Assembly (NCBI RefSeq): GCF_013410115.1
Contig: NZ_JACCCV010000001.1
Span: 1,736,001 to 1,800,000 of the forward strand
Source: Tunturiibacter gelidiferens
GTDB taxonomy: Bacteria; Acidobacteriota; Terriglobia; Terriglobales; Acidobacteriaceae
Length of the DNA: 64,000 nt
Direction: 5' to 3'
Shown here: positions 1 through 64,000 of the stretch, one piece after another
Position numbering within the stretch: position 1 is the stretch's first letter
Layout: each line of letters begins with the position of its first letter
Position numbers and translations under genes: made by a program
The notes under the pieces: model-generated
Database searches by the model: none
Told to the model about the DNA's origin: nothing
What the model saw: only the letters and a program-made list of their open reading frames with translations

Positions 1-276
1 CAGGAAGGTGGCGAGTCCGAGGAATCCCCCGAAGGTGATGTAGATGAGGTTGAAGGTCCAGCCATCGGATTCGAAGAGGCAGGAGAGATGCTGGCGTAAC
101 GGCTGGCGCTCGATGTCGGGCGGCTCTTTGGCGAAGATGACCATGACGAGCAGCGGCAGAAGCATCATGGCTGCTGCAAATCCGTAGACGTGCTGCCAAC
201 CGAAGTGCATGGCGAGGCGAGGCGCAAAGAGAGCGGCTAGAGCGGTGCCGCTGTTGCCAGCTCCAGCGATGCCCAT
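1..276 (-). pseudogene. NarK-type nitrate/nitrite transporter fragment
   Basis: The minus strand reads in frame from about 276 to the window edge. It shows the NarK-family pattern GIAGAGNSGTALAALFAPRL, then a hydrophobic segment, a charged loop and the block GGFLGLATFL at the edge. NarK proteins are MFS membrane carriers for nitrate or nitrite. The conserved AGNSG region is normally internal, so the gene has lost its 5' half. At about 274-280 the reading frame runs straight into an unrelated gene on the plus strand, so this is a truncated, probably dead copy. The 3' end lies outside the window. Confidence 0.75.
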
Positions 277-904
277 GTGGAACTACGACAACGGCGAGGG
301 TGTAAACCTCATTCCGTTTGCCCGGACGGAGTTCGACATCAACCTGCCGCCGTACATCCAGCACAATACGCCGAAGGCGGCGGATGGCGCTGGAGACTTC
401 TCGGTGATTGCGAAATATAGGCCGTTTGCGGCAAATGCGAAACAGGGAAACTACTCGACGCTCGTGCAGGTAGCGTTCTCGGTGCCTACGAGGAGCTACA
501 AAAACGGGACCGCGGTGTCGACGATAACTCCCACGGTGGTACTCGGCGAAGGCTTTGGCAATTTCGACGTACAGTCAGCCCTGGGTGCAGTGTTACCAAC
601 GAGTTCTGTGCAACAGATTGACAGAACGATGCAGTTGAATACAACTGCTGAGTGCAAGATGGGAAAGTATTTCTGGCCGGAGGTTGAAGTGAATGCAAGC
701 TATTATCACGGCAGCACCAATGATGATAAGAGTCAGGTGTTATTACTCCTTGATTGATGGTAAGCAAGATCAATTTCGCAAAGACCGAAGGACAGATTGG
801 GGATAGTGTTGGGGACGGGGATGCAGATTGCGACATCCAGCTTCCACGCCGATAACCACGGGCTGGTTTTGACTGGACGTATTGTGTTTGAGGCAGTCGA
901 CTAG
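274..904 (+). pseudogene. Frameshifted outer-membrane channel-like gene remnant
   Basis: An open frame covers 274-757 with alternating polar and hydrophobic strands typical of outer-membrane beta-barrels. No signal peptide or start remains, because the 5' end abuts the narK fragment. Past 757 the homologous-looking protein continues in other frames: one phrase at about 755-790, then DRLGIVLGTGMQIATSSFHA and GLVLTGRIVF up to a stop at 902-904. At least two frameshifts are therefore needed to restore it. The function of the intact family is uncertain; a phenol-degradation-type MetA/porin-like channel is a guess from memory. It is almost certainly non-functional here. Confidence 0.6.
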
Positions 905-1047
905 GCTCATCTTGACAGCCGCCTCTATTATCAGAAGATGGTCTTTCTCTCAAAATAGATGTATTTGAACGGACATCGCTTCTGCAGGCGGTGTCCCGAT
1001 GCGGGATGAAAGTCCACGATCTTGATAAGGCTGGAGATGGAGGAAGC

Positions 1048-1425
1048 GTGGCGCATGCGAGCTTCAACGGACTTCGCGTACTTTCGCTCGAATCTCGCCG
1101 AGCGAAAGAGGTCGAAAAGCTGATCCGCACGTACGGCGGCGAGCCGATTGTTGTGCCGTCGATGCGTGAGGTAGGGTTGGAATCGAACGAGCATGTGTTG
1201 GAGTTTGCCGCGAAGCTGCTTGCGGGCAACTACGACCTGATCCTCTTCATGACAGGCGTGGGTGTGCGTGCGATGCTGGAGATCGTTCAGACTCGCTATG
1301 ACCGGGATGAGTTTCTTGCGGCGCTCCGGAAGGTGAAGATCGCCGCGCGTAGTGCGAAGCCAAGTTCGGTGCTTCGTGACCTGAAGATTGCGGTGGATGT
1401 CACATCGGAAGAGCCTTCAACACTG
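1048..1425 (+). pseudogene. hemD: Uroporphyrinogen-III synthase, N-terminal fragment
   Basis: A GTG start at 1048 follows a good GGAGG Shine-Dalgarno sequence. It opens a frame matching the N-terminal half of HemD-type uroporphyrinogen-III synthases, including ESRRAKEVEKLI, FMTGVGVRAMLE and AARSAKPSSVLRDLKIAVDV. HemD closes hydroxymethylbilane to uroporphyrinogen III in haem and corrin synthesis. A full protein is about 250 residues; similarity stops after about 123 residues (near 1415-1425), where the frame enters a TonB-receptor remnant and becomes low-complexity Ser/Thr/Pro. The C-terminal domain is missing, so the fragment is unlikely to be active. An intact copy is presumably elsewhere in the genome. 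Confidence 0.7.
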
Positions 1426-1708
1426 CACTCTTTCCAGAAGAAAATCTCGGCGAACTCGGAAACGCCAAGCACCGAATCTTCTACGGCCCCGGCATCAACA
1501 ACTTCGACATGGCCCTCCAGAAAAACCTTCGCTTCGCAGACGCAAAATCTCTGGAGTTTCACCTGGAATCCTTCAACACCTTCAACCACAGTCAGTTCTA
1601 CGGCCCCGCCTCAGTCGATGGACAAGTCGAAGACACACAAAACTTCGGCAAAATCGTCAGCGCCGCAGCCCTCGTCTCGTCCAGCTTGCAGCTAAGTTCT
1701 CGTTTTGA
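1425..1708 (+). pseudogene. C-terminal remnant of an Oar-like TonB-dependent receptor
   Basis: In the third plus frame from about 1428 one reads GELGNAKHRIFYGPGINNFD, then ALQKNLRFADAKSLEF and FNTFNHSQFYGPASVDG. After a frameshift near 1665 the ending is RLVQLAAKFSF with stop at 1706-1708. This is the usual tail of the very large carboxypeptidase-regulatory-like/TonB-dependent receptors that are abundant in acidobacteria; the terminal aromatic residue fits an outer-membrane barrel. Only about 90 residues of a roughly 1,100-residue protein remain. It abuts the hemD fragment directly. Confidence 0.7.
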
Positions 1709-1889
1709 AGTAAGCGCGCGCAGAAAACTCTTTTATGGACGGGCCGGAAAATGTTCATCTGTCTGAGGACTACCTATTCAACCCGCATGCGTCGTATCAA
1801 GCTCACAGGAGCGGTCAAGAGTATCCTCGAACGGCGCATGAAGGAGACGGCAAGCTGATGTGTCGACTGAGCTGAATACCGTTTTTTAT

Positions 1890-1965
1890 TGGAGCACCGA
1901 ATGGGATTTGAACCCATGAATACTGGTTTTGCAGACCAGCGCGTTAGCCACTTCGCCATCGGTGC
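1890..1965 (-). tRNA. tRNA-Cys (GCA)
   Basis: The minus strand folds into a full cloverleaf. The acceptor stem GCACCGA pairs with TCGGTGC, discriminator T and an encoded CCA follow, the D stem is GCG/CGC, the anticodon stem CTGGT/ACCAG encloses loop CTGCAAA (anticodon GCA), and the T arm is ATGGG-TTCAAAT-CCCAT. The U73 discriminator fits cysteine tRNAs. It marks the boundary between the pseudogene region and intact chromosome. Confidence 0.96.
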
Positions 1966-2012
1966 CCTTGTTCGCCGCGAAACAAACTTATAGCGGCAAC
2001 CCTGGTCTCACT

Positions 2013-2669
2013 CTACTCCGGTTGTGCCACCGTACGCAGATAAGGCTTCACCGTTTTGTAACCGGGAAAGATCTTATCGGCGTCTTCATTGGAGACCGCT
2101 CCCGTAATGATGACATCATCGCCCTGCTTCCAGTTGGCTGGTGTCGCCACCTTATGCTTGGTCGTTAATTGCATCGAGTCAAGCACGCGAATGATCTCAT
2201 CGAAGTTGCGTCCTGTCGTCATCGGATACGCAAGCGTCAGTTTGATCCTCTTATCCGGTCCAATCACAAACACAGTCCGCACCGGCGCGTTGTTCGCCGG
2301 CGTCCGCCCCTCTGAAGTCTCGCCCGCATCGGCCGCAAGCATGTCATACAGCTTTGCAATCTTCAACTCCGGATCGCCGATCATTGGATAGGTCACCTTC
2401 GCGCCTCCGACCTCTTCAATATCCACGGCCCACTTCTGGTGGTTGACGACCGGGTCCACGCTGAGCCCAATCACCTTGGCACCGCGCTTTGCGAAGTCGC
2501 TCTCCAGGTTCGCTACCGCACCGAGTTCGGTTGTACACACCGGCGTAAAATCCTTCGGGTGCGAGAAGAGAACAGCCCAGTTATCACCAATCCACTCATG
2601 GAAATGAATCGTGCCCTGGGTAGTTTCAGCGGTGAAATCGGGAGCAATATCATTAATGCGGAGTGACAT
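2013..2669 (-). CDS. 1-Cys peroxiredoxin (Prx6 class)
   Basis: This thiol peroxidase of 218 residues reduces H2O2 and organic peroxides in the cytoplasm. The active-site block HPKDFTPVCTTE places the peroxidatic Cys at about residue 45. The C-terminal part with DEIIRVLDSMQL and the W/PANW segment fits the longer Prx6-type family rather than AhpC. The chosen ATG (MSLRIND) is preceded by AAGAAGG at proper spacing; an upstream in-frame ATG adds nine residues without homology. It is a single gene, divergent from phzF-like 2996. Confidence 0.93.
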   Translation of the reverse strand: MSLRINDIAPDFTAETTQGTIHFHEWIGDNWAVLFSHPKDFTPVCTTELGAVANLESDFAKRGAKVIGLSVDPVVNHQKWAVDIEEVGGAKVTYPMIGDPELKIAKLYDMLAADAGETSEGRTPANNAPVRTVFVIGPDKRIKLTLAYPMTTGRNFDEIIRVLDSMQLTTKHKVATPANWKQGDDVIITGAVSNEDADKIFPGYKTVKPYLRTVAQPE

Positions 2670-2763
2670 AGTCGATTCGCCTTCTTTGGGGTTCACCCAA
2701 TCTTCCTTTGCTAAAAATAAACGCGTCCAACGATGGCTCGAGTTGCCCGGCTCAACGTAGAAA

Positions 2764-2793
2764 ACCCACCCGGCTCGTTCGCTCTGGGTGGGT
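2764..2793. other. Inverted repeat in the prx/phzF divergent spacer
   Basis: ACCCACCC at 2764-2771 pairs perfectly with GGGTGGGT at 2786-2793 around a 14-base loop. No T-tract follows, so a classical terminator is unlikely. It lies between two divergent starts and could be a regulatory hairpin or a chance palindrome. Confidence 0.3.
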
Positions 2794-2995
2794 CTCTGTG
2801 CTGCTCGAAGATGTCTGCTTCGATTAGCTCATCCACACACCCACACTGGGCTACAGCAACAGCAGCAGCAGAGAGTGGGCATCGTGTTTGGCATTATCGT
2901 CATAGTCAAATGTTTTATACCGCAGCCAGCTAAGCTAGCATGAGGCCGGTTTGCCCCATCGCGGTCTTTTCAAACCATACTTCCGAGGAGACTCT

Positions 2996-3970
2996 ATGTC
3001 AACTGACGATCCCGCGGCTGCCCCTGCAGCTTTCGCCGCAAACCACTCCGCGTCCTCTCGCATCTACGACTTCGCCCAGGTGGACGTCTTCGCCGAACGC
3101 CCTCTTGAAGGCAACGCCCTCGCCATCTTTACGGACGCTCGTGGCCTTTCCACCGACGAGATGCAAGCCCTTGCGCGCGAGACGAACCTGAGTGAAACCA
3201 CCTTCATCCTTCCCCGAGATCCGGAGATCGAGCGCGAACGCGGCATTCAGGTCCGCATCTTCCTCACCACCGAAGAGGTCCCCTTCGCCGGCCACCCAAC
3301 CCTCGGAACCGCCAGCTGGCTCTACTTCAATCATCCAACCTTCCGTGGCGCGGAGCAGATCACTCTCGATCTTGGTATCGGTCCAATCCGGATTCGCTTC
3401 CAGACGCCTCTACCTCGAGAGATCGGAGTCTTCGGCACCATGCAGCAGAACGATCCCACCTTTGGCGAAGTTCTCAGCAGCCTCGACGACCGTGCAGCTG
3501 TCGCCAACGCGCTCAGCCTCGCCATCGACGACCTCGATCCGCATCTATCCGCGCAGGTCATCTCCACCGGCATGGCGTTCTGCATAGTGCCCTTGCGATC
3601 GCTCGAGGTCGCGAGCCGGCTTCGCATTACCACGCAAAACTCCCGTCCATTTCTCGACCGAGTCGGTGCAAAATTCTTTCACTGTATTACTCCCGCTAAT
3701 GAGAACTCAACAGCACAATGGCACGCACGCATGCAGTTCGATTCAGGCGAAGATCCTGCAACCGGCTCTGCCTCTGGATGCACGATCGCTTACCTCGTCC
3801 GTCATGGCCTCGTTGCGAGTGGTCAACAGATCGTCATTGAACAGGGAATCGAGATGCTTCGTCCCAGCCGCATTCATATCAGCGCAGTGATCGAAGATGG
3901 AGTCGTCACAAAAGTGTTCGTCGGTGGCCGCACCATTCCTGTTGCAATGGGACGCTTTTTCCTGCCGTGA
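2996..3970 (+). CDS. PhzF-family isomerase/epimerase
   Basis: The 324-residue protein belongs to the PhzF (phenazine biosynthesis-like) superfamily of diaminopimelate-epimerase-fold isomerases. Family signatures are visible: NLSETTFIL with the catalytic Glu near residue 60, PFAGHPTLGTA, and GEDPATGSASG in the C-terminal lobe. The ATG at 2996 has GAGGAG just upstream; the earlier in-frame ATG at 2951 is less likely. No phenazine genes are nearby, so as for most PhzF homologues the substrate is unknown. It is divergently transcribed from the peroxiredoxin gene. Confidence 0.88.
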   Translation: MSTDDPAAAPAAFAANHSASSRIYDFAQVDVFAERPLEGNALAIFTDARGLSTDEMQALARETNLSETTFILPRDPEIERERGIQVRIFLTTEEVPFAGHPTLGTASWLYFNHPTFRGAEQITLDLGIGPIRIRFQTPLPREIGVFGTMQQNDPTFGEVLSSLDDRAAVANALSLAIDDLDPHLSAQVISTGMAFCIVPLRSLEVASRLRITTQNSRPFLDRVGAKFFHCITPANENSTAQWHARMQFDSGEDPATGSASGCTIAYLVRHGLVASGQQIVIEQGIEMLRPSRIHISAVIEDGVVTKVFVGGRTIPVAMGRFFLP

Positions 3971-4630
3971 TGCACTCGATTTCAACAGGCGACCATCGTG
4001 AATCGTCAATGAATACGGTGGCTTCCGCGCATCGGTGGATGTGCAAGCTCTAATATTGTCAGTCTTCGCTCAAACTTCGCCGCTTGCCAAGTGACCGGCT
4101 CATTCGTACTGTTGGAAAGCGTTGACGGCGACCTTGCATGCAATATGTAGCGTCGTTGGAGATGAGTGCTTTCGCCTGTTATCTGACAATTTGAGTTGAG
4201 AGAAGCTCGACTGCCTCGCAGTCGCGACTCCCCAGCGCAGTCTCGCTGCCTGCAAACGCAGTGAGGTCGATGTGGACATTCCCATCATCGGCACTCACCG
4301 TATCCGCAGCAGAAGGATCTCTTGCGCTCCTGGAGCCGCGTGGCAACCTGCGCCGGCCTACAGCCTCTCTCGCACCCCGCGGTTCGGCAGCTTAGCTCGC
4401 TGGACAGTTGGCCCTGATCCCTTGTGGAGCAGATAGGAGAGCTTTGCTCGTTCCGTCTTCTCTGCTCGGGAGCAGCGGACCCACTACGCACCGAAGAGCC
4501 GCATCCGGCTGAGCCACGGGGAAGTTTTGAACAACACCAGACCGGCGTGCCTGCAAACCAGCAGACACGTCGGACTGGCCCCATCGGCCGCGAGCCACCA
4601 GAAGGTGGTGTCCGGCAGAAGCGAGACTGC
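3971..4630. other. 660-bp spacer with no credible gene
   Basis: All frames here give short, Arg/Ser-rich or antisense reading frames without recognisable domains. An in-frame upstream extension of the receiver gene (from 4424) reads as low-complexity sequence and is not supported. I see no tRNA, strong hairpin or repeat. It may be decayed DNA plus the promoter of the next gene. Confidence 0.5.
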
Positions 4631-5080
4631 ATGCGACCCAAGAAGACGATTCTCTGCGTAGATGACAACGAACAAATTCTCTCCGTCCGCACCTTCCTGC
4701 TCGAAACCCGTGGCTATCGTGTCGTCGCTGCCCGCAGCGCACAGGAAGCGCTGACCATCCTCGATCAATATCTCCCAGGCACGCTGGATCTCATCCTTTG
4801 CGATCTCATCATGCCGCAGATGGACGGCAACGAGTTGGTTCGTCGAGCCAAACAACTCCATCCCGGCTTGCCCGCGATGATTGTCTCCGGCACCGTCAAT
4901 GCCTTCGACCGCGCAGTCCATGCCGACGTCTTCCTCCCCAAGGGAGCCTCGTCCCCAGCGGAGATGATCGAACGTATTCGAGTCCTCGTAGCGCGCAAGC
5001 GTGGCCCGAAGAAGGCCATCGTTGCGTCGCCATCGCAATCTCCGCAGCTTGGTTCTTTTACTCACGCCACGGCAAGTTGA
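4631..5080 (+). CDS. Single-domain response regulator (receiver protein)
   Basis: The 149-residue protein is a CheY-like receiver domain. The acidic pocket VDDNE is near residue 10, the phospho-acceptor Asp lies in LILCDLIMPQMDG, the Ser/Thr switch is in MIVSGT, and the conserved Lys is in FLPKGA. A short basic tail replaces an output domain, so it probably acts by protein-protein contact. The ATG start (MRPKKTILCVDD) matches the usual domain beginning. No partner kinase is adjacent. Confidence 0.85.
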   Translation: MRPKKTILCVDDNEQILSVRTFLLETRGYRVVAARSAQEALTILDQYLPGTLDLILCDLIMPQMDGNELVRRAKQLHPGLPAMIVSGTVNAFDRAVHADVFLPKGASSPAEMIERIRVLVARKRGPKKAIVASPSQSPQLGSFTHATAS

Positions 5081-5131
5081 CGTCGTTGGCAAGGGAGAGC
5101 GGTCTCTAGGTTGGCAGTGCAGTTGGGAAAA

Positions 5132-7537
5132 TCACGCCTCGACCAAACCATACTTTCTTTGCCACTGCATCTTCAGCCGCGCCCACACCGCTTGCTTCTC
5201 TTCACTCGAAACGGCTGGATCGGGCTCTGATGCAAATCGGGTTGCCTCTGTCTTCGCCAACTCCAACAGCGCACGATCGCGTATCAGATTCGCAACACGA
5301 AACTCCGGCATTCCGGCCTGGCGTGTCCCGAAGAACTCTCCTGGTCCGCGCTGCTGAAGATCAAGCTCGGCCAGCTCAAACCCATTCTGAGTACGAACCA
5401 TCGCATCCAGCCGAGCCTCAGCCTGCTCACTCACCGTTCCGCCTGTCATCAACACGCAAAAACTCTTCGCCGCGCCGCGTCCAACACGTCCGCGCAGCTG
5501 ATGCATCTGCGCCAACCCAAACCGCTCCGCATGCTCGATCACCATCACCGAAGCATTCGGTACATCGACGCCGACTTCAATAACGGTAGTAGCGATCAAT
5601 ACATCAAGGTCGCCTCGCTGAAACCGCCGCATGGTTACGTCCTTGTCGTCGGCGCTCAAGCGTCCATGCAGCAATCCAAGGCGAAGTCCGCTCAGCGGAC
5701 CCATCCGCAGCTCCTCATACATATCCGTCGCAGCTCGGAGCGCCCTCTTCGGCTCAAACAGCTTCTCCGTCTTTATAGAAGACTTCGTGCCCCTGGCCTT
5801 CACACTGCCGCCCTTCGCACTCCCGGCTTTCGAAACTCTCGTCTTCTTTCCCGCCGCCGTTTTTTTGTTGTCATTCCGCAGCGTAGCGGAGGAATCTGCT
5901 TGTGCCTTCAGGCTTGCCTCGCCCGCGTCCGGTTCAACATCCTGCGGAAAATCCAACTCTGGCTGATCGTGCTTCGGCCCTTCAATCACCGGGTAGACGA
6001 TGTAAGCCTGGCGTCCCGCCTCAACCTGCTTACGGACAAAACCCCATACATCCTCCGCTCGTTCCTCCGTCGTTCGTCTGGTCACAATCGGAGTTCGTCC
6101 CGGCGGCAACTCATCAATCACGCTCGCATCGAGATCGCCATACAGAGTCAGAGCAAGCGTTCGCGGAATCGGCGTAGCCGTCATCACCAGCACATCCGGA
6201 TCGAGCGCTCCCGGCTTCTTCATCAATCGAAATCGTTGCTGCACGCCGAACCTGTGCTGCTCATCAACGATCACGAGACCAAGGTTCTCAAAGTCGACTT
6301 TATCCTCAATCAACGCATGAGTCCCAATCGCAAGATCAGTCTCGCCGCGAAAGATTCTCCCGCGTGCCTCGCGTTTCGTTGCCTCATCCAGCGATCCGGT
6401 CAGAAGCGTCACCCGGTAAGGCCTTCCGGTTCGCTGCGACAGTACATCGCCCAGCAGCTTCCGAGCAGATAGGTAATGTTGCGTTGCTAGAATCTCCGTT
6501 GGCGCCATCAGAGCCGTCTGGTAACCATTCTCAATCGCCACCAGCGCAGCCTGCATCGCGACGATCGTCTTGCCCGATCCCACGTCGCCCTGCAGCAATC
6601 GCCGCATTGGCTGTGGCCTGCGCATATCGCTCGCAATCTCGCCCAGCACGCGCTTCTGCGCCGCAGTCGGATGGAAGGGAAGCACCTGCTTGATCGCCTC
6701 CCGAACCTTCACATTCGTCACGAACGCCGTGCCCTCCCGCTCCCGCATCCGGCGTCTCTTCAACTCCAGCCCAAGCTCAAGATAAAAAAACTCTTCAAAG
6801 ATCAGTCGTCGATGTCCAGGCGTCGTCGCTGACACCAGCTCTGCCATAGGCGTTCCGGCTTCAGGAAAATGCACAGCCTTCAACGCCTTCAACCGCTCCG
6901 GAAACGAAAGCCTGGCTCGCATGGCGCCAGGCAAGGTCTCAGCCTGACTTGCTGACTCGCTGACTTGCTGCTTTTCCAGTTCTTCAAACAGAGCCCAGAT
7001 CACCCGCCTGAGCCACTTCGAACCCAGCTTCGCCCCCCACGCAGTCGTTCCCCCCAGCGACTCGTATACGGGCACGATCCGCCCGACCTCGAGCATGGAA
7101 AACTCAGCTTCCGCGCCACCGCCGGAAGGCAGCACTTCAAACTGCGGCTGAATCATCTTGAACTTTCCTGCGCTGCTCCGCGAAGGTTCCAGCTTTCCAT
7201 ACAGCGCAACCATCTGTCCCACGTGAAACTTATCCCTCAAATAGGTCCCGCGAAACCACATGCACTTCACCGTGCTAAGTCCCTGTCCCACCGTCATCTC
7301 AAACAGCGGCATACTCCGCGTCTGTAGCAGCACCGTTCCCCGCACCTCGCCGATCACCGACGCCATCGTTCCCGCCCTCAGTTCACTCATCGGCACCGGA
7401 TTCAGGCGATCCTCGTACCGAAACGGCAGGTGATACAGCAGATCCTCCACGGTTTCGACGCCGCGCTTCGAAAGCTCGACCGCAATCCGCTCCCCCACGA
7501 GCTTCACAAACTTGATAGGTGTAGAAAGTTCCAGCAC
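5132..7537 (-). CDS. recG: ATP-dependent DNA helicase RecG
   Basis: RecG remodels stalled replication forks and Holliday junctions. The order is complete: N-terminal wedge/OB domain (about 1-190), helicase lobe 1 with GDVGSGKT at 317-324 and DEQH at 425-428, TATPIPRT, then lobe 2 ending in RGRVGRG and QQRGPGEFFG. At 801 residues it is about 100 longer than usual. Part of the excess is a Lys/Ala/Ser-rich insert at about 530-590 between VYPVIEGP and the next conserved motif. Within it, residues about 548-559 are encoded by a dispersed REP-like repeat (see 5870-5898). The core motifs are intact, so it should be functional. Confidence 0.96.
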   Translation of the reverse strand: MLELSTPIKFVKLVGERIAVELSKRGVETVEDLLYHLPFRYEDRLNPVPMSELRAGTMASVIGEVRGTVLLQTRSMPLFEMTVGQGLSTVKCMWFRGTYLRDKFHVGQMVALYGKLEPSRSSAGKFKMIQPQFEVLPSGGGAEAEFSMLEVGRIVPVYESLGGTTAWGAKLGSKWLRRVIWALFEELEKQQVSESASQAETLPGAMRARLSFPERLKALKAVHFPEAGTPMAELVSATTPGHRRLIFEEFFYLELGLELKRRRMREREGTAFVTNVKVREAIKQVLPFHPTAAQKRVLGEIASDMRRPQPMRRLLQGDVGSGKTIVAMQAALVAIENGYQTALMAPTEILATQHYLSARKLLGDVLSQRTGRPYRVTLLTGSLDEATKREARGRIFRGETDLAIGTHALIEDKVDFENLGLVIVDEQHRFGVQQRFRLMKKPGALDPDVLVMTATPIPRTLALTLYGDLDASVIDELPPGRTPIVTRRTTEERAEDVWGFVRKQVEAGRQAYIVYPVIEGPKHDQPELDFPQDVEPDAGEASLKAQADSSATLRNDNKKTAAGKKTRVSKAGSAKGGSVKARGTKSSIKTEKLFEPKRALRAATDMYEELRMGPLSGLRLGLLHGRLSADDKDVTMRRFQRGDLDVLIATTVIEVGVDVPNASVMVIEHAERFGLAQMHQLRGRVGRGAAKSFCVLMTGGTVSEQAEARLDAMVRTQNGFELAELDLQQRGPGEFFGTRQAGMPEFRVANLIRDRALLELAKTEATRFASEPDPAVSSEEKQAVWARLKMQWQRKYGLVEA
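5870..5898. repeat. REP-like element inside the recG coding sequence
   Basis: GTCATTCCGCAGCGTAGCGG followed by AGGAATCTG forms an imperfect hairpin of the kind usually scattered between genes. Here it is read in frame by recG on the opposite strand, giving roughly SSATLRNDNKK in a linker insert. Confidence 0.6.
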
Positions 7538-7628
7538 AGACCGATGCTACCAAGAACCCGCCGTCTCCAATTGCCGCACTTCCACAACAGCCTTTCAGTA
7601 TTGACAGAAGATATGTTGCAATAAAAGA

Positions 7629-8861
7629 ATGCCTCCCCCTGAAGAGAGCTCAGAACTAATCGCCGAGCGTAAGAACATCCTGCTGCACACGCCGCTGATG
7701 GCGCTTGCGGTAGCCGCCTTCGGCATCGGTACCTCCGAGTTCATCATCATGGGTCTGCTGCCCAACCTCGCCGACGACTTCCACGTCAGTATTCCCAAGG
7801 CCGGCGTCCTCGTCACCGGCTACGCGCTCTCTGTCACCATCGGCGCTCCTATCGTGGCCATCGCCACCGCCCGCCTCGAGCGCAAACTCGCCCTTCTTCT
7901 CCTCATGGGCGTCTTCACCCTCGGCAACCTGGCCTGCGCCATAGCTCCGACCTATAACCTCCTCTTTGCCGCCCGCGTTCTCACCGCCCTCTGTCACGGA
8001 GCCTTCTTCGGCATCGGCAGTGTCGTCGCTGCAAATCTCGTCCCGCGCAATCAGCGCGCCCAGGCGATCGCGCTCATGTTCTCCGGCCTCACGCTGGCCA
8101 ACGTCCTGGGAGTTCCAGCCGGCACCGCACTTGGCCAGGCCTACGGCTGGAGAGTCGCCTTTTGGGCCATCGTCCCCATCGGCCTCCTCGCCGCAACTGC
8201 AGTCTTCTTCCTTGTCCCCCGACAAGCTCCAGGCTCAGGCGGTCTCCTCCACGAGTTCCGCGTCCTCCGCAAGCCGCAGGTCCTGCTCGTCCTCGCCATG
8301 AGCGTCCTCACCTCAGCCTCGCTCTTCTGCGTCTTCACCTACATCGCCCCCACTCTCGAAGCCGTCACTCTGGTCTCTCCTCACGCCGTCACTCTCACCC
8401 TTCTGCTCTTCGGAGTCGGCATCACCGTCGGCAACTTCCTCGGCGGCACCCTCAGCGACTGGCGCCCCATGGCCTTCCTCATCGGCGCACTCCTCACCCT
8501 CCTGGCCTCTCTGGCAGCTCTCTACTACGCCGAACCCCACGTCGTCCCCGCCATCGCGATGATCCTCATTTGGGGAGCGATCCAGTTCGCCGCCGGGGCC
8601 CCGCTCCAATCCCGCATCGTCGACCAGGCCGCCGCCGCTCCCAACCTCGCCTCAACGCTCAATCAGGGAGCCTTCAACTTCGGCAACGCCACCGGAGCCT
8701 CTCTCGGCGGCATGATGCTTACCGCCGGCTACACCTACCGCCAACTCCCTCTGGCCAGCATCATCGTCACCCTCGTCACCTTGATTCTCGCCATCCTCTC
8801 CGCCCGGCTCGATCGCAAACACCGCGACGCCCGCATCGCCGAGCAGCTATCCGTACTTTGA
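7629..8861 (+). CDS. MFS transporter, AraJ/drug-exporter (DHA1) type
   Basis: The 410-residue inner-membrane protein has 12 hydrophobic segments. The first helix motif GTSEFIIMGLLP and the segment GFxxP-like AIALMFSGLTLANVLGVPAG typify AraJ/CmlA/YdhP-like proton-coupled exporters. The N-terminus is a short charged leader ending at about residue 20. The exported compound cannot be told from sequence. No clear Shine-Dalgarno precedes the ATG; a TTGACA at 7601-7606 suggests a promoter very close to the start. It lies 61 bp upstream of an ABC transporter pair on the same strand. Confidence 0.88.
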   Translation: MPPPEESSELIAERKNILLHTPLMALAVAAFGIGTSEFIIMGLLPNLADDFHVSIPKAGVLVTGYALSVTIGAPIVAIATARLERKLALLLLMGVFTLGNLACAIAPTYNLLFAARVLTALCHGAFFGIGSVVAANLVPRNQRAQAIALMFSGLTLANVLGVPAGTALGQAYGWRVAFWAIVPIGLLAATAVFFLVPRQAPGSGGLLHEFRVLRKPQVLLVLAMSVLTSASLFCVFTYIAPTLEAVTLVSPHAVTLTLLLFGVGITVGNFLGGTLSDWRPMAFLIGALLTLLASLAALYYAEPHVVPAIAMILIWGAIQFAAGAPLQSRIVDQAAAAPNLASTLNQGAFNFGNATGASLGGMMLTAGYTYRQLPLASIIVTLVTLILAILSARLDRKHRDARIAEQLSVL

Positions 8862-8922
8862 CGACACACAAAGATCCCTGAACCCCCTGCTAAACTTGCA
8901 TTAACTGAATACAAGAGAACCC

Positions 8923-9855
8923 ATGTCCATCGTAGAACTGCAACACGTCCGCAAGGCCTACGACACCAAGATCGCCGTAGCAGACCTCAGCTTCACCATC
9001 GAGCCTGGCAGCATGTTCGGCCTCCTCGGCCCCAACGGCTCCGGCAAGACCTCCTCCATCCGCATGATGATCGGCATCACGGTCCCCGACTCCGGCACCG
9101 TCAGCCTCTTCGGCAAGCCCTTCAACCGCGACCTCCTCAAGCGCGTCGGTTATCTCCCCGAGGAGCGCGGCCTCTACAAAAAGATGAAGGTCATGGACCA
9201 ACTCATCTTCCTCGGCCAGCTCCGCGGTCTCACCGCCGCCACCGCCTCAAAGCGCGCACACGACTGGTGCGACCGCCTCGGAATCACCCCCTCCATCGAC
9301 AAGAAGACCGAAGAGCTCTCCAAGGGCATGCAGCAGAAGATCCAGTTCATCTCCACGCTCCTCCACGAGCCCGAGCTCATCATCATGGACGAGCCCTTCA
9401 GCGGCCTCGATCCCGTCAACGCCGTCCTCCTCATGGACACCCTCGTCGACCTCCGCAAACAAGGCCGCACCATCCTCTTCTCGACCCATCGCATGGATCA
9501 GGTCGAAAAGATCTGCGACAACATCTGCCTCATCCACAACAGCCACCTCGTCCTCTCCGGCTCCATGCGCGAGATCAAATCTCGCTACCCCGTCAACCGC
9601 GTCCTCATCAACTTCACCGGAGACGACTCCTTCCTCAACCACCCCACCATCCACTCCGCGAAGAACTACGGAGGCCACGCCGAGATCCGCCTCAACGAAG
9701 GAGCCGATGCTCAGGCCCTCCTCGCCGACGCCATCCGCACCGGCGCCCGCATCACCCGCTTCGAAGTCATGGAGCCGACACTCGAAGAGATCTTCATCGA
9801 GAAGGTCACTGAAGAATCTACCGGCGTCCCGGCTGGAGAAAAAGTTCATGCATAA
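8923..9855 (+). CDS. ABC-2 type transporter, ATP-binding subunit
   Basis: The 310-residue ATPase has Walker A GPNGSGKT at 36-43, signature LSKGMQQK at about 128-135, Walker B LIIMDEPFSGLDP and switch His in STHRMDQ. The C-terminal 90 residues after the ATPase core resemble the NatA/YhaQ group. It should energise the permease encoded by the overlapping next gene, exporting an unidentified substrate. The ATG start at 8923 begins the conserved MSIVELQHVRKAY. Confidence 0.94.
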   Translation: MSIVELQHVRKAYDTKIAVADLSFTIEPGSMFGLLGPNGSGKTSSIRMMIGITVPDSGTVSLFGKPFNRDLLKRVGYLPEERGLYKKMKVMDQLIFLGQLRGLTAATASKRAHDWCDRLGITPSIDKKTEELSKGMQQKIQFISTLLHEPELIIMDEPFSGLDPVNAVLLMDTLVDLRKQGRTILFSTHRMDQVEKICDNICLIHNSHLVLSGSMREIKSRYPVNRVLINFTGDDSFLNHPTIHSAKNYGGHAEIRLNEGADAQALLADAIRTGARITRFEVMEPTLEEIFIEKVTEESTGVPAGEKVHA

Positions 9856-11092
9856 CATCTGGCTCATCGCCAAACGCGAGTACCTCGAACGCATTCGCAC
9901 CAAAGCTTTCCTTATCGCCACCATCCTCATTCCGCTCTTCATGGGAGCCTTCGTCTTCGGCAGCGGCTATCTCGCCTCTCGCACAAAGTCCTCCGCCCAC
10001 ATCGCCATCGTCTCGCCCGACAAGTCCTTCTCCGCCGACCTCAAGCAGGAGCTCCAAACCGGGAAAAACAGTGGCATGACGATCGAAGTTCTAGCTCCAA
10101 CCTCCCCATCCAACAGCAACGAAATCCGCGCCAACCTCGACCGCAATCTCCAAAGCAAATCAGGAGACCTCACCGGCTATCTCGTCGTTACGCCTGCCCC
10201 ACAGCCGAACGCACGTCCCACCTTCACCTACGTTCCGCGCTCAGCCGGTGACATCACCACCGAAGACACACTCTCCACCGCAATTCAAAATGTTCTCACC
10301 CGCGAAGGCCTTACCCACCAGGGGATGGGCCCGTCCGACATCGCCGCCCTCATGGCTCCCGTCGCCATCGACACCAGCAAAACAGGCGACAGCCGCGCCG
10401 CCTTCGGTGCCGCCTATCTCCTCTTCTTCCTCATGTACATGGTCATCATGCTCTACGGCATGAACACCGCGCGCTCCATCATTGAAGAAAAGACCAGCCG
10501 CGTCTTTGAGGTCATGCTCTCCACCATCAAGCCCGACGAGATGCTTGCCGGCAAGATTCTCGGCGTCGGTGCAGTCGGTATCACTCAGGTGGGTGTATGG
10601 ATGCTGGCCGCCGCAGCCCTAGGCTCAACCTCGCTCGCAACGGGCGTTATCGGCAGCGGCCACGCTCTCATCAGTGCCACACAGATCTTCTTCTTCGTCG
10701 CCTACTTCATCTTTGGCTTCCTGGTCTACTCCAGCATCGCCGCCGCTCTAGGGGCCATGACGAACTCCGAGCAGGAACTCCAGCAGCTCAACATGTTCCT
10801 CGTCATCCCGCTCGCCTTCTGCTTTCTCATGATCTTCGTCATCGTGCGCGCACCCAACTCCACCCTCGCGCAGATCGTCTCCCTCATCCCCTTCTGCAGC
10901 CCCCTGCTGATGAACTTCCGCATCTCCCTCACCACGGTCCCACCCTGGCAGATCGGTCTCTCGTTCGTGCTCATGAGCCTCACCATCCTCGCCATCCTCT
11001 GGGTTGCGAGCCGGATCTACCGCGTCGGCATTCTCATGTACGGTAAGAAGCCCAACCTCCCCGAGATCCTCCGCTGGCTCAAATACAGCTAG
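9848..11092 (+). CDS. ABC-2 type transporter permease (NatB/YhaP-like)
   Basis: The 414-residue membrane subunit has an N-terminal helix (about 20-42), a large extracytoplasmic domain of about 150 residues, then a cluster of five or six helices from about residue 180. This is the NatB/YhaP layout. The conserved EEKTSRVFEVMLSTIKPDEM follows the second helix. Its ATG overlaps the ATPase stop by 8 bp (ATGCATAA), indicating translational coupling and a two-subunit exporter. An open frame extends further upstream inside the ATPase gene, but that is antisense-frame noise. Confidence 0.92.
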   Translation: MHNIWLIAKREYLERIRTKAFLIATILIPLFMGAFVFGSGYLASRTKSSAHIAIVSPDKSFSADLKQELQTGKNSGMTIEVLAPTSPSNSNEIRANLDRNLQSKSGDLTGYLVVTPAPQPNARPTFTYVPRSAGDITTEDTLSTAIQNVLTREGLTHQGMGPSDIAALMAPVAIDTSKTGDSRAAFGAAYLLFFLMYMVIMLYGMNTARSIIEEKTSRVFEVMLSTIKPDEMLAGKILGVGAVGITQVGVWMLAAAALGSTSLATGVIGSGHALISATQIFFFVAYFIFGFLVYSSIAAALGAMTNSEQELQQLNMFLVIPLAFCFLMIFVIVRAPNSTLAQIVSLIPFCSPLLMNFRISLTTVPPWQIGLSFVLMSLTILAILWVASRIYRVGILMYGKKPNLPEILRWLKYS

Positions 11093-11100
11093 CTGCTCAG

Positions 11101-11466
11101 CTATCGGCTGGACAGAACAAACTGATTTCCATCGGCGTCAGCAAAGATCGCCGACGTTCCCCAATCTTCCTTTCGAGGAGCCTGCACAAAGGCCACACCG
11201 CGCGACTCCAGGCTCTTGGCGGTTGCGAAGACATCATCGCACCAGAAGCTGATGGACTGGAACGTTCCGACGCGGTCTTCATGTCCCTCTGGGGTAAATA
11301 ACGCAATACCGGTCTCCGTTCCAGGGAAGGCAAGCTCAATCCATCGCTGCCCTGGACCCATCTCCTGGTCCGTCGAAATCTTGCATCCCACCTTCTCTGT
11401 CCAGAACCGTAACGCCTCATCCTGATTGCGAACTGGAACTCCAACAAATTTAATGCCTCGAATCAT
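11101..11466 (-). CDS. VOC (glyoxalase/bleomycin-resistance) family protein
   Basis: The 121-residue protein has one vicinal-oxygen-chelate domain: paired beta-alpha-beta-beta-beta units with KFVGVPVRNQDEALRFW at the start and a C-terminal FADADGNQFVL. Such proteins dimerise to form metal-dependent lyases, dioxygenases or antibiotic-binding proteins; the activity here is unknown. The ATG at 11466 follows GGAGAACGGCG, whereas the longer frame to 11610 lacks a ribosome site. It is divergent from a small HTH gene, possibly its regulator. Confidence 0.85.
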   Translation of the reverse strand: MIRGIKFVGVPVRNQDEALRFWTEKVGCKISTDQEMGPGQRWIELAFPGTETGIALFTPEGHEDRVGTFQSISFWCDDVFATAKSLESRGVAFVQAPRKEDWGTSAIFADADGNQFVLSSR

Positions 11467-11553
11467 CGCCGTTCTCCTTGTCCTGCAGACTAAAGCGACG
11501 TGAAGTGTCAGTGCAATTGCCTCCGTAAAACTATAGTATTGGCTGGTACAGCC

Positions 11554-11853
11554 ATGACCGAGATCGATCCTTACATCATCGACGTCCTGATGCGCGACCT
11601 CGTCGGACACGATCGCCGCCCTGCCAGTTTCCTGGTCTATCTCTGGCTCGCAGCCGAAGCCGAACAGCGAGGATCCGAGGTGCAGATCGGGTATCGAGAG
11701 TTGGCCGAAAACATCGGCATCAGCAAAAGTGCGGCACAGAGCGCAGTTCGCTGGCTGATCAAGCGCCGTCTTCTCTCCGCAAAAAAATCCAACGCAACGG
11801 CTCTACCCAGTTACAAGACACTCTCTCCGTGGAAGGGGCGAGCGCAACGCTGA
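11554..11853 (+). CDS. Small helix-turn-helix regulator
   Basis: The 99-residue protein begins MTEIDPYIIDVLMRDLVGHD and carries a winged-helix pattern (YRELAENIGISKSAAQSAVRWLIKRRLL) typical of GntR/replication-initiator-like HTH domains. It is transcribed away from the VOC gene across an 87-bp spacer, so it may control that gene. No effector-binding domain is present. The product name is not recognised beyond the HTH. Confidence 0.7.
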   Translation: MTEIDPYIIDVLMRDLVGHDRRPASFLVYLWLAAEAEQRGSEVQIGYRELAENIGISKSAAQSAVRWLIKRRLLSAKKSNATALPSYKTLSPWKGRAQR

Positions 11854-11876
11854 TCCGCTATCCCGAACGATCGCAG

Positions 11877-13370
11877 CTACCAGGCCCCCTGTTTCCCACC
11901 CACCCACCACACCATCCCCACGGTTAGCGTAGGCTGATCCGGCGACAGCACTACAGGCTTATTCGTCAAAAAGAACGGAACGTTGCTCCAGTCTCTTCGA
12001 TACTCCACACGCGTCAGGAAACCCTCGCCAAATTTGTACTCATAGGTCCCGGTGAACTCCTTCAAAGCCTGCGTGGTCCCGGTGAAAAGCCCTCCGCGAT
12101 CCGATAGATACTCGAAGCGGCCGCCTAGCGCCGTCTTCGGCGTCAGCTGATACCGCGCGTAGGCCGCCCCGCCATCAACGTGCGAAGGCGCTGAAGATTC
12201 GCCAGGTGCCGCACTGGCCCACTCCCGCGAGATCAAATAATCACCCTCAAGCGAAAACGCCAGCTTCGGGGTCGCATTCCAGGTCACGTAGCTGTCGAAG
12301 ATATGCTGCTTGCCATCCGGTGCAGGGGTAATCGCCTGAAGGCACAGCCCAGGCTGCACCGGAGCAGTGCAGTTCGTAGCCGGGGCAGCATCGGGATGGT
12401 CCTGCCCCAGGTAGTAGTTGAAGTTCCAAAGGACGCTCTTTGCGGGCTGCGCCGTAAATCCAAACAGCTCGTCCTTGAACGAGTTCGTAGGCTCCGACTG
12501 ATCGGTCCCATTCACCAGCCAGTAGTTCACCGCCAGCTTATCGTTCACCTTGTAACTCGCTCGAACGCCCGCATGGTAGAACGGCAGATAATCGAAGAAG
12601 AACGACCGCGAATAGTTCACCTGGTCCTTCGTATAGTTGCCTTCGATCCCTAGCGAGCTCGCCCACTTGCCGACGTCCACGGTCAGGCCTTTACCAAGGG
12701 GCACGACGTACGTTCCATAAACCTGAAAGATATTCCTGTAGATATCCGGCCGTGGCTCATTCTGCGGGTTACCCTGCAACGTCTCCGTCGCCTGCCCAAA
12801 CTGCAGATCCAGTCGAACCCCATACCGCCTGCCCGCCGCCACATCCGGATCGAGCGCAAGCACCACATCAGCCTGGTTGATGCTGAACGCGTTGCTGAGC
12901 ACATCGTAAGCTCGCAGATACTGCACACGCCCAATCGGGTGATTGAAGTCGTAGTCGTAGTAACCGTCAAAGGTGTAGTTCAGCGTAGCGCCGCCGGGCA
13001 GTTGTGTCGGAAGGACCGATGCCAAAGGCGAAGTCGGTGTTGAAGCGGTCTGCGGATTCACTGCTGCAGACGACGGAACAGACGCGACGCTGCTGCTCGA
13101 CACACCTTCCACGCTGCTCCGAACATCCGCAGCTGGGCCAACCAGCACCGCCGGCCGCAGCGTAGCCATCTCCGTCGTCGCAACTGGCCGCTCCTTGTGC
13201 AGCTCTGCCTCCAGCGCGCTTACCCGCAGTGCAAGATCGCGCACCGTCTGCCTCAGCTCCTGAACGTCGGCATTCGTGGGCGCAGTCGCCACTGTCTGCG
13301 CGGCGGCTTCAAACCGGGAGAACACAACAAGAAAAAAAGAGAAAAGGAGTAGTCGATTGAAGCAACGCAT
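11877..13370 (-). CDS. Outer-membrane beta-barrel porin (OmpL/BBP2-like)
   Basis: The 497-residue protein starts with a signal peptide (MRCFNRLLLFSFFLVVF to about residue 25). Next come a short coiled coil (QELRQTVRDLALRVSALEAE), a Ser/Ala/Thr linker, and about 380 residues of repeating beta strands such as LNYTFDGYYDYDFN and TRVEYRRDWSN. This fits the outer-membrane 'putative beta-barrel porin-2' family, with the coiled coil perhaps reaching the peptidoglycan. The substrate is unknown. An ATG ten codons upstream is possible, but the signal-peptide start is preferred. Confidence 0.85.
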   Translation of the reverse strand: MRCFNRLLLFSFFLVVFSRFEAAAQTVATAPTNADVQELRQTVRDLALRVSALEAELHKERPVATTEMATLRPAVLVGPAADVRSSVEGVSSSSVASVPSSAAVNPQTASTPTSPLASVLPTQLPGGATLNYTFDGYYDYDFNHPIGRVQYLRAYDVLSNAFSINQADVVLALDPDVAAGRRYGVRLDLQFGQATETLQGNPQNEPRPDIYRNIFQVYGTYVVPLGKGLTVDVGKWASSLGIEGNYTKDQVNYSRSFFFDYLPFYHAGVRASYKVNDKLAVNYWLVNGTDQSEPTNSFKDELFGFTAQPAKSVLWNFNYYLGQDHPDAAPATNCTAPVQPGLCLQAITPAPDGKQHIFDSYVTWNATPKLAFSLEGDYLISREWASAAPGESSAPSHVDGGAAYARYQLTPKTALGGRFEYLSDRGGLFTGTTQALKEFTGTYEYKFGEGFLTRVEYRRDWSNVPFFLTNKPVVLSPDQPTLTVGMVWWVGGKQGAW

Positions 13371-13466
13371 AGGCACGCCTCTCGCAAACGCATTAAGCAA
13401 ATCACGTTCGCAGTAAATTCATCGTAAAGGGCATAACTTCTTCTTCATTCTTTTTCTGGAGACCAT

Positions 13467-13550
13467 GTCCTGCCGGACGGGCCCCCTGCGCGTGGGGCGG
13501 TCACTTCGTGACGGGTATCCCGCTTTGCTCGGCGCTCCCGCTGGTCGCGG
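13467..13550 (+). repeat. ~95-bp dispersed repeat, copy 1
   Basis: Starts GTCCTGCCGGACGGG and contains the small hairpin GTCACTTCGTGAC and a final CTCCCGCTGGTCG. It belongs to a five-copy family in this window and is followed at once by an inverted copy. Confidence 0.8.
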
Positions 13551-13564
13551 GTCAGGATCTCGTG

Positions 13565-13648
13565 CCGACCGACGGGAGGACCAGGCGAAGCTCTAAAAAG
13601 GCGTGCGAGCGCCCGCGCTCCGCGCAGGAGGCCCGTCCGGCAGGACAA
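13565..13648 (-). repeat. ~95-bp dispersed repeat, copy 2 (inverted)
   Basis: Read on the minus strand this shows the same ends, CTTGTCCTGCCGGACGGG and CTCCCGTCGGTCGG, but a diverged middle. Together with copy 1 it makes a large inverted repeat between the porin and acyltransferase genes. Confidence 0.75.
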
Positions 13649-13686
13649 GATGTCTGCCATCGCGCTTCATAGGTAAACTGAACGAA

Positions 13687-14337
13687 GTGTCCTCCACCTA
13701 CACCCTCAAGCAACGCCTCGCCCTCGCCCTCGCCCCCCGCCTCGCGAGTGCGGTCATCCGCGTCCTCGGCATGACCCTTCGTTTTGAAGACGTCCGCGAC
13801 CCCGGCGCACCCCTTGGCTTCGACGCGCCGCCCCCAGCCGTCTACGCCTTCTGGCACCGCTGCCTGCTCACCAGCGCCTGGCACTTCCGCAACCACGACA
13901 TCGCCATCCTCATCAGCCCCAGCTTCGACGGCGAACTGATCGCCCGCACCGTAGAGCGCCTCGGCTACATGGCCGTACGAGGCTCCAGCTCGCGGTCAGG
14001 CTCCCTCGGCCTGCGCAACATGCACCGCGCCTACCTGGACGGACACTACTGTGCCATCACAGCCGACGGCCCCCGTGGCCCCGCCATGGTCGCTAAACCC
14101 GGCGTCACCCAGCTGGCCCAATTGGTAGATAGCCCCGTCGGAACCTTCTACGTCCTCCCCGAGCGAGCCTGGAAATTGCGCTCCTGGGATCGCTTCCTGA
14201 TCCCCAAGCCCTTCTCAAGAGTCTTCATAGGCTGGCCCCTCCTGACGACCGCCAACGAGGAAGCCGTTCAGGCCTCCCTTGATCGCGCCGTCGAATTGGC
14301 CGAATCCAGAATCAGCAATCCTCAAAAAAAAAGTTGA
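13687..14337 (+). CDS. Lysophospholipid acyltransferase-like (DUF374) protein
   Basis: The 216-residue protein resembles DUF374 members, distant relatives of LPLAT acyltransferases. Visible features are an N-terminal amphipathic/hydrophobic stretch, the block AFWHRCLL corresponding to the HX-type acyltransferase motif, SPSFDGELIA, and ITADGPRGPAMVAKPG. Such proteins probably acylate a lipid A or phospholipid precursor at the inner membrane. I chose the GTG at 13687, because the upstream ATG at 13603 lies inside the dispersed repeat and adds no homology. Confidence 0.8.
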   Translation: MSSTYTLKQRLALALAPRLASAVIRVLGMTLRFEDVRDPGAPLGFDAPPPAVYAFWHRCLLTSAWHFRNHDIAILISPSFDGELIARTVERLGYMAVRGSSSRSGSLGLRNMHRAYLDGHYCAITADGPRGPAMVAKPGVTQLAQLVDSPVGTFYVLPERAWKLRSWDRFLIPKPFSRVFIGWPLLTTANEEAVQASLDRAVELAESRISNPQKKS

Positions 14338-14369
14338 AAAGGTTGGCGTATTTTTCGTCGTCAAAATCC

Positions 14370-14430
14370 ACCACGCAAAACACCACATCGTCACCACGTT
14401 CCACCACACAACTCACCACGATTTCACCAC
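14370..14430 (+). repeat. Phased ACCAC array upstream of queA
   Basis: Six ACCAC pentamers start at 14370, 14382, 14393, 14403, 14415 and 14426, i.e. 12, 11, 10, 12 and 11 bp apart, close to one helical turn. The array ends 15 bp before the queA start. A second array of this type precedes lptE (24422-24469). Confidence 0.75.
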
Positions 14431-14445
14431 TAAAATTGACATAGA

Positions 14446-15540
14446 TTGCTCGTATCCGACTTCAATTTCGACCTCCCAGAAGAGCTGATAGCCCAGTCCC
14501 CACCGGCGATTCGTGGCTCCAGCCGCATGCTGGTCCTCGACCGCGCCACCGGCCTGTACCACGACAATTTTTTTCGCAACATCCCCCAAATCCTCGAACC
14601 CGGCGACCTCCTTATCCTCAATGACAGCCGTGTCTTACCGGCCCGACTCTACGCCACCCGCGCCCGCAGCCACCAAACCCAGCAAAGTTCTCCCAATCCA
14701 ACCGGCCGTATCGAAGTCCTTCTAACCCAGCAACTTGCCGTGAACGATTGGACCGCACTCGTCCGCCCCAGCCGCAAAATTCAACCCGGCGAACGCCTCC
14801 TCTTCCACGCCCCCAACGAAGCAAACCCCTTACTGGAAGCCGAAATTCTCTCTGCCTCCGAATTCGGCGAACGCACCCTCCGCTTCTCTCCCGCCCCAGA
14901 CTTCAGCGCCATCCTCAACAAAATAGGCCACATGCCGCTTCCTCCCTACATCCACCGCGAGGACAGCGATGCCGATCGCGACCGCTACCAGACCGTCTTT
15001 TCGCAAGAATCCGGCAGCGCCGCCGCCCCGACCGCAGGCCTTCACTTCACCCCCGAGATCCTGGCCCAGCTCAAGCAAAACGGCATCCAGATTGAGACCA
15101 TCACCCTCCACGTGGGGCTCGGCACCTTCCAGCCAGTAAGAGCGGAAAAGCTTAGTGACATCCGCCTCCACGCAGAACATTACACGCTTCCTCCCGCAAC
15201 CGCTGAAGCCATCAACGCCGCGCTCAATGATGGCCGCAGGATCATTGCAGCCGGCACCACCACAACCCGAACGCTGGAACACTGCGCCCAAACGTCTGGG
15301 GGAGATCGTCTTACGCCCCACACCGGCCAAACCAGCATCTTCATTCAACCTGGCCATAGGTTCATGATCGTGAAGGGTCTCCTCACAAACTTCCATCTTC
15401 CACAATCCACGTTGCTTATGCTAGTCAGCGCCTTCGCAGGAAGTCAGACCGGAAAAGAATTAGTACTGTCTGCCTATGCACACGCCATTCGGGAAAAATA
15501 CCGATTCTTCAGTTATGGTGACTGCATGCTTCTTCTCTAG
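14446..15540 (+). CDS. queA: S-adenosylmethionine:tRNA ribosyltransferase-isomerase
   Basis: QueA transfers and isomerises the ribosyl part of SAM onto 7-aminomethyl-7-deazaguanine in tRNA, giving epoxyqueuosine at position 34. The 364-residue protein shows [51 protein letters not shown] and [23 protein letters not shown] start at 14446 gives the family's usual [17 protein letters not shown], although no ribosome-binding site is visible. That is odd, because the phased ACCAC array fills the usual leader. Neighbouring polA is 76 bp downstream. Confidence 0.96.
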
Positions 15541-15616
15541 AAACGGAGTTCCGTGGTTACGGCATCTCCGTGTTTGAAGTCCTACCACTCGCGCACGCGC
15601 TACCATCTAACAAGCC

Positions 15617-18463
15617 ATGTCGAACTCAGCAAATCGAGAAAAATCAGCCACTTCGTCCGAAAACAAACCTCCTGTTTACCTACTTGATAGCATGGCGTTC
15701 ATCTTTCGCGCATACCACGCAATGCAGCGCCAGCGTCCAATGTCCACGAGGACTGGCATCCCTACTGCGGCGACCTATGTGTTCGTCAACATGATCAACA
15801 AGCTTCGCAAAGACTTTTCCCCTCACTACCTCGCAGCGATCTACGACCTCTCTGGCCCGGTCTTCCGCGATGAGCGTGCTCGCGAAATGAAGTCGGTCAA
15901 GAAGTTCAACATTAAGACTCAGCAGTTCGAAGAGATTGATTATCTCGGCTACAAAGCCAACCGAACTGAGATGCCGGCCGACCTTACACAACAGCTCCCC
16001 TTCATTCGCCGCGCCCTTGAGGCCTTTCGCATTCCGATTCTTAGTTACGAGGGATTCGAAGCGGACGACGTAATCGGAACGCTGTCTTGTAAGCTCTCAG
16101 CTCTTGGCCACAAGGTCTACGTTGTATCTTCCGACAAGGATATGATGCAGCTCGTCAACGAAGATGTGTTCATTCTCAATCCAACGAAAGACAACCTGAT
16201 TCTTGACAGTGCCGGAGTAGAAACTGCGCTCGGAGTCCCACCCGAACTTGTGGTTGACGTGATGGCCCTCCGCGGCGATTCCATCGATAACATTCCCGGT
16301 GCTCCAGGCATAGGCGATAAGGGATCCGTCGAGCTCATTCAGCAGTTCGGTACGGTCGAGGCCGCGCTCGACCGCGCCGATGAGGTAAAACGTAAAACGT
16401 ATCGCGAATCGTTGCAAAACAATCGCGACAATATTCTCCTTTCAAAAGAACTCGTCACGATCCACACCGGCGTGCCTATCGACTTCGAGCTAGACGATAT
16501 GCTTACCCAGCCCTCCGATAATGCTGCGTGTCGTGAACTCTTCTCGGAGCTCGAATTTACAACTTTGCTGAAGGAACTTGCTCCTTCTACCGCCAACACT
16601 CCGATCACATACAATCTGATACCGACATCAGCGCAAATAAGTGAATTGCTGGCAGACGCCCGCTCGGCCGGTCTTTCCGGAGAGATTAAGGGATTAACAT
16701 TAGCTGTCTTTGAAGACGCCCGTGCTCTCGCGGAAGAGGTCTGCGCGGACGTATCCACGGAAGAAGACGCTGAGCCCGAGCCATCGCCATCCAAGTCCAT
16801 GTCCCTCTTCGCAACCCAAGAACCGGAACCACTGGACCAGCGAAGGCCAGCTCCCTCGACCGTCCTTCAGATTGGCCTAACCACGTCTGCTGCCTCTGCG
16901 ACGGTCGTATCCCTTCAGGCGCCCGGCCTAAGAGAGGCGCTTGAAGACGCAACACTTCCCAAGCACGTTCATGATCTCAAGGCCGTTCTCCGTGCGCTCG
17001 AGCCTCATCAGATCACATTGGCTGGAGTCCGCGACGATGTCATGCTCTACAGCTATCTCATCAACCCGACGCATGGCTCTCACATTCTTCCTGACGTGAC
17101 AGCCCGCTTCACCGACCGCGCCCTCCCCCATGCTTCGAAGACGCCTAGTGATGCCGAGATTTCCAATCTCCTGCCTGAAGCCGCCAACGCTGTCCATCGC
17201 CTCTCCGGCATCCTTCGTAGCCAGATCGAATCCGCTCACCTCACACATATTTACGAGACGATGGATCTCCCGCTGGTTCCTGTTCTCTTGCGGATGGAGC
17301 AGGCTGGTGTTCGGATCGACTCCGCTGTTCTGGGTGAGATGTCCACTCGACTCGCCGTTGATATGGATAATCTCGCCGATCGAATCTATGCAGATTCGGG
17401 CCATCGGTTCAACATCAACTCGCCTAAACAACTCGGCGATATTCTCTTCAACAAGATGCTCCTTCCCAAGCCGATGAAGTATGGCAAAGGCAAAGTCGTT
17501 TCTACGGCTCAGGATGTGCTTGAGGAGCTTGCTGAACATCATGCCGTTCCAGCACTGGTGCTCGAGTACCGCCAGCTCGCGAAGCTGAAATCCACCTATA
17601 TCGACTCCCTTCCGCAACTTACCGACGCTATGGGCCGTGTTCACACCACCTTCAACCAAGTCGGCACGGCAACCGGTCGCCTTTCCAGCACTAATCCAAA
17701 TCTGCAAAACATTCCTGTTCGCACTGCACTTGGCCGCGAGATTCGTGCCGCATTTATTCCTGCTCCGGGTAATGTTCTGATGTCGGCGGACTACTCGCAG
17801 ATCGAACTGCGCCTGATGGCCCATTTCTCGCAGGATCCTTTGTTACTCGATGCCTATCGAACAGGCAAAGACATTCACACGTTGACTGCGAGTGAGGTGT
17901 TCGGCGTCGACGCTGCCACCATGGATAAAGAAACCCGTGCCCGCGCCAAGGCTGTTAATTTCGGGATCGTATATGGCATCAGTCCGTTCGGACTCGCTGC
18001 GCAGCTGAACATCGATCAAAGAACCGCCAAAACCTATATTGAGACCTATTTTGACCGCTACAAAGGGGTCCAGCGCTTCATTGAGGAGACCCTCGAGACA
18101 GTGCGTCGCGATCAGGCCGTAAAAACGCATTTTGGTCGCATCCGGCCAATCCCGGATATTCAATCCCGCAATCCCAATATGCGCGGTTTCGCGGAGCGGA
18201 CTGCGATCAATACTCCTTTACAAGGTACTGCTGCCGACCTCATCAAACTGGCTATGCTTAGAATCGACCAACTTATCCGTGATCGTAGACTGAAATCGCA
18301 GATGACTCTGCAGGTCCACGATGAGCTGCTGTTTGACGTAGTGCCGGACGAGGTTGAAGAGCTTCAGGAACTTGTGAAACAAGAGATGGAGCAGGTTGCC
18401 GAGTTCTCCATTCCAATAGTCGCTGAGGTGGGCGTCGGTCAAAACTGGCGCGACATGAAATAA
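15617..18463 (+). CDS. polA: DNA polymerase I
   Basis: Repair and Okazaki-fragment polymerase of 948 residues. It has an N-terminal 5'-3' nuclease (about 15-325, with FEADDVIGTL, SSDKDMMQL and GDSIDNIPGAPGIGDKG), a middle 3'-5' exonuclease-like domain (about 330-570), and a polymerase domain with motif A DYSQIELR from about 725, motif B near 777-787 (VNFGIVYG) and motif C VHDELL near 900. The middle domain lacks a recognisable DxE motif, so proofreading is probably lost, as in several bacterial Pol I. An insert (KFNIKTQQFEEIDYLG) lies in the nuclease domain. Confidence 0.97.
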   Translation: MSNSANREKSATSSENKPPVYLLDSMAFIFRAYHAMQRQRPMSTRTGIPTAATYVFVNMINKLRKDFSPHYLAAIYDLSGPVFRDERAREMKSVKKFNIKTQQFEEIDYLGYKANRTEMPADLTQQLPFIRRALEAFRIPILSYEGFEADDVIGTLSCKLSALGHKVYVVSSDKDMMQLVNEDVFILNPTKDNLILDSAGVETALGVPPELVVDVMALRGDSIDNIPGAPGIGDKGSVELIQQFGTVEAALDRADEVKRKTYRESLQNNRDNILLSKELVTIHTGVPIDFELDDMLTQPSDNAACRELFSELEFTTLLKELAPSTANTPITYNLIPTSAQISELLADARSAGLSGEIKGLTLAVFEDARALAEEVCADVSTEEDAEPEPSPSKSMSLFATQEPEPLDQRRPAPSTVLQIGLTTSAASATVVSLQAPGLREALEDATLPKHVHDLKAVLRALEPHQITLAGVRDDVMLYSYLINPTHGSHILPDVTARFTDRALPHASKTPSDAEISNLLPEAANAVHRLSGILRSQIESAHLTHIYETMDLPLVPVLLRMEQAGVRIDSAVLGEMSTRLAVDMDNLADRIYADSGHRFNINSPKQLGDILFNKMLLPKPMKYGKGKVVSTAQDVLEELAEHHAVPALVLEYRQLAKLKSTYIDSLPQLTDAMGRVHTTFNQVGTATGRLSSTNPNLQNIPVRTALGREIRAAFIPAPGNVLMSADYSQIELRLMAHFSQDPLLLDAYRTGKDIHTLTASEVFGVDAATMDKETRARAKAVNFGIVYGISPFGLAAQLNIDQRTAKTYIETYFDRYKGVQRFIEETLETVRRDQAVKTHFGRIRPIPDIQSRNPNMRGFAERTAINTPLQGTAADLIKLAMLRIDQLIRDRRLKSQMTLQVHDELLFDVVPDEVEELQELVKQEMEQVAEFSIPIVAEVGVGQNWRDMK

Positions 18464-18524
18464 TAGTCTCCTCCATTTTCGACACGCTGACGAATCGTTC
18501 TACGGGTGATTATGGTCTCCGCTT

Positions 18525-19607
18525 CTAAAGAGAGTGGATACTCGATAGCGGATCAGGTTGCGTGGCGATTTGGCTGACGCGCGCGTGCCAGATGTCGAGC
18601 AGGGTGGAGGCGATGGTGAAGATGACGGGGCCGAGGATGATGCCGAGGGGACCGAAAACTGCGATGCCTCCGAGAATGGTGATGAGGATGATGGCGGTGT
18701 GGGCGCGCAGGTGGCCGCCGATGAGGATGGGGTAGAGGATGTTGTCGATGGTGCTGACGATGAGTCCGCCCCAGATGGCGAGGAGCGCGGCCTTTCCCCA
18801 ATGGCCGTTGAGACCGAGATATATGGCGATGGGGCCCCATACGAGGAAGGCACCGAAGGCTGGGATCATGGCGAAGGCGGTGAGCGTGATGGACCAGAGG
18901 ATGACGCCGGGGACGCCGAGGGTCCAGAAGGCGAGGCCGGCGAGGACTCCCTGAACAAGGGCTATGGCGAGCCTTCCGAGGAAGGTGGCGTAGATGGTGT
19001 CGTCGATGCGTTCGAGGAGTTCGTTGGTCTCGTCTTCGCGCAGCGGGATGATGGAGCGGAGCGCCGCGAGGGCCAGATGGCGGTCGCGAAAGAGGAAGAA
19101 TAGGAGGAAGAGCATAACGACCATCTCGGTGATGAGATGGACGGAGTTGCCGAGGATCATTGCGGCTTTGCTGCCTACGTAGGCGGCGGTGGTGCGGGCG
19201 GCGTTGTTGATGTCAATGGAGGCGGAGAAGGCTTCGATGCGATTGGCGAGGGCGGGGTGGTTGCCGATGTAGTCGGTAATCGTGTTCTGCGCGTTGGGAT
19301 TGCGGAGGGAGACGATGGCCTTGAGTGCTTGCTCGCCGAGTTCCTGCGCCAAGAAGAAGCCGGGAACGATGACGGCGAGGATTACGAGAATGAGGGCTAC
19401 AGTGGCGCAGGTGGTGCGGTGGAGGATGCGGGTGGAGAGCCAGTTATACGGGATCTCGGTGACGACCGCTAGTACGATGGCACCGACGATAGCAGAGAAG
19501 AAGGGCTGGAGGATCAAGGCGCAGAGGATGAGGATGGCGAGGGTGAGAAGGTAGAGGGTGATCTGTCTCCAGGGCGGGAGTTCTCGGTCGTCTCGGCCTT
19601 CTTGCAT
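18525..19607 (-). CDS. AI-2E family membrane transporter
   Basis: The 360-residue integral membrane protein has about eight helices, paired at the N-terminus (LILCALILQPFFSAIVGAIV), with a central soluble segment and the typical C-terminal PILIGGHLRAHTAIILITIL and GPLGIILGPV. These features identify the PerM/YdiK/TqsA superfamily. Members move small molecules or ions, and the link to autoinducer-2 applies to only some. It converges with polA, whose stop is 61 bp away. Confidence 0.9.
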   Translation of the reverse strand: MQEGRDDRELPPWRQITLYLLTLAILILCALILQPFFSAIVGAIVLAVVTEIPYNWLSTRILHRTTCATVALILVILAVIVPGFFLAQELGEQALKAIVSLRNPNAQNTITDYIGNHPALANRIEAFSASIDINNAARTTAAYVGSKAAMILGNSVHLITEMVVMLFLLFFLFRDRHLALAALRSIIPLREDETNELLERIDDTIYATFLGRLAIALVQGVLAGLAFWTLGVPGVILWSITLTAFAMIPAFGAFLVWGPIAIYLGLNGHWGKAALLAIWGGLIVSTIDNILYPILIGGHLRAHTAIILITILGGIAVFGPLGIILGPVIFTIASTLLDIWHARVSQIATQPDPLSSIHSL

Positions 19608-19715
19608 GAGGTAAACGCTCCGGTGGTTGGGTTAGATGCGAATGTATCTGGTATTGGCTGAGATTAGAATACGTGGTCGATTGAGGAATCGATTAATGTC
19701 CGAGGAGGTTCGCTG

Positions 19716-20003
19716 ATGGCGCATCTTGAACCCTGGCTTGCAGTTGGGGTGTTGTTGTCCACCGCTGCTACGGATGCTGTATACGTGATGTTCAACGCGG
19801 CGGTCTCTTCGCAACGGCGCGTGCCGGCGGCTACGTGGAGCAGCATCTGGTATCTGCTGTCGGCGTTTGCCGTGATCAGTTATACGAAGAACTGGGTTTA
19901 TGTCTGCTTTGCGGCGGTGGGGTCGTGGATTGGGGCTTATGTATCGATGACGGTTTTGCGGCGCGCGAAGGGGCCGCGGGGGCCGGAGGCGGCTTCGTCG
20001 TGA
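19716..20003 (+). CDS. Small membrane protein of unknown function
   Basis: The 95-residue protein has three hydrophobic stretches (about 8-30, 40-58 and 62-80) and a basic C-terminus. GAGGAGG precedes the ATG at good spacing, which supports a real gene. I do not recognise a named family. It stands alone, divergent from the AI-2E transporter gene. Confidence 0.65.
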   Translation: MAHLEPWLAVGVLLSTAATDAVYVMFNAAVSSQRRVPAATWSSIWYLLSAFAVISYTKNWVYVCFAAVGSWIGAYVSMTVLRRAKGPRGPEAASS

Positions 20004-20017
20004 GTGGAAGGGTAGAT

Positions 20018-20063
20018 GCAGATCCCCTTCGAGGATGACAACAAGAAAGGCAACGGCAAAGAC
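20018..20063 (+). repeat. REP-like element with GGCAAC tail
   Basis: AGATCCCCTTCGAGGATGAC is followed by AACAAGAAAGGCAACGGCAA. The same core and tail recur at 24959-25030 and, diverged, at 25090, 27657 and 38041. Confidence 0.65.
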
Positions 20064-20081
20064 GCTTCAACTAGCTACGGG

Positions 20082-20981
20082 TCAGCGTTTTTTGAGGGCT
20101 TCGAGTTCGTCGAGGGTGCGGGGCCAGTCTTTGCCGAGGAGGCGGGAGAGGCTGCGGTCGGCGAGGACTTTGCCTCCTGTCTGACACTGGGCGCAGTAGT
20201 TGGTCTCGTTGTCGGCGTAGCGGATGCGCTGTATGGGCTGACCGCAGGTGGGGCAGGGTTGGCCGAAGCGTCCGTGTACGGTCATATCTTTGCGGAAGGC
20301 TGTGACCTTTTCAGGAAAGGCTTGTGCGGCTTCTCCGTTGAGGCGGTCGATCCAGAGCTGCATAGTGTCGCGAGTTGCGTTGTAGAGGCGCTTCCACCGC
20401 TCGGGGGTGAGCTTATGGGTTTGGAGGATGGGGGAGAGCTGGGCGGCGTGGAGGATCTCGTCGGAGTAGGCGTTGCCGATGCCGGAGAGGATGCGCGGGT
20501 CGGTGAGGGCTCGCTTGAGGGTGCGGTTCTCTGCGGTAAGGGCGGTGCGGAAGGCTTCGAGGCTGGCAGTGAAGATGTCGATTCCGCCGGGGTCGATCAC
20601 CTGCGCGGCGGCTTCGTTTGTGAAGAGGTGCAGTGAGGCGCGACGCTTGGAGCCTGCTTCGGTGAGGACGAGGGAGCCGTTGGGGAAGTCGAAGGCGGCG
20701 AGGTTGTTGCGGCCTCCGAGTTTTGCGCCGAGGGGACGCCAGTGGAGGCGGCCAGCGATCATGAGGTGCAGGACTAGCCAGATACCGTTGTCGAATTCGA
20801 AGGCGATGCGTTTGCCGATGCGGTGCACGGCGCGAACTGTCTGGCCTTCGATCTCTTCGATGGTGGGTCGGACCGTCCGCAGGAGGAATGGACTGGCTAT
20901 GCGGAGGCGCGTTAAGGGCTCGCCCAGGATACGTGGCTCGAGTGCGGTGAGGTAGGCCGTGATGTCGGGTAGCTCTGGCAT
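20082..20981 (-). CDS. Fpg/Nei family DNA glycosylase-AP lyase
   Basis: The 299-residue repair enzyme excises oxidised bases and cleaves the abasic site. The catalytic N-terminal Pro and Glu are in MPELPDI, the helix-two-turn-helix is around [18 protein letters not shown], and a C-terminal zinc finger is seen as CPTCGQPI...YCAQCQTGG. The sequence is nearer to the divergent Fpg/Nei group than to classical MutM, so the preferred lesion (8-oxoG or oxidised pyrimidines) is open. It sits 14 bp behind the sulfurtransferase gene, probably cotranscribed. Confidence 0.92.
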
Positions 20982-20995
20982 GGTTGGAGGGGTTG

Positions 20996-21835
20996 TTAGA
21001 TGGTTTTTTCTATGAAGGATTCGGGCCGTTGGGCGTACTCAGCCCAGGATCCGTCGTAGAGGCTTACGTCTTTTGCGCCGGCAAGTTCGAGGCCGAGAGC
21101 GATGACGGCAGCGGTTACTCCAGAGCCGCAGGTGGTGGTGATGGGCTGGTGCAGGTCTATCTTTTTTGCGGCGAAGAGTTGCTGAAGTTTGTCTGCGGGT
21201 TTGAGGCGGCCGTCTTCTACGAGTTCGGTGAAGGGGACGCTGATGGCTCCGGGCATGTGGCCGGAGCTTAGACCGGGACGTGGCTCGGGTGCGGTGCCGT
21301 TGAAGCGGCCTGCGGAGCGGGCGTCCAGGATTTGTTGGCGGGCGGTGATCTTTTCTTTGAGTTGGGTGAGGTCTTTTACGGCTTCATGGTGGCGGTTCGC
21401 GCGGAAGGTGGATTGTACGCGGAGGACGGGGCCAGATTCTGTTGGCAGGTTGGCTTCGGTCCAGGCGCGGAGGCCGCCGTCGAGGAGGTAGACCTTTTGT
21501 GCGCCGAGGGTGCGGAGCATCCACCAGGCTCGTGGGGCGGAGAAGACGCCTTCTTGTTCGTAGACGACGATGGTCGCGTTATCGGCGACACCGAGGGTGG
21601 ACATGCTGCGGGAGAAGGCTTCGGCTGTGGGCAGCATGTGGGGGAGCGGGGTGGAGTGGTCGGAGAGCTCTTCGATGTCGAAGAAGATGGCGCCCGGGAT
21701 GTGGTTGGCAAGATAGCGGGCGTGGGTGTCGATGGCTGGCGTTACGCCTACGTTAGGGAGGGTGGCGTCGAGGATGATGGTGTTGGGGTTTTCGAGGCGG
21801 GCGGCCAGCCATGCTGGGGTGACTAGGGGGTCCAT
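20996..21835 (-). CDS. Rhodanese-type sulfurtransferase (SseA-like)
   Basis: The 279-residue tandem rhodanese protein has an N-terminal inactive domain and a C-terminal catalytic domain with the loop CGSGVTAAV near residues 235-243. The CGSGVTA loop is characteristic of 3-mercaptopyruvate sulfurtransferases, which donate sulfane sulfur to thiols or cyanide. [12 protein letters not shown] and [16 protein letters not shown] are the domain markers. It is the first gene of a two-gene unit with the DNA glycosylase. Confidence 0.9.
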
Positions 21836-21880
21836 GTGACTAGATTACTGCGTGCGTGGCTGAGAGAGGCTGGAGGGGGA

Positions 21881-21938
21881 GTGCGGTCGTCCTTTGGACA
21901 ATGTACCCATCTGGAGAATCGAGATATGGGCACCTGGC
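21881..21938 (+). repeat. Palindromic repeat, left copy
   Basis: Begins GTGCGGTCGTCCTTTGG and has a degenerate hairpin ACCCATCT...AGATATGGGCA around GGAGAATCG. It matches the better-conserved copy at 22465-22521 across the DsrE-like gene. Confidence 0.7.
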
Positions 21939-21990
21939 TAATGCTGTCGACGAGGATTAGGCATAAGATTCTCCGTCAAAGGAGAAACTC

Positions 21991-22449
21991 ATGGTGCGTC
22001 GACTCTTCCTGTCACGATTTGCGCAATTGGCGGCTCTGCCTCTTGCTTTGGGTGGTGGTTCTCTTAGGGGACAAGCTTCGCATAAGACGCTGAAGATCAT
22101 GATGAAGAGCGCGTGGGGTTCCGACGATCCCACCAAAGCGGCGTTTCCCTTTCTGCATGGGCTGGCGCTTGCGGAGGCTGGACACGAGGTGCAGTTTTTC
22201 CTGCTAGGGGAGGCAGTTGGATTGATGCGAAGGACGCTTGCCAACGCCGTTACGCCAGTCGGATGGCCGCCAGTGGGTGAGACGCTGGATAAGCTTGCTG
22301 CGAAGCATATTCCGATCTACGCTTGCGGGACGTGCTCCCGTGCAAGAGGAGTGACTGAGGCGGATCTGAATAACTATGGGGCGAAGTTTGGTAACCCAAC
22401 GATCTTTGTGTCGCTGGTTGAGTGGGCGGATCGGGTGATCACGGAGTAG
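21991..22449 (+). CDS. Exported DsrE/DsrF-like protein
   Basis: The 152-residue protein starts with a signal-like segment containing two arginines (MVRRLFLSRFAQLAALPLAL). A DsrE-like alpha/beta fold follows: KIMMKSAWGSDDPTKAAFPF, GHEVQFFLLGEAVGLM and IPIYACGTCSRARGV with two Cys. DsrE-family proteins handle sulfur relay or act as small peroxide/sulfur-responsive proteins; the role here is unknown. The proximity to a sulfurtransferase gene, transcribed away from it, hints at sulfur chemistry. Both sides are flanked by copies of one palindromic repeat. Confidence 0.75.
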   Translation: MVRRLFLSRFAQLAALPLALGGGSLRGQASHKTLKIMMKSAWGSDDPTKAAFPFLHGLALAEAGHEVQFFLLGEAVGLMRRTLANAVTPVGWPPVGETLDKLAAKHIPIYACGTCSRARGVTEADLNNYGAKFGNPTIFVSLVEWADRVITE

Positions 22450-22464
22450 TGTGTCGGAGTTGGA

Positions 22465-22521
22465 ATGCGGTCGTCCTTGGTCGGATGCCCACATCTCAGA
22501 ATCGAGATGTGGGCATCTGAC
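22465..22521 (+). repeat. Palindromic repeat, right copy with 13-bp stem
   Basis: GATGCCCACATCT at 22484-22496 pairs perfectly with AGATGTGGGCATC at 22505-22517 around an 8-base loop CAGAATCG. It starts with ATGCGGTCGTCCTTGG, shared with the copy at 21881. It lies between two convergent genes and could terminate both. Confidence 0.8.
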
Positions 22522-22539
22522 ACTGTGGGGCACTAGAGC

Positions 22540-23796
22540 CTAGAGTTCCATGGCGAATTGGTGGGTGGGGTCGTAGGGAGTGGGTTTGGGTTCGGTGGAG
22601 AGGTCAAGGATGAGGCGCTCGAGGACGAGGAGTTTGTTGGCGGGGGAGCTGCGGAGTTCGAGGTCGGCGCGGGCGACGAGGCGGATGGCGCGGGTGAGTT
22701 CGCGGCGGGATTTGTAGCGGCGGGCTTGCTTGATGAGGTCTTCGGCGGCGAAGGGGGGCATGCGAAAGCCCTGCCATAAGACTTGCCAGATGGCGCGGGG
22801 GTCGACGTTTTTTTCGGAGATGATGAGCATCTGGCGGAAGGTGCGGGCGAGCATATAGAGGTGGCCGATGGCGGCGTCTTCGCCACCGTCGGAGGCGTTG
22901 AGGAGGCCGTGGAGGAGGAGGAGGGCGCGGGGGCGGTCCTTGGCGGAGATGGCGTCGGTGAGCTCGTAGAGGGAGCGCTGCTTGGCGGCGAGGACCATGG
23001 TTTCGACGTCGCCGAGGGTGACGCGGTTTTTGGTGATCTGCGTCGCTTCCTGGGAGATGGGGTGCCCTTCGGACGAGATGCGGGGGGCCCTCCACTGCGC
23101 GCTGCGCGCTTCGGTCGGGATGACGCTTTCCAGTGGCTGGGCGGCGGGGGCGGAGACGTAGAGGAGGAGCTTTTCGAACTCGCTGGCGATGAGCATCATG
23201 TCGGCGCCGAGGGAGTCGACTAGCTCGCGGGCGGCGTCGGGGTCGAACTTTATGTTGCGGGATTCGGCGGTGGTGGTGACCCACTTGATGGCGTCGTTTT
23301 CGTCTACGCGGGCTAGTTCTACGAAGCCGCACCAGTCGCCGAGGGTCTCGCGGATCTTCTCGAAGCGCTCCTTGTCCTGGTAGTCCATCTTGCGGAGGTC
23401 GGTGGGAATGCGGAGGTGGTCGGCTACGAAGAGGATGAGGGCTGAGGGGTTGGGCGAGCGGAAATAGGTGTCGATGGCGGCGAACTCTTCTTTTTTGCTG
23501 CCGCGGCTGTAGAGGGTTTTGAGGTTGCGGACGAAGAGGACCTGGAAGGGCGCCATGAGGGAGGGGGTCTGGGCGCGGTCGAGAATTTCGAAGATGCTGG
23601 TTTCGGCGAGGTCGAGATCGTGGAGGCAGAAGTCGCGGGTGTCTTCGGGGGCGAGGGTGGCGAGGACGGCTTTGCGGCAGCGGTCGTAGAGGAAGACCTC
23701 GTCGCCGAGGAGGACGTAGGCGGGACGGAGGGTAGCTGGGGAGGCGATCTCTGCGATGAATCGGTCGACGGAGGCGAAGGACTTGAGAGAGGCCAT
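22540..23796 (-). CDS. holA: DNA polymerase III subunit delta
   Basis: HolA is the clamp-loader subunit that opens the beta clamp. The 418-residue protein shows YVLLGDEVFLYDRC near the start, the loop LIASEFEKLLLYV in the second domain, and the C-terminal collar segment QARRYKSRRELTRAIRLVARADLELRSS. It carries a low-complexity insert at about 220-255 (PTEARSAQWRAP...), longer than usual. Its ATG overlaps the lptE stop by one base (TAATG), so the two genes are translationally coupled, a common gene pair in bacteria. Confidence 0.93.
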   Translation of the reverse strand: MASLKSFASVDRFIAEIASPATLRPAYVLLGDEVFLYDRCRKAVLATLAPEDTRDFCLHDLDLAETSIFEILDRAQTPSLMAPFQVLFVRNLKTLYSRGSKKEEFAAIDTYFRSPNPSALILFVADHLRIPTDLRKMDYQDKERFEKIRETLGDWCGFVELARVDENDAIKWVTTTAESRNIKFDPDAARELVDSLGADMMLIASEFEKLLLYVSAPAAQPLESVIPTEARSAQWRAPRISSEGHPISQEATQITKNRVTLGDVETMVLAAKQRSLYELTDAISAKDRPRALLLLHGLLNASDGGEDAAIGHLYMLARTFRQMLIISEKNVDPRAIWQVLWQGFRMPPFAAEDLIKQARRYKSRRELTRAIRLVARADLELRSSPANKLLVLERLILDLSTEPKPTPYDPTHQFAMEL

Positions 23797-24305
23797 TAGA
23801 ACGACTCCAGCATATCGCTTACTACGGCCTGGGCGAAGTCTTTTGCGACGCGGTTGACGGCGTGGTTATCTTCCTGGATGAAGCCAGAGAGGTCCTGGGT
23901 GGATTGGTACTGCTCGCGGTAGACGAAGGCGTCGTTGCGGTATAGGGTGTGGCCGTCGTGGGCGGTGAGGAGGACTTTGGCGGTGATGGTGATGAGGTAG
24001 CTGGAGGATTGGCCGGTGGCGCCGTCGTAGGTGAGGGGGGCGACGGTCTGGGTGAGGATGGTGCCGTGGAGGGTGGCGTCGGCGGAGTCTGAGTCGGAGG
24101 TGAGGATGTGGTATTTGGTGCGGGTGTTGAGCTCGCGGATGGTGGCCTGGGTAAAGGCCATCTCGGTGTGGAAGGCCTGGGCGTTGGTGGCGAAGACGGG
24201 GACGGAGAGGGTGCGGACGCTGGCGGGGATGTTGGTCGCGGAGCCGGCCTGGTGGTAGCCGCAGCCGGTGAGCGTGAGGAGGAGGATAGGAGTGAAGAGT
24301 CGCAT
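23796..24305 (-). CDS. lptE: LPS-assembly lipoprotein LptE
   Basis: The 169-residue lipoprotein has a signal peptide with lipobox LTGC (Cys at about residue 15) and the family start GCGYHQAG followed by SVRTLSVPVFATNAQAFHTE. LptE plugs the LptD barrel and helps deliver lipopolysaccharide to the outer-membrane surface. It lies upstream of and overlaps holA. A phased ACCAC array is located 117-164 bp before the start on the coding strand. Confidence 0.9.
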   Translation of the reverse strand: MRLFTPILLLTLTGCGYHQAGSATNIPASVRTLSVPVFATNAQAFHTEMAFTQATIRELNTRTKYHILTSDSDSADATLHGTILTQTVAPLTYDGATGQSSSYLITITAKVLLTAHDGHTLYRNDAFVYREQYQSTQDLSGFIQEDNHAVNRVAKDFAQAVVSDMLESF

Positions 24306-24421
24306 GCGTCTGTTTCTATTGTCGCATTGGCGGATGGACGGGGGTTTTCTGAGAGAAAAAAGTGGTGTGGTGGGAAAAGCCTGTTTTTATTGGGGGTTTT
24401 TGAAAAAAGCGGCGTTTGGAC

Positions 24422-24469
24422 GTGGTGTTTTGGTGGTGAGAACGTGGTGGATTGCGTGGTAAACGTGGT
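24422..24469 (-). repeat. Phased ACCAC array upstream of lptE
   Basis: On the plus strand GTGGT pentamers start at 24422, 24433, 24444, 24456 and 24465 (spacings 11, 11, 12, 9). On the lptE coding strand they read ACCAC, the same orientation as the queA array. Two further GTGGT units lie at 24362 and 24367. Confidence 0.7.
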
Positions 24470-24526
24470 GTTGGGGATGGTGAGTTTTGAGGGGTAAAAA
24501 ATGTGACACGATTTTGAACTTTATTT

Positions 24527-24886
24527 TCAGGGGATGTGCTGGAGGTGGGTGTCTTTGAAGAAGGTGGGATATTTGAGGCCGAAGCCGAGAAGGCGGTCGA
24601 GGGCGATGTGGGCGATCCAGATGAGGGCTATAGCAGGGGCCGAGGGCCAGTGCAGGAGATAGCCTGCGAAGAGAAGGGCGATGGGGAGCCAGAGGGTGTG
24701 GACGAGGTTGTAGGTTGTTGCGCCTATGCGGGGGGTGAGGAGGTAGCCGAGCATGAAGAGATCGGGAGCGAGGAAAAGGATGGCGAACAGGAGCCAGCTG
24801 TAGTGCAGGTGTTGGTAGAGGAAGAGGACGGCGGCTAGAAGGAAGGCTTCTTCGATGCGGAGAAGGATGGATGGGCGGCTCAGCAT
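24527..24886 (-). CDS. DUF4260 family membrane protein
   Basis: The 119-residue protein has three or four hydrophobic helices and the family-like ending HIALDRLLGFGLKYPTFFKDTH. DUF4260 proteins are small inner-membrane proteins of unknown function. The start at MLSRPSILLRIEEAFLL is chosen because the longer frame, to 25033, runs through REP-like repeat DNA. Confidence 0.8.
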   Translation of the reverse strand: MLSRPSILLRIEEAFLLAAVLFLYQHLHYSWLLFAILFLAPDLFMLGYLLTPRIGATTYNLVHTLWLPIALLFAGYLLHWPSAPAIALIWIAHIALDRLLGFGLKYPTFFKDTHLQHIP

Positions 24887-24954
24887 GTGATGTTTATACG
24901 TTGTTCTTAGGGATGGCCAGGGGTATTGGAAGTAAGGCGGAATACAAAAGCAAC

Positions 24955-25120
24955 AGCAGATCCCCTTCGGGGATGACAACAAGAAAGGCAACAGCAACGG
25001 CGCCTCTCCTACGGGATGACAACAAGACGGCAAAGACTAAGCGTATTGGTTGGAAGATCCGCAAGGTTGTTGTTGGTGGGCTTCTTCGGGATCCTTCACT
25101 GCGCTCAGGATGACGGCAAG
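24955..25120. repeat. Cluster of REP-like elements
   Basis: Three related units occur: AGATCCCCTTCGGGGATGAC with an AACAAGAAAGGCAAC tail at about 24959, a shortened CTCCTACGGGATGACAACAA at about 25006, and GGGATCCTTCACTGCGCTCA followed by GGATGAC at about 25089. The cores form small hairpins. Confidence 0.7.
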
Positions 25121-25149
25121 AACTTGCAACGGCAAGGGACAACGACAAC

Positions 25150-25263
25150 GGCAACGGCACAGACAACGGCAACGGCAACGGCACAGGCAAAGGCACAGGC
25201 AAAGGCAACGGCAAAGGCAACGGCAAAGGCACAGGCAAAGGCAACGGCACAGGCAACGGCACT
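25150..25263 (+). repeat. 19-unit hexamer array (GGCAAC/GGCACA/GGCAAA)
   Basis: Nineteen consecutive 6-bp units in perfect register: GGCA followed by AC, CA, AA or CT, with a single GACAAC exception. Less regular units extend left to about 25130. Because six is a multiple of three it stays open in several frames, but no gene is supported. Confidence 0.9.
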
Positions 25264-25286
25264 GCGATTGTGGCTGTTGCGGATGC

Positions 25287-25325
25287 AAAGAGAAGAGGCA
25301 GCCGCTTTGGCTGCCTCTTCTCTTT
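25287..25325. terminator. Strong bidirectional hairpin after ftsH
   Basis: AAAGAGAAGAGGCAGCC at 25287-25303 pairs perfectly with 25309-25325 (17 bp) around loop GCTTT. It lies 17 bp beyond the ftsH stop on the minus strand. The outer A/T-rich pairs supply a short T-run in either direction. Confidence 0.85.
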
Positions 25326-25341
25326 GATGCTGGGGTAGATG

Positions 25342-27261
<1,920 letters not shown>

Positions 27262-27656
27262 TCGAATTTCCTCATTTTTCTAGTCTGCAGCGGCCTCGAA
27301 ATCGACTGGCGCTAGTCAGATCCAGTCTTCGCAAGCGAAGACGTACTACGGTTAGACGACGGCGGTGAGGGAAGGTTCTGTGCTGTTGGTGACCCTGATT
27401 GTCAGCAAAAAGCCCTGCCTCGGTCAAGTAGTTAGATTCTACTCTTGGTGGAAGGATTCGTGGGTTTGGAGCGGGAAATATTGATGTGACTTTAGGGGGA
27501 TGGGGGTTGAAGGGGTTTGGGGGTGTTCGTGCCTGAAATGGCTTGTTTGGGCGAAGGCGGAGGTGGGGGCAACTGCTTGGCGGGTTTGGGGATAGGGTTT
27601 TGTTTGTCCTTTATGGGTGATGGAAATGTTAGACGAGCAACTACGAAATACAGGAC

Positions 27657-27690
27657 CATCCCCCTTCGACTTCGCTCAGGGTCAGGATGA
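27657..27690 (+). repeat. REP-like element
   Basis: ATCCCCCTTCGACTTCGCTC followed by AGGGTCAGGATGACGAC is a member of the CTTCG...GGATGAC family, with an AAGAAACAGCGGCG tail. Confidence 0.65.
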
Positions 27691-27789
27691 CGACGTAAAA
27701 GAAACAGCGGCGAAGATGTAAGGCGGGCAACGGCAAAGGCGAAATGCGGGGGTCTCTCCACTACGCCGTGCGATAGAACCGCACGGCTC

Positions 27790-27858
27790 CGGTCGAGATG
27801 ACGCATTTTATGGGTGGAGATGATGCGTTGTTCGGGGTGGAGATGAGGCGTTGTTCGG
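27790..27858 (+). repeat. 23-bp tandem repeat, about three units
   Basis: Two near-identical 23-bp units (GGTGGAGATGATGCGTTGTT at 27813 and GGTGGAGATGAGGCGTTGTT at 27836) follow a diverged unit at 27790 (CGGTCGAGATGACGCATTTT). They end just before the tilS stop. Confidence 0.7.
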
Positions 27859-27868
27859 GGTGAGATGA

Positions 27869-28942
27869 CTACACCTCGCGATAGAGGCGCAGTTCGCGGG
27901 GGGAGCGGTCGGCGCGGAGGCCGCTGGGCAGGTGGAGGGTTGAGCCGGTGCGGGCGGCTACGGTGGGTGCTCCGATGGCCGGGTAGGGGCGAAAGCCGCA
28001 GAGGGCGAGGAGGCGGGATGTTTCGTCGAAGCTGAGGCGGGCTCCTAGCTGGCGAGCGGCGGCGCGGAGGACTCGGCGGCGGAGGGCGGGGTCCATGGCG
28101 CGAAGGCGATCGAGTTCGATGGAGACGGCGGAATGGGATTGGCCGGGGGTGGTGCTGACGGCGCGGCCTCCGCCTCGGACTGGTTTGCCGGGGAGGAGGA
28201 GTTGGGGGAGGAGACGGTTGAGCTCGGTCTGCCAGCGGGTCTCTTCTTCGCGGGCCAGCTCGGCCATGTTGGCAAGGGTCTGGTCGAGATTTGGGTTGTA
28301 GGTGCGAAGCTGCGGGAGGAGCTCGCGGCGGATGCGGTTGCGGGTGTAGGCGGTGTCGGTGTTGGTGGAGTCGTTGCGCCAGGGTTGGTTGAGTTGGGTG
28401 AGATAGGCTTCGATTTCGGAGCGGCGGGTTTGCAGGAAGGGGCGGAGGATCTTTCCTTTTGCGAGGGTGATGGTGGGGTGGATGGCGCTGAGGCCTTCGG
28501 TCCAGGCACCGCGGAGAAGCTTCATGAGGACGGTCTCGGCCTGGTCGTCGAGGGTGTGGGCGGTGAGGACGGTGTCGGCGTGGCCGGAGGTGAGGAGGTT
28601 AGTGAAGATTTCGTAGCGGAGGTTGCGGGCGGCCTCTTCGATGGTCTCGGCGTTGCCGGAGGCTCGGGTTTCGGAGACGCGTTGTGGCACGCTGGCTTGG
28701 TGGAGGTGGAGGGGGATGTCGTGGGCGATGCAGAGGTCTTCGACGAAGCGCTGGTCGGCGTCGGCCTCTTCGCCGCGAAGGCCGTGGTGGACGTGGACGG
28801 CGGAGAGACCGATGCCGAGGGACTCGCGTTGTGCGTGGAACGTCAGGAGGAGGGCTACGGAGTCTGCTCCGCCGGAGAGGGCTACGCAGAGACGATCGCC
28901 GGGTTGGAATTGTGTGCGGTCGAAGGGGAGGGTGGGGGACAT
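27869..28942 (-). CDS. tilS: tRNA(Ile)-lysidine synthetase
   Basis: TilS attaches lysine to C34 of the CAU-anticodon tRNA-Ile so that it reads AUA. The 357-residue protein has the PP-loop SGGADS at 23-28, VHVHHGLRGEEADAD, HTLDDQAETVLMKLLRG and the RNR(I) element YTRNRIRRELLPQL, then a shortened C-terminal domain. TilS-FtsH gene order is widespread. The ATG start gives the typical spacing to the PP-loop. Confidence 0.95.
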   Translation of the reverse strand: MSPTLPFDRTQFQPGDRLCVALSGGADSVALLLTFHAQRESLGIGLSAVHVHHGLRGEEADADQRFVEDLCIAHDIPLHLHQASVPQRVSETRASGNAETIEEAARNLRYEIFTNLLTSGHADTVLTAHTLDDQAETVLMKLLRGAWTEGLSAIHPTITLAKGKILRPFLQTRRSEIEAYLTQLNQPWRNDSTNTDTAYTRNRIRRELLPQLRTYNPNLDQTLANMAELAREEETRWQTELNRLLPQLLLPGKPVRGGGRAVSTTPGQSHSAVSIELDRLRAMDPALRRRVLRAAARQLGARLSFDETSRLLALCGFRPYPAIGAPTVAARTGSTLHLPSGLRADRSPRELRLYREV

Positions 28943-28974
28943 TTGTGTCTATGTTAGTTGCCTGGAAGAATCGT

Positions 28975-29070
28975 GTCCTGCCGGACGGGCCCACTGCGCG
29001 TGGCGCGGCCACTTCGTGGCGGGTGTACCGGTCTGGGTTGGGCCAACTGCATGGGCCTCCCGCTGGTCGG
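28975..29070 (+). repeat. ~95-bp dispersed repeat, copy 3
   Basis: GTCCTGCCGGACGGGCCCAC opens the copy, GGCCACTTCGTGGC is the internal hairpin and CTCCCGCTGGTCGG closes it. It lies between divergent tilS and the GNAT gene. Confidence 0.8.
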
Positions 29071-29150
29071 CTTGATATTCTCTATTACTTGCCCACAATG
29101 AGGGACACGAGCTGCGAAGTGGCTGCTCCGCGTCTTTATATACTGCTTTG

Positions 29151-29609
29151 ATGTTCGAGACGAGATTGGCTACGGTTGAGGATGCGGAGTTGATTGCGCG
29201 GCAGCGGCGGCAGATGTTTGTGGATGCGGGGCAGGCGGAGGACGCGGGGCTGCAGGAGATGATGGAGAACTTTGTGGCCTGGGTTCGGCCGCGGTTGAAC
29301 GATGGCAGCTATGTTGGGTGGATGGTGGAGGAAGAGGGCTGCGTGGTGGCTGGGGCGGGTATGTGGATGATGGAGTTTCCTCCGCACTGGATGGATGCGC
29401 AGCCGATGCGGGCTTATCTGCTGAACTTCTATGTCGATCCGAAGTTTCGCGGGCATGGGCTGGCTTATCGACTGCTGAAGATTTCGGTGGAGGCGGCGCG
29501 GGGGCGGGGAGTGAAGGTGGTTTCGCTGCACGCTTCGAAGTTTGGCAGGCCTATTTATGAGCGGAATGGGTTTGAACAATCGACCGAGATGATGCTGCGT
29601 CTGGAGTAG
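29151..29609 (+). CDS. GNAT family N-acetyltransferase
   Basis: The 152-residue protein has the acetyl-CoA binding region LLNFYVDPKFRGHGLAYRLL (motif A, R/Q-x-x-G-x-G/A type) at about 92-111 and a C-terminal FGRPIYERNGF (motif B). The acceptor substrate is unknown. It ends 29 bp before ispD and may be cotranscribed with the isoprenoid genes. The ATG at 29151 is one codon after an in-frame TTG. Confidence 0.88.
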   Translation: MFETRLATVEDAELIARQRRQMFVDAGQAEDAGLQEMMENFVAWVRPRLNDGSYVGWMVEEEGCVVAGAGMWMMEFPPHWMDAQPMRAYLLNFYVDPKFRGHGLAYRLLKISVEAARGRGVKVVSLHASKFGRPIYERNGFEQSTEMMLRLE

Positions 29610-29638
29610 GTGCGCGCATCTTGTATACTTCGCAGGTT

Positions 29639-30355
29639 ATGAGAGTCTTTGTGATTCTTCCAGCAGCAGGTATCGGGACGCGGATGGCCGCGGGGGGTGC
29701 GTCGCCGGCGGCGCCGAAGCAGTTTCTGTCGGTTGGCGGGGTGCCGGTGCTGATTCGGTCGGTGAGGGCGTTTCTTGCGGTGCCGCGGGTGGATGCGGTT
29801 TGCGTGGCCGTGCGGGCGCATGAGCGAGAGCGGATGGAGGCCCAGATGGTGGAGTACAAGCTGGGGCCGCGGGTGCATATGGTGGAGGGTGGAGACGATC
29901 GGCAGCACTCGGTGGGGAATGCGCTGGCCGCGCTGGAGTGCGATGCGGACGATGTGGTGTTGGTGCATGATGCGGTAAGGCCGCTGATTGATCCGGCGAC
30001 GATTGAGCGGACGATCGATGCGGTGGTGAAGCATGGCGCGGCGATTGTGGGGTTGCCGGCGGTGGATACGATCAAGCAGGTGGAGCGGACGGCGGATGGG
30101 GCGATTGTGACGGCGACGATTCCGAGAGAGAGGATTGTGCAGGCGCAGACGCCGCAGGGTGCGCGCTTTGGGTTGCTGAGGGCGGCGTTTGTCGAGGCTG
30201 AGGCGGATGGGTTTTCGGGGACCGATGAGGCTAGTCTGTTGGAGCGGGCCGGGGTGGAGGTGGCTGTGGTGCAGGGGTTGGCGAGGAACTTCAAGATTAC
30301 GCAGCCGGGGGATATTGAGCTGGCGGAGTTTTATCTGGGGCAGGGAAAGGTTTGA
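29639..30355 (+). CDS. ispD: 2-C-methyl-D-erythritol 4-phosphate cytidylyltransferase
   Basis: IspD makes CDP-methylerythritol in the MEP route to isoprenoids. The 238-residue protein carries the nucleotide-binding start LPAAGIGTRM with PKQFL, DDVVLVHDAVRPL, and the C-terminal TDEASLLERAGVEVAVVQG followed by NFKITQPGDIELAE. The ATG at 29639 follows GCAGGTT. It forms a unit with ispF 61 bp downstream. Confidence 0.96.
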   Translation: MRVFVILPAAGIGTRMAAGGASPAAPKQFLSVGGVPVLIRSVRAFLAVPRVDAVCVAVRAHERERMEAQMVEYKLGPRVHMVEGGDDRQHSVGNALAALECDADDVVLVHDAVRPLIDPATIERTIDAVVKHGAAIVGLPAVDTIKQVERTADGAIVTATIPRERIVQAQTPQGARFGLLRAAFVEAEADGFSGTDEASLLERAGVEVAVVQGLARNFKITQPGDIELAEFYLGQGKV

Positions 30356-30416
30356 GGGATTTTTGTACGGTGGTCGTGGTCGCTCCGCGATTTATCGAAG
30401 CATGGGAAGATAGCTT

Positions 30417-31034
30417 ATGGGTATGAGGATTGGTTACGGATTTGACTCGCATGCCTTCACGGCAGGTGTGCCGCTGGTGATTGGCGGACTTGCGATTGAG
30501 CATCCTGAGGGGCTGGCTGGGCACTCGGATGGCGATGTGCTGCTGCATGCGATTACGGATGCGCTGCTGGGTGCGGTGAGCGCGGGGGATATCGGGACGT
30601 TCTTTCCGCCGAGCGATCCTCGGTGGAAGGGTGCGGCTTCGAGCGTGTTTCTGCAGACGGCGTTGGAAGAGGTGGCGACGGCTGGGTACAAGATCGTGAA
30701 TATCGATACGGTGCTGGTGATGGCGAAGCCGAAGATTGTGCCGATTGCGGGGGAGTTGCGGGAGAGCGTAGCGGCGCTGCTGGGCGTGAAGCCTGGTGAG
30801 GTGGGGATCAAGGCGAAGACGCCGGAGGGTTTGAATCAGGACAACGTTGCAGTGGCGCATGTGACGGTGCTACTGGAGAGCCTGGGGATTCCGGAGCCGG
30901 TGGGCGCGATGGTTGCCTCGGCTGAGGTTGATGATGAGATTGATGTAGTGGTGAAGACGCTGGTGGGGGATTCGCGCGACGTATCGGCGTTGGGACGAAA
31001 GGTGACTCCGTTCGATACGGATGATCTTACTTAG
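30417..31034 (+). CDS. ispF: 2-C-methyl-D-erythritol 2,4-cyclodiphosphate synthase
   Basis: IspF cyclises CDP-methylerythritol phosphate in the MEP pathway and works as a zinc-dependent trimer. Metal ligands are visible in GYGFDSHAF (Asp/His) and the later GHSDGDVLLHAITDALLGA; AKTPEGLNQD is the conserved C-terminal loop. The usual length is about 160 residues. This one has 205, with an extra tail of about 45 residues (PVGAMVASAEVDDEIDVVV...) of unknown role. Conserved residues are intact. Confidence 0.95.
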   Translation: MGMRIGYGFDSHAFTAGVPLVIGGLAIEHPEGLAGHSDGDVLLHAITDALLGAVSAGDIGTFFPPSDPRWKGAASSVFLQTALEEVATAGYKIVNIDTVLVMAKPKIVPIAGELRESVAALLGVKPGEVGIKAKTPEGLNQDNVAVAHVTVLLESLGIPEPVGAMVASAEVDDEIDVVVKTLVGDSRDVSALGRKVTPFDTDDLT

Positions 31035-31057
31035 CTGATTGATCGAGAGGAGAAAGC

Positions 31058-31155
31058 GTCCTGCCGGACGGGCCCACTGCGCGTGGCGCGGTCACTTCGT
31101 GACTTGTATACCTTGTGTAGGTGAATGGAACTGTAGCGGTCCTCCCGTTGGTCGG
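31058..31155 (+). repeat. ~95-bp dispersed repeat, copy 4
   Basis: GTCCTGCCGGACGGGCCCAC, hairpin GTCACTTCGTGAC, closing CTCCCGTTGGTCGG. It sits between the convergent ispF and methyltransferase genes. Confidence 0.82.
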
Positions 31156-31184
31156 TTTAATCTCTCTCTAAACTAGCAGACGGG

Positions 31185-31853
31185 CTATTCGCTGACTATT
31201 GCGATGGCGAATCCGTCGTAGCCTTTGCTGCCGACGGTCTGGAGTGCGGTCGCATCGAGCCGGGGATGGTTGCCGAGGCGCTCGAGGAAGGTGCGTGTAC
31301 CTGAGACGCCGGGGTCGGAGCTGTTCGGATCGAGGATGGCGCCGTCGCGGATGACGTTGTCTCCGATGATGACCGTGCCGGGGCGCGAGAGTTTGATCGC
31401 CCACTCCAGGTAGGAAGGGTTGTTTGGTTTGTCCGCGTCGAGGAAGATGAGGTCGAAGGGCGCGACTTTTTGGGCGTGCAGGTTGGCTAGAGATTCAAGC
31501 GCATTGCCGACTCTGAGGTCGACCAGAGAGGACAGTCCCGCGCGTTTGATGTTTGCCGCGGCTACTTCGGCGTGGGTGGGGTTGAGTTCGAGGGTGACCA
31601 GTGTGCCGTCCGGCGGGAGAGCACGTGCCAGCCAGATGGTGCTGTATCCGCCGAGGGTTCCGACTTCCAGAATGCGCTTGGCTTTATGGATGCGGGCGAG
31701 CAGATGCAGAAACTTGCCCTGGTTGGGAGCTACGTCGATGGCGGGAAGTCCTGCGTCTGCGTTGACGCGAACGGCTTCGTCGAGTGCTTGATCGGGATGA
31801 ACGAGAGTGTCGGTGAGGAAGCGGTCGACTGAGGTCCAGAGATCTTGATTCAT
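31185..31853 (-). CDS. Class I SAM-dependent O-methyltransferase
   Basis: The 222-residue protein belongs to the caffeoyl-CoA/COMT-like O-methyltransferase family. The SAM-binding motif I is ILEVGTLGGYSTIWLA (about 62-77), motif II VTLELNPTHAEVA, and the metal-binding block DLIFLDADK...YLEW. Enzymes of this kind methylate catechol-type hydroxyls in a divalent-metal-dependent way; the substrate is unknown. The ATG at MNQDLWTSVDRFL is used because the longer frame lacks homology and overlaps the divergent promoter. Confidence 0.9.
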   Translation of the reverse strand: MNQDLWTSVDRFLTDTLVHPDQALDEAVRVNADAGLPAIDVAPNQGKFLHLLARIHKAKRILEVGTLGGYSTIWLARALPPDGTLVTLELNPTHAEVAAANIKRAGLSSLVDLRVGNALESLANLHAQKVAPFDLIFLDADKPNNPSYLEWAIKLSRPGTVIIGDNVIRDGAILDPNSSDPGVSGTRTFLERLGNHPRLDATALQTVGSKGYDGFAIAIVSE

Positions 31854-31967
31854 ATAGTGACGAGGATAACGGTGCTTGACTGGCGGGGCAAATTGCGCGC
31901 CGGGGTCGCTTGCATTCGTAGGAATGTTAGCGTGTTCGTAGAGAGTTGATCGTGCGAGGAGTTTGAG

Positions 31968-33866
31968 ATGCGAATTGGTTCCGGCGTTGGCGTGGTTTTT
32001 GTGGCGGCTTTGGTTTTGGGTGGAGTGGCGCGGGGGCAGACGGTGGCTGATATAAGTTTGCAGCCGCATGCAGCGGGTAGTGTGGCTTGCACCCCTAGTG
32101 GTGATGCGGCGTGGATGACTCCGGCGGAGAAGAGTTGCTATGCGACGACTCCGGATTATGCGGAGACGATGGCCTATCTGAATCGCGTGCAGGGTGCGGC
32201 GCCGGGGCAGGTGAAGATTGAGGCGTTTGGGAAGACAGGCGAAGGGCGCGAGTTGGATGTGGTGGTGGTTTCGCGGGATGGAGTATTTGATCCTTCTGAG
32301 TTACATAAAGCGAAACGGCCGATTGTGCTGGTGCAGAACTCGATTCATGCGGGGGAGATGGATGGGAAGGACGCCTGCCTTGCGTTGCTGCGGGATATGG
32401 TGATCTCGAAGACGAAGGCGAACTTGCTGGAGCGGGCGGTGTTTGTGTTTATTCCGATCTACAATGCGGATGGGCATGAGCGGAGGAGCGCTTATAGCCG
32501 CATCAATCAGGCTGGTCCTGCGGAGATGGGTTGGCGGGGCAATGGGACGAACCTGAATTTGAATCGTGACTATCTGAAGCTGGATACTCCCGAAGCGCGT
32601 GCGTTCATGACGATGTTCCATCACTGGCTGCCGGACTTTTTTGTAGATGATCATGTGACCGATGGCGCGGACTATCAGTATGACGTGACGTTCACGATTG
32701 ATGACGGGCCTAATGTGCCGAGGGGAACGGCGAAGTGGGTGGATGAGGTGGCGACGCCGACGCTTGAGAAGTATGTAGACTCGCATGGGCATCTGGCTTC
32801 GCCTACCTATATCAATTTTGTGAACGACAATGATCCGGCGGATGGGCTTGGGTTCAATGATGATCCGCCACGATTTTCGACGGGGTATGTGATTCTTGAG
32901 GGCCGGCCGGGGATGCTGGTTGAGCTGCATATGTTGAAGGACTACAAGACGCGGGTTACGGGGAACTACGAGATTCTGGCTGGATTGATGGAGTTGATGA
33001 ATCGCGATGCGGACAAGGTGGTTGCGCTGAATGAGGCGGCCGACAAGGAGGCAGAGGCGCTGGGCGCGCACCCGCTCGGGAATGTCGTGTATCCGCTGGG
33101 GCTGGAATGGAGTGGGGATACGACGCCGTTTCTGTTTCGCGGGTACAAGTACACGCGGGAGTTGAGTGCAGTTTCGGGGGCGATGCGTGTGGAGTATTCG
33201 CATGAGCCGTGGAATGTTTCGCTGCCGTTTCAGACTGGGTTCAAAGTGAAGGCGGAGACGAGGGTGCCGGCTGCTTATATTATTCCGGCGCAGTGGGTGA
33301 AGGTGATTGATGTGCTGGCGGCGCATCAGGTGGAGATGGAGCGGACGACGGCGGTGTGGACGGGTGATGTGGAGACGTATCAGTGCGCTGGGATGGCGTG
33401 GCAGGAGCCTCCGTTTGAAGGACGGCATCCGACGTTCAACGGCGAGGCGATGCATGATCCGGGGAAGTATGGGAGCTGCGTGCTGGTGCGGGAGAAGAGG
33501 ACGTTTCCGGCGGGGTCGGCGGTGGTGCGGCTGAATCAGCGGCTGTCGAAGGTTGCGCTGGAGTGGCTGGAGCCGGCGGGGCCTGACTCGGCGTTGCAGT
33601 GGGGGTTCTTCGATTCGATCTTTGAGCAGAAGGAGTATGGCGAGGCCTATGTGCTGGAGTCGCTGGCGCGCGAGATGATGGCGAAGGACCCGAAGCTGAA
33701 GACGGAGTTCGAGAAGAAGGTAGCGAGTGATCCAGTGTTTGTGGGGAACCCATATGCCCGACTGGAGTTTTTCTATGAGCGGACTCCATGGTTTGCGGCT
33801 AACCAGGTGGGACAGTATCCGGTGGGGCGTTTGCTGAGTGTTGAAGGAGTGCCGGTGGGGCGGTAG
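31968..33866 (+). CDS. Secreted M14-family zinc carboxypeptidase
   Basis: The 632-residue protein has a signal peptide (to about residue 23) and an M14 catalytic domain. The zinc ligands His127 and Glu130 are in NSIHAGEMDGKD, a third ligand is probably His229 in FFVDDHVTDG, and the catalytic Glu is in MLVELHMLK. PNADGHERRSAY-like and GTNLNLNRDYLKLDTPEA segments are typical of this group. About 250 further residues follow with no recognised domain. It probably trims peptides in the periplasm or outside. Confidence 0.88.
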   Translation: MRIGSGVGVVFVAALVLGGVARGQTVADISLQPHAAGSVACTPSGDAAWMTPAEKSCYATTPDYAETMAYLNRVQGAAPGQVKIEAFGKTGEGRELDVVVVSRDGVFDPSELHKAKRPIVLVQNSIHAGEMDGKDACLALLRDMVISKTKANLLERAVFVFIPIYNADGHERRSAYSRINQAGPAEMGWRGNGTNLNLNRDYLKLDTPEARAFMTMFHHWLPDFFVDDHVTDGADYQYDVTFTIDDGPNVPRGTAKWVDEVATPTLEKYVDSHGHLASPTYINFVNDNDPADGLGFNDDPPRFSTGYVILEGRPGMLVELHMLKDYKTRVTGNYEILAGLMELMNRDADKVVALNEAADKEAEALGAHPLGNVVYPLGLEWSGDTTPFLFRGYKYTRELSAVSGAMRVEYSHEPWNVSLPFQTGFKVKAETRVPAAYIIPAQWVKVIDVLAAHQVEMERTTAVWTGDVETYQCAGMAWQEPPFEGRHPTFNGEAMHDPGKYGSCVLVREKRTFPAGSAVVRLNQRLSKVALEWLEPAGPDSALQWGFFDSIFEQKEYGEAYVLESLAREMMAKDPKLKTEFEKKVASDPVFVGNPYARLEFFYERTPWFAANQVGQYPVGRLLSVEGVPVGR

Positions 33867-33911
33867 TCGGTCGATGTTCTATGATGGTGAGCTTCCGAAG
33901 AGAGGTGAGCT

Positions 33912-34343
33912 ATGCACGATCTTGTTGTAGATCTTATGGCGGTCGCTGTGTGCGGAGCGCTGGGCGGCTTCGTCAATGTGTTCATCGGGGACTCAGGACT
34001 TCACCTGCCGGTGATAGAGGAAGGTGTCTTTCGTCCGGGCTACATCGGCGTGGTGATAGTGGGCATCGTTGCGGCGGTTGGGGCGTGGCTTGCGACGCAG
34101 ACCTCGGCGCTTACGGGGAATTTCGCGCCGTCTCCTGCGGTTACGTTGAGGTTGTCTGAGTTGAGTACGGCGATTCTTGTGGGTTTCGGCGGGGCGCGGT
34201 GGTTCAAGTCGGAGGCCGAGACGACGATCTTTCGCAAAACTGCGGCTGTTGCGGCGAGCAAGTCGGCGGATAGTGAGGCCGCGGCGACGATCGCTGCGGG
34301 AACTCCTATTCAGGCGTTGACCGCGGCGAACAGGATGCGGTGA
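33912..34343 (+). CDS. Small membrane protein, paralogue of an element-borne gene
   Basis: The 143-residue protein has two hydrophobic helices (about 8-26 and 40-62), the segments GGFVNVFIGDSGLHLP and RLSELSTAILVGFGGARWFK, and an Ala-rich tail ending LTAANRMR. I recognise no named family. The striking point is a close relative (about 80% identical over 137 residues by eye) at 43492-44274 inside the casposon-like element. The ATG is preceded by GAGGTGAGC. Confidence 0.75.
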   Translation: MHDLVVDLMAVAVCGALGGFVNVFIGDSGLHLPVIEEGVFRPGYIGVVIVGIVAAVGAWLATQTSALTGNFAPSPAVTLRLSELSTAILVGFGGARWFKSEAETTIFRKTAAVAASKSADSEAAATIAAGTPIQALTAANRMR

Positions 34344-34469
34344 ATTGTGGCGTTTTTGAACATTATGAGAAGAAGATAAGGACGTTCGCGTATAGATGTG
34401 AAATATCGTATGTCAGCAAACGTTTAGTCGCGATAGACTTCCACTATTCTGTTTTTCCCTCGAGGGTTG

Positions 34470-36383
34470 ATGAAAAGTAAGATCGCGCTTGTGCTGTGTT
34501 TGCTGACGATGGTTGCTGGTAGAGTGCTGGCGCAGGCTCCAGCGGCGAGCCAGGAAGAGTTCATCAAGACCCACTATGCGAAGTTTGAATATCGCATTCC
34601 GATGCGGGATGGGGTGAAGCTGTTTGTGTCGGTATATACGCCACAGGCAGGGGCTTTCAAGGACGCGGGGCCGTATCCGTTTCTGCTGACGCGGACGCCG
34701 TATAGCTGCGCCCCTTATGGTGAGGACAAGATGCCGACGCGGCTGGGGGTGAGCCAGGAGCTGTTGGAGTCGGGCTACATCTTTGTGTGTGGCGACGCTC
34801 GTGGGCGCTATCAGAGCGAGGGGGTGTTTCAGGAGATGAATCCGCATATCGATGATAAGAAGTCAAATAAAGATGTGGATGAGTCGACGGATACGTATGA
34901 CACGGTGGAGTTTCTGCTGAAGCATGTGGAGAACAACAACGGCAAGGTGGGGATTACGGGAATTTCGTATCCGGGATTTTATACGTCGGCCAGCATTATT
35001 GACTCGCATCCAGCGATCAAGGCGGCTAGTCCGCAGGCTCCGATGACGAATCTATTTTTCAATGATGATGCGTACCATGGCGGCGCGTTTATGTTGTCGG
35101 CAAACTATGGGTTTTACATCTTTTTCAAGCCACAGAAAACGCCCGTTCTGCCTGAGAAGCGGGCCTCGTACGACTTAGGTGTTCCAGATAGTTACAAATT
35201 TTATTTGAAAGCCGGACCGACAGGAAGTTTGGATAAGGCGTTCGACGGATCGAACTTCTTGTTTCACGATCAGTTGGTGCATACAACGTACGACGAGTAT
35301 TGGAAGAAACGTGATCTTTCGCTGCATATGAAGAATGTGCATGCGGCGGTGATGACGGTCGGTGGATGGTTCGATGCGGAGGATCTGTCGGGGCCGTTCA
35401 AGACGTTTCATGCGATCGATGAGTTCAATCCTGGAGCGGTGAATACGCTGGTGGTGGGACCCTGGACGCATGGCGGATGGTCGCGCAACGACGGCGATCG
35501 TCTTGGCGATGTGACGTTCAATTCGAAGACTTCACTGTTCTATCGAGAGAACATCGAGTATCCGTTTTTTGAGCATTATTTGAAGGGGCGTGATGGCGGA
35601 GTGCTGCCAAAGGCCTATGTGTTTGAGACGGGAAGCAATGTTTGGAAGAAGTATGATGCGTGGCCTCCAAAGTCTGCGGCGGCGAAGATGCTCTATTTTC
35701 ACACGGACGGCAGGCTCAGCTTCGATGCTCCTAACGAGAAGGCCGGTGTGGATGAGTATGTGAGTGATCCGGCACATCCTGTGCCGTTTGTGGATTACAC
35801 AACGGACACGGTGCCGCAACGGTATATGGATGACGATCAGCGGTTTGCCTCGCGGCGACCTGATGTATTGACGTATGAGACTGAACCGTTGACGGAGGAT
35901 GTGACGGTTGCAGGGCCGGTGCGGCCGAAGCTAAAGGTGTCGTCCAGCGGGACAGACGCGGATTTTGTGGTGAAGCTGATTGATGTCTATCCGGATGACT
36001 ATCCTGATCCTTCGAGCGACGCTGTGGGTAAGCGAGTGGTTGGTGCTGCGCCGGTTCTGATGGGCGGGTATGAACAACTGGTGCGGGGCGAGCCGATGCG
36101 GGCGAAGTTTCGGGATAGCTGGGAGAAGCCGACTGCGCTGACGCCAGGAAAGATGGTGGAGGTGGATGCAGAGATGCCGGATGTCAATCATACGTTCCGC
36201 ACGGGGCATCGGATTATGGTGCAGGTACAGAGCTCGTGGTTTCCGTTGGTGGACAGGAATCCGCAGACGTTTGTGGATATTCCGTTTGCGAAGCCTGACC
36301 AGTTCGTGAAGGCGACGGAGAGTGTTTACCGGAATGCGGGCGCGGCTAGTGGAGTTGAGGTGCTGGTGGTGCCGCAGCGCTAA
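34470..36383 (+). CDS. Secreted CocE/NonD family hydrolase
   Basis: The 637-residue protein begins with a signal peptide (MKSKIALVLCLLTMVAGRVLA). Its alpha/beta-hydrolase domain belongs to the X-Pro dipeptidyl-peptidase/cocaine-esterase group: YRIPMRDGVKLFVSVYTP, the oxyanion region, nucleophile elbow GITGISYPGF (Ser), and GPWTHGGWSR with the likely catalytic His. A C-terminal beta-jelly-roll domain (PVRPKLKVSSSGTDADFVVK) is typical. Substrates range from acyl amides to esters; this one is unassigned. An in-frame TTG one codon earlier is also possible. Confidence 0.9.
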   Translation: MKSKIALVLCLLTMVAGRVLAQAPAASQEEFIKTHYAKFEYRIPMRDGVKLFVSVYTPQAGAFKDAGPYPFLLTRTPYSCAPYGEDKMPTRLGVSQELLESGYIFVCGDARGRYQSEGVFQEMNPHIDDKKSNKDVDESTDTYDTVEFLLKHVENNNGKVGITGISYPGFYTSASIIDSHPAIKAASPQAPMTNLFFNDDAYHGGAFMLSANYGFYIFFKPQKTPVLPEKRASYDLGVPDSYKFYLKAGPTGSLDKAFDGSNFLFHDQLVHTTYDEYWKKRDLSLHMKNVHAAVMTVGGWFDAEDLSGPFKTFHAIDEFNPGAVNTLVVGPWTHGGWSRNDGDRLGDVTFNSKTSLFYRENIEYPFFEHYLKGRDGGVLPKAYVFETGSNVWKKYDAWPPKSAAAKMLYFHTDGRLSFDAPNEKAGVDEYVSDPAHPVPFVDYTTDTVPQRYMDDDQRFASRRPDVLTYETEPLTEDVTVAGPVRPKLKVSSSGTDADFVVKLIDVYPDDYPDPSSDAVGKRVVGAAPVLMGGYEQLVRGEPMRAKFRDSWEKPTALTPGKMVEVDAEMPDVNHTFRTGHRIMVQVQSSWFPLVDRNPQTFVDIPFAKPDQFVKATESVYRNAGAASGVEVLVVPQR

Positions 36384-36444
36384 TACCTGCGATTACAAGG
36401 AAGGTGCGGTCGATCGTCGGCGTGTTTCACGATCGCCCGTTGTT

Positions 36445-37218
36445 TTAGCCGCGGAAGGCTGGTCCGCCAAAGGGAGTGCCTACGACGCCGCCGTCGACGA
36501 AGAACTCGACTGCGTTGACGTAGGAGGAGTCGTCGGAGGCGAGGAAGAGGACTGCTTTTGCGAGCTCCTCTGCTTCGCCTAAGCGGGCTAGCGGAATCGT
36601 AGAGGCGATGCGCGTTGCTAGAACATCGTTCTCTTCGCTGGTGCGGGTGTTGCGGGTCCAGATGGGTGTCTTGATTGGTCCGGGAGCGACGACGTTGACC
36701 CGGATGCCGCGAGGAGCGAGATCGGCGGCCATGGAGCGGGAGAGACCGCGGAGGCCGGCCTTGCTTGCGGCGTATGCGGCGTAGCCTGGCTGGCCAAGCG
36801 ATCCGATGACGGAGCCATTGAAGATGACGGAAGAACCGTCTTTGAGGATGGGGAGAGCCTCTTGGACGGTGAAGAACGCGCCGGTGAGGTTGATGCGGAT
36901 GATGTTTTCGAAGGTCGCTTCGTCGGTGTTGCCGGTGGCGGTTTGTCCGGCGATGCCGGCGTTGGCGAAGACAATGTCGAGGTGGCCGAAGTCTTTCTTA
37001 ATTTTGGCGAAGAGATCTTTGCGCGCTTCGAAGTCGACGACGTCGGCGCGGTAGGCTGTGGCCTTGGGGCCGAGGAGTTTGGCGGCTTCGTCGAGGGTCT
37101 TCTGGTCGCGGCCGGTGATGGCGACTTGTGCGCCTTCCTGGATGAAGAGTTGAGCGGTGGCGAGGCCGATGCCGCTATTGCCGCCTGTGATGAGTGCTTT
37201 CTTTCCTTGGAGTTTCAT
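36445..37218 (-). CDS. Short-chain dehydrogenase/reductase
   Basis: The 257-residue NAD(P)-dependent oxidoreductase has cofactor loop ITGGNSGIGLA (about 10-20), NAGIAG, and catalytic Ser/Tyr/Lys in the FNGS...YAAYAASKAG region. The Thr-rich N-terminus suggests either cofactor. It is divergent from a TetR regulator across a 154-bp spacer with two operators, so it is the likely regulatory target. The substrate is unknown. Confidence 0.92.
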   Translation of the reverse strand: MKLQGKKALITGGNSGIGLATAQLFIQEGAQVAITGRDQKTLDEAAKLLGPKATAYRADVVDFEARKDLFAKIKKDFGHLDIVFANAGIAGQTATGNTDEATFENIIRINLTGAFFTVQEALPILKDGSSVIFNGSVIGSLGQPGYAAYAASKAGLRGLSRSMAADLAPRGIRVNVVAPGPIKTPIWTRNTRTSEENDVLATRIASTIPLARLGEAEELAKAVLFLASDDSSYVNAVEFFVDGGVVGTPFGGPAFRG

Positions 37219-37300
37219 GGTGTTTTCCTCTTGTCAGGTTCGATGTCTTTGATTGCAGACTGCCAACGTTTGGGTGCAGTTGCATTTTATTTAATCAATG

Positions 37301-37316
37301 CATGATGTTTGTCATG
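37301..37316. promoter_or_regulatory. TetR-type operator 1 (CATGA-N6-TCATG)
   Basis: CATGATGTTTGTCATG is a perfect 5-bp-arm palindrome 83 bp upstream of the SDR start. It matches operator 2 and sits 32 bp (about three helical turns) from it, centre to centre. Confidence 0.75.
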
Positions 37317-37332
37317 TTTCATCTTAATTAAG

Positions 37333-37348
37333 CATGACGTGTATCATG
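37333..37348. promoter_or_regulatory. TetR-type operator 2 (CATGA-N6-TCATG)
   Basis: CATGACGTGTATCATG repeats the same arms. It is immediately followed by TATAAA at 37349-37354, a likely -10 element for the tetR gene, so binding would repress the regulator itself. Confidence 0.75.
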
Positions 37349-37372
37349 TATAAAGTCAAGCGGGAGGTTGGG

Positions 37373-37927
37373 ATGAGATATCCAGCAGCAGAGACGGCGG
37401 AGAAACATGCGCGGATTCTGGAAGAGGCGTCGCGGTTATTTCGCGAGAGGGGATTTTCCGGTGTGAGCGTCAGCGAGATTATGAAGGCGACGGGTTTGAC
37501 GCATGGCCCTTTTTATAATCACTTCGACTCGAAGGAAGAGTTGATGGCGGAGAGCGTGTTGCTTGGATTCGAGAACACGTTAGACGGATTGAATGCGACC
37601 GAAGGCACGGCCAAGGGGAGAGCGGAGTATGTGAAGAGGTATTTGAGTGCGGCTCATCGTGATGCTCCCGGTACGGGATGCACGATGGCGAGTCTTTCGG
37701 CGGAGATTAGGCACGAGCCGCAGGTGAGGGGTGTGTTCACGGACCGGCTGAAGGCCTTGATTCAGGCTGTGACGGCTCACTTTCCCTGGCGTTCCAGGAG
37801 GTCGGCGCGGGGAGATGCAATTCGGATGACGGCTTCGATGGTGGGGGCGATGATACTGGCCCGTGCGGTGGAGGACGAGAGATTCTCGGACGAAATTCTG
37901 AGTGAGGTGCGGAAGGGTCTGGTATGA
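37373..37927 (+). CDS. TetR/AcrR family transcriptional regulator
   Basis: The 184-residue repressor has the N-terminal HTH ARILEEASRLFRERGFSGVSVSEIMKATGL and THGPFYNHFDSKEEL. The C-terminal ligand domain has two Cys-containing helices and resembles the DUF1956/YxaF group that often responds to electrophiles. The ATG at 37373 follows GGGAGG; the ATG at 37334 lies inside operator 2 and is rejected. It probably controls itself and the divergent SDR gene. Confidence 0.92.
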   Translation: MRYPAAETAEKHARILEEASRLFRERGFSGVSVSEIMKATGLTHGPFYNHFDSKEELMAESVLLGFENTLDGLNATEGTAKGRAEYVKRYLSAAHRDAPGTGCTMASLSAEIRHEPQVRGVFTDRLKALIQAVTAHFPWRSRRSARGDAIRMTASMVGAMILARAVEDERFSDEILSEVRKGLV

Positions 37928-38037
37928 CAGCTTCCATGGCTTCGAAGATCTCAGGATTTTTCCCAAATTAGATGCGTAAGGGAGTTGCATTGAGGGATGG
38001 GTTGAAGAACAGGCAACACCAAGTGCAAAGGCAAAAT

Positions 38038-38075
38038 ACAGGGATCCTTCACTTCGTTCAGGATGACGACACAAA
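38038..38075 (+). repeat. REP-like element
   Basis: GGGATCCTTCACTTCGTTCA followed by GGATGACGACACAAAC is nearly identical to the unit at 25089. It sits between the convergent tetR and peptidase genes. Confidence 0.7.
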
Positions 38076-38127
38076 CGAACAACAGCAAACAAAGCTTCAG
38101 TTGCAGTTTTTAGACAGGTTTTGAGGC

Positions 38128-39456
38128 TTATGCGAAGGGGTGTTCGAGCGAGGGGCTTTGCGGGGTGAACATTTTGCCGCCGTCTTCGGTGACGTGCCAG
38201 TCGTCTTCGAGGCGGACGCCGAACTCGCCGGGGAGGTAGATGCCGGGTTCGTCGGAGAAACACATGCCTGTGGCGAGGGGTGTGGTGTTGCCGCGGACGA
38301 GGTAGGGCCACTCGTGTCCGTCCATGCCGATGCCGTGGCCTACGCGATGAGTGAAGTACTTGTAGTCGGGGCCGTAGCCGGCGGCGGCGATGAGGTCGCG
38401 TGCGGCGGCGTCGATGGTGTGGCAGGGTGCGCCGGGATGGGCGGCGGCGAGGGCTGCGGATTGCGCCTTCAAGACGATGTCGAAGACCTTGCGGGCTTTG
38501 TCGAGCTTGGGGATGGTGGGGTCTCCGAGGACGAAGGTACGGGAGATATCAGATTGATAGCCTTCGACGGTGCAGCCGTCGTCGATGAGGATGATCTCTT
38601 CCTCGCGGATTACTTGCGGTTGTAACGACCCGTGGGGAAGCGCGGAGTACTCGCCTACCTGGCAGCTAGCGTCGCCGGTGACACCGCAACGGGTGTAGGC
38701 GAGGTCCACCATCTGGCTGAACTGGCGGTTAGTCATGCCGGGCTGCGCCGACTCATAGCAGGCTTTGTAGACGGATAGGGTGATGTTGTTGGCTAGCCGC
38801 ATGAGGGCTAGTTCGGCTGGAGACTTGATGCCGCGACAGCCGAAGGTGATGGGGGTAGCGCTGGTGGTGGTAAGTGCGGGGCTGGCGTGACTGATGCCGT
38901 CGGCGAAGACGAACTGGGTGCGTTCTTCGATTCCGATCTTTCCGGTAGCGAGGCCTGACTCTTTAAGTGCTTTGGCGAGGAGTTGGTAGGGGTCTTCGTC
39001 TTCGTTCCAGGTGTAGACGCGGGTGGTGGAGGCGGAGGGCAGAGCTGCGGGTTTGGCTTCCATACGTTCGCGAACGCGGCCTTCTTCAAAGACGGGGCAG
39101 ACGATGAAGGGAGCGCCGGTGGCGGGGAGGGACCAGGCGAAGAAGCGCTCGGACTGGCCCCAGCGGAGGCCGGTGAAGTAGGTGAGCGAGGTGCCGGTGG
39201 TGATGACGATGGCGTCGATGCTGTGCTGGTGCATGAGGGCGCGGGCGCGTTCGAGGCGGTGTTCGCGCTCGGCGAGGGTGATGGGGACGGCTTCGGCGCG
39301 TCGGTTAGTGAGAGCGGAGATAGCGGGTGGAAGCGAGGCTTCTGAGGTTGATGGGGCCGAGAGGCGTTGCGCTAGGAGAGGAGGCGCTGGGACAGAAAGA
39401 GACGAGGTGGCTGCTGCTGCTGTAGCGGACAGAAGGAAGCTTCGTCTGGAGGGCAT
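38128..39456 (-). CDS. Tat-exported M24 (Xaa-Pro) metallopeptidase
   Basis: The 442-residue protein starts with a Tat signal (MPSRRSFLLSATAAA). An N-terminal creatinase-like domain follows (about 60-215), then the pita-bread M24 domain with metal ligands Asp in LIDDGCTVEGYQSDISR, His in HRVGHGIGMDGHEWP and Glu in SDEPGIYLPGEFGVRLED. Such enzymes remove N-terminal residues before proline or act as related dipeptidases. Export suggests a role in scavenging peptides in the periplasm, like the M14 and CocE proteins nearby. Confidence 0.92.
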   Translation of the reverse strand: MPSRRSFLLSATAAAATSSLSVPAPPLLAQRLSAPSTSEASLPPAISALTNRRAEAVPITLAEREHRLERARALMHQHSIDAIVITTGTSLTYFTGLRWGQSERFFAWSLPATGAPFIVCPVFEEGRVRERMEAKPAALPSASTTRVYTWNEDEDPYQLLAKALKESGLATGKIGIEERTQFVFADGISHASPALTTTSATPITFGCRGIKSPAELALMRLANNITLSVYKACYESAQPGMTNRQFSQMVDLAYTRCGVTGDASCQVGEYSALPHGSLQPQVIREEEIILIDDGCTVEGYQSDISRTFVLGDPTIPKLDKARKVFDIVLKAQSAALAAAHPGAPCHTIDAAARDLIAAAGYGPDYKYFTHRVGHGIGMDGHEWPYLVRGNTTPLATGMCFSDEPGIYLPGEFGVRLEDDWHVTEDGGKMFTPQSPSLEHPFA

Positions 39457-39588
39457 GCGCGATTATAGCGGGTGATCATGCAAGGGAATTGATTCGCATG
39501 CAGACCTGCCAGTGCGGATGTGGGGTTGTGACGGTATGTGTGTCGAGGAAGGGATTCAGGCGGTCCCATCCTCGACAGGCGCACTGAT

Positions 39589-41199
39589 CTACCCTATGAC
39601 GGGGCCGCCCGCCTCCGGGGGTGAAGCGGCGAGAGGTACGCTGAGGATTGACTGCGGGATCTGGAGCTTTTGCGAAAGGTATTTGGTGGTTGTAGCGGCG
39701 AGCTTGCTGTTTTCGCCTCGAAGCAGCTGGAGTTCCTGGATGATCTCGACCAGAATGCGGATGCCGTCGCCGAGCTCGGGAGGAGGATCGGGCAAGTTGA
39801 AGATGAGGGGGATGCGGTTGACGAGTTTGTATTTGCCTAGCTCGTGGACGAAGTTGTGGAGGCATTGTTGGCGGTCGGTGTAGAAGCTGGGCTCGTAGAC
39901 GATTTTTTTGGTGTCGAGGGTGCCGCTCCCTATCTGGGAGACCGAGTCGGTTGAGCCGAAGGCCTCGGTTACATCGACCTGGATGGTGAGGTGCTCGTGC
40001 CCGGGGTGGGGGGAGCCGGTGTTGGTGAGGTCGAGCTCGCCAGCCGGTCCGGTGTAGGTGGAGGAGTTTGTCGGGATGCTCCAGTAGAGGTTGTCCTGAC
40101 CGGTGGTGCTCTGTGGGGCTTCGGGATGGGCGGCGAGGTCTACGGTGACGGGGGTCGTGATATTGATGGAGCCGCCGTTGTCGGCCTGCAGGCTGTTGAC
40201 GTGCCAGGAGAATTTGGGTTGGGCAAAGCCGGTGACCGAGGCGACGCAATGCAGCTTGCAGGTGAGATCGAGGACGGAGTAGCGGTAGTCTTTTGCGGGA
40301 CAGGTGAGGAAAGGACTGACGGTGACCCTTGGATCGACCAGCGGCTCGGCTACGGATTTGATCAGGTCTTCGGAGAAGCTTAAGAAGATGCTCCTGTTGT
40401 TGCCTTGCAGGATCGGGAAAGGGTTGTCGGAGAGGAGGCTGGTGTAATGCTGGGCTGTGTTGTAGGGCAGGTAGGTGTCGAGGAGCTGCTTAAAGGGGGT
40501 GAAGCCTCCGTTCTGGCCGGTGAGATTCTGATAGGTCAGCTCAGGGGTTGCCCCGCCTTTCTGAATAATGTTGGGAATGGTGAGGTCGAGTTGATCGTAT
40601 AGGTAGTAGAGGAAGAGGAGGGAGCAACCTAAGCTGGGCAGATCCGTGTCGGAAGCTCCGAGTTTGGTGACCCAGTCCGGGCGGGTGCTTTGCAGCCAGG
40701 TGTTGACGAAGGGAGCGCCGAGAATGTTGTAGTAGCCGACGGGATGGAGGAGTGCAGCAGCAAAGCGGGAGAGGGCCTCTCCGTCGCTCTGGGAAGGATG
40801 CCAGGTTATATTACCCGGGCCTGCTTTGATGTTGCGGTAGTTCATCAGGACCTCGATGATCTCAGCCACAAAAAGAGCCTGGACAGCGTCGTTGGCCTGA
40901 TCTTGATTGGTGGAGGAGTCGAAGGGGTTCATGCGGACGAAGGTGGTGCCGTCAGACTTGTAGCCGAAGTTGTGCGCGTAGGAGTCAGGTTCAATCTGGA
41001 GGGTGACGAGATTAGTTGGTCCGAAGCCGTCGTGGATGGCGAACCAGCTTCTCAGCTGGGTGAAGTCGGCCTCACAGGTTGCTTTGAGCTGTTGGGCGCG
41101 CTGCAGGACGTTGACGAAAGGGGTTGGGGGATTGGTGGTGTAGTTGGTGTCCTGGTAGTTGATGGTGAAGTTGGTGGTGTTGCCAAGGGTCTGGATCAT
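39589..41199 (-). CDS. Unknown large protein with C-terminal coiled coil
   Basis: I do not recognise this 536-residue protein. The first 250 residues are Asn/Gln/Thr-rich with a helical core (DAVQALFVAEIIEVLMNYRN); the middle has an immunoglobulin-like beta segment (DLTCKLHCVASVTGFAQP, FSWHVNSLQADNGG) with two Cys; the C-terminus has a short coiled coil (ILVEIIQELQLLRGENSKLA). There is no signal peptide. The ATG at 41199 follows AGGAG; an upstream ATG adds 14 residues. A surface, toxin-like or phage-tail-like role is possible, but nothing here proves it. Confidence 0.7.
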   Translation of the reverse strand: MIQTLGNTTNFTINYQDTNYTTNPPTPFVNVLQRAQQLKATCEADFTQLRSWFAIHDGFGPTNLVTLQIEPDSYAHNFGYKSDGTTFVRMNPFDSSTNQDQANDAVQALFVAEIIEVLMNYRNIKAGPGNITWHPSQSDGEALSRFAAALLHPVGYYNILGAPFVNTWLQSTRPDWVTKLGASDTDLPSLGCSLLFLYYLYDQLDLTIPNIIQKGGATPELTYQNLTGQNGGFTPFKQLLDTYLPYNTAQHYTSLLSDNPFPILQGNNRSIFLSFSEDLIKSVAEPLVDPRVTVSPFLTCPAKDYRYSVLDLTCKLHCVASVTGFAQPKFSWHVNSLQADNGGSINITTPVTVDLAAHPEAPQSTTGQDNLYWSIPTNSSTYTGPAGELDLTNTGSPHPGHEHLTIQVDVTEAFGSTDSVSQIGSGTLDTKKIVYEPSFYTDRQQCLHNFVHELGKYKLVNRIPLIFNLPDPPPELGDGIRILVEIIQELQLLRGENSKLAATTTKYLSQKLQIPQSILSVPLAASPPEAGGPVIG

Positions 41200-41438
41200 G
41201 GGAGGGCTCCTGGGGTGCAGGATTTGAGAAGCGTGGCCCAAGAAGGTGGCGACGACGAGGGAAGGCCGGAAGTCCCGGGGGAGGTACTGTTACCCGATGA
41301 GGGGGAAAAGATAACACTCCAGGGATGGCGTGTAAAGTGTGGTGTTCCCAGCTAGCGGCGCGATAATCGGCTTACTGTACTGAATATTGCACGGATGATA
41401 GGCTTCGATTCTGGGATCCGAGCAGACCAAAATTTCAA

Positions 41439-42482
41439 ATGCGAGACGTGAGCATGGCGATGATTACGACGGTGCAGCAGCATATTTTGCAGCAGCAACA
41501 GGAGATGTTGAAGTCTACGGGGCGTGAGCCTACGGGGACATTCAGCTGGTTGCTGAGCGGGATTACGCTGGCCGCGAAGATGATTGAGGCAAAGATTCGG
41601 TCGGCGGGATTGAGCGATGTGTATGGCGCGTTTGGCGCGGAGAATGTGCAGGGGGAGCAGCAGCAGAAGCTGGATGTTTATGCGAATCAGGCTCTGCTGC
41701 ATTGCCTGGGGCTGCGGGACAGCGTTGCGGCGCTGGTGAGCGAAGAGGATGAGGAGCCGGTGACGTTCAACCGGGATGCGGAGACGGGGAAGTACATTAT
41801 CGTGTTCGATCCGCTGGATGGGTCGAGCAATATTGACGTGAACGTAAATGTGGGGACGATCTTCAGCGTACTGCGGAGGATGCCTGCGGAGCTGGGGACG
41901 CTGGAGGAGTCGATTCTGCAGCCGGGGTTTCGACAGGTTGCTGCGGGTTATGTGGTGTATGGGCCTTCGACGGTGCTGGTGTATACGACGGGGAATGGTG
42001 TGCACGGATTTACGCTCGATCCCACGATTGGGGCGTTTGTGCTGAGCAACGAGAAGATGAGGATGCCGGAGCAGGGAAGTTACTACTCGGTGAATGAGGC
42101 GAATGCTGCGGGGTGGCCGGAGGAGTATCGCGGGTATGTGGAGATGTTGCGGACGGGTGGGTTGAAGAAGGAGTATAGCTCGCGGTATATCGGGAGTCTG
42201 GTGGCGGACTTTCATCGGACGCTGTTGAAGGGGGGGGTGTTTTTGTATCCGCCGACTTTGAAGCAGCCGAAGGGAAAGTTGCGGCTGTTGTATGAGGCGA
42301 ATCCGCTGGCATTTATTGCAGAGCAGGCGGGTGGGATGGCGACATATGGTGCGGGGCGGATTCTGGATATCAAGCCGGAGGGGATTCATCAGCGGACGCC
42401 GTTTTGTGTGGGGAGCAGGCGGGAGATGGAGGCTTTGGTGGCGGCGGTTAGTCCGGCGGCTACTTCGGCGAGTGCACGGTGA
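41439..42482 (+). CDS. fbp: Class I fructose-1,6-bisphosphatase
   Basis: Gluconeogenic phosphatase of 347 residues. The metal-binding signatures are VSEEDEEPV and FDPLDGSSNIDVNVNVGTIF; the substrate-binding region includes YIGSLVADFHRTLLKGGVFL and the final KLRLLYEANPLAFIAEQAGG. Three in-frame ATGs (41439, 41454, 41460) precede MITTVQQH and the exact start is open. The stop overlaps the start of a small downstream gene. Confidence 0.95.
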   Translation: MRDVSMAMITTVQQHILQQQQEMLKSTGREPTGTFSWLLSGITLAAKMIEAKIRSAGLSDVYGAFGAENVQGEQQQKLDVYANQALLHCLGLRDSVAALVSEEDEEPVTFNRDAETGKYIIVFDPLDGSSNIDVNVNVGTIFSVLRRMPAELGTLEESILQPGFRQVAAGYVVYGPSTVLVYTTGNGVHGFTLDPTIGAFVLSNEKMRMPEQGSYYSVNEANAAGWPEEYRGYVEMLRTGGLKKEYSSRYIGSLVADFHRTLLKGGVFLYPPTLKQPKGKLRLLYEANPLAFIAEQAGGMATYGAGRILDIKPEGIHQRTPFCVGSRREMEALVAAVSPAATSASAR

Positions 42483-42739
42483 GTTCCTTTGCGGCTGAGG
42501 TGATTGATATTCGTGAGGAGTCTCGCGTGGCGGGGCGTCAGCGGTGGCAGATGGCGCTGGATCGGACAGAGTTTGTTGCGGGCGATGTTGGGGTGCTGGA
42601 GGCTGTGGCGCGGAGTGGGGCTCGGCTGGTGGTTCCGGTGCTTGGGGTGGTGATGGATGCGGGTGAGGTGTGGCATGTGGTGGAGAAACCGCTGGCTGCT
42701 GGGACTGCTGTGATGGGGCGGGTGGGTGTTTTGCCGTGA
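42479..42739 (+). CDS. Small unknown protein coupled to fbp
   Basis: The 86-residue soluble protein starts at a GTG overlapping the fbp stop by four bases (GTGA), suggesting translational coupling. It has a short acidic N-terminus, DIREESRVAGRQRWQMALDR and a Val/Gly-rich C-terminus. I recognise no family. Confidence 0.6.
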   Translation: MSSFAAEVIDIREESRVAGRQRWQMALDRTEFVAGDVGVLEAVARSGARLVVPVLGVVMDAGEVWHVVEKPLAAGTAVMGRVGVLP

Positions 42740-42809
42740 GTGGGTTTGGCGTGAGGCGGAAAAGATATAGCCTTTTATCAGTCCTAGGCAGATGCCGGAG
42801 GGATTTGCG

Positions 42810-43019
42810 ATGAAGAGATCATGGGAAACGGAGAGTGGGCATCTCGCCTGCAGTTGGTCTGAGGAAGGGCAGCAAGTCTGGTACGACCTGCGTTGGATGC
42901 AGGAGACTTCAAGTATTCAGGGCGGGTACCTGTTGCCCGTTCCGGATTTTGCGAGTAAGAGTCCATTTGGGGGAGGCTCCTGGTTCCAACCTCGTACCGC
43001 CTACGGCGATTCCGAATAG
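42810..43019 (+). CDS. Short Trp-rich protein, possibly real
   Basis: The 69-residue frame from the ATG at 42810 is rich in Trp and Ser, with WSEEGQQVWYDLRWMQETS and a PFGGGSWFQP ending. I recall similar short acidobacterial hypotheticals, but cannot confirm. It ends 36 bp before the casposon target duplication. Confidence 0.45.
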   Translation: MKRSWETESGHLACSWSEEGQQVWYDLRWMQETSSIQGGYLLPVPDFASKSPFGGGSWFQPRTAYGDSE

Positions 43020-43054
43020 GTCTGGAGATTCAAACTGACCCTTTACTGTAAGGT

Positions 43055-43068
43055 CTCCTCGGTTTGAG
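43055..43068 (+). repeat. Target-site duplication, left copy
   Basis: CTCCTCGGTTTGAG (14 bp) directly precedes the left terminal inverted repeat and is identical to 59437-59450. The preceding and following bases differ at the two sites, so 14 bp is the full match. Confidence 0.92.
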
Positions 43069-43101
43069 GGGATAGGAGATAGGGGTCTGTAAAACTGCCC
43101 T
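43069..43101 (+). repeat. Left terminal inverted repeat (33 bp)
   Basis: Begins GGGATAGGAGATAG and ends AAAACTGCCCT. Against the reverse complement of 59404-59436 it matches 29 of 33 positions, with differences only at positions 15, 18, 20 and 21. Confidence 0.93.
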
Positions 43102-43214
43102 TTCGCCGCCCTGGGTGACGATTTGCCGCGAACAAATGAGAGGCCGAAGTGCGACTAGCTATCAGAATGCCCGCTGTCACCATCCCCGATGGCTGAGCGC
43201 CTATCAAATTCAAA

Positions 43215-43487
43215 ATGCTTTATAGTGTCGTCATGCCTCGCGGACTGAATATGACTTTTAAAGCAGAGCTCTTGCATGAGGGGCAAAACTTTCTTCTCGA
43301 ATTCATTCAATTGTTGGGGTTTTTGTTGATTTTGAAGGTTGGTGAATTTTTGGTCGGACTTCTTTTCCATAGCGCGTTTGTTTTCGGGCGCTTTCCTAAA
43401 GAGTGGCTGTTTGATGCAGGGGACATAGGTTTAGTAGCTTGTTTTAGCCTACGAGCCTGTCTGCGCCTTTTAGGCTTACGAGCTTGA
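43215..43487 (+). CDS. Small hydrophobic protein, element left arm
   Basis: The 90-residue frame has one clear membrane helix (FIQLLGFLLILKVGEFLVGLL) and a second hydrophobic patch. It ends 4 bp before the next gene, which suggests an operon. The start is uncertain (ATG at 43215, 43233 or 43251). No family recognised; weak support. Confidence 0.4.
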   Translation: MLYSVVMPRGLNMTFKAELLHEGQNFLLEFIQLLGFLLILKVGEFLVGLLFHSAFVFGRFPKEWLFDAGDIGLVACFSLRACLRLLGLRA

Positions 43488-43491
43488 ATAT

Positions 43492-44274
43492 ATGAGGCGA
43501 ATCCAGATTATTTTTCAACGACTTGTCGACCGTTTGACGGTTACAGGCTTCTTAGGCGCGACCTACGTATATGCATCATTCGTTTTCGGTTCAATACTCC
43601 TCGCAGTTGCTATATTGGGTGCTTACGCCTTCATCTATCCTGCTGATGGCGTCAGGCGAAACGATGTTCCAGTTGGGGATCGCCCCGCCCCACCGGTTCG
43701 TACCCAACCCGTAGAGCAACCATCAGAACAAAAGAACGCGCCTCACTCTAAGGTAGAAGCTAACATGTCGGAACGGGAGCGCCCACAAGCCACGGATCAA
43801 AAAAATCCATCTACGGCCGAATCGCTCGGCACTTCAAGGACGACACGGCACTTGTGGTGGGAACTCATCGCCGTGGCAATCTGCGGAGCCCTTGGTGGCT
43901 TTGTGAATGTATTTATTGGAGACTCTGGTCTCCACTTGCCTACAATAGATCAGGGCGTCTTTCGCCCAGGATATATCGGGGTCGTGTTTGTGGGATCGAT
44001 GGCTGCTGTGGTCGCTTGGCTAGCGACACAAACTTCTGTACTTGTGGGAGAATTAGCATTGTCGCCAAAAGCTTCGCTGCGACTTTCTGAGTTGAGCACT
44101 GCGATCATCGTGGGCTTTGGTGGTGCACGATGGTTCAAGTCCGAAACTGAGACGACGATTTTTCGCAAGATTGCTGTGGTTGCTGCGAGCAAAGAGGCCA
44201 ATACCGAGGCGGCGGCGGCAATCGCGTCAGGAACTCCCCTTGAGGCTCTCACAGCTGCTAACCGAATGCACTGA
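43492..44274 (+). CDS. Membrane protein, extended paralogue of host gene 33912-34343
   Basis: The 260-residue protein has an N-terminal part of about 120 residues (one membrane helix around 25-48 and a charged, proline/Glu-rich linker) fused to a C-terminal part almost matching the chromosomal protein at 33912. GGFVNVFIGDSGLHLP, RPGYIGVV, RLSELSTAI and GFGGARWFKSE are shared. About 80% of 137 aligned residues are identical by eye. The function is unknown. The pattern suggests that the element picked up, or the host received, a copy. Confidence 0.78.
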   Translation: MRRIQIIFQRLVDRLTVTGFLGATYVYASFVFGSILLAVAILGAYAFIYPADGVRRNDVPVGDRPAPPVRTQPVEQPSEQKNAPHSKVEANMSERERPQATDQKNPSTAESLGTSRTTRHLWWELIAVAICGALGGFVNVFIGDSGLHLPTIDQGVFRPGYIGVVFVGSMAAVVAWLATQTSVLVGELALSPKASLRLSELSTAIIVGFGGARWFKSETETTIFRKIAVVAASKEANTEAAAAIASGTPLEALTAANRMH

Positions 44275-44489
44275 CGCTGGTGGACTCCACCCGTTTTCCA
44301 TGGTGTCGTAAGAGATCAATTTGGATTGACCCTAGCCAGGTCCCAAATCCGCGCACCGCGAGTGACGCGGACCGCTGGCCGAGAGAGAGCCCCAAAACTG
44401 CCCCTCCTCAAGATTCTCCATAGCAACAGGAAGTCTTACCCTACCCTCAAAAATAACCGAGTAACAACGCTTACTTCACCGATGGGGGT

Positions 44490-46045
44490 CTAAATGTTCC
44501 GGACTGCTAGTGTCAGATGAACGATGACATCGTTGATTTTTGCATTTTGCCCGTAAACAATTTTAGGACTTTGTATTGGCGGTGGATTTGCTGAAAACGA
44601 CAGCGGCTGGGAACTGGATGCCACTGCCACCATCCATTCTCCAATCGGACTGACGTTGTGAAGAGAAAGTGTACCCACTAAATCTGGTACACGCTGGCTA
44701 TCTAAGCGTTGTACGCGTCCAACTCTGACAGGAGGCGTTGTACTTTGATCGATCGTCCTCGATGTCCCGTCTAGGTGCACAACGGTTCCCTTTATCGGAG
44801 CCATGAGTAATGATTGAAATATTGCGTTGGAGCTTTCTGATTCAACTGTTACGCTAATACCCCTTAGTCGAACATGGGCTTGGGATGGAAATAGGGATAG
44901 AGGGATCGTAATCTTCCATTTTCCCCCCTGCTTATCTGGGTCTAAACCAGCACTCCAACCTGCGCCTATCAAACTTCGTACGGATACGGGAAAGATGTAA
45001 TTTTGCTCTTGAGCACTGAATCGTAAGAGCCATTCCATTCCTGCGCGTATAGCTAACAGGGAATTATCGAAAATGCAGTCTGCATCGTCCAAAGCGAGTT
45101 TGTACCCATATATATCCCTAACTTGATCGACGGGATGCGAGCTAATGCAGTTTCGAAATCCTGTTTGAACCTTTTTTGCAAAATTGTACGTCGCTCTTCA
45201 AAGTTAATAATTCCACCGTTATCAGTAAAAGCTTGCAACTTCAGCGCATTGATTCTTCTTGCAGCCTCGGTTCTACGTCGGCGGTACGTGATGTCAACAT
45301 TATCGTAGCTTGCCTTGGACACTGCTGCAGTGGCTCGATCCCAAGACCCCCACTGTGTCCCCTCGGTACTGGTAGCTTGTAGGAAGGCTTCAGTACCCGG
45401 TATATCTGTGGGCAAAGCAGGATAGCCCTGTCCGTTCGTCGCAAGACTTGCAAGCTTATCGATGATTCGATTACTCGGATCTGGATCACTGTCGCTTTGA
45501 GCAATAAAATCCCCGAGAGATTGAATGAGTGGAAATGCATAGTATCCGCTCGCAACTTCATCTCCATGAACATCATCTAGATCTGAGAATTCCAAAAGCT
45601 GAAGTTGAGTAGCTAAGCTTCTTTCTCCTAGTCCTTGCCATTCCGCTCTAGTAGCAATACCTCTTTCAAGGAGGGATGCCATCTGCCCTAGAAGCTGTTC
45701 GACTTGGTGATAGCGAAAATCGGTGTTTGGCACCTGAGGCAGCCTGATACCACTATCTATTCTTCCGGTCTTGAGGCCTATCCCTCTGACCGTTTCTTTC
45801 CTCTTTTTCAATACATCACCTTGGTTTAGGTCTTCAAGTGGCGCAAAAGGATCTACCGCTGGCCCAACCGGCACAAGGGAAGCTTCACCCTGCCAGTCGC
45901 GTTGGGTAAAGGGAATAAAATTCGGTCCCGGAGGTGCGTCAGCTGTAATTTTTATTGCCTTGCCAGGCTTCTTCTTGTGAGTCAGTGTCGATTGTCCGGC
46001 TGTCATCAGAGCTATAAATCCTCTTCGCGATATGTTATTTGTCAT
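44490..46045 (-). pseudogene. Tat-signal protein of unknown function, split by an AT-repeat frameshift
   Basis: The frame starting at 46045 (RBS GAGGAAATCC) begins MTNNISRRGFIALMTAG, a Tat-type signal, and runs 330 codons to a stop near 45053. A second frame, 44490-45092, continues without its own start signal. The break falls in an (AT)4 run at 45108-45115: removing one AT joins the frames as LGIYGYKLALDDADCIFDN, giving about 515 residues. Either the gene is inactivated, or it is phase-variable, or the assembly has a slip. The domain is not recognised; the C-terminal half is beta-rich. It lies 12 bp behind the 46058-46798 gene. Confidence 0.7.
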
Positions 46046-46057
46046 GGATTTCCTCGG

Positions 46058-46798
46058 TCATTTCAATCTCGACAGCTGTTGACGATCTTCGTCCCAAAGG
46101 TTTGGGGACGGTGTGGGGAAACCAGTCGGCACAGGCCGCGAATCCTCAGCATCGGTCTCGTGTTCGATACCCATGACGGCGGCTGAACGTGTGAGCACGT
46201 CATCAATTCCCTCTTGAACAGTTACGCCAATCTCGAAACCAGGTTCAAGTAGGGCGTCAGCACCCGCAACACCACCGGGTAGGCCCCCGATCATGGTGCC
46301 CGCTGCGAATCCTATGAGCGCGCCAACTGCGGCACCAAGCGCACCTGCCGCAAGGGTATTGGTATCGGGTAAGTACAAACCTGACAGATCGGTATGACCG
46401 GTGGAAAGGCCTCCAATCGAGACGCCGAGAGAATAGAAATCCAGGGCGTCACGCGCAAACTCCTTATCGAAATCTCCAAAGGCGCTAGCGAACTGAAAGT
46501 CCTGGGGGTTTCCCAAACGAAAATCTAAGCTTCCAGCGGGATTTGCGAAATCGTTTCCGATTTCTGGGAGCACCAGCCCTGTACCGTTTGGATTATCTAT
46601 TCCAGAACTCTGCTGATTGAGCAAATTCGGCGCTTGGTCCGAGCCTGGAACGGCAGATCCTTCGCCTGCAGCCGGAGACGTCGAATCGTTGGGCTGGGGC
46701 GTGGGTTGCGGGGAAGGAATATCGTCATCGTCATCATCGTCATCACCTGCTAGGAAAAAGCTGACCAGCCGTGAGCCCAATCTCCATGAGGCTAGCAT
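46058..46798 (-). CDS. Unknown protein with poly-Asp tract and glycine-zipper helix
   Basis: The 246-residue protein begins with a short hydrophobic start, then eight consecutive Asp encoded by GAT/GAC repeats and a Pro/Ser/Asn-rich spacer. A folded-looking middle and a glycine-zipper hydrophobic hairpin follow (AAGALGAAVGALIGFAAG, MIGGLPGGVAGA). Glycine-zipper segments are typical of membrane-inserting proteins. I recognise no family. It is the first gene of a unit with the Tat-signal gene. Confidence 0.65.
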   Translation of the reverse strand: MLASWRLGSRLVSFFLAGDDDDDDDDIPSPQPTPQPNDSTSPAAGEGSAVPGSDQAPNLLNQQSSGIDNPNGTGLVLPEIGNDFANPAGSLDFRLGNPQDFQFASAFGDFDKEFARDALDFYSLGVSIGGLSTGHTDLSGLYLPDTNTLAAGALGAAVGALIGFAAGTMIGGLPGGVAGADALLEPGFEIGVTVQEGIDDVLTRSAAVMGIEHETDAEDSRPVPTGFPTPSPNLWDEDRQQLSRLK

Positions 46799-46955
46799 CC
46801 GATCCTAATCTCCACGCAATGGGGCTCTGACAATAGACGTAATCTTCCGATTAAACTGGCTGGTCGTCAACGCATTTAACCATAGTTATGCCGGGAAGTG
46901 TTGTGCACGTCGTAAGTAGCTTGGTGTCGCTGAGCACTAGCGGAGGTCTACGGAC

Positions 46956-48533
46956 TTAGGCATCTATACGGACAACCCCTAGCAGGCTTGCTAAGGTACG
47001 CCAATGTCGTGGATGCGGCACTCGGCCATGTCGAATTTCAATCGCGTAGCCATGTGAAACCTTGAGATGACGAGCGAGTGCTCGGCCTGAGAGCGAAGAA
47101 ACGATCGGTTGAATCCTATCTGAGTAGAATTCAGCTGTGAGCCAAGTAGGTTGGTCGGAAGCTGACCACGCTCGTTGACTTGCTCGATTGGCAAGCTGCG
47201 TCTGGGACCTCTTGGACTCGGCTTGTGCCGTGTGGGATACGATACGGCCTTGAGATGCGGCTCTGATTAAGTTCAGAGTCGTCACTTCTAGGGCGCAAGA
47301 TTTACATTTCTCGCTTCCTCTTACGATCTCATTGTCGCAGTTGCCACACACATTTGGGAGTTTCAGTGATGGCTTGGGAATAATTTGAGGCTTCCCGCCT
47401 CTAACCTCACGTTTGCGATTCTGGGTCAACCGTGTTGCGGGACTTGTTCTCCTGGTTTTTGTCGTTGAAGCAATCTGCTGCATTACCCATTCTGCGACTG
47501 GAGCGACGAGGCGTGCCCATGTAGACGTCGTTTCTGCGAGCCGTTCCGTCAAGTCAGCCATCAGACGGCAGTTCCCATTACGTTCGTCGAAGAACCAGCG
47601 CCGCTTGAGGGGTCGGTTTATGATCCGATTGAGCACATACGCATCGACATCCGGGCGGATGGGTTCCATCAGGTCGCAAGCCAAGCTATCTCGATTAGCC
47701 GTATCCATATGCAGGACACCCATTCCGGGATCGAGACCAAGTGCAGCAACAGCAAGACGACACTCGGCCTCCAGCAACGCATAAAGATAATTCAGAATTG
47801 CATTAACAGGATTAGTGGCGAGTCGAGGTGATCCCCCTGACAACGGAGAGACGCGGGACCCAAAGTTGCGCCAATGCTCAGGGACGCGGATCAGCTCCTT
47901 TTCTGGAAAAGTTATAGAGTGCGTTCGCCATGCATTCCAATAAACTTTGGCCGCACGCGCTTCTGTAAATCGGATAGCTTCGATGGAATCGACTTCAGCC
48001 AATTCGGACCGAATTTCGGTGATGCGTCTTGCGGTCTGTTCATCGTGTAATGATTCTCGTGCCACACGCTCTTGCCCCGCGAGCTTACGATCAATCAGCT
48101 CTCGGCTGATCCGGAATGACACACCGGTGTGATGGGCTAGTGCCTGCGCTCGACGTAATCGAATGTCCGACGGTCGTACAGGACCGGTTGTCGCTAGAAC
48201 TCTACCATTCCGCTCCAGCATGACGAACGATGCGTTTTGATCGGCAAGCCAACGCAGGGCAGCGAGTGACACTACTCCATCTGCACCAATCACGACCAGA
48301 CGCTCGAGTCCATTTCCGACTCGTGGGAAGCGACCGATGTAACGATCAGAGCCCACTCCATCTTCGATAACTAGGTGACCTCGATCTACGCGAACGCTAG
48401 TCCCATAACCATAGAGGACTATGACACCCTTGCGGGGTCGCATCGAAACTGGGTTGATATCGCTCGGTTGTGGACTAAATTCAACAGATTTGCGCAAGGC
48501 TGACGCTTGCGCTAGGGTCTGAGTAGCTGCCAT
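46956..48533 (-). CDS. Solo Cas1-family integrase (casposase)
   Basis: The 525-residue protein has a complete Cas1 fold. It has an N-terminal beta domain (about 35-115: GVIVLYGYGTSVRVDRGHLV, FVMLERNGRVL) and a helical domain carrying the active-site residues: Glu191 in FTEARAAKVYW, His275 in VLHMDTANRDSLACDLME, and Asp287/Glu290. Cas1 normally has about 330 residues. Here the extra C-terminal part has a four-Cys zinc finger (C396, C399, C410, C413) and an HTH-like tail (GRALARHLKVSHGYAIEIRH). No cas2 or CRISPR array is near. It should insert the element by cleavage-ligation at a target site. The start may instead be the internal Met31. Confidence 0.93.
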   Translation of the reverse strand: MAATQTLAQASALRKSVEFSPQPSDINPVSMRPRKGVIVLYGYGTSVRVDRGHLVIEDGVGSDRYIGRFPRVGNGLERLVVIGADGVVSLAALRWLADQNASFVMLERNGRVLATTGPVRPSDIRLRRAQALAHHTGVSFRISRELIDRKLAGQERVARESLHDEQTARRITEIRSELAEVDSIEAIRFTEARAAKVYWNAWRTHSITFPEKELIRVPEHWRNFGSRVSPLSGGSPRLATNPVNAILNYLYALLEAECRLAVAALGLDPGMGVLHMDTANRDSLACDLMEPIRPDVDAYVLNRIINRPLKRRWFFDERNGNCRLMADLTERLAETTSTWARLVAPVAEWVMQQIASTTKTRRTSPATRLTQNRKREVRGGKPQIIPKPSLKLPNVCGNCDNEIVRGSEKCKSCALEVTTLNLIRAASQGRIVSHTAQAESKRSQTQLANRASQRAWSASDQPTWLTAEFYSDRIQPIVSSLSGRALARHLKVSHGYAIEIRHGRVPHPRHWRTLASLLGVVRIDA

Positions 48534-48613
48534 TGGAGTTCGTGCTCCTGTGTCGGTCAGGGCTTGGCGCCTGCTCTAACAGGTAACAAGCCCGCTCTTC
48601 TTCTATCAAAAGT

Positions 48614-49180
48614 TTAATCGTTTTCCGAGGTTCCCTTCTTAAGAATTCTCTGAATAGTTGACACACTCGTACCTCGGTTGCGTGCCACCTTTTCCTTAGC
48701 TTTCGGCAGAGAATAACCATCTTTGAAATATCGCGCTACTTCTTCGCGGACTTTAGGCTCTTCCTCCAGTGGAATTTTTCGAGGGGGGCCACCCGGAGGG
48801 GGAGGCAATTGTTTTGCAAAGGGAACCAGAATTTGGCGAACCGAAGGCAGAAATAAATCCACTTCCCGGAGGACTTTTTCGAGATTTCTTGGGTCCGGAT
48901 CTGGGAAGCTGGCCAGGAGATCCTCAGCCCTTTGCCAGGTATCCATGGCATCGAGAAAATTAGGAATCGATTCGGAAGTCAGAGTTTGTTCCTGACCAAC
49001 CACCGGCAGCATTCTTTTAATAATCACCAGCAATAGATCGAAAAGCGTTCTGTTGCCATACTCACGGATAAAGCGAATTCCTTCTTCATAGCTGCAAGGC
49101 TCGCCGTCCATAGCGCTTGATACGGCCCTGAACAATCGTGAGGTAGCCTCCAGAATCTTCCTTTGGTTCTCTGCCGTCAA
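48614..49180 (-). CDS. Small HTH protein upstream of Cas1
   Basis: The product is about 188 residues, helical at the N-terminus (RKILEATSRLFRAVSSAMDG). A C-terminal HTH-like segment reads VREEVARYFKDGYSLPKAKE and GTSVSTIQRILKK. A TTG at 49180 with GGAG 6 bp upstream is the likely start; an earlier TTG at 49219 is possible. It is codirectional with cas1, separated by 80 bp, and may regulate the element. Family not recognised. Confidence 0.65.
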   Translation of the reverse strand: MTAENQRKILEATSRLFRAVSSAMDGEPCSYEEGIRFIREYGNRTLFDLLLVIIKRMLPVVGQEQTLTSESIPNFLDAMDTWQRAEDLLASFPDPDPRNLEKVLREVDLFLPSVRQILVPFAKQLPPPPGGPPRKIPLEEEPKVREEVARYFKDGYSLPKAKEKVARNRGTSVSTIQRILKKGTSEND

Positions 49181-49399
49181 TGAATTCTCCAGTGATCCAG
49201 TGCCATGTAAGGGTACCAAACCGCTCTGGGCCGCTAGTCCTTTGCGTCACAACCGGTGGCACCCCTTATGACTCAAGGAAGCCAGATGTGTTCGACCCCT
49301 TCTGCCGTACAGAAAGCACTCGTTATCCAATTGTTGTGACTCAGTAAACCATTCATACTCGCGATCGTTGACCAGTGTTGAGATCGAGAGGACAGTGAA
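49181..49399. promoter_or_regulatory. Divergent promoter region of the casposon core
   Basis: This 219-bp spacer separates the leftward HTH-cas1 unit from the rightward HTH-HNH-polB unit, so both promoters should be here. A GAGAGGAC ribosome site precedes the rightward TTG start. I see no certain -35/-10 pair or operator. Confidence 0.4.
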
Positions 49400-50008
49400 T
49401 TGGAAACGAAGAATCATAAGCGCAAGAAGCCTGAAAAAGCTGACGCACGAGAAGTATCAAAAAAGCAGAAAGCGAAGCTTGCGATGCGCAAAAAGCGATC
49501 CAAAGCGAAGCTTGCTGCTCCTCGCACAGAAGCCGAATACTCGGCGAAGCCCGAAAGATTCAAGGATACCTGGGACCGAGTTCTCGGCGTGGTCTCGAAG
49601 ATGCGCCGCGAAAAGGTCTCACTCACCCAGGCTTCGCGCAATGCAGGCATCAGCCCACGCACCGTAACCAGGTGGGGTAAAGCAGCGCTGCAAAAACAAA
49701 TGAATGGCAAATACGTGGCTAAGAAGTCCGACAATTTGCTCCGACTAGTCATGATTCCGACACCAGACGGACCGCGCGACATTGCAGTGAAGGGTTCCAA
49801 ACAAGTGACGCTGCTTGCCGAATATTGGAACTCTCTCCACCGCTATTTGCAAACTGGCGACTCATCCTCGCTCAAGAAGTTTCAGGGCAAGCACATCAGA
49901 GATGCAAATGGCGTTGATATACCGTTGTCGGTTGATCTCAGCGCTTTGAACCGTTTGGGATCTGCTGGTGTTTTGTCGTTTGAATCCCTGTACGCGAGGA
50001 CTACATGA
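49400..50008 (+). CDS. HTH protein, first gene of the PolB operon
   Basis: The 202-residue protein has a Lys-rich leader (RKKPEKADAREVSKKQKAK) followed by a central HTH, SLTQASRNAGISPRTVTRWG, at about 74-93. The remainder is of unknown fold. A TTG start is used with GAGAGGAC upstream. The stop overlaps the next start by four bases (ATGA). It may regulate or help initiate replication of the element. Confidence 0.72.
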   Translation: METKNHKRKKPEKADAREVSKKQKAKLAMRKKRSKAKLAAPRTEAEYSAKPERFKDTWDRVLGVVSKMRREKVSLTQASRNAGISPRTVTRWGKAALQKQMNGKYVAKKSDNLLRLVMIPTPDGPRDIAVKGSKQVTLLAEYWNSLHRYLQTGDSSSLKKFQGKHIRDANGVDIPLSVDLSALNRLGSAGVLSFESLYARTT

Positions 50009-50499
50009 AGAATATGCCACCACCACCGTCAGATCCCATAAAGGCCTACCAACGCAAGTCGTCTGCTGCACGCCGCGTTGGAAACAACAACCGCTGCACG
50101 TGTGGCGAGACACGAATTGAAGCACTTGCAGGAAACAAGGGTATCTGCGCCGCGTGCCAACGAAAGAAGATGGGACGTCCCATCACGGACAAGCATCACG
50201 TTGGGGGAAGAGCGAACAGCCCCGTCACTCTAGAGATGTGGATCAACGATCACTGGGCTGTGTTAAGCGTCGCTCAGCATGAATGGCCAAAAGAAACACT
50301 CGAAAACCCTATGGGCTGTCCGCTGCTGTCTGCGGCAGGATGCATTCGAGGATTCATCGACACGATCTGTCACCTCATTAAGAGGTTATTGAGTTGGATC
50401 GCCGAGATGCTGGAGTTATTGAGCACACTTTTGATCGAGCGACTAGGGCCAGACTGGTGGTCCGGTACGCCTATAGCTCAGTTTGCAAGGAAAGGGTAA
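50005..50499 (+). CDS. HNH-like zinc-binding protein
   Basis: The 164-residue protein has four Cys (C31, C33, C48, C51), then HH at 64-65 in TDKHHVGGRANSP and a later N81-x-H83. This layout fits an HNH/beta-beta-alpha nuclease, with the zinc site stabilising it. The C-terminal half is two amphipathic helices (DTICHLIKRLLSWIAEMLEL). Casposons commonly carry an HNH gene. It overlaps the HTH gene by four bases and lies six bases before polB. Nuclease activity is inferred. Confidence 0.68.
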   Translation: MKNMPPPPSDPIKAYQRKSSAARRVGNNNRCTCGETRIEALAGNKGICAACQRKKMGRPITDKHHVGGRANSPVTLEMWINDHWAVLSVAQHEWPKETLENPMGCPLLSAAGCIRGFIDTICHLIKRLLSWIAEMLELLSTLLIERLGPDWWSGTPIAQFARKG

Positions 50500-50505
50500 G
50501 AACAA

Positions 50506-53500
50506 ATGTCACGAATTACATCGCTTCCAATAGCAGTTCGCGTATATCCAGAGATAGCAAGCCCAGCAGCGGAGAATCCACGATCAGGCTCTCAACGTCC
50601 CAAGAAGTGGAGACGGCCTGATGCCATGCTGGTGTTCGATACAGAAACGCGGATTGATGCAACTCAGCGGCTCACGTTCGGGAGCTATCGGTTTTTGATC
50701 AAAGGAGAGTGCCATGAAGAAGGATTATTCTTCGCCAACGATCTGCCAGAGCAAGAGCGTAAGGTTCTTGAGCGTTACGCTGCGGAGCATCCAGCAGAAG
50801 CTAACAACACAAAATTAAAGCTCCTCACATTGCATCAATTTCTTTCGAAGTTTTATTCGGCAGTGTATAAGGGCCGCTGCCTACTGGTTGGCTTTAATCT
50901 CCCATTTGACTTGTCACGAATCTCTCGCGATGCGACCTCAGCGCGCGGAAGGTTCGCTGGTGGATTCTCCTTCAGTCTTTGGCCATATATTGACAAGTTA
51001 GGCAATCAACTCGAAAACCGGTTTAGGCCGAGAGTGGGTATAAAACACATTGATGGAAAACGAGCCCTTAAGGGATTTACGGGTCGTAACGGATGTGACC
51101 CATCAGACCTCATTCCTGATGGATCGCCAACCGGTGAGCCAGAGGAAGGATATAAATTCCGTGGGCATTTTCTTGATTTGCGAACGTTGGCCTTCGCGCT
51201 AACGGATCGGGGATATTCTCTGGCCGATGCGTGCAAAGCATTCGAAGTGGAACACGGAAAACAACATGCCGAACACAATGGCGGAATTACAAGCGAATAC
51301 ATTGATTACAACCGCCGAGATGTTTTGGCCACGGCGGAATTAGCGGAAAAGCTGCTTGCAGAATTTGATAAACATCCGATAGATCTGCAGCCAACAAAAG
51401 CATATTCACCAGCTTCGATTGGTAAAGCTCACCTGCAAGCAATGGGAATTAGGCCAATTCTTGAGCGACAGCCCGATTTTCCGAAGAAATATCTTGGATA
51501 CGCTCAATCGGCATTTTTCGGTGGACGCACAAGCGCGCATATCAGAAAAGTTCCAATTCCGGTGGTTTACACGGATTTTCTTTCGATGTATCCAACCGTG
51601 AACATTAACATGGGTCTTTGGGAATTCGTAACTGCTCGGGAAATCACAATTGATGAACACTGCGAAAAAGAAATAACAGATTTCCTTAATTGCGTTTCGG
51701 CTGATCATTTATTTAATCCGGATACCTGGAAAAATCTCGCGGCGTTTGTCCAAATAATCCCCGACGGCGATATTCTGCCTTCCAGGAGCAAATACGCCAC
51801 TGCAAGCAATGATTGGCAGGTCGGCGCAAATCACATTTACAGCGAAGTAGAGAACTCGACTGCGCTCTGGTTTGCATTACCTGATGTCGTTGCGTCCATG
51901 ATTTTAACTGGTCGCGTTCCGAAGATCGTCGATGCCTTCCGGTTGAAGGCAAAAGGCAAATCTAAGGGACTAAAACCAATTAGTCTCCGTAAGGCGATCA
52001 AGGTTGACACTCGCAACCAAGATCTCTTCAAGGTCGTCATTGAGGAGCGCAAAAGATTAGATTTTGGTACAGACATGCCAAAGTCTGAAAAGAGTCGGCT
52101 GGACAAAGCACTCAAAGTGCTCGCGAATTCCACAAGCTACGGCATTTACGCGGAGATGAACCGCCAGGAATCGGATGAGAAGGTTGATGTTCTTTGTCAT
52201 GGCATCGATCCTGATCCGTTTGCCTGCAAGGTCAAACATCCAGAGATTCCGGGCAAATATTGTTTCCCACCCCTTGCTGCTCTGATTACAAGCGGTGCAC
52301 GACTCATGCTGTCGCTGCTGGAGCATTGCGTGTCCGAGAAAGGAGAAACGTATGCGATGGAAGATACCGACTCGATGGCAATCGTGGCAACAGAGCGCGG
52401 CGGACTCATTCCGTGTCCAGGCGGATCGCATCTAAAAGATGGCCAGCCCGCGATCAAAGCCCTCTCGTGGAAAGAGGTTGATAAAATTGCTAAGCGGTTT
52501 GAGGCTCTCAATCCCTATGATCGTCATGCTATACCTGGATCAGTTCTGAAAATCGAAGGAGATAATTTCGACCCGAAAACCAGAAAGCAGCGGCAACTTT
52601 ACTGCTATGCAATCTCCGCCAAGCGGTATGCTCTGTTCCTCAAAGACAAACATGGCAATCCTGAACTGCTCAGAAAGGGTGTCAACAACGATGAGGATCG
52701 ATGGTCTGAGCATGGCCTTGGGCATCTACTAAATCCAACCGATCCCGAAAGTGACGACCGGAAGTGGGTCGGACAGGTATGGCTCAATATGGTGCGCAAC
52801 GCACTCGGTTTACCGGCGATGGCTGTCGGATTTGAAGATTTGCCTGCTGTTGGCCGACTTACTATAAGCAGCCCCGCTGTCATCCGGCCATTGGCGAAAC
52901 TGAACGAGGGTATACCCTATTCGGAACAGGTCAAACCTTTCAATTTCCTATTATCCTTCCACGTAAAGCCGTTTGGTCATCCCAAAGGAGCGGACCCCGA
53001 ACAGTTCCACCTCATCGCGTCGTACAACAATAAGCCTTCTCAGTGGCTCAAACTGGAACCGATTGATCAGTACACGGGGAACAGTTATAGGATTACGACC
53101 TCCGGGCACACAGGAAGCGCGCGAACGGCTCTGGTCAAAACTTACGAGGACGTTCTTCGTGAATATGAATTTCACCCTGAATCGAAATGCTCAGATGCAA
53201 CGGGAAATCCCTGTGACAAGCAGACGGTCGGATTGCTTCAACGTCGACACGTTCGCGTCGATCAAATCAAATACATTGGCAAAGAATCTAATCATCTGGA
53301 AGATGTCGATGCGGGACTCGTTCATTCCCATGGAAGCGTCTATACGGAATATGTCGACCCGAGCCGTGATGAATGGCAAACGAAGATTTTGCCCGCGTTG
53401 AAACAAATGCCGCTGCCATTCTTGGTCAGTGAGAGCGGACTTTCTCGACGCGCATTGATGGACATCAGAGCTGGTCGATCCCGGCCTCATCTTAACAATC

Positions 53501-53559
53501 AAAGATGCCTTACCGACATAGCTCGTAATGCGACAAGCAGAACTGAAAATGGGTTATAA
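50506..53559 (+). CDS. Family-B DNA polymerase of the casposon
   Basis: The 1,017-residue polymerase has 3'-5' exonuclease motifs VFDTET (D45, E47), GFNLPFD (N131, D135) and YNRRD (Y268, D272). Polymerase motifs are A DFLSMYP (D357), B LANSTSYG (539-546) and C EDTDS (D620, D622). All catalytic residues are present, so synthesis and proofreading should both work. A C-terminal HTH-like block (GLSRRALMDIRAGRSRPH) resembles the Cas1 tail. The ATG follows AGGAAAGGG. It is the third gene of the rightward operon and should copy the element. Whether it is protein-, RNA- or self-primed cannot be seen here. Confidence 0.93.
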   Translation: MSRITSLPIAVRVYPEIASPAAENPRSGSQRPKKWRRPDAMLVFDTETRIDATQRLTFGSYRFLIKGECHEEGLFFANDLPEQERKVLERYAAEHPAEANNTKLKLLTLHQFLSKFYSAVYKGRCLLVGFNLPFDLSRISRDATSARGRFAGGFSFSLWPYIDKLGNQLENRFRPRVGIKHIDGKRALKGFTGRNGCDPSDLIPDGSPTGEPEEGYKFRGHFLDLRTLAFALTDRGYSLADACKAFEVEHGKQHAEHNGGITSEYIDYNRRDVLATAELAEKLLAEFDKHPIDLQPTKAYSPASIGKAHLQAMGIRPILERQPDFPKKYLGYAQSAFFGGRTSAHIRKVPIPVVYTDFLSMYPTVNINMGLWEFVTAREITIDEHCEKEITDFLNCVSADHLFNPDTWKNLAAFVQIIPDGDILPSRSKYATASNDWQVGANHIYSEVENSTALWFALPDVVASMILTGRVPKIVDAFRLKAKGKSKGLKPISLRKAIKVDTRNQDLFKVVIEERKRLDFGTDMPKSEKSRLDKALKVLANSTSYGIYAEMNRQESDEKVDVLCHGIDPDPFACKVKHPEIPGKYCFPPLAALITSGARLMLSLLEHCVSEKGETYAMEDTDSMAIVATERGGLIPCPGGSHLKDGQPAIKALSWKEVDKIAKRFEALNPYDRHAIPGSVLKIEGDNFDPKTRKQRQLYCYAISAKRYALFLKDKHGNPELLRKGVNNDEDRWSEHGLGHLLNPTDPESDDRKWVGQVWLNMVRNALGLPAMAVGFEDLPAVGRLTISSPAVIRPLAKLNEGIPYSEQVKPFNFLLSFHVKPFGHPKGADPEQFHLIASYNNKPSQWLKLEPIDQYTGNSYRITTSGHTGSARTALVKTYEDVLREYEFHPESKCSDATGNPCDKQTVGLLQRRHVRVDQIKYIGKESNHLEDVDAGLVHSHGSVYTEYVDPSRDEWQTKILPALKQMPLPFLVSESGLSRRALMDIRAGRSRPHLNNQRCLTDIARNATSRTENGL

Positions 53560-53681
53560 AGTCAACTTCCTGGTCGGTTGTTGCTCCAAGTCCGGATTGG
53601 TGGCCACAGCGTAGATTCTCTAGTCTGTCAGCACCTTACGGTGGTGCGATTCTCGGCTACCGAACGAAATTCTTCAGTGCA

Positions 53682-55991
53682 ATGGTGTTGCTTGCCCCGA
53701 TAATGATGTTAGGTGCATTTGAGGAGCTCCATTTGGGCGTCAGCTTTACGGTGGATACGCATGTTTTTCGAGAGCTAGGAGAACTGCTCGTCGCACGCGA
53801 CTCAACTGCTCTTATTGAGTTGATAAAAAATTCGTACGATGCTGATGCCACGGAAGTGATCGTGTATGGTCACTCTCTGAGCAATAAAAAAGTCTCTTTC
53901 ATTCAGATTTCGGACAACGGAACGGGGATGACCGAATCAGCGTTTTCTCAGGGTTTTCTGAGGATCGCATCGCGCTCTAAGGAACAAGGTGACCGCCGAT
54001 CGCTCCGCTTCAAACGGCGCTTTACAGGGGCTAAAGGAATAGGAAGACTGGCAGCGCACAAACTGGCTGAAGTGCTCAAAGTGGAGTCCATTCCGGGTTC
54101 TGAAATTGGTTCCACAATTGGCGTAAAAGCCAAGATCGATTGGGCTTTGGTGGAACAGTACCTAACGTTGGAAGATCTGGCGTCCGAGGACAAGAGCCTT
54201 GCGGTGATTGTGGAGCCGAAGCCAAAAAGAGAAAAATCGAAAGAAGGTACAGAGATCCGGCTTGAGCGTCTTCGTCGCTCATGGAGCGATAGAGAGTTGC
54301 TTCGCTTCGTGTCAGAGGTACAAAGCTTTTCCCCTTCGGAATTCTTAATAAATCCGACCAAGGAGAGCATCAAGCCCTACAGTTTTCTTCTCCAATCGCC
54401 GAAAATCTCCGACGTAAAAAGGACGGCTCCTTTTGTCTCAAAATTACAAGGAGACTTTGCAACGGGAGAAAATTATTGGCCTACCTTCGCTGCAAGCGCC
54501 GACTGGTTCATCGAGATTGATGCCGCGAGCTTCCCGAACTCGATAGATTATCATCTAATTCCCACGGTTCAATTCCGCAAAGCCTATCCGACAGCGAAAA
54601 TTCAGAAGCATTCAATTAGACGAGATAAGGGCAAAAGCGCTCCTAGTTTTCAAGCGCGGATCATAGTTAAGGAGGGACAGCAGGGCGGCGGTCCTCTCAA
54701 GGAATGGGCTGCAGCAAACTCCGGTATTCGCGTATTCATGGAGGGCTTTAGAGTCCTACCTTACGGCGAAAGATCGAACGACTGGCTTCAACTTGACCGC
54801 AGCTATGCGGAACGTGGACGGACATCGCCTTACCTCACGGAATTCGGCTTCGCGACTTCAGAGGAGCCTGACGATAGGGACGCGCTGCTTTCAATTCTCC
54901 CGAATCGCAGTTATTACGGCTGTATCTTTCTTACTCAAGAGGGAGCGCCCGAATTGGAAATGCTTGTCAATAGAGAGGGTTTTATTCCGAACGACAGTTT
55001 CGAGTCTCTCGTGAGTCTGATTCGGTTGGGGATCGACTTGAGCGTCCGCGCCCGTGCCGCCGCAAAAGCGCCTAAATCTGACCGGGCGATGCTCATCCCG
55101 CCGCCACTTCCAGAACTACCAGCAGAGATCATCGAACCCGAGACTCTCGAAGTTGCTGTGAAGTCCTTGTCCGGTGTCCGAGAGCTGATCGCGAAAGGAC
55201 AGGTGGAACTTGCGAGGACCGCATTAGAAGCGAGTGAAACTCGTTTGCAGTCGATTTCAAAAAACATCGACACAGAGTCTGCCATGTTGCGAGTTCTAGC
55301 TTCGGTCGGATCTCAAATGTCCGCATTCGTGCATGAGATCAACGCGGCACTGGGGATGGCGCAGGGAGTCGAAAAATCGATCGAACGTCTCCTCGAGCAG
55401 GAGTTTTCCGCCGTCACCAGACGGGAACTCAACCGTGCTCTTAAATCGATTGCAGATTTACGCCGCCAACTGGAGCGACAGGCCTCCTATCTAATCGATG
55501 TAAACAGTCCAGACGCGCGCAGGCGTCGGGGAAGGGTCTCAATTTCTTCACGTTTCGATTCGGCAGAACGACTCCTCCAGCGAGTCGCAGAACAGAAGGG
55601 TGTAGAGATCGTTAGTAGCATTCCGGAAGGCCTTAAATCCCCTCCGATGTTTCCCGCAGAACTAACCAGTGTTTTTACCAACCTTCTGACGAATGCTATC
55701 AAAGCAGCTAATCGCGGCGGTAAGGTAAGTGCTTCCGGTCGCGCTATTGAGAGCGGGGGAGCATCGGTTCGTATCGAGAACACTGGCATCCGAGTTGATC
55801 TAAAAGATTCCGAAAGATGGTTTGCCCCATTTGAATCGACGACTACGAGCGTAGACAGCGTTCTAGGGCAGGGTATGGGACTGGGGTTGACGATTACGCG
55901 GAACATTCTCGAGCAGTATGATTGTTCCATCTCCTTCGTAAAGCCATCGCCACCCTATACCACTGCCGTTGAGATCCAATTTGCGAAGTGA
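53682..55991 (+). CDS. Double GHKL ATPase / histidine-kinase-like protein
   Basis: The 769-residue protein has two Bergerat-fold regions. The N-terminal one is HSP90/MutL-like: LIELIKNSYDADA (N box), QISDNGTGM (G1) and GAKGIGRLAAHKLAE (G2), at about 40-130. The C-terminal one is histidine-kinase-like: a candidate H-box His in QMSAFVHEINAAL (near 550), then TSVFTNLLTNAIKAA, RIENTGI and GQGMGLGLTITRNI. The middle (about 200-540) is unassigned. There is no membrane helix, so it is cytoplasmic. It is the first gene of a coupled four-gene unit whose next gene has a receiver domain. The start is uncertain; a second in-frame ATG lies at 53706. Confidence 0.82.
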   Translation: MVLLAPIMMLGAFEELHLGVSFTVDTHVFRELGELLVARDSTALIELIKNSYDADATEVIVYGHSLSNKKVSFIQISDNGTGMTESAFSQGFLRIASRSKEQGDRRSLRFKRRFTGAKGIGRLAAHKLAEVLKVESIPGSEIGSTIGVKAKIDWALVEQYLTLEDLASEDKSLAVIVEPKPKREKSKEGTEIRLERLRRSWSDRELLRFVSEVQSFSPSEFLINPTKESIKPYSFLLQSPKISDVKRTAPFVSKLQGDFATGENYWPTFAASADWFIEIDAASFPNSIDYHLIPTVQFRKAYPTAKIQKHSIRRDKGKSAPSFQARIIVKEGQQGGGPLKEWAAANSGIRVFMEGFRVLPYGERSNDWLQLDRSYAERGRTSPYLTEFGFATSEEPDDRDALLSILPNRSYYGCIFLTQEGAPELEMLVNREGFIPNDSFESLVSLIRLGIDLSVRARAAAKAPKSDRAMLIPPPLPELPAEIIEPETLEVAVKSLSGVRELIAKGQVELARTALEASETRLQSISKNIDTESAMLRVLASVGSQMSAFVHEINAALGMAQGVEKSIERLLEQEFSAVTRRELNRALKSIADLRRQLERQASYLIDVNSPDARRRRGRVSISSRFDSAERLLQRVAEQKGVEIVSSIPEGLKSPPMFPAELTSVFTNLLTNAIKAANRGGKVSASGRAIESGGASVRIENTGIRVDLKDSERWFAPFESTTTSVDSVLGQGMGLGLTITRNILEQYDCSISFVKPSPPYTTAVEIQFAK

Positions 55992-55995
55992 TTCT

Positions 55996-57138
55996 ATGCC
56001 AAAAAATCCACTACCGACGATTCTCTTTGTAGATGACGTCATTGAACAAATTGACGGAATAGCCCGTCTTTGTGAATTGCAGGCTCACATACTGAAGCGC
56101 TCCTTCGACGATGTCGACGAGGCGGATCTCGATTCTGCAGACTTGATACTTGTGGATTTCAATCTAGAAGATTGGGAGAAGCGGGAACATGTCACTCAAG
56201 TGACATTAAAGCCAGGGGACGGTCTAGCAGTAGCTGAAACTTTACGTTCGTATTACAGGTCGAAAAAATCGGATAGACCCGTCGCGATCGCGGTCCTTAG
56301 CGCAGACCTTCAGAGTCTTACCGAACCATTCCCTCCGACGCGCCGCGAGCATATGGTAGCCAGCGTGGCTAAAATTGAATGGGCCTTTCAGAAGACCAGC
56401 TCATTTTCGGATACCTCACGGCAGTTGCTAAGTCTTGCAAATGGGGTGCGGCAGCTGCCTGCTATGTGGCCTCACGACTCAACTGCGCGGAAGGACCAGA
56501 CCCTTCATGAATTGTTGGCTCTACCAGAATCAACAATCTGGGCTTCCGCAGCGGTTTTAGACCTAGCACGATGCCACCCTCCCGTTCAGGAACTCTCGAC
56601 ATGGAGTCACGGTCTAGCGTTTATACGATGGATGTTGCAGCGTATTCTGCCTTATCCGACCTTTCTCCTTGACGGGGCCCAAGTGGCAATCCGATTAGGT
56701 ATAGAACCGGACAGCTTCCAGGCGGGGCAGAGGGATAATCCGGACTTTGGTGATTGGTTAGCTCCTACGGTCTTCAAAGGGCTACTCCACGATTTCCATG
56801 AGACAAGATTTTGGAAGGCCGGAGTAGATTTGCTGATTTGGGAGCTTACTCGAGAAAATCCTTTCGATAGATCAGCGCTGGCTGCGTCTTTAGTGTCCAA
56901 GCTACCTAATGCGCGCTTCATCAATGCGAAAAATCCAGTCGCAAGCGTCGGGAAGGACTATGAATTTGTAGGCGTGGCTGATGCTTCTGAGTGTCTTCGA
57001 CTTCGTCCGGATGACTGGCCTCCCTACGCAGACTCCGCCTGGGCCAAGAAGACACTCGTCAGAGAGAGTGAAGCCTTGCAGATAGCGCTGGAAGACGACT
57101 CGGACCGTGAAGAGCTGGGGGCGGAAGTTAGTGAGTGA
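55996..57138 (+). CDS. Receiver-domain protein with unknown C-terminal domain
   Basis: The 380-residue protein opens with a CheY-like receiver: ILFVDDVIEQ (acidic pair near 13-14), phospho-acceptor Asp54 in LILVDFNLED, and AVLSADLQSL as the switch strand. The remaining 250 residues are helical with no DNA-binding motif that I recognise. It starts 4 bp after the GHKL gene, so it is the probable phosphorylation partner. The 12-bp overlap region at the end contains the next start. Confidence 0.75.
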   Translation: MPKNPLPTILFVDDVIEQIDGIARLCELQAHILKRSFDDVDEADLDSADLILVDFNLEDWEKREHVTQVTLKPGDGLAVAETLRSYYRSKKSDRPVAIAVLSADLQSLTEPFPPTRREHMVASVAKIEWAFQKTSSFSDTSRQLLSLANGVRQLPAMWPHDSTARKDQTLHELLALPESTIWASAAVLDLARCHPPVQELSTWSHGLAFIRWMLQRILPYPTFLLDGAQVAIRLGIEPDSFQAGQRDNPDFGDWLAPTVFKGLLHDFHETRFWKAGVDLLIWELTRENPFDRSALAASLVSKLPNARFINAKNPVASVGKDYEFVGVADASECLRLRPDDWPPYADSAWAKKTLVRESEALQIALEDDSDREELGAEVSE

Positions 57139-57880
57139 AATTGCTTTCAAGTTCTCCGACATGATTCGAGAAATCCAAACGTTCGAGGCCGTTGCGAGGG
57201 GGTTCCTCGATGAATCTGCGCCCGGTGTGTTAGCGAATTACTCGCGGCAGCTGCAATTCATAGAACGCGAGAAGCCGCAGGGCGTCTCCCACTGGATCAT
57301 TTCAAAAGATCGGCCGCTGAAGACTGCCGTCAGCAGGGGACATTACGACCGTCACGGCCAATTGGATGTATTCGCGACGATTTCCACAAAATGGGAGATC
57401 AGATGTCCGGCGGAAAAATCAAAGAAGAAACTACCACAAAAGATTTTCCATCTTACAGGATTGGCATCAACTACAGTAAAGGTCTTCTCGAAACGCGACG
57501 ACGATACTGAGGAACTGTTGACTGCTTGGCAATCTGATATAGGTGATGCAGATTCTCCCGGTTGCCATTTTCATATCCAAGTGCAACACGAAGATGAACA
57601 ACCCCCTTATCCGAAAACATTTCCAGTACCCCGTTTCCCAAGTCTTCTAACATCGCCGTTAGCAGCCGCCGAATTCGTCATCTCAGAGCTCTTTCAATCT
57701 GAGTGGATCAAATCTGCGCGCCCAACCTCGTCAGATCATATTAAATGGTCAGCAATTCAACAAAATCGCATGAGGAATCTTCTTGAATGGCAAAGAGACA
57801 TCGTGGCGGATTCCATATGGTCCCCTTGGACCTTTCTAAAGAGGGCAAAGCCTCATTCTGACATCTTTGGGCTAAATTGA
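57131..57880 (+). CDS. Unknown protein in the GHKL-methyltransferase operon
   Basis: The 249-residue protein is mixed alpha/beta, with HWIISKDRPLKTAVSRGHYD and CHFHIQVQHEDE blocks. I recognise no domain. A GTG at 57131 overlaps the previous stop and follows GGGGGCGGA; a GTG at 57107 is an alternative. Its fixed place between a receiver protein and a DNA methyltransferase suggests a shared system, possibly as an effector or specificity factor, but this is inference. Confidence 0.7.
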   Translation: MSEIAFKFSDMIREIQTFEAVARGFLDESAPGVLANYSRQLQFIEREKPQGVSHWIISKDRPLKTAVSRGHYDRHGQLDVFATISTKWEIRCPAEKSKKKLPQKIFHLTGLASTTVKVFSKRDDDTEELLTAWQSDIGDADSPGCHFHIQVQHEDEQPPYPKTFPVPRFPSLLTSPLAAAEFVISELFQSEWIKSARPTSSDHIKWSAIQQNRMRNLLEWQRDIVADSIWSPWTFLKRAKPHSDIFGLN

Positions 57881-59334
57881 AGTTTATGAACTCATGTCGC
57901 GTCTATACACCTGCGCCATTAGCCTCGGCCATGACACGCGCTCTTGGACATCAAAGGGGAGCCTTGTGGCTGGAGCCCAGCTTTGGACGCGGTGCGTTCG
58001 TCGATGAAATTTCAGCACTTGGAGTTGAAAGAGAGACAGTATTCGGTATCGATCTCGATCGACGAAAGTCCAAGAGCGATCAAAAGTGTATTCCAGTTCG
58101 AGGAGTCGATTTCTTGTCTTGGTCTTCAGAGGAGCCAGCTCGCTTCGACCGAATCATCGGCAATCCGCCTTTTATCGCAATCGAGAGACTGCGGGGAGCG
58201 CTTCGAACCAGAGCTTCAGAGATTGAATGGCGTTCACTGAAACCTCTAGGTTCAAACGGCAATCTTTGGGCCTCTTTTCTGATTGCAAGTCTCAAAGTTC
58301 TCAATGCGGGCGGTCATCTTAGTTTTGTACTGCCGGCTGCGTGGGGATATGCGGACTACGCCGCCGATCTTAGACACAAATTACCGTCCTTGTTCAAAGA
58401 GTTTGTTTGTCATAGAAGCAAGCAACCGCTTTTTGACTCTGTTCTAGACGGGAGCTACGTAATCCAGTGTTTTGGTTTCGGACTTAAAAACCGAATTAAC
58501 AGCTTTCACACTTACGAACGAAAAGAGGATTTGGTCAGAGGTTTGAGGCCACCGGTTCGGCCTTCTGCTCCCGCAATTCGTACTAATATTCAAGCGCCGT
58601 CAAGAGAGGTCCGTAGAGCAGGTGACTTGCTCCAAGTTCGATTGGGAGCGGTAACCGGTGATGCCAAATATTTTCTCCTCTCGGAATCAAGACGTCAGGA
58701 ACTACGGTTACCAGAAAGCTGCCTGATTCCCGTTGTTACGCGAGCTCGGCATTTGACGGCTCCTTCAATACGCACCAGCGTCTGGAGGCAAATTAGAGAT
58801 TCAGGAGATCGCTCCTATCTATTCAATCCTCAGGCGGGAGACCTTTTGAATGAGGCCGTGAAAGCATACCTCCGTCTGCCTCATAAAAGAGGCGGATGTG
58901 ACCGGACATCTGGTTGGGTCAGTAAACGCACGCCTTGGTATTCGGTAGGTCTTCCATCTGATTTCCATGGATTTATGAGCGGTGTAAGTACAGATGGACC
59001 CTGCATCGCCTTGAATGAAATGGACAGACTTGCAGCTACCAACACGCTTTATGTGATTCGTTTCAATAAAAACCTTAAGAGTCGAGATGCAAAAGCCGCA
59101 TGTTCATTTTCTCTACTGACAACCTATAGTCGGGCTCAGCTTGCAGCGCGGACTCGAAATTACGCTGATGGGCTGAGAAAGCTCGAGCCATCGGACATTG
59201 CCGGTATAACGCTTCCGGTGAGAACTGAAGTGCATGGCGCTTTTGACGCCTATCGATCCGCTGCTCAATTATTTATTGACGGTGATACTAAGTTGGCGAT
59301 CGAAATGGCCGATGAATGGTTTGCGAAACACTAG
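57877..59334 (+). CDS. N6-adenine DNA methyltransferase (Class I, TaqI/Eco57I-like)
   Basis: The 485-residue protein has SAM motif LEPSFGRGAFVDEI (about 32-45) and the amino-methyltransferase motif IV NPPF (96-99), followed by a C-terminal target-recognition region with a TY-R rich end. The order motif I before NPPF fits gamma-type N6-adenine enzymes. It has no endonuclease domain. A TTG start overlaps the previous stop (TTGA), but ATG 57886 is an alternative. It would modify host and element DNA, protecting it from a co-encoded activity if the operon is a defence system. Confidence 0.87.
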   Translation: MKFMNSCRVYTPAPLASAMTRALGHQRGALWLEPSFGRGAFVDEISALGVERETVFGIDLDRRKSKSDQKCIPVRGVDFLSWSSEEPARFDRIIGNPPFIAIERLRGALRTRASEIEWRSLKPLGSNGNLWASFLIASLKVLNAGGHLSFVLPAAWGYADYAADLRHKLPSLFKEFVCHRSKQPLFDSVLDGSYVIQCFGFGLKNRINSFHTYERKEDLVRGLRPPVRPSAPAIRTNIQAPSREVRRAGDLLQVRLGAVTGDAKYFLLSESRRQELRLPESCLIPVVTRARHLTAPSIRTSVWRQIRDSGDRSYLFNPQAGDLLNEAVKAYLRLPHKRGGCDRTSGWVSKRTPWYSVGLPSDFHGFMSGVSTDGPCIALNEMDRLAATNTLYVIRFNKNLKSRDAKAACSFSLLTTYSRAQLAARTRNYADGLRKLEPSDIAGITLPVRTEVHGAFDAYRSAAQLFIDGDTKLAIEMADEWFAKH

Positions 59335-59356
59335 AAGAAATGCTGTAAGGCAGGAA

Positions 59357-59376
59357 CGGTCAAATCCGCTTGACCG
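59357..59376. other. Hairpin just inside the right end
   Basis: CGGTCAA at 59357-59363 pairs with TTGACCG at 59370-59376 around loop ATCCGC. It lies 27 bp inside the right inverted repeat and 22 bp after the methyltransferase stop. It may be a transcription stop (no T-run) or a subterminal protein site. Confidence 0.5.
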
Positions 59377-59403
59377 CTAACCGGACAAAGGCAAGACCCT
59401 TAG

Positions 59404-59436
59404 AGGGCAGTTTTAACGCCCTCTATCTCCTATCCC
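59404..59436 (-). repeat. Right terminal inverted repeat (33 bp)
   Basis: Read on the minus strand it begins GGGATAGGAGATAGAGGGCG and ends AAAACTGCCCT, matching the left end at 29 of 33 positions. It directly abuts the 14-bp target duplication. Confidence 0.93.
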
Positions 59437-59450
59437 CTCCTCGGTTTGAG
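59437..59450 (+). repeat. Target-site duplication, right copy
   Basis: CTCCTCGGTTTGAG, identical to 43055-43068. Beyond it the chromosome resumes with TGTGAGG. The tRNA-Ala gene begins 85 bp further on. Confidence 0.92.
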
Positions 59451-59535
59451 TGTGAGGTTGGTTGCTGATACACTCGGAGATGTTGTTTCGGCTGTCTCGG
59501 GCCTGCGAAAGTGGTGCGTGAGGCGAGTTTGGTGG

Positions 59536-59611
59536 GGGGCTGTAGCTCAGTTGGGAGAGCGCCTCGTTCGCAACGAGGAGGTCAGCGGTTCGATCCCGCT
59601 CAGCTCCACCA
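59536..59611 (+). tRNA. tRNA-Ala (CGC)
   Basis: A full cloverleaf: acceptor GGGGCTG with CAGCTCC including the alanine identity pair G3-U70, anticodon stem CCTCG/CGAGG with loop TTCGCAA (anticodon CGC), T arm with GGTTCGATCC, discriminator A and encoded CCA. It lies just outside the casposon right end; the gene itself is not interrupted. Confidence 0.97.
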
Positions 59612-59649
59612 TAGAAATAACTTCATAGATAATTTTTTTTGAGGCAAAT

Positions 59650-59744
59650 GTCCTGCCGGACGGGGTCCGCTGCGCGCGGCGGTCACTTCGTGACTCGTCT
59701 ACCTTGTCTCGGCACGATGAGTGCCTGGTCCTCCCGTTGGTCGG
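59650..59744 (+). repeat. ~95-bp dispersed repeat, copy 5
   Basis: GTCCTGCCGGACGGGGTCCG, hairpin GTCACTTCGTGAC and closing CTCCCGTTGGTCGG. It lies between the tRNA and the convergent CtaG-like gene. Confidence 0.82.
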
Positions 59745-59765
59745 AGGTAGAGGTTGGGTGCGCCT

Positions 59766-60596
59766 CTAAGAGAGGCGGGTCTTCTCTTGGTGCAGGAGGC
59801 GGAAGGTTACGAAGATGGCTGGGATGAGGAAGATGAGCGAGCCCAGGACCCACATGATGACGGCTCCGGCGCGCTGGTCGGCGATGGGGTCGATGTGGAA
59901 GGGGTTTGGACGCTCGAGGTAGTAGGTGTAGACGGGGCGGTCGCAAAAGGCGAGGAAGGCGGAGAGCGCGGTATTGACGATGTCTGCTACGACCAGATAC
60001 GGCAGCATGATCCAGCCTGGATAGCGCGAGGTCGTAGGCCAGGGGCGGATGAGCGGCCACCAGAAGAGGATCGATGTGGAGAGGAAACAGATGTGCTCGA
60101 ACTCATGCCAGTGTTCGTGCTCGAGGGCGAAGTCGTAGCCGGCGGGGATGTGCCAGAGGAGGAAGGTGAGATTCATCGCGAGCCATGCTACGAGAGGTCG
60201 AGTGAGAAAGTGGCCGAGGGTGCGGAGCCACTTCATGCGCAGGAAGGGGGCGAGCAGATGGACAGTCACGTCGTGGGGAAGGCCGCGGAGGAGTGGGACC
60301 TGTGGGTAGCCAAGGAGAAGAAGCGGTGGGACGAAGGACATCAGGAGGAGGTGCTCGACCATGTGGGCGCTGAGGAGTGCGTCGGCGAAGCCGTCCATGG
60401 GTGAGGCGATGGAGACCCAGATGGTCGCGATGCCGAGGTTGAAGCAGACGAGGCGCCAGGTGGGGAAGAGTGCGGGCCTCGTCTTGCGGATGGCGTACCA
60501 GCCGCGTGTGTAAAGGACGACGCTGAGGAGCAGCGCCGTGGTGAGGAAGAGCGGAGGGGACCATTCGTCGAAGATCGCCCTGTATTCAGGAGGCAT
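59766..60596 (-). CDS. Cytochrome c oxidase assembly protein, CtaG (caa3) type
   Basis: The 276-residue integral membrane protein has about seven helices. Family marks are MVEHLLLMSFVPPLLLLGYP, FLLWHIPAGYDFALEHEHWHEFEHICF and WWPLIRPWPTTSRYPGW. The His-rich loops fit a copper or haem assembly role for a terminal oxidase. It is on the same strand as the cytochrome b/Rieske unit upstream, but separated by 305 bp of repeats. Confidence 0.9.
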   Translation of the reverse strand: MPPEYRAIFDEWSPPLFLTTALLLSVVLYTRGWYAIRKTRPALFPTWRLVCFNLGIATIWVSIASPMDGFADALLSAHMVEHLLLMSFVPPLLLLGYPQVPLLRGLPHDVTVHLLAPFLRMKWLRTLGHFLTRPLVAWLAMNLTFLLWHIPAGYDFALEHEHWHEFEHICFLSTSILFWWPLIRPWPTTSRYPGWIMLPYLVVADIVNTALSAFLAFCDRPVYTYYLERPNPFHIDPIADQRAGAVIMWVLGSLIFLIPAIFVTFRLLHQEKTRLS

Positions 60597-60674
60597 TTGA
60601 GTAGGTTATATGCGGGGTTGATTCGTGTTTGGCGATTGTTGCGGAACGGAGACTTCGGCTGGGATGGGAATGCA

Positions 60675-60741
60675 TACCCCAGGGGCTAAAGCCCCACGTC
60701 AATCGCTGATGGAGAAACCCAAGGCTAAAGCCTTGGGGTAC
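60675..60741. repeat. Inverted repeat TACCCCA...TGGGGTA
   Basis: TACCCCAGGGGCTAAAGCCC at the left is matched by AAGGCTAAAGCCTTGGGGTA at the right in inverted sense, around a 25-bp core. Both halves also hold local GGCTAAAGCC hairpins. Confidence 0.8.
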
Positions 60742-60766
60742 CTAGATGCAATGTGCCGGCGTAGCT

Positions 60767-60885
60767 GGATGCGACGCCACGACGTACTTGGATGAGAAGC
60801 CCTGGCGTGCTGGATGCGAAGTCGTGGCGTACTGGATCAAACCTCGACGTACCTGGATCAAAGCCACGACGGAATGGATGCAAGC
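60767..60885 (+). repeat. Degenerate ~22-bp tandem repeat
   Basis: Units begin at each GGAT: 60767, 60790, 60812, 60834, 60855 and 60876, i.e. 23, 22, 22, 21 and 21 bp apart. Most contain a CG(A/T)CGT or GGCGT...CT ending. It ends 17 bp before the cytochrome b-c stop. Confidence 0.75.
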
Positions 60886-60901
60886 TCTTTTCTCGTGCGG
60901 T

Positions 60902-62398
60902 CTAAGGGGCACTGGAGGGCGGTGTGTGTTCCGTGGTGAGGGCCAGGTGGCGTGAGGCGTCGATGGCGGGTTGCAGATCATTGCCGCGCAGGGTGGTGAG
61001 AAATTTGACGAGTGCGGTGGTCTCGGAGGGGTTAAGGGCGTTGCCGTAGGCGGGCATGTTGCCGCCGCCCTGCAGGACCTGGCGGATGATCTGGTCTTCG
61101 GTCATGTGGGAGGCTACGGCGTCGAGTGCGGGGCCGCGAAGACCGCCTTCGCCGCCGATCGAATGGCAGTTGCGGCATTGCTTGTTCTGGAGGACGAGCG
61201 CGCCTTCGCGTTCGAGTGGGGTGCGGTTGTGCAGGTAGGACACGGGGATGGGATCGCTGGTCCACGCGTTCATGATGGGACTCCACGGCGTGTAGGTGCC
61301 TAGGTGGGTGAAGACGCCGAGCGAGACTGCGAGGACAGATACGATCAAGACGGCTGCGGGTCGGCGGGACACATGCTTTTCGCCTTCTCCCGAGAGAAGC
61401 GGGAGAAGGATGAGAGCGGCGATGCCGACGACCGGCATGATGAAGAGGACGGGAGTTTCGAGGGCGGGCGGGAGGTAGGCGAGGACGGCGTAGAGCCAGA
61501 GGAAGAAGTAGTCGGGCTTGGGCGCGGTCTCAATGATGGTGGGGTCGGGCTGGCCGCTGGGACCGAAGGGGCCGAACCAGAGCGCGCAGGCGATGACGGC
61601 CAGCATGATGGCGGCGGCGAAGGCGGCGTCCTTCCATGCGGCGTCGGGGACGAAGGGGATACCGGTCTTCTTCTCGAGCTCGTGGTACTCGCGCTGGTAG
61701 GTGGATTTTTTGACGAGGCGACCGGGCATGGGCCAGTCGTTGATGCCGAGACGAAGGACCATCCAGACGTGCATGCCGACCAGCGCAAGCAGGATGCCGG
61801 GGATGACGAAGACGTGGAGGGCGAAGAAGCGGGAGAGGGTATTCCCCGCGATAATGGGGCCGCCGAGCATGAGTCCGACGAGTGGGCCGCCGATGAGCGG
61901 GACGCGGCTGAGGATGGAGGCGCCGATGCCGAGGCCCCAGTAGGCATCCTGATCGAAGCGCAGAACCTGTCCGGTGAAGGCCATGCCGAGGGTTAGCAGG
62001 AGGAGGAAGACGCCGATGATCCAGGTGAGTTCACGCGGGAACTTGTAGGCTCCGAAGAGGAAGACCTGCACCATGTGGATGAGGACGATGGCGACCATGA
62101 AGTCGGAGCCCCAGCCGTGCATGGCGCGAAGGAACCAGCCGAGCTTGACGTTGTGGTCGAGGAACTGGAGGCTGTTCCAGGCGTTGCTGGCGGTGGGGGC
62201 GTAGACGAGCGCGAGCAGGACGCCGGTCATGATCTGCAGGACGAGGATGACGGTGGCGGCGCTGCCGAAGACGTACCACCAACTGGCGGTGTTGGCGGGG
62301 ACTTCGTGCTCGGCTGTTTCGATGAGAGGGGTGCCGAGTCCGAGCCGGGCTTCGAACCAGTTGTAGACCTCGAGGCTGCGTTGCTTTAGGTCTGGCAT
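60902..62398 (-). CDS. Fused cytochrome b - cytochrome c subunit
   Basis: The 498-residue protein joins a full cytochrome b (N-terminal helices with haem-ligand His pairs, QDAYWGLGIGASILSRVP, PDYFFLWLYAVLAYLPP) to a C-terminal mono-haem cytochrome c domain with QCRNCHSIGGEGGLRGPALD. It belongs to a quinol:cytochrome c oxidoreductase-type complex, with the Rieske gene immediately upstream. The ATG at 62398 follows GAGGTG; its first bases overlap the Rieske gene by 13. A GTG at 62407 is possible. Confidence 0.92.
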   Translation of the reverse strand: MPDLKQRSLEVYNWFEARLGLGTPLIETAEHEVPANTASWWYVFGSAATVILVLQIMTGVLLALVYAPTASNAWNSLQFLDHNVKLGWFLRAMHGWGSDFMVAIVLIHMVQVFLFGAYKFPRELTWIIGVFLLLLTLGMAFTGQVLRFDQDAYWGLGIGASILSRVPLIGGPLVGLMLGGPIIAGNTLSRFFALHVFVIPGILLALVGMHVWMVLRLGINDWPMPGRLVKKSTYQREYHELEKKTGIPFVPDAAWKDAAFAAAIMLAVIACALWFGPFGPSGQPDPTIIETAPKPDYFFLWLYAVLAYLPPALETPVLFIMPVVGIAALILLPLLSGEGEKHVSRRPAAVLIVSVLAVSLGVFTHLGTYTPWSPIMNAWTSDPIPVSYLHNRTPLEREGALVLQNKQCRNCHSIGGEGGLRGPALDAVASHMTEDQIIRQVLQGGGNMPAYGNALNPSETTALVKFLTTLRGNDLQPAIDASRHLALTTEHTPPSSAP

Positions 62399-63087
62399 GA
62401 GCTGCACCTCGGCTGGGGTTGGTCGATGGTGTTGAGGCGAGCGGCGATCGGGGCTGCGGGGCTGCCTTTGATCTTTGTGTCGATCTGGGTTAAGGGACTA
62501 ACGTTCTTTGCCTCGTTGGCGAGGGTTGGCATTCTTCCGGCGCTGATCATGAGGGTGCCGTTCGAAACTTTGTGTTGGTACTCGAAGAGGCCGCGTTCGG
62601 GTGGTCCGGAGGCGCGGGCGCCGTCGGCGTAGTAGGCACCGCCGTGGCAGGGGCAAAGGAAGAGTTTGGACTGGGCGAACCAGCGGACTGGGCAGCCGAG
62701 GTGGGCGCAGTTGATGGCGAAGACCTGGAAAGTGTCGCCGGAGACGCGGCGGACCCAGCAGGGGATGTCGCCTGTCTGGCCGTCCCATTTGTTGGTGATG
62801 GGGTTGCGGTAGTTGACGAGGCGCGTTTCGCCTTCGGGGAAGTCCGAGAGCGGGCCGAGGTTGATCCAGGAGTTGTCGGAGGAGGTTTTCTTGAGTGCGG
62901 GTCCGAGGAGGTAGCCGACGATGGGGATGGCAAGGACGAAGCCTACCAGCCCGTTGACCGCGAGAGCCAGCTTGAAGAGAAAGACGCGGCGGGAGTGGCC
63001 TGCGGCGATGCTCGGGTCTTTGACGGAGTCGGGGTGTGGCTCGGTCAAGGTTTGATCGGTTGGTGGGAGCTGTTCACTCGGTATCAT
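62386..63087 (-). CDS. Rieske iron-sulfur protein
   Basis: The 233-residue protein has one N-terminal membrane helix (FKLALAVNGLVGFVLAIPIV) and a C-terminal Rieske domain. The 2Fe-2S ligands are in CAHLGCPV and CPCHGGAYYADG; a disulfide pair of Cys is present in the same motifs. It transfers electrons from quinol to cytochrome c in the complex made with the downstream cytochrome b-c gene. The gene order cytochrome c, Rieske, cytochrome b-c is an operon. Confidence 0.94.
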   Translation of the reverse strand: MIPSEQLPPTDQTLTEPHPDSVKDPSIAAGHSRRVFLFKLALAVNGLVGFVLAIPIVGYLLGPALKKTSSDNSWINLGPLSDFPEGETRLVNYRNPITNKWDGQTGDIPCWVRRVSGDTFQVFAINCAHLGCPVRWFAQSKLFLCPCHGGAYYADGARASGPPERGLFEYQHKVSNGTLMISAGRMPTLANEAKNVSPLTQIDTKIKGSPAAPIAARLNTIDQPQPRCSSCQT

Positions 63088-63151
63088 TGCTTGCTGCTCC
63101 TGCGTTGCTTCGTTTTCAATTCTTCTGATCGTCCGAATCTAGAGTGAGTGC

Positions 63152-63916
63152 TTAGTGGGAGTGATAGGGCTGGCCGGGCTCGGCAACGCGTTTGGAGGCT
63201 AGCCAGGCGATGATGTCGGTGATTTGCTGGTCGTTGAGGGGCTGGGCGGAGTCAGAGCGCCAGTCGGGCATGCCCTCGTCGGGACGGCCTGCGATGACGA
63301 TGCTGCGCAGGTCCTGATCGCTGATGAGGGCGAGATAGGATGGGTTGACGATGGAGCCAAGTTTGCCTGCGGTGGCTTTGGGATCGCTGGTTTTAGAATC
63401 GGCGGAGGTGCCTTCGCCGTCTGCGCCGTGGCATCGGGCACAGGCTGCGGAGTAGGCTTGCTGTCCGCGGTTGGCATCGCCCTGCAGCGTGGCGGCATAG
63501 GGTGGAAGGGTCGTGCCTGCGAGTTGATCGGAGGCGCTCCACTGCTGCATGGCGCCTTGCGCCAAGATGGTGACCTGTTGATCGGTGAGCGATCCGCCGG
63601 AGGCTTTGGCGAAGGCAGGCATCAGGCCGCCGGGGACGCCTTGGGCGATGGTCTGGTGTATGGTCTGCTCTCCGGCTACTGCGAGGTAGACGGGGTTTGC
63701 GAGCGATATCGCTGCGCCGTTCTTGCCCTTGTTCCCGTGGCAGGCCGCGCAGTTTTGTTTGTAGAGGGTTGCGAAGTCCAGGACCTCATCGGGGCGTACG
63801 ACTTCAGGACCTGGTCCGGGGCGGCCGGGGATGCGACTGCAACCAGTGGTGGTGATGCAGACAGCCGACAGCATGAGGGTGCCGAACACTGCGAGTCTGT
63901 GAGGGGCGGATCTCAT
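63152..63916 (-). CDS. Dihaem cytochrome c lipoprotein
   Basis: The 254-residue protein has a lipoprotein signal peptide (MRSAPHRLAVFGTLMLSAV with lipobox ITTTGC) and two c-type haem sites, CAACH at about 56 and CARCH at about 160. Met ligands are likely in GLMPAFAKAS and GMPDWRSD. It is the first gene of the Rieske operon and probably the electron acceptor of that complex. The start at 63916 gives a normal signal peptide. Upstream, three near-copies of AACAATGAG precede it and each holds an in-frame or near-frame ATG, so the start is not certain. Confidence 0.88.
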   Translation of the reverse strand: MRSAPHRLAVFGTLMLSAVCITTTGCSRIPGRPGPGPEVVRPDEVLDFATLYKQNCAACHGNKGKNGAAISLANPVYLAVAGEQTIHQTIAQGVPGGLMPAFAKASGGSLTDQQVTILAQGAMQQWSASDQLAGTTLPPYAATLQGDANRGQQAYSAACARCHGADGEGTSADSKTSDPKATAGKLGSIVNPSYLALISDQDLRSIVIAGRPDEGMPDWRSDSAQPLNDQQITDIIAWLASKRVAEPGQPYHSH

Positions 63917-64000
63917 TGTTGTTTGCTCATTGTTTCTTTGCTCATTGTTCGTCGTCTTTCGTAAGAGGTACATCGCTGTGGATACCGGCGCGAACGGCGA

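Follow-up and report, generated by a model that had tools for sequence, protein, structure and literature searches.

A complete acidobacterial casposon at a predicted tRNA-Ala −35 box, probably placed by promoter recognition

An intact casposon in the chromosome of an acidobacterium

The window, the whole stretch of 64,000 nucleotides analysed here, belongs to contig 1 of the 5.29-Mb genome of Tunturiibacter gelidiferens (Tunturiibacter: Acidobacteriaceae, Terriglobia, Acidobacteriota). Positions 43055-59450 of the window are occupied by a casposon of 16,368 bp (43069-59436) with a 14-bp duplication on either side, which comprises the following features.

43055..43068, no strand: left copy of the 14-bp target duplication, CTCCTCGGTTTGAG, identical to 59437-59450 and present as a single copy in the empty site of genome G371
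43069..43101, + strand: 33-bp inverted repeat at the left end, matching the right one at 29/33 positions
43492..46798, both strands: left cargo ORFs 43492-44274 (+), 44490-45092 (−), 45053-46045 (−) and 46058-46798 (−), with no Pfam match above cut-off
46956..48533, − strand: Cas1 (predicted casposase), 525 aa, with a C-terminal zinc-binding segment and HTH-like helices (Pfam Cas_Cas1, E 1e-44)
48614..49219, − strand: small protein, HTH-like by eye only, with no Pfam or NCBIfam match above cut-off
49400..50008, + strand: HTH-like protein, with a weak HTH_29 match below cut-off
50005..50499, + strand: presumed HNH-like protein, a label taken from the original prediction, with no library match
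50506..53559, + strand: family-B DNA polymerase (PolB), 1017 aa (Pfam DNA_pol_B_2 and motifs)
53682..59334, + strand: right cargo, namely a HATPase protein, a 389-aa protein, a 257-aa protein and an Eco57I-type methyltransferase
59404..59436, − strand: right terminal inverted repeat, 33 bp, 29/33 identical to the left one
59437..59450, no strand: right copy of the 14-bp target duplication, a perfect match to the left copy

The two ends of the element agreed at 29/33 and 30/36 positions, which reproduced the 33-bp imperfect inverted repeats of the original prediction, and the two copies of the duplication were identical, as it had claimed. When regions were shuffled, 0/235 runs yielded a duplication-plus-inverted-end match with a finder that required inverted ends of 24 nt next to an exact 13-mer direct repeat. 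A zero-mismatch match to the terminal 14 nt was found genome-wide only at the two ends of this element. Two further near-copies of this 14-mer were detected in the genome; one corresponds to an isolated casposon end on contig 2 and the other is L005.

The earlier identification of a solo Cas1 agreed with the Cas_Cas1 match and with the finding of no CRISPR-like array within the window; elsewhere in the genome, Cas1 is represented solely by a remnant on contig 2. Alignment of Cas1 sequences (19 rows) revealed that E257, H275, D287, E290, C396, C399, C410 and C413 were invariant, residues of the catalytic type among them. The structural model of Cas1 was closest by Z to the Methanosarcina mazei casposase 6opm, in a comparison that spans residues 34-363 only, and the A. 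fulgidus CRISPR Cas1 4n06 slightly outscored 6opm by sequence and by Foldseek E-value. Helices at residues 467-517 were modelled with a pLDDT of about 83-86, and a model of the HTH alone was poor (pLDDT 58). The predicted family-B polymerase was likewise recovered, with a match to DNA_pol_B_2 barely over the cut-off (26.8 bits against 25.8) and with the exonuclease and polymerase motifs FDTE, DFLSMYP and EDTD. The HNH label of the protein at 50005-50499 was not borne out, as searches of Pfam, NCBIfam and PHROGs gave no match. An apparent likeness by eye between the C-termini of Cas1 and PolB was dropped because two-sequence BLASTP produced no alignment.

The core genes extend over 46956-53559 and 59.7% of the element length lies outside them, consistent with the earlier estimate that cargo makes up more than half. 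Features of casposons were present together: a solo cas1 away from a CRISPR locus, PolB, inverted ends, a duplication and an empty site in the same species. These data uphold the earlier proposal of a complete casposon at 43055-59450, with both ends intact, in the chromosome of an acidobacterium.

Empty site, related elements and distribution

In G371, a genome of the same species, the sequences flanking the element were contiguous around one CTCCTCGGTTTGAG, with 1518 nt aligned without gaps at 97.6% identity. Such an empty site with a single copy of the 14-mer was what the original prediction had named as proof of insertion. The tRNA-Ala neighbourhood was also found without the element in several congeners. 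A segment of 325 bp at 42730-43054, missing in the other aligned congeners, was considered as part of the element and ruled out because it is present at the G371 empty site; since that site includes it, the segment is older than the casposon.

A second copy, which the original prediction had proposed to look for, was found in decayed form on contig 2 of the same genome. This 9,861-bp element has a truncated cas1, a polB remnant and 14-bp copies of CGTCAGCCGTTGAC; its end type is unlike that of the window element, and it adjoins the lone end of another casposon. At the corresponding site G371 carries a different casposon of 16,053 bp, with full-length Cas1 and PolB, beside the same lone end, and in a further genome, G727, the −35/end border occurs there twice, 10.8 kb apart. 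That genomes of a single species differ from each other at the two sites speaks for recent movement. The earlier claim of a recent insertion is thus supported by the same-species empty site, but the likeness of the two ends, from which it had been drawn, did not stand as a basis for dating.

The proteins of the element were compared with 24 other elements by tblastn (E <= 1e-5). Cas1 was matched in 24/24 and PolB in 19/24 of these elements, the HTH-like protein at 49400-50008 in 16/24 and the presumed HNH protein at 50005-50499 in 6/24, while the protein at 48614-49219 and the eight cargo ORFs were matched in 0/24. From this pattern of matches, the core is common to the elements and the cargo is not.

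Close relatives of Cas1 (E <= 1e-30) were found in 46/398 sampled genomes of the family, relatives by profile (E <= 1e-40) in 24/399 genomes of the class and relatives at E < 1e-60 in 8/396 genomes of the phylum; any Cas1 match at 1e-3, CRISPR types included, was found in 114/396 phylum genomes. Relatives with a named host come from Tunturiibacter and Granulicella, both Acidobacteriota and so bacterial, not archaeal. The original prediction named no other case in acidobacteria; the element is not an isolated one, given how frequent relatives are in the class. A literature search, which reached mainly open-access main texts, returned no description of casposons in acidobacteria and none of casposons that target −35 boxes. 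Plasmids yielded 21 Cas1 matches, all less than 60% identical and none covering 80% of the query, of which 20/21 were annotated as cas1 and one lay in a record without annotation. A PolB search of plasmids gave no match, and viral contigs gave one weak match.

Target sites of the element and its relatives

The right copy of the duplication runs into the predicted promoter of a tRNA gene, with the following features.

59446..59451, + strand: TTGAGT, the predicted tRNA-Ala −35 box, with bases 1-5 within the duplication (sequence and spacing test)
59469..59474, + strand: predicted −10 box TACACT, 17 bp past the −35 hexamer (sequence and spacing test)
59536..59611, + strand: tRNA-Ala (CGC) gene (ARAGORN), starting 85 bp past the duplication

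This overlap, by which the duplication holds the predicted −35 box of tRNA-Ala, had been missed by the earlier reader.

Target sites of relatives were collected with a motif-free end finder from 47 fetched regions, which are part of the Cas1 places found in the phylum and family samples. An end pair was recovered in 27 regions and none in 20, many of the latter on short contigs. Two pairs (G493 and G616), which abut another element and also end in TTGAC, were left out, and the remaining 25/27 were analysed. The pentamer TTGAC occupied positions 10-14 of the 14-bp duplication, in one orientation, in 20/25 elements (17/22 distinct sequences) and any other position of the duplication in 0/25; the same test in flanking DNA was positive at 214/140,195 positions (0.15%). 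By a count made by eye, TTG was present at positions 10-12 of 23/25 duplications. The five duplications without an exact TTGAC carry TTGAG (the window element), TTGTC (Granulicella L46) and TTGCG (G717), or lack TTG altogether (two of G002). The L46 element lies inside a gene, by eye that of a TonB-type receptor.

Many elements occupy orthologous sites (six at tRNA-Gln and six at valS), and the collection therefore represents 11 host loci, not 23 independent insertions. Elements with the same end type were found at two different genes (G462 and G678), which argues for site choice and not for inheritance of one insertion. With respect to the promoter, cas1 pointed one way in 12 cases and the other way in 11.

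The pentamer resembles the first bases of a −35 box. Likeness to TATAAT on the pentamer side of the duplication peaked at a spacing of 17 bp, with a mean of 3.05/6 over the 11 host loci, compared with a mean of 1.32 (sd 0.35) over 0-59 bp. The opposite side of the duplication scored 1.65 at spacing 17 with no peak, and the observed −10 mean was reached by 0/20,000 random placements. A −10-like hexamer scoring 4/6 or better, spaced 17 or 18 bp away, was present in 9/11 host loci, one element each, a count for which representatives and scores were hand-picked and which becomes 8/11 with the other radical-SAM element. In surrounding DNA, a good −10 at 17-18 bp was found for 21/600 TTGAC sites and 1/41 GTTTGAC sites.

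The tRNA targets, assigned by ARAGORN, were tRNA-Ala (one element) and tRNA-Gln (six), and in 7/7 of these tRNA-linked elements the gene started 83-85 bp past the duplication. Protein-gene targets were valS (six), thrS (one), rplU, encoding L21 (two), a radical-SAM protein (two) and a Ser/Thr kinase (one); one representative of each was confirmed by NCBIfam models and the rest were assigned by eye from the gene start. Behind the duplications of G678, G717 and G146 lay another gene or no clear gene. Rfam scans of 13 loci around the targets gave one match, to Acido-Lenti-1, which lies about 5 kb away from the target of G558. Element-free relatives keep the −35 and −10 boxes at tRNA-Ala. Similarly, G024 and G031, which have no element at tRNA-Gln, keep TTGACC-17-TACACT, and the tRNA-Gln −35/−10 box is therefore host DNA. 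An inward hybrid promoter, composed of the element-facing −35 copy and a −10 in the inverted repeat, was rejected, as scores at 16-19 bp were 1-4/6 with no common hexamer or spacing.

A prediction set beforehand was applied to nine additional regions; eight belong to a second family of the class, and the ninth is another region of G493. TTGAC was present in 2/2 regions with both ends, and a clear −10 in 1/2: the duplication GCGCCCGGTTTGAC is followed by TATAGT 17 bp on, and GGCGGACAGTTGAC by a weak −10-like TAGCCT. The promoters at the target sites are predictions from sequence, and most relatives examined sit at the matching spot of other predicted promoters.

Site choice and its relation to known systems

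Because this element and most of the relatives examined sit at predicted −35 boxes, the integrase likely reads promoters to select where it inserts. We consider it probable that the casposon came to lie at the predicted −35 box of tRNA-Ala through recognition of the promoter by its Cas1-type integrase. The casposase would bind a two-part target, consisting of the −35 pentamer at the duplication border and the core promoter outside, the latter being the putative counterpart of the leader side read by archaeal casposases. It would then join the two element ends 14 bp apart, and fill-in repair would duplicate the −35 box and leave the host gene an intact promoter beside the element. The predicted role of PolB is to copy the element, and the site is probably read by the C-terminal HTH of Cas1. 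Against such two-part reading stand 2/25 duplications without TTG (both G002), the insertion of L46 within a TonB-type gene and the weak −10 of one held-out site. A more specific proposal, for which we judge the case evenly balanced, is that a bacterial casposase clade uses the sigma-70 core promoter as its leader, with the −35 at the duplication border and the rest outside, inserts upstream and remakes the −35 each time. If so, a single promoter would be used by the host gene and again by the next casposon, in a transposon counterpart of CRISPR leader-repeat logic.

It is also possible, although rather unlikely, that the casposase recognises nothing more than a short word, TTGAC (GTCAA on the opposite strand), and that promoters turn up among the targets because elements inserted there cause little damage and persist. 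TTGAC alone accounts for 20/25 duplications, and L46 lies within a gene at TTGTC; however, a good −10 at 17-18 bp accompanies 9/11 targets and only 21/600 TTGAC or 1/41 GTTTGAC sites, an excess that selection could still yield. Guidance by bound RNA polymerase or a sigma factor, and not by promoter DNA, would be consistent with insertion at a fixed point in predicted promoters of highly expressed genes, but we regard it as improbable, since archaeal casposases pick their site alone in vitro according to the available text of PMC6614799 and PMC6977970, and since the interior of a TonB-type gene is also a target. That the locus is an immobile Cas1 island or CRISPR remnant with chance repeats is scarcely credible: Cas1 does also match CRISPR Cas1 models, but the G371 empty site refutes this reading, the window contains no CRISPR-like array, no shuffled region reproduced the duplication and inverted ends, and relatives share its core genes and ends.

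CRISPR adaptation is proposed to have arisen from casposons (PMC4046053), and how Cas1 enzymes pick sites is central to that origin. Under the promoter-reading interpretation, a recently moved bacterial clade in cultured genera (Tunturiibacter and Granulicella) appears to pick housekeeping promoters at single-base precision and to leave them unbroken. Site choice is thus testable with a short promoter as target, the 25 natural insertions provide material to ask what the HTH reads, and a possible route is offered for placing cargo upstream of a chosen promoter. The element is of a known kind, and promoter-linked target choice is apparently undescribed, as far as was searched.

Yeast Ty1 and Ty3 insert upstream of tRNA genes, a site choice that also spares the host gene and that operates via RNA polymerase III factors with unrelated enzymes. 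Tn7 likewise spares a needed host gene, glmS, but its enzymes are unrelated and it sits downstream of glmS (PMC4046053, available text). Among casposons, the window element resembles the family 3 members AceAut-C1 and NitAL212-C1 in residing in a bacterium and in combining a solo Cas1 and a PolB with inverted ends and a duplication, as described in the available text of PMC4046053, which lists family 3 in Streptomyces, Henriciella, Nitrosomonas and an Acetothermum scaffold. It is similar to AceAut-C1 in that Cas1 has a C-terminal zinc-binding segment (C396, C399, C410, C413) and an HTH, domains that the same text describes for the AceAut-C1 Cas1 and not for every family 3 member. Family 3 is also characterised by an HNH endonuclease gene, whose presumed counterpart here, 50005-50499, matched nothing in Pfam, NCBIfam or PHROGs. 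Its intergenic site is also shared with family 3, as families 3 and 4 are intergenic in the available account of PMC6614799. Unlike the present element, family 3 as described in the available text of PMC4046053 comes with no mention of a promoter −35 rule and no naming of acidobacteria, the word 'acidobacteri' being absent there.

As in the family 2 casposons of A. boonei and M. mazei, the duplication is 14-15 bp long and a short motif at one duplication border is combined with a leader, here a putative one, outside it (PMC6614799 and PMC6977970, available text); the same sources describe archaeal casposases as needing a leader next to the duplication. In contrast to family 2, the host is bacterial and not archaeal. 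Published archaeal casposons, in the accounts available, have insertion sites that overlap gene 3' ends, those of tRNA genes among them, whereas the window element lies 85 bp upstream of tRNA-Ala at a predicted promoter. A C-terminal HTH on Cas1 is common to both, with the window Cas1 model nearest to the M. mazei structure by Z, and the M. mazei casposase lacking its HTH was inactive (PMC6977970, available text).

Cargo of the casposon

Some features of the cargo on the two sides of the core genes are as follows.

Cargo features of the window casposon
44490-45092, left-cargo ORF, same strand as 45053-46045, other frame
45053-46045, left-cargo ORF, same strand as 44490-45092, other frame
53682-59334, right cargo: HATPase protein, unknown proteins of 389 aa and 257 aa, Eco57I/type II methyltransferase

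The genes of the right cargo resemble a cluster of the restriction or defence type. The HATPase protein carries a HATPase domain at each end, and its N-terminus is similar to the BbrUII/HgiDII restriction enzymes; the Eco57I/type II methyltransferase and both unknown proteins are encoded in the same segment. In the left cargo, the overlap of the two listed ORFs, on one strand and in different frames, is either natural or the mark of a single broken gene. A run of eight aspartates lies close to the start of the left-cargo ORF at 46058-46798.

Related casposons carry other ORF pairs, as classified by eye: two tyrosine recombinases in Granulicella sp. L46 (L008 12153-14512), and a type III restriction-modification pair in the G152 element (L071 4969-9637).

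Target and end sequences in other genomes

Both exceptions to the rule of TTG at positions 10-12 of the target duplication were found in one genome, G002 (contigs 13 and 4, regions L148-L151), and share the end type GGGGATAGCTATAG. The G530 element has a similar end type, yet keeps the rule.

At the tRNA-Gln locus of genome G028, a casposon-type end of the GGGTAGGGGGATAG type adjoins CTCCACACGTTGAC; the fetched DNA (L214) takes in one end only. Searches of the sampled genomes for Cas1 relatives found none in G028. This element is possibly non-autonomous or decayed.

Additional DNA upstream of the casposon

Upstream of the casposon, 325 bp (42730-43054) are present in the same-species genome G371 and absent from the aligned congeners. 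This piece is a further, unclassified insertion at the predicted promoter where the casposon also lies. Genome G024 has a different extra piece at the matching place.
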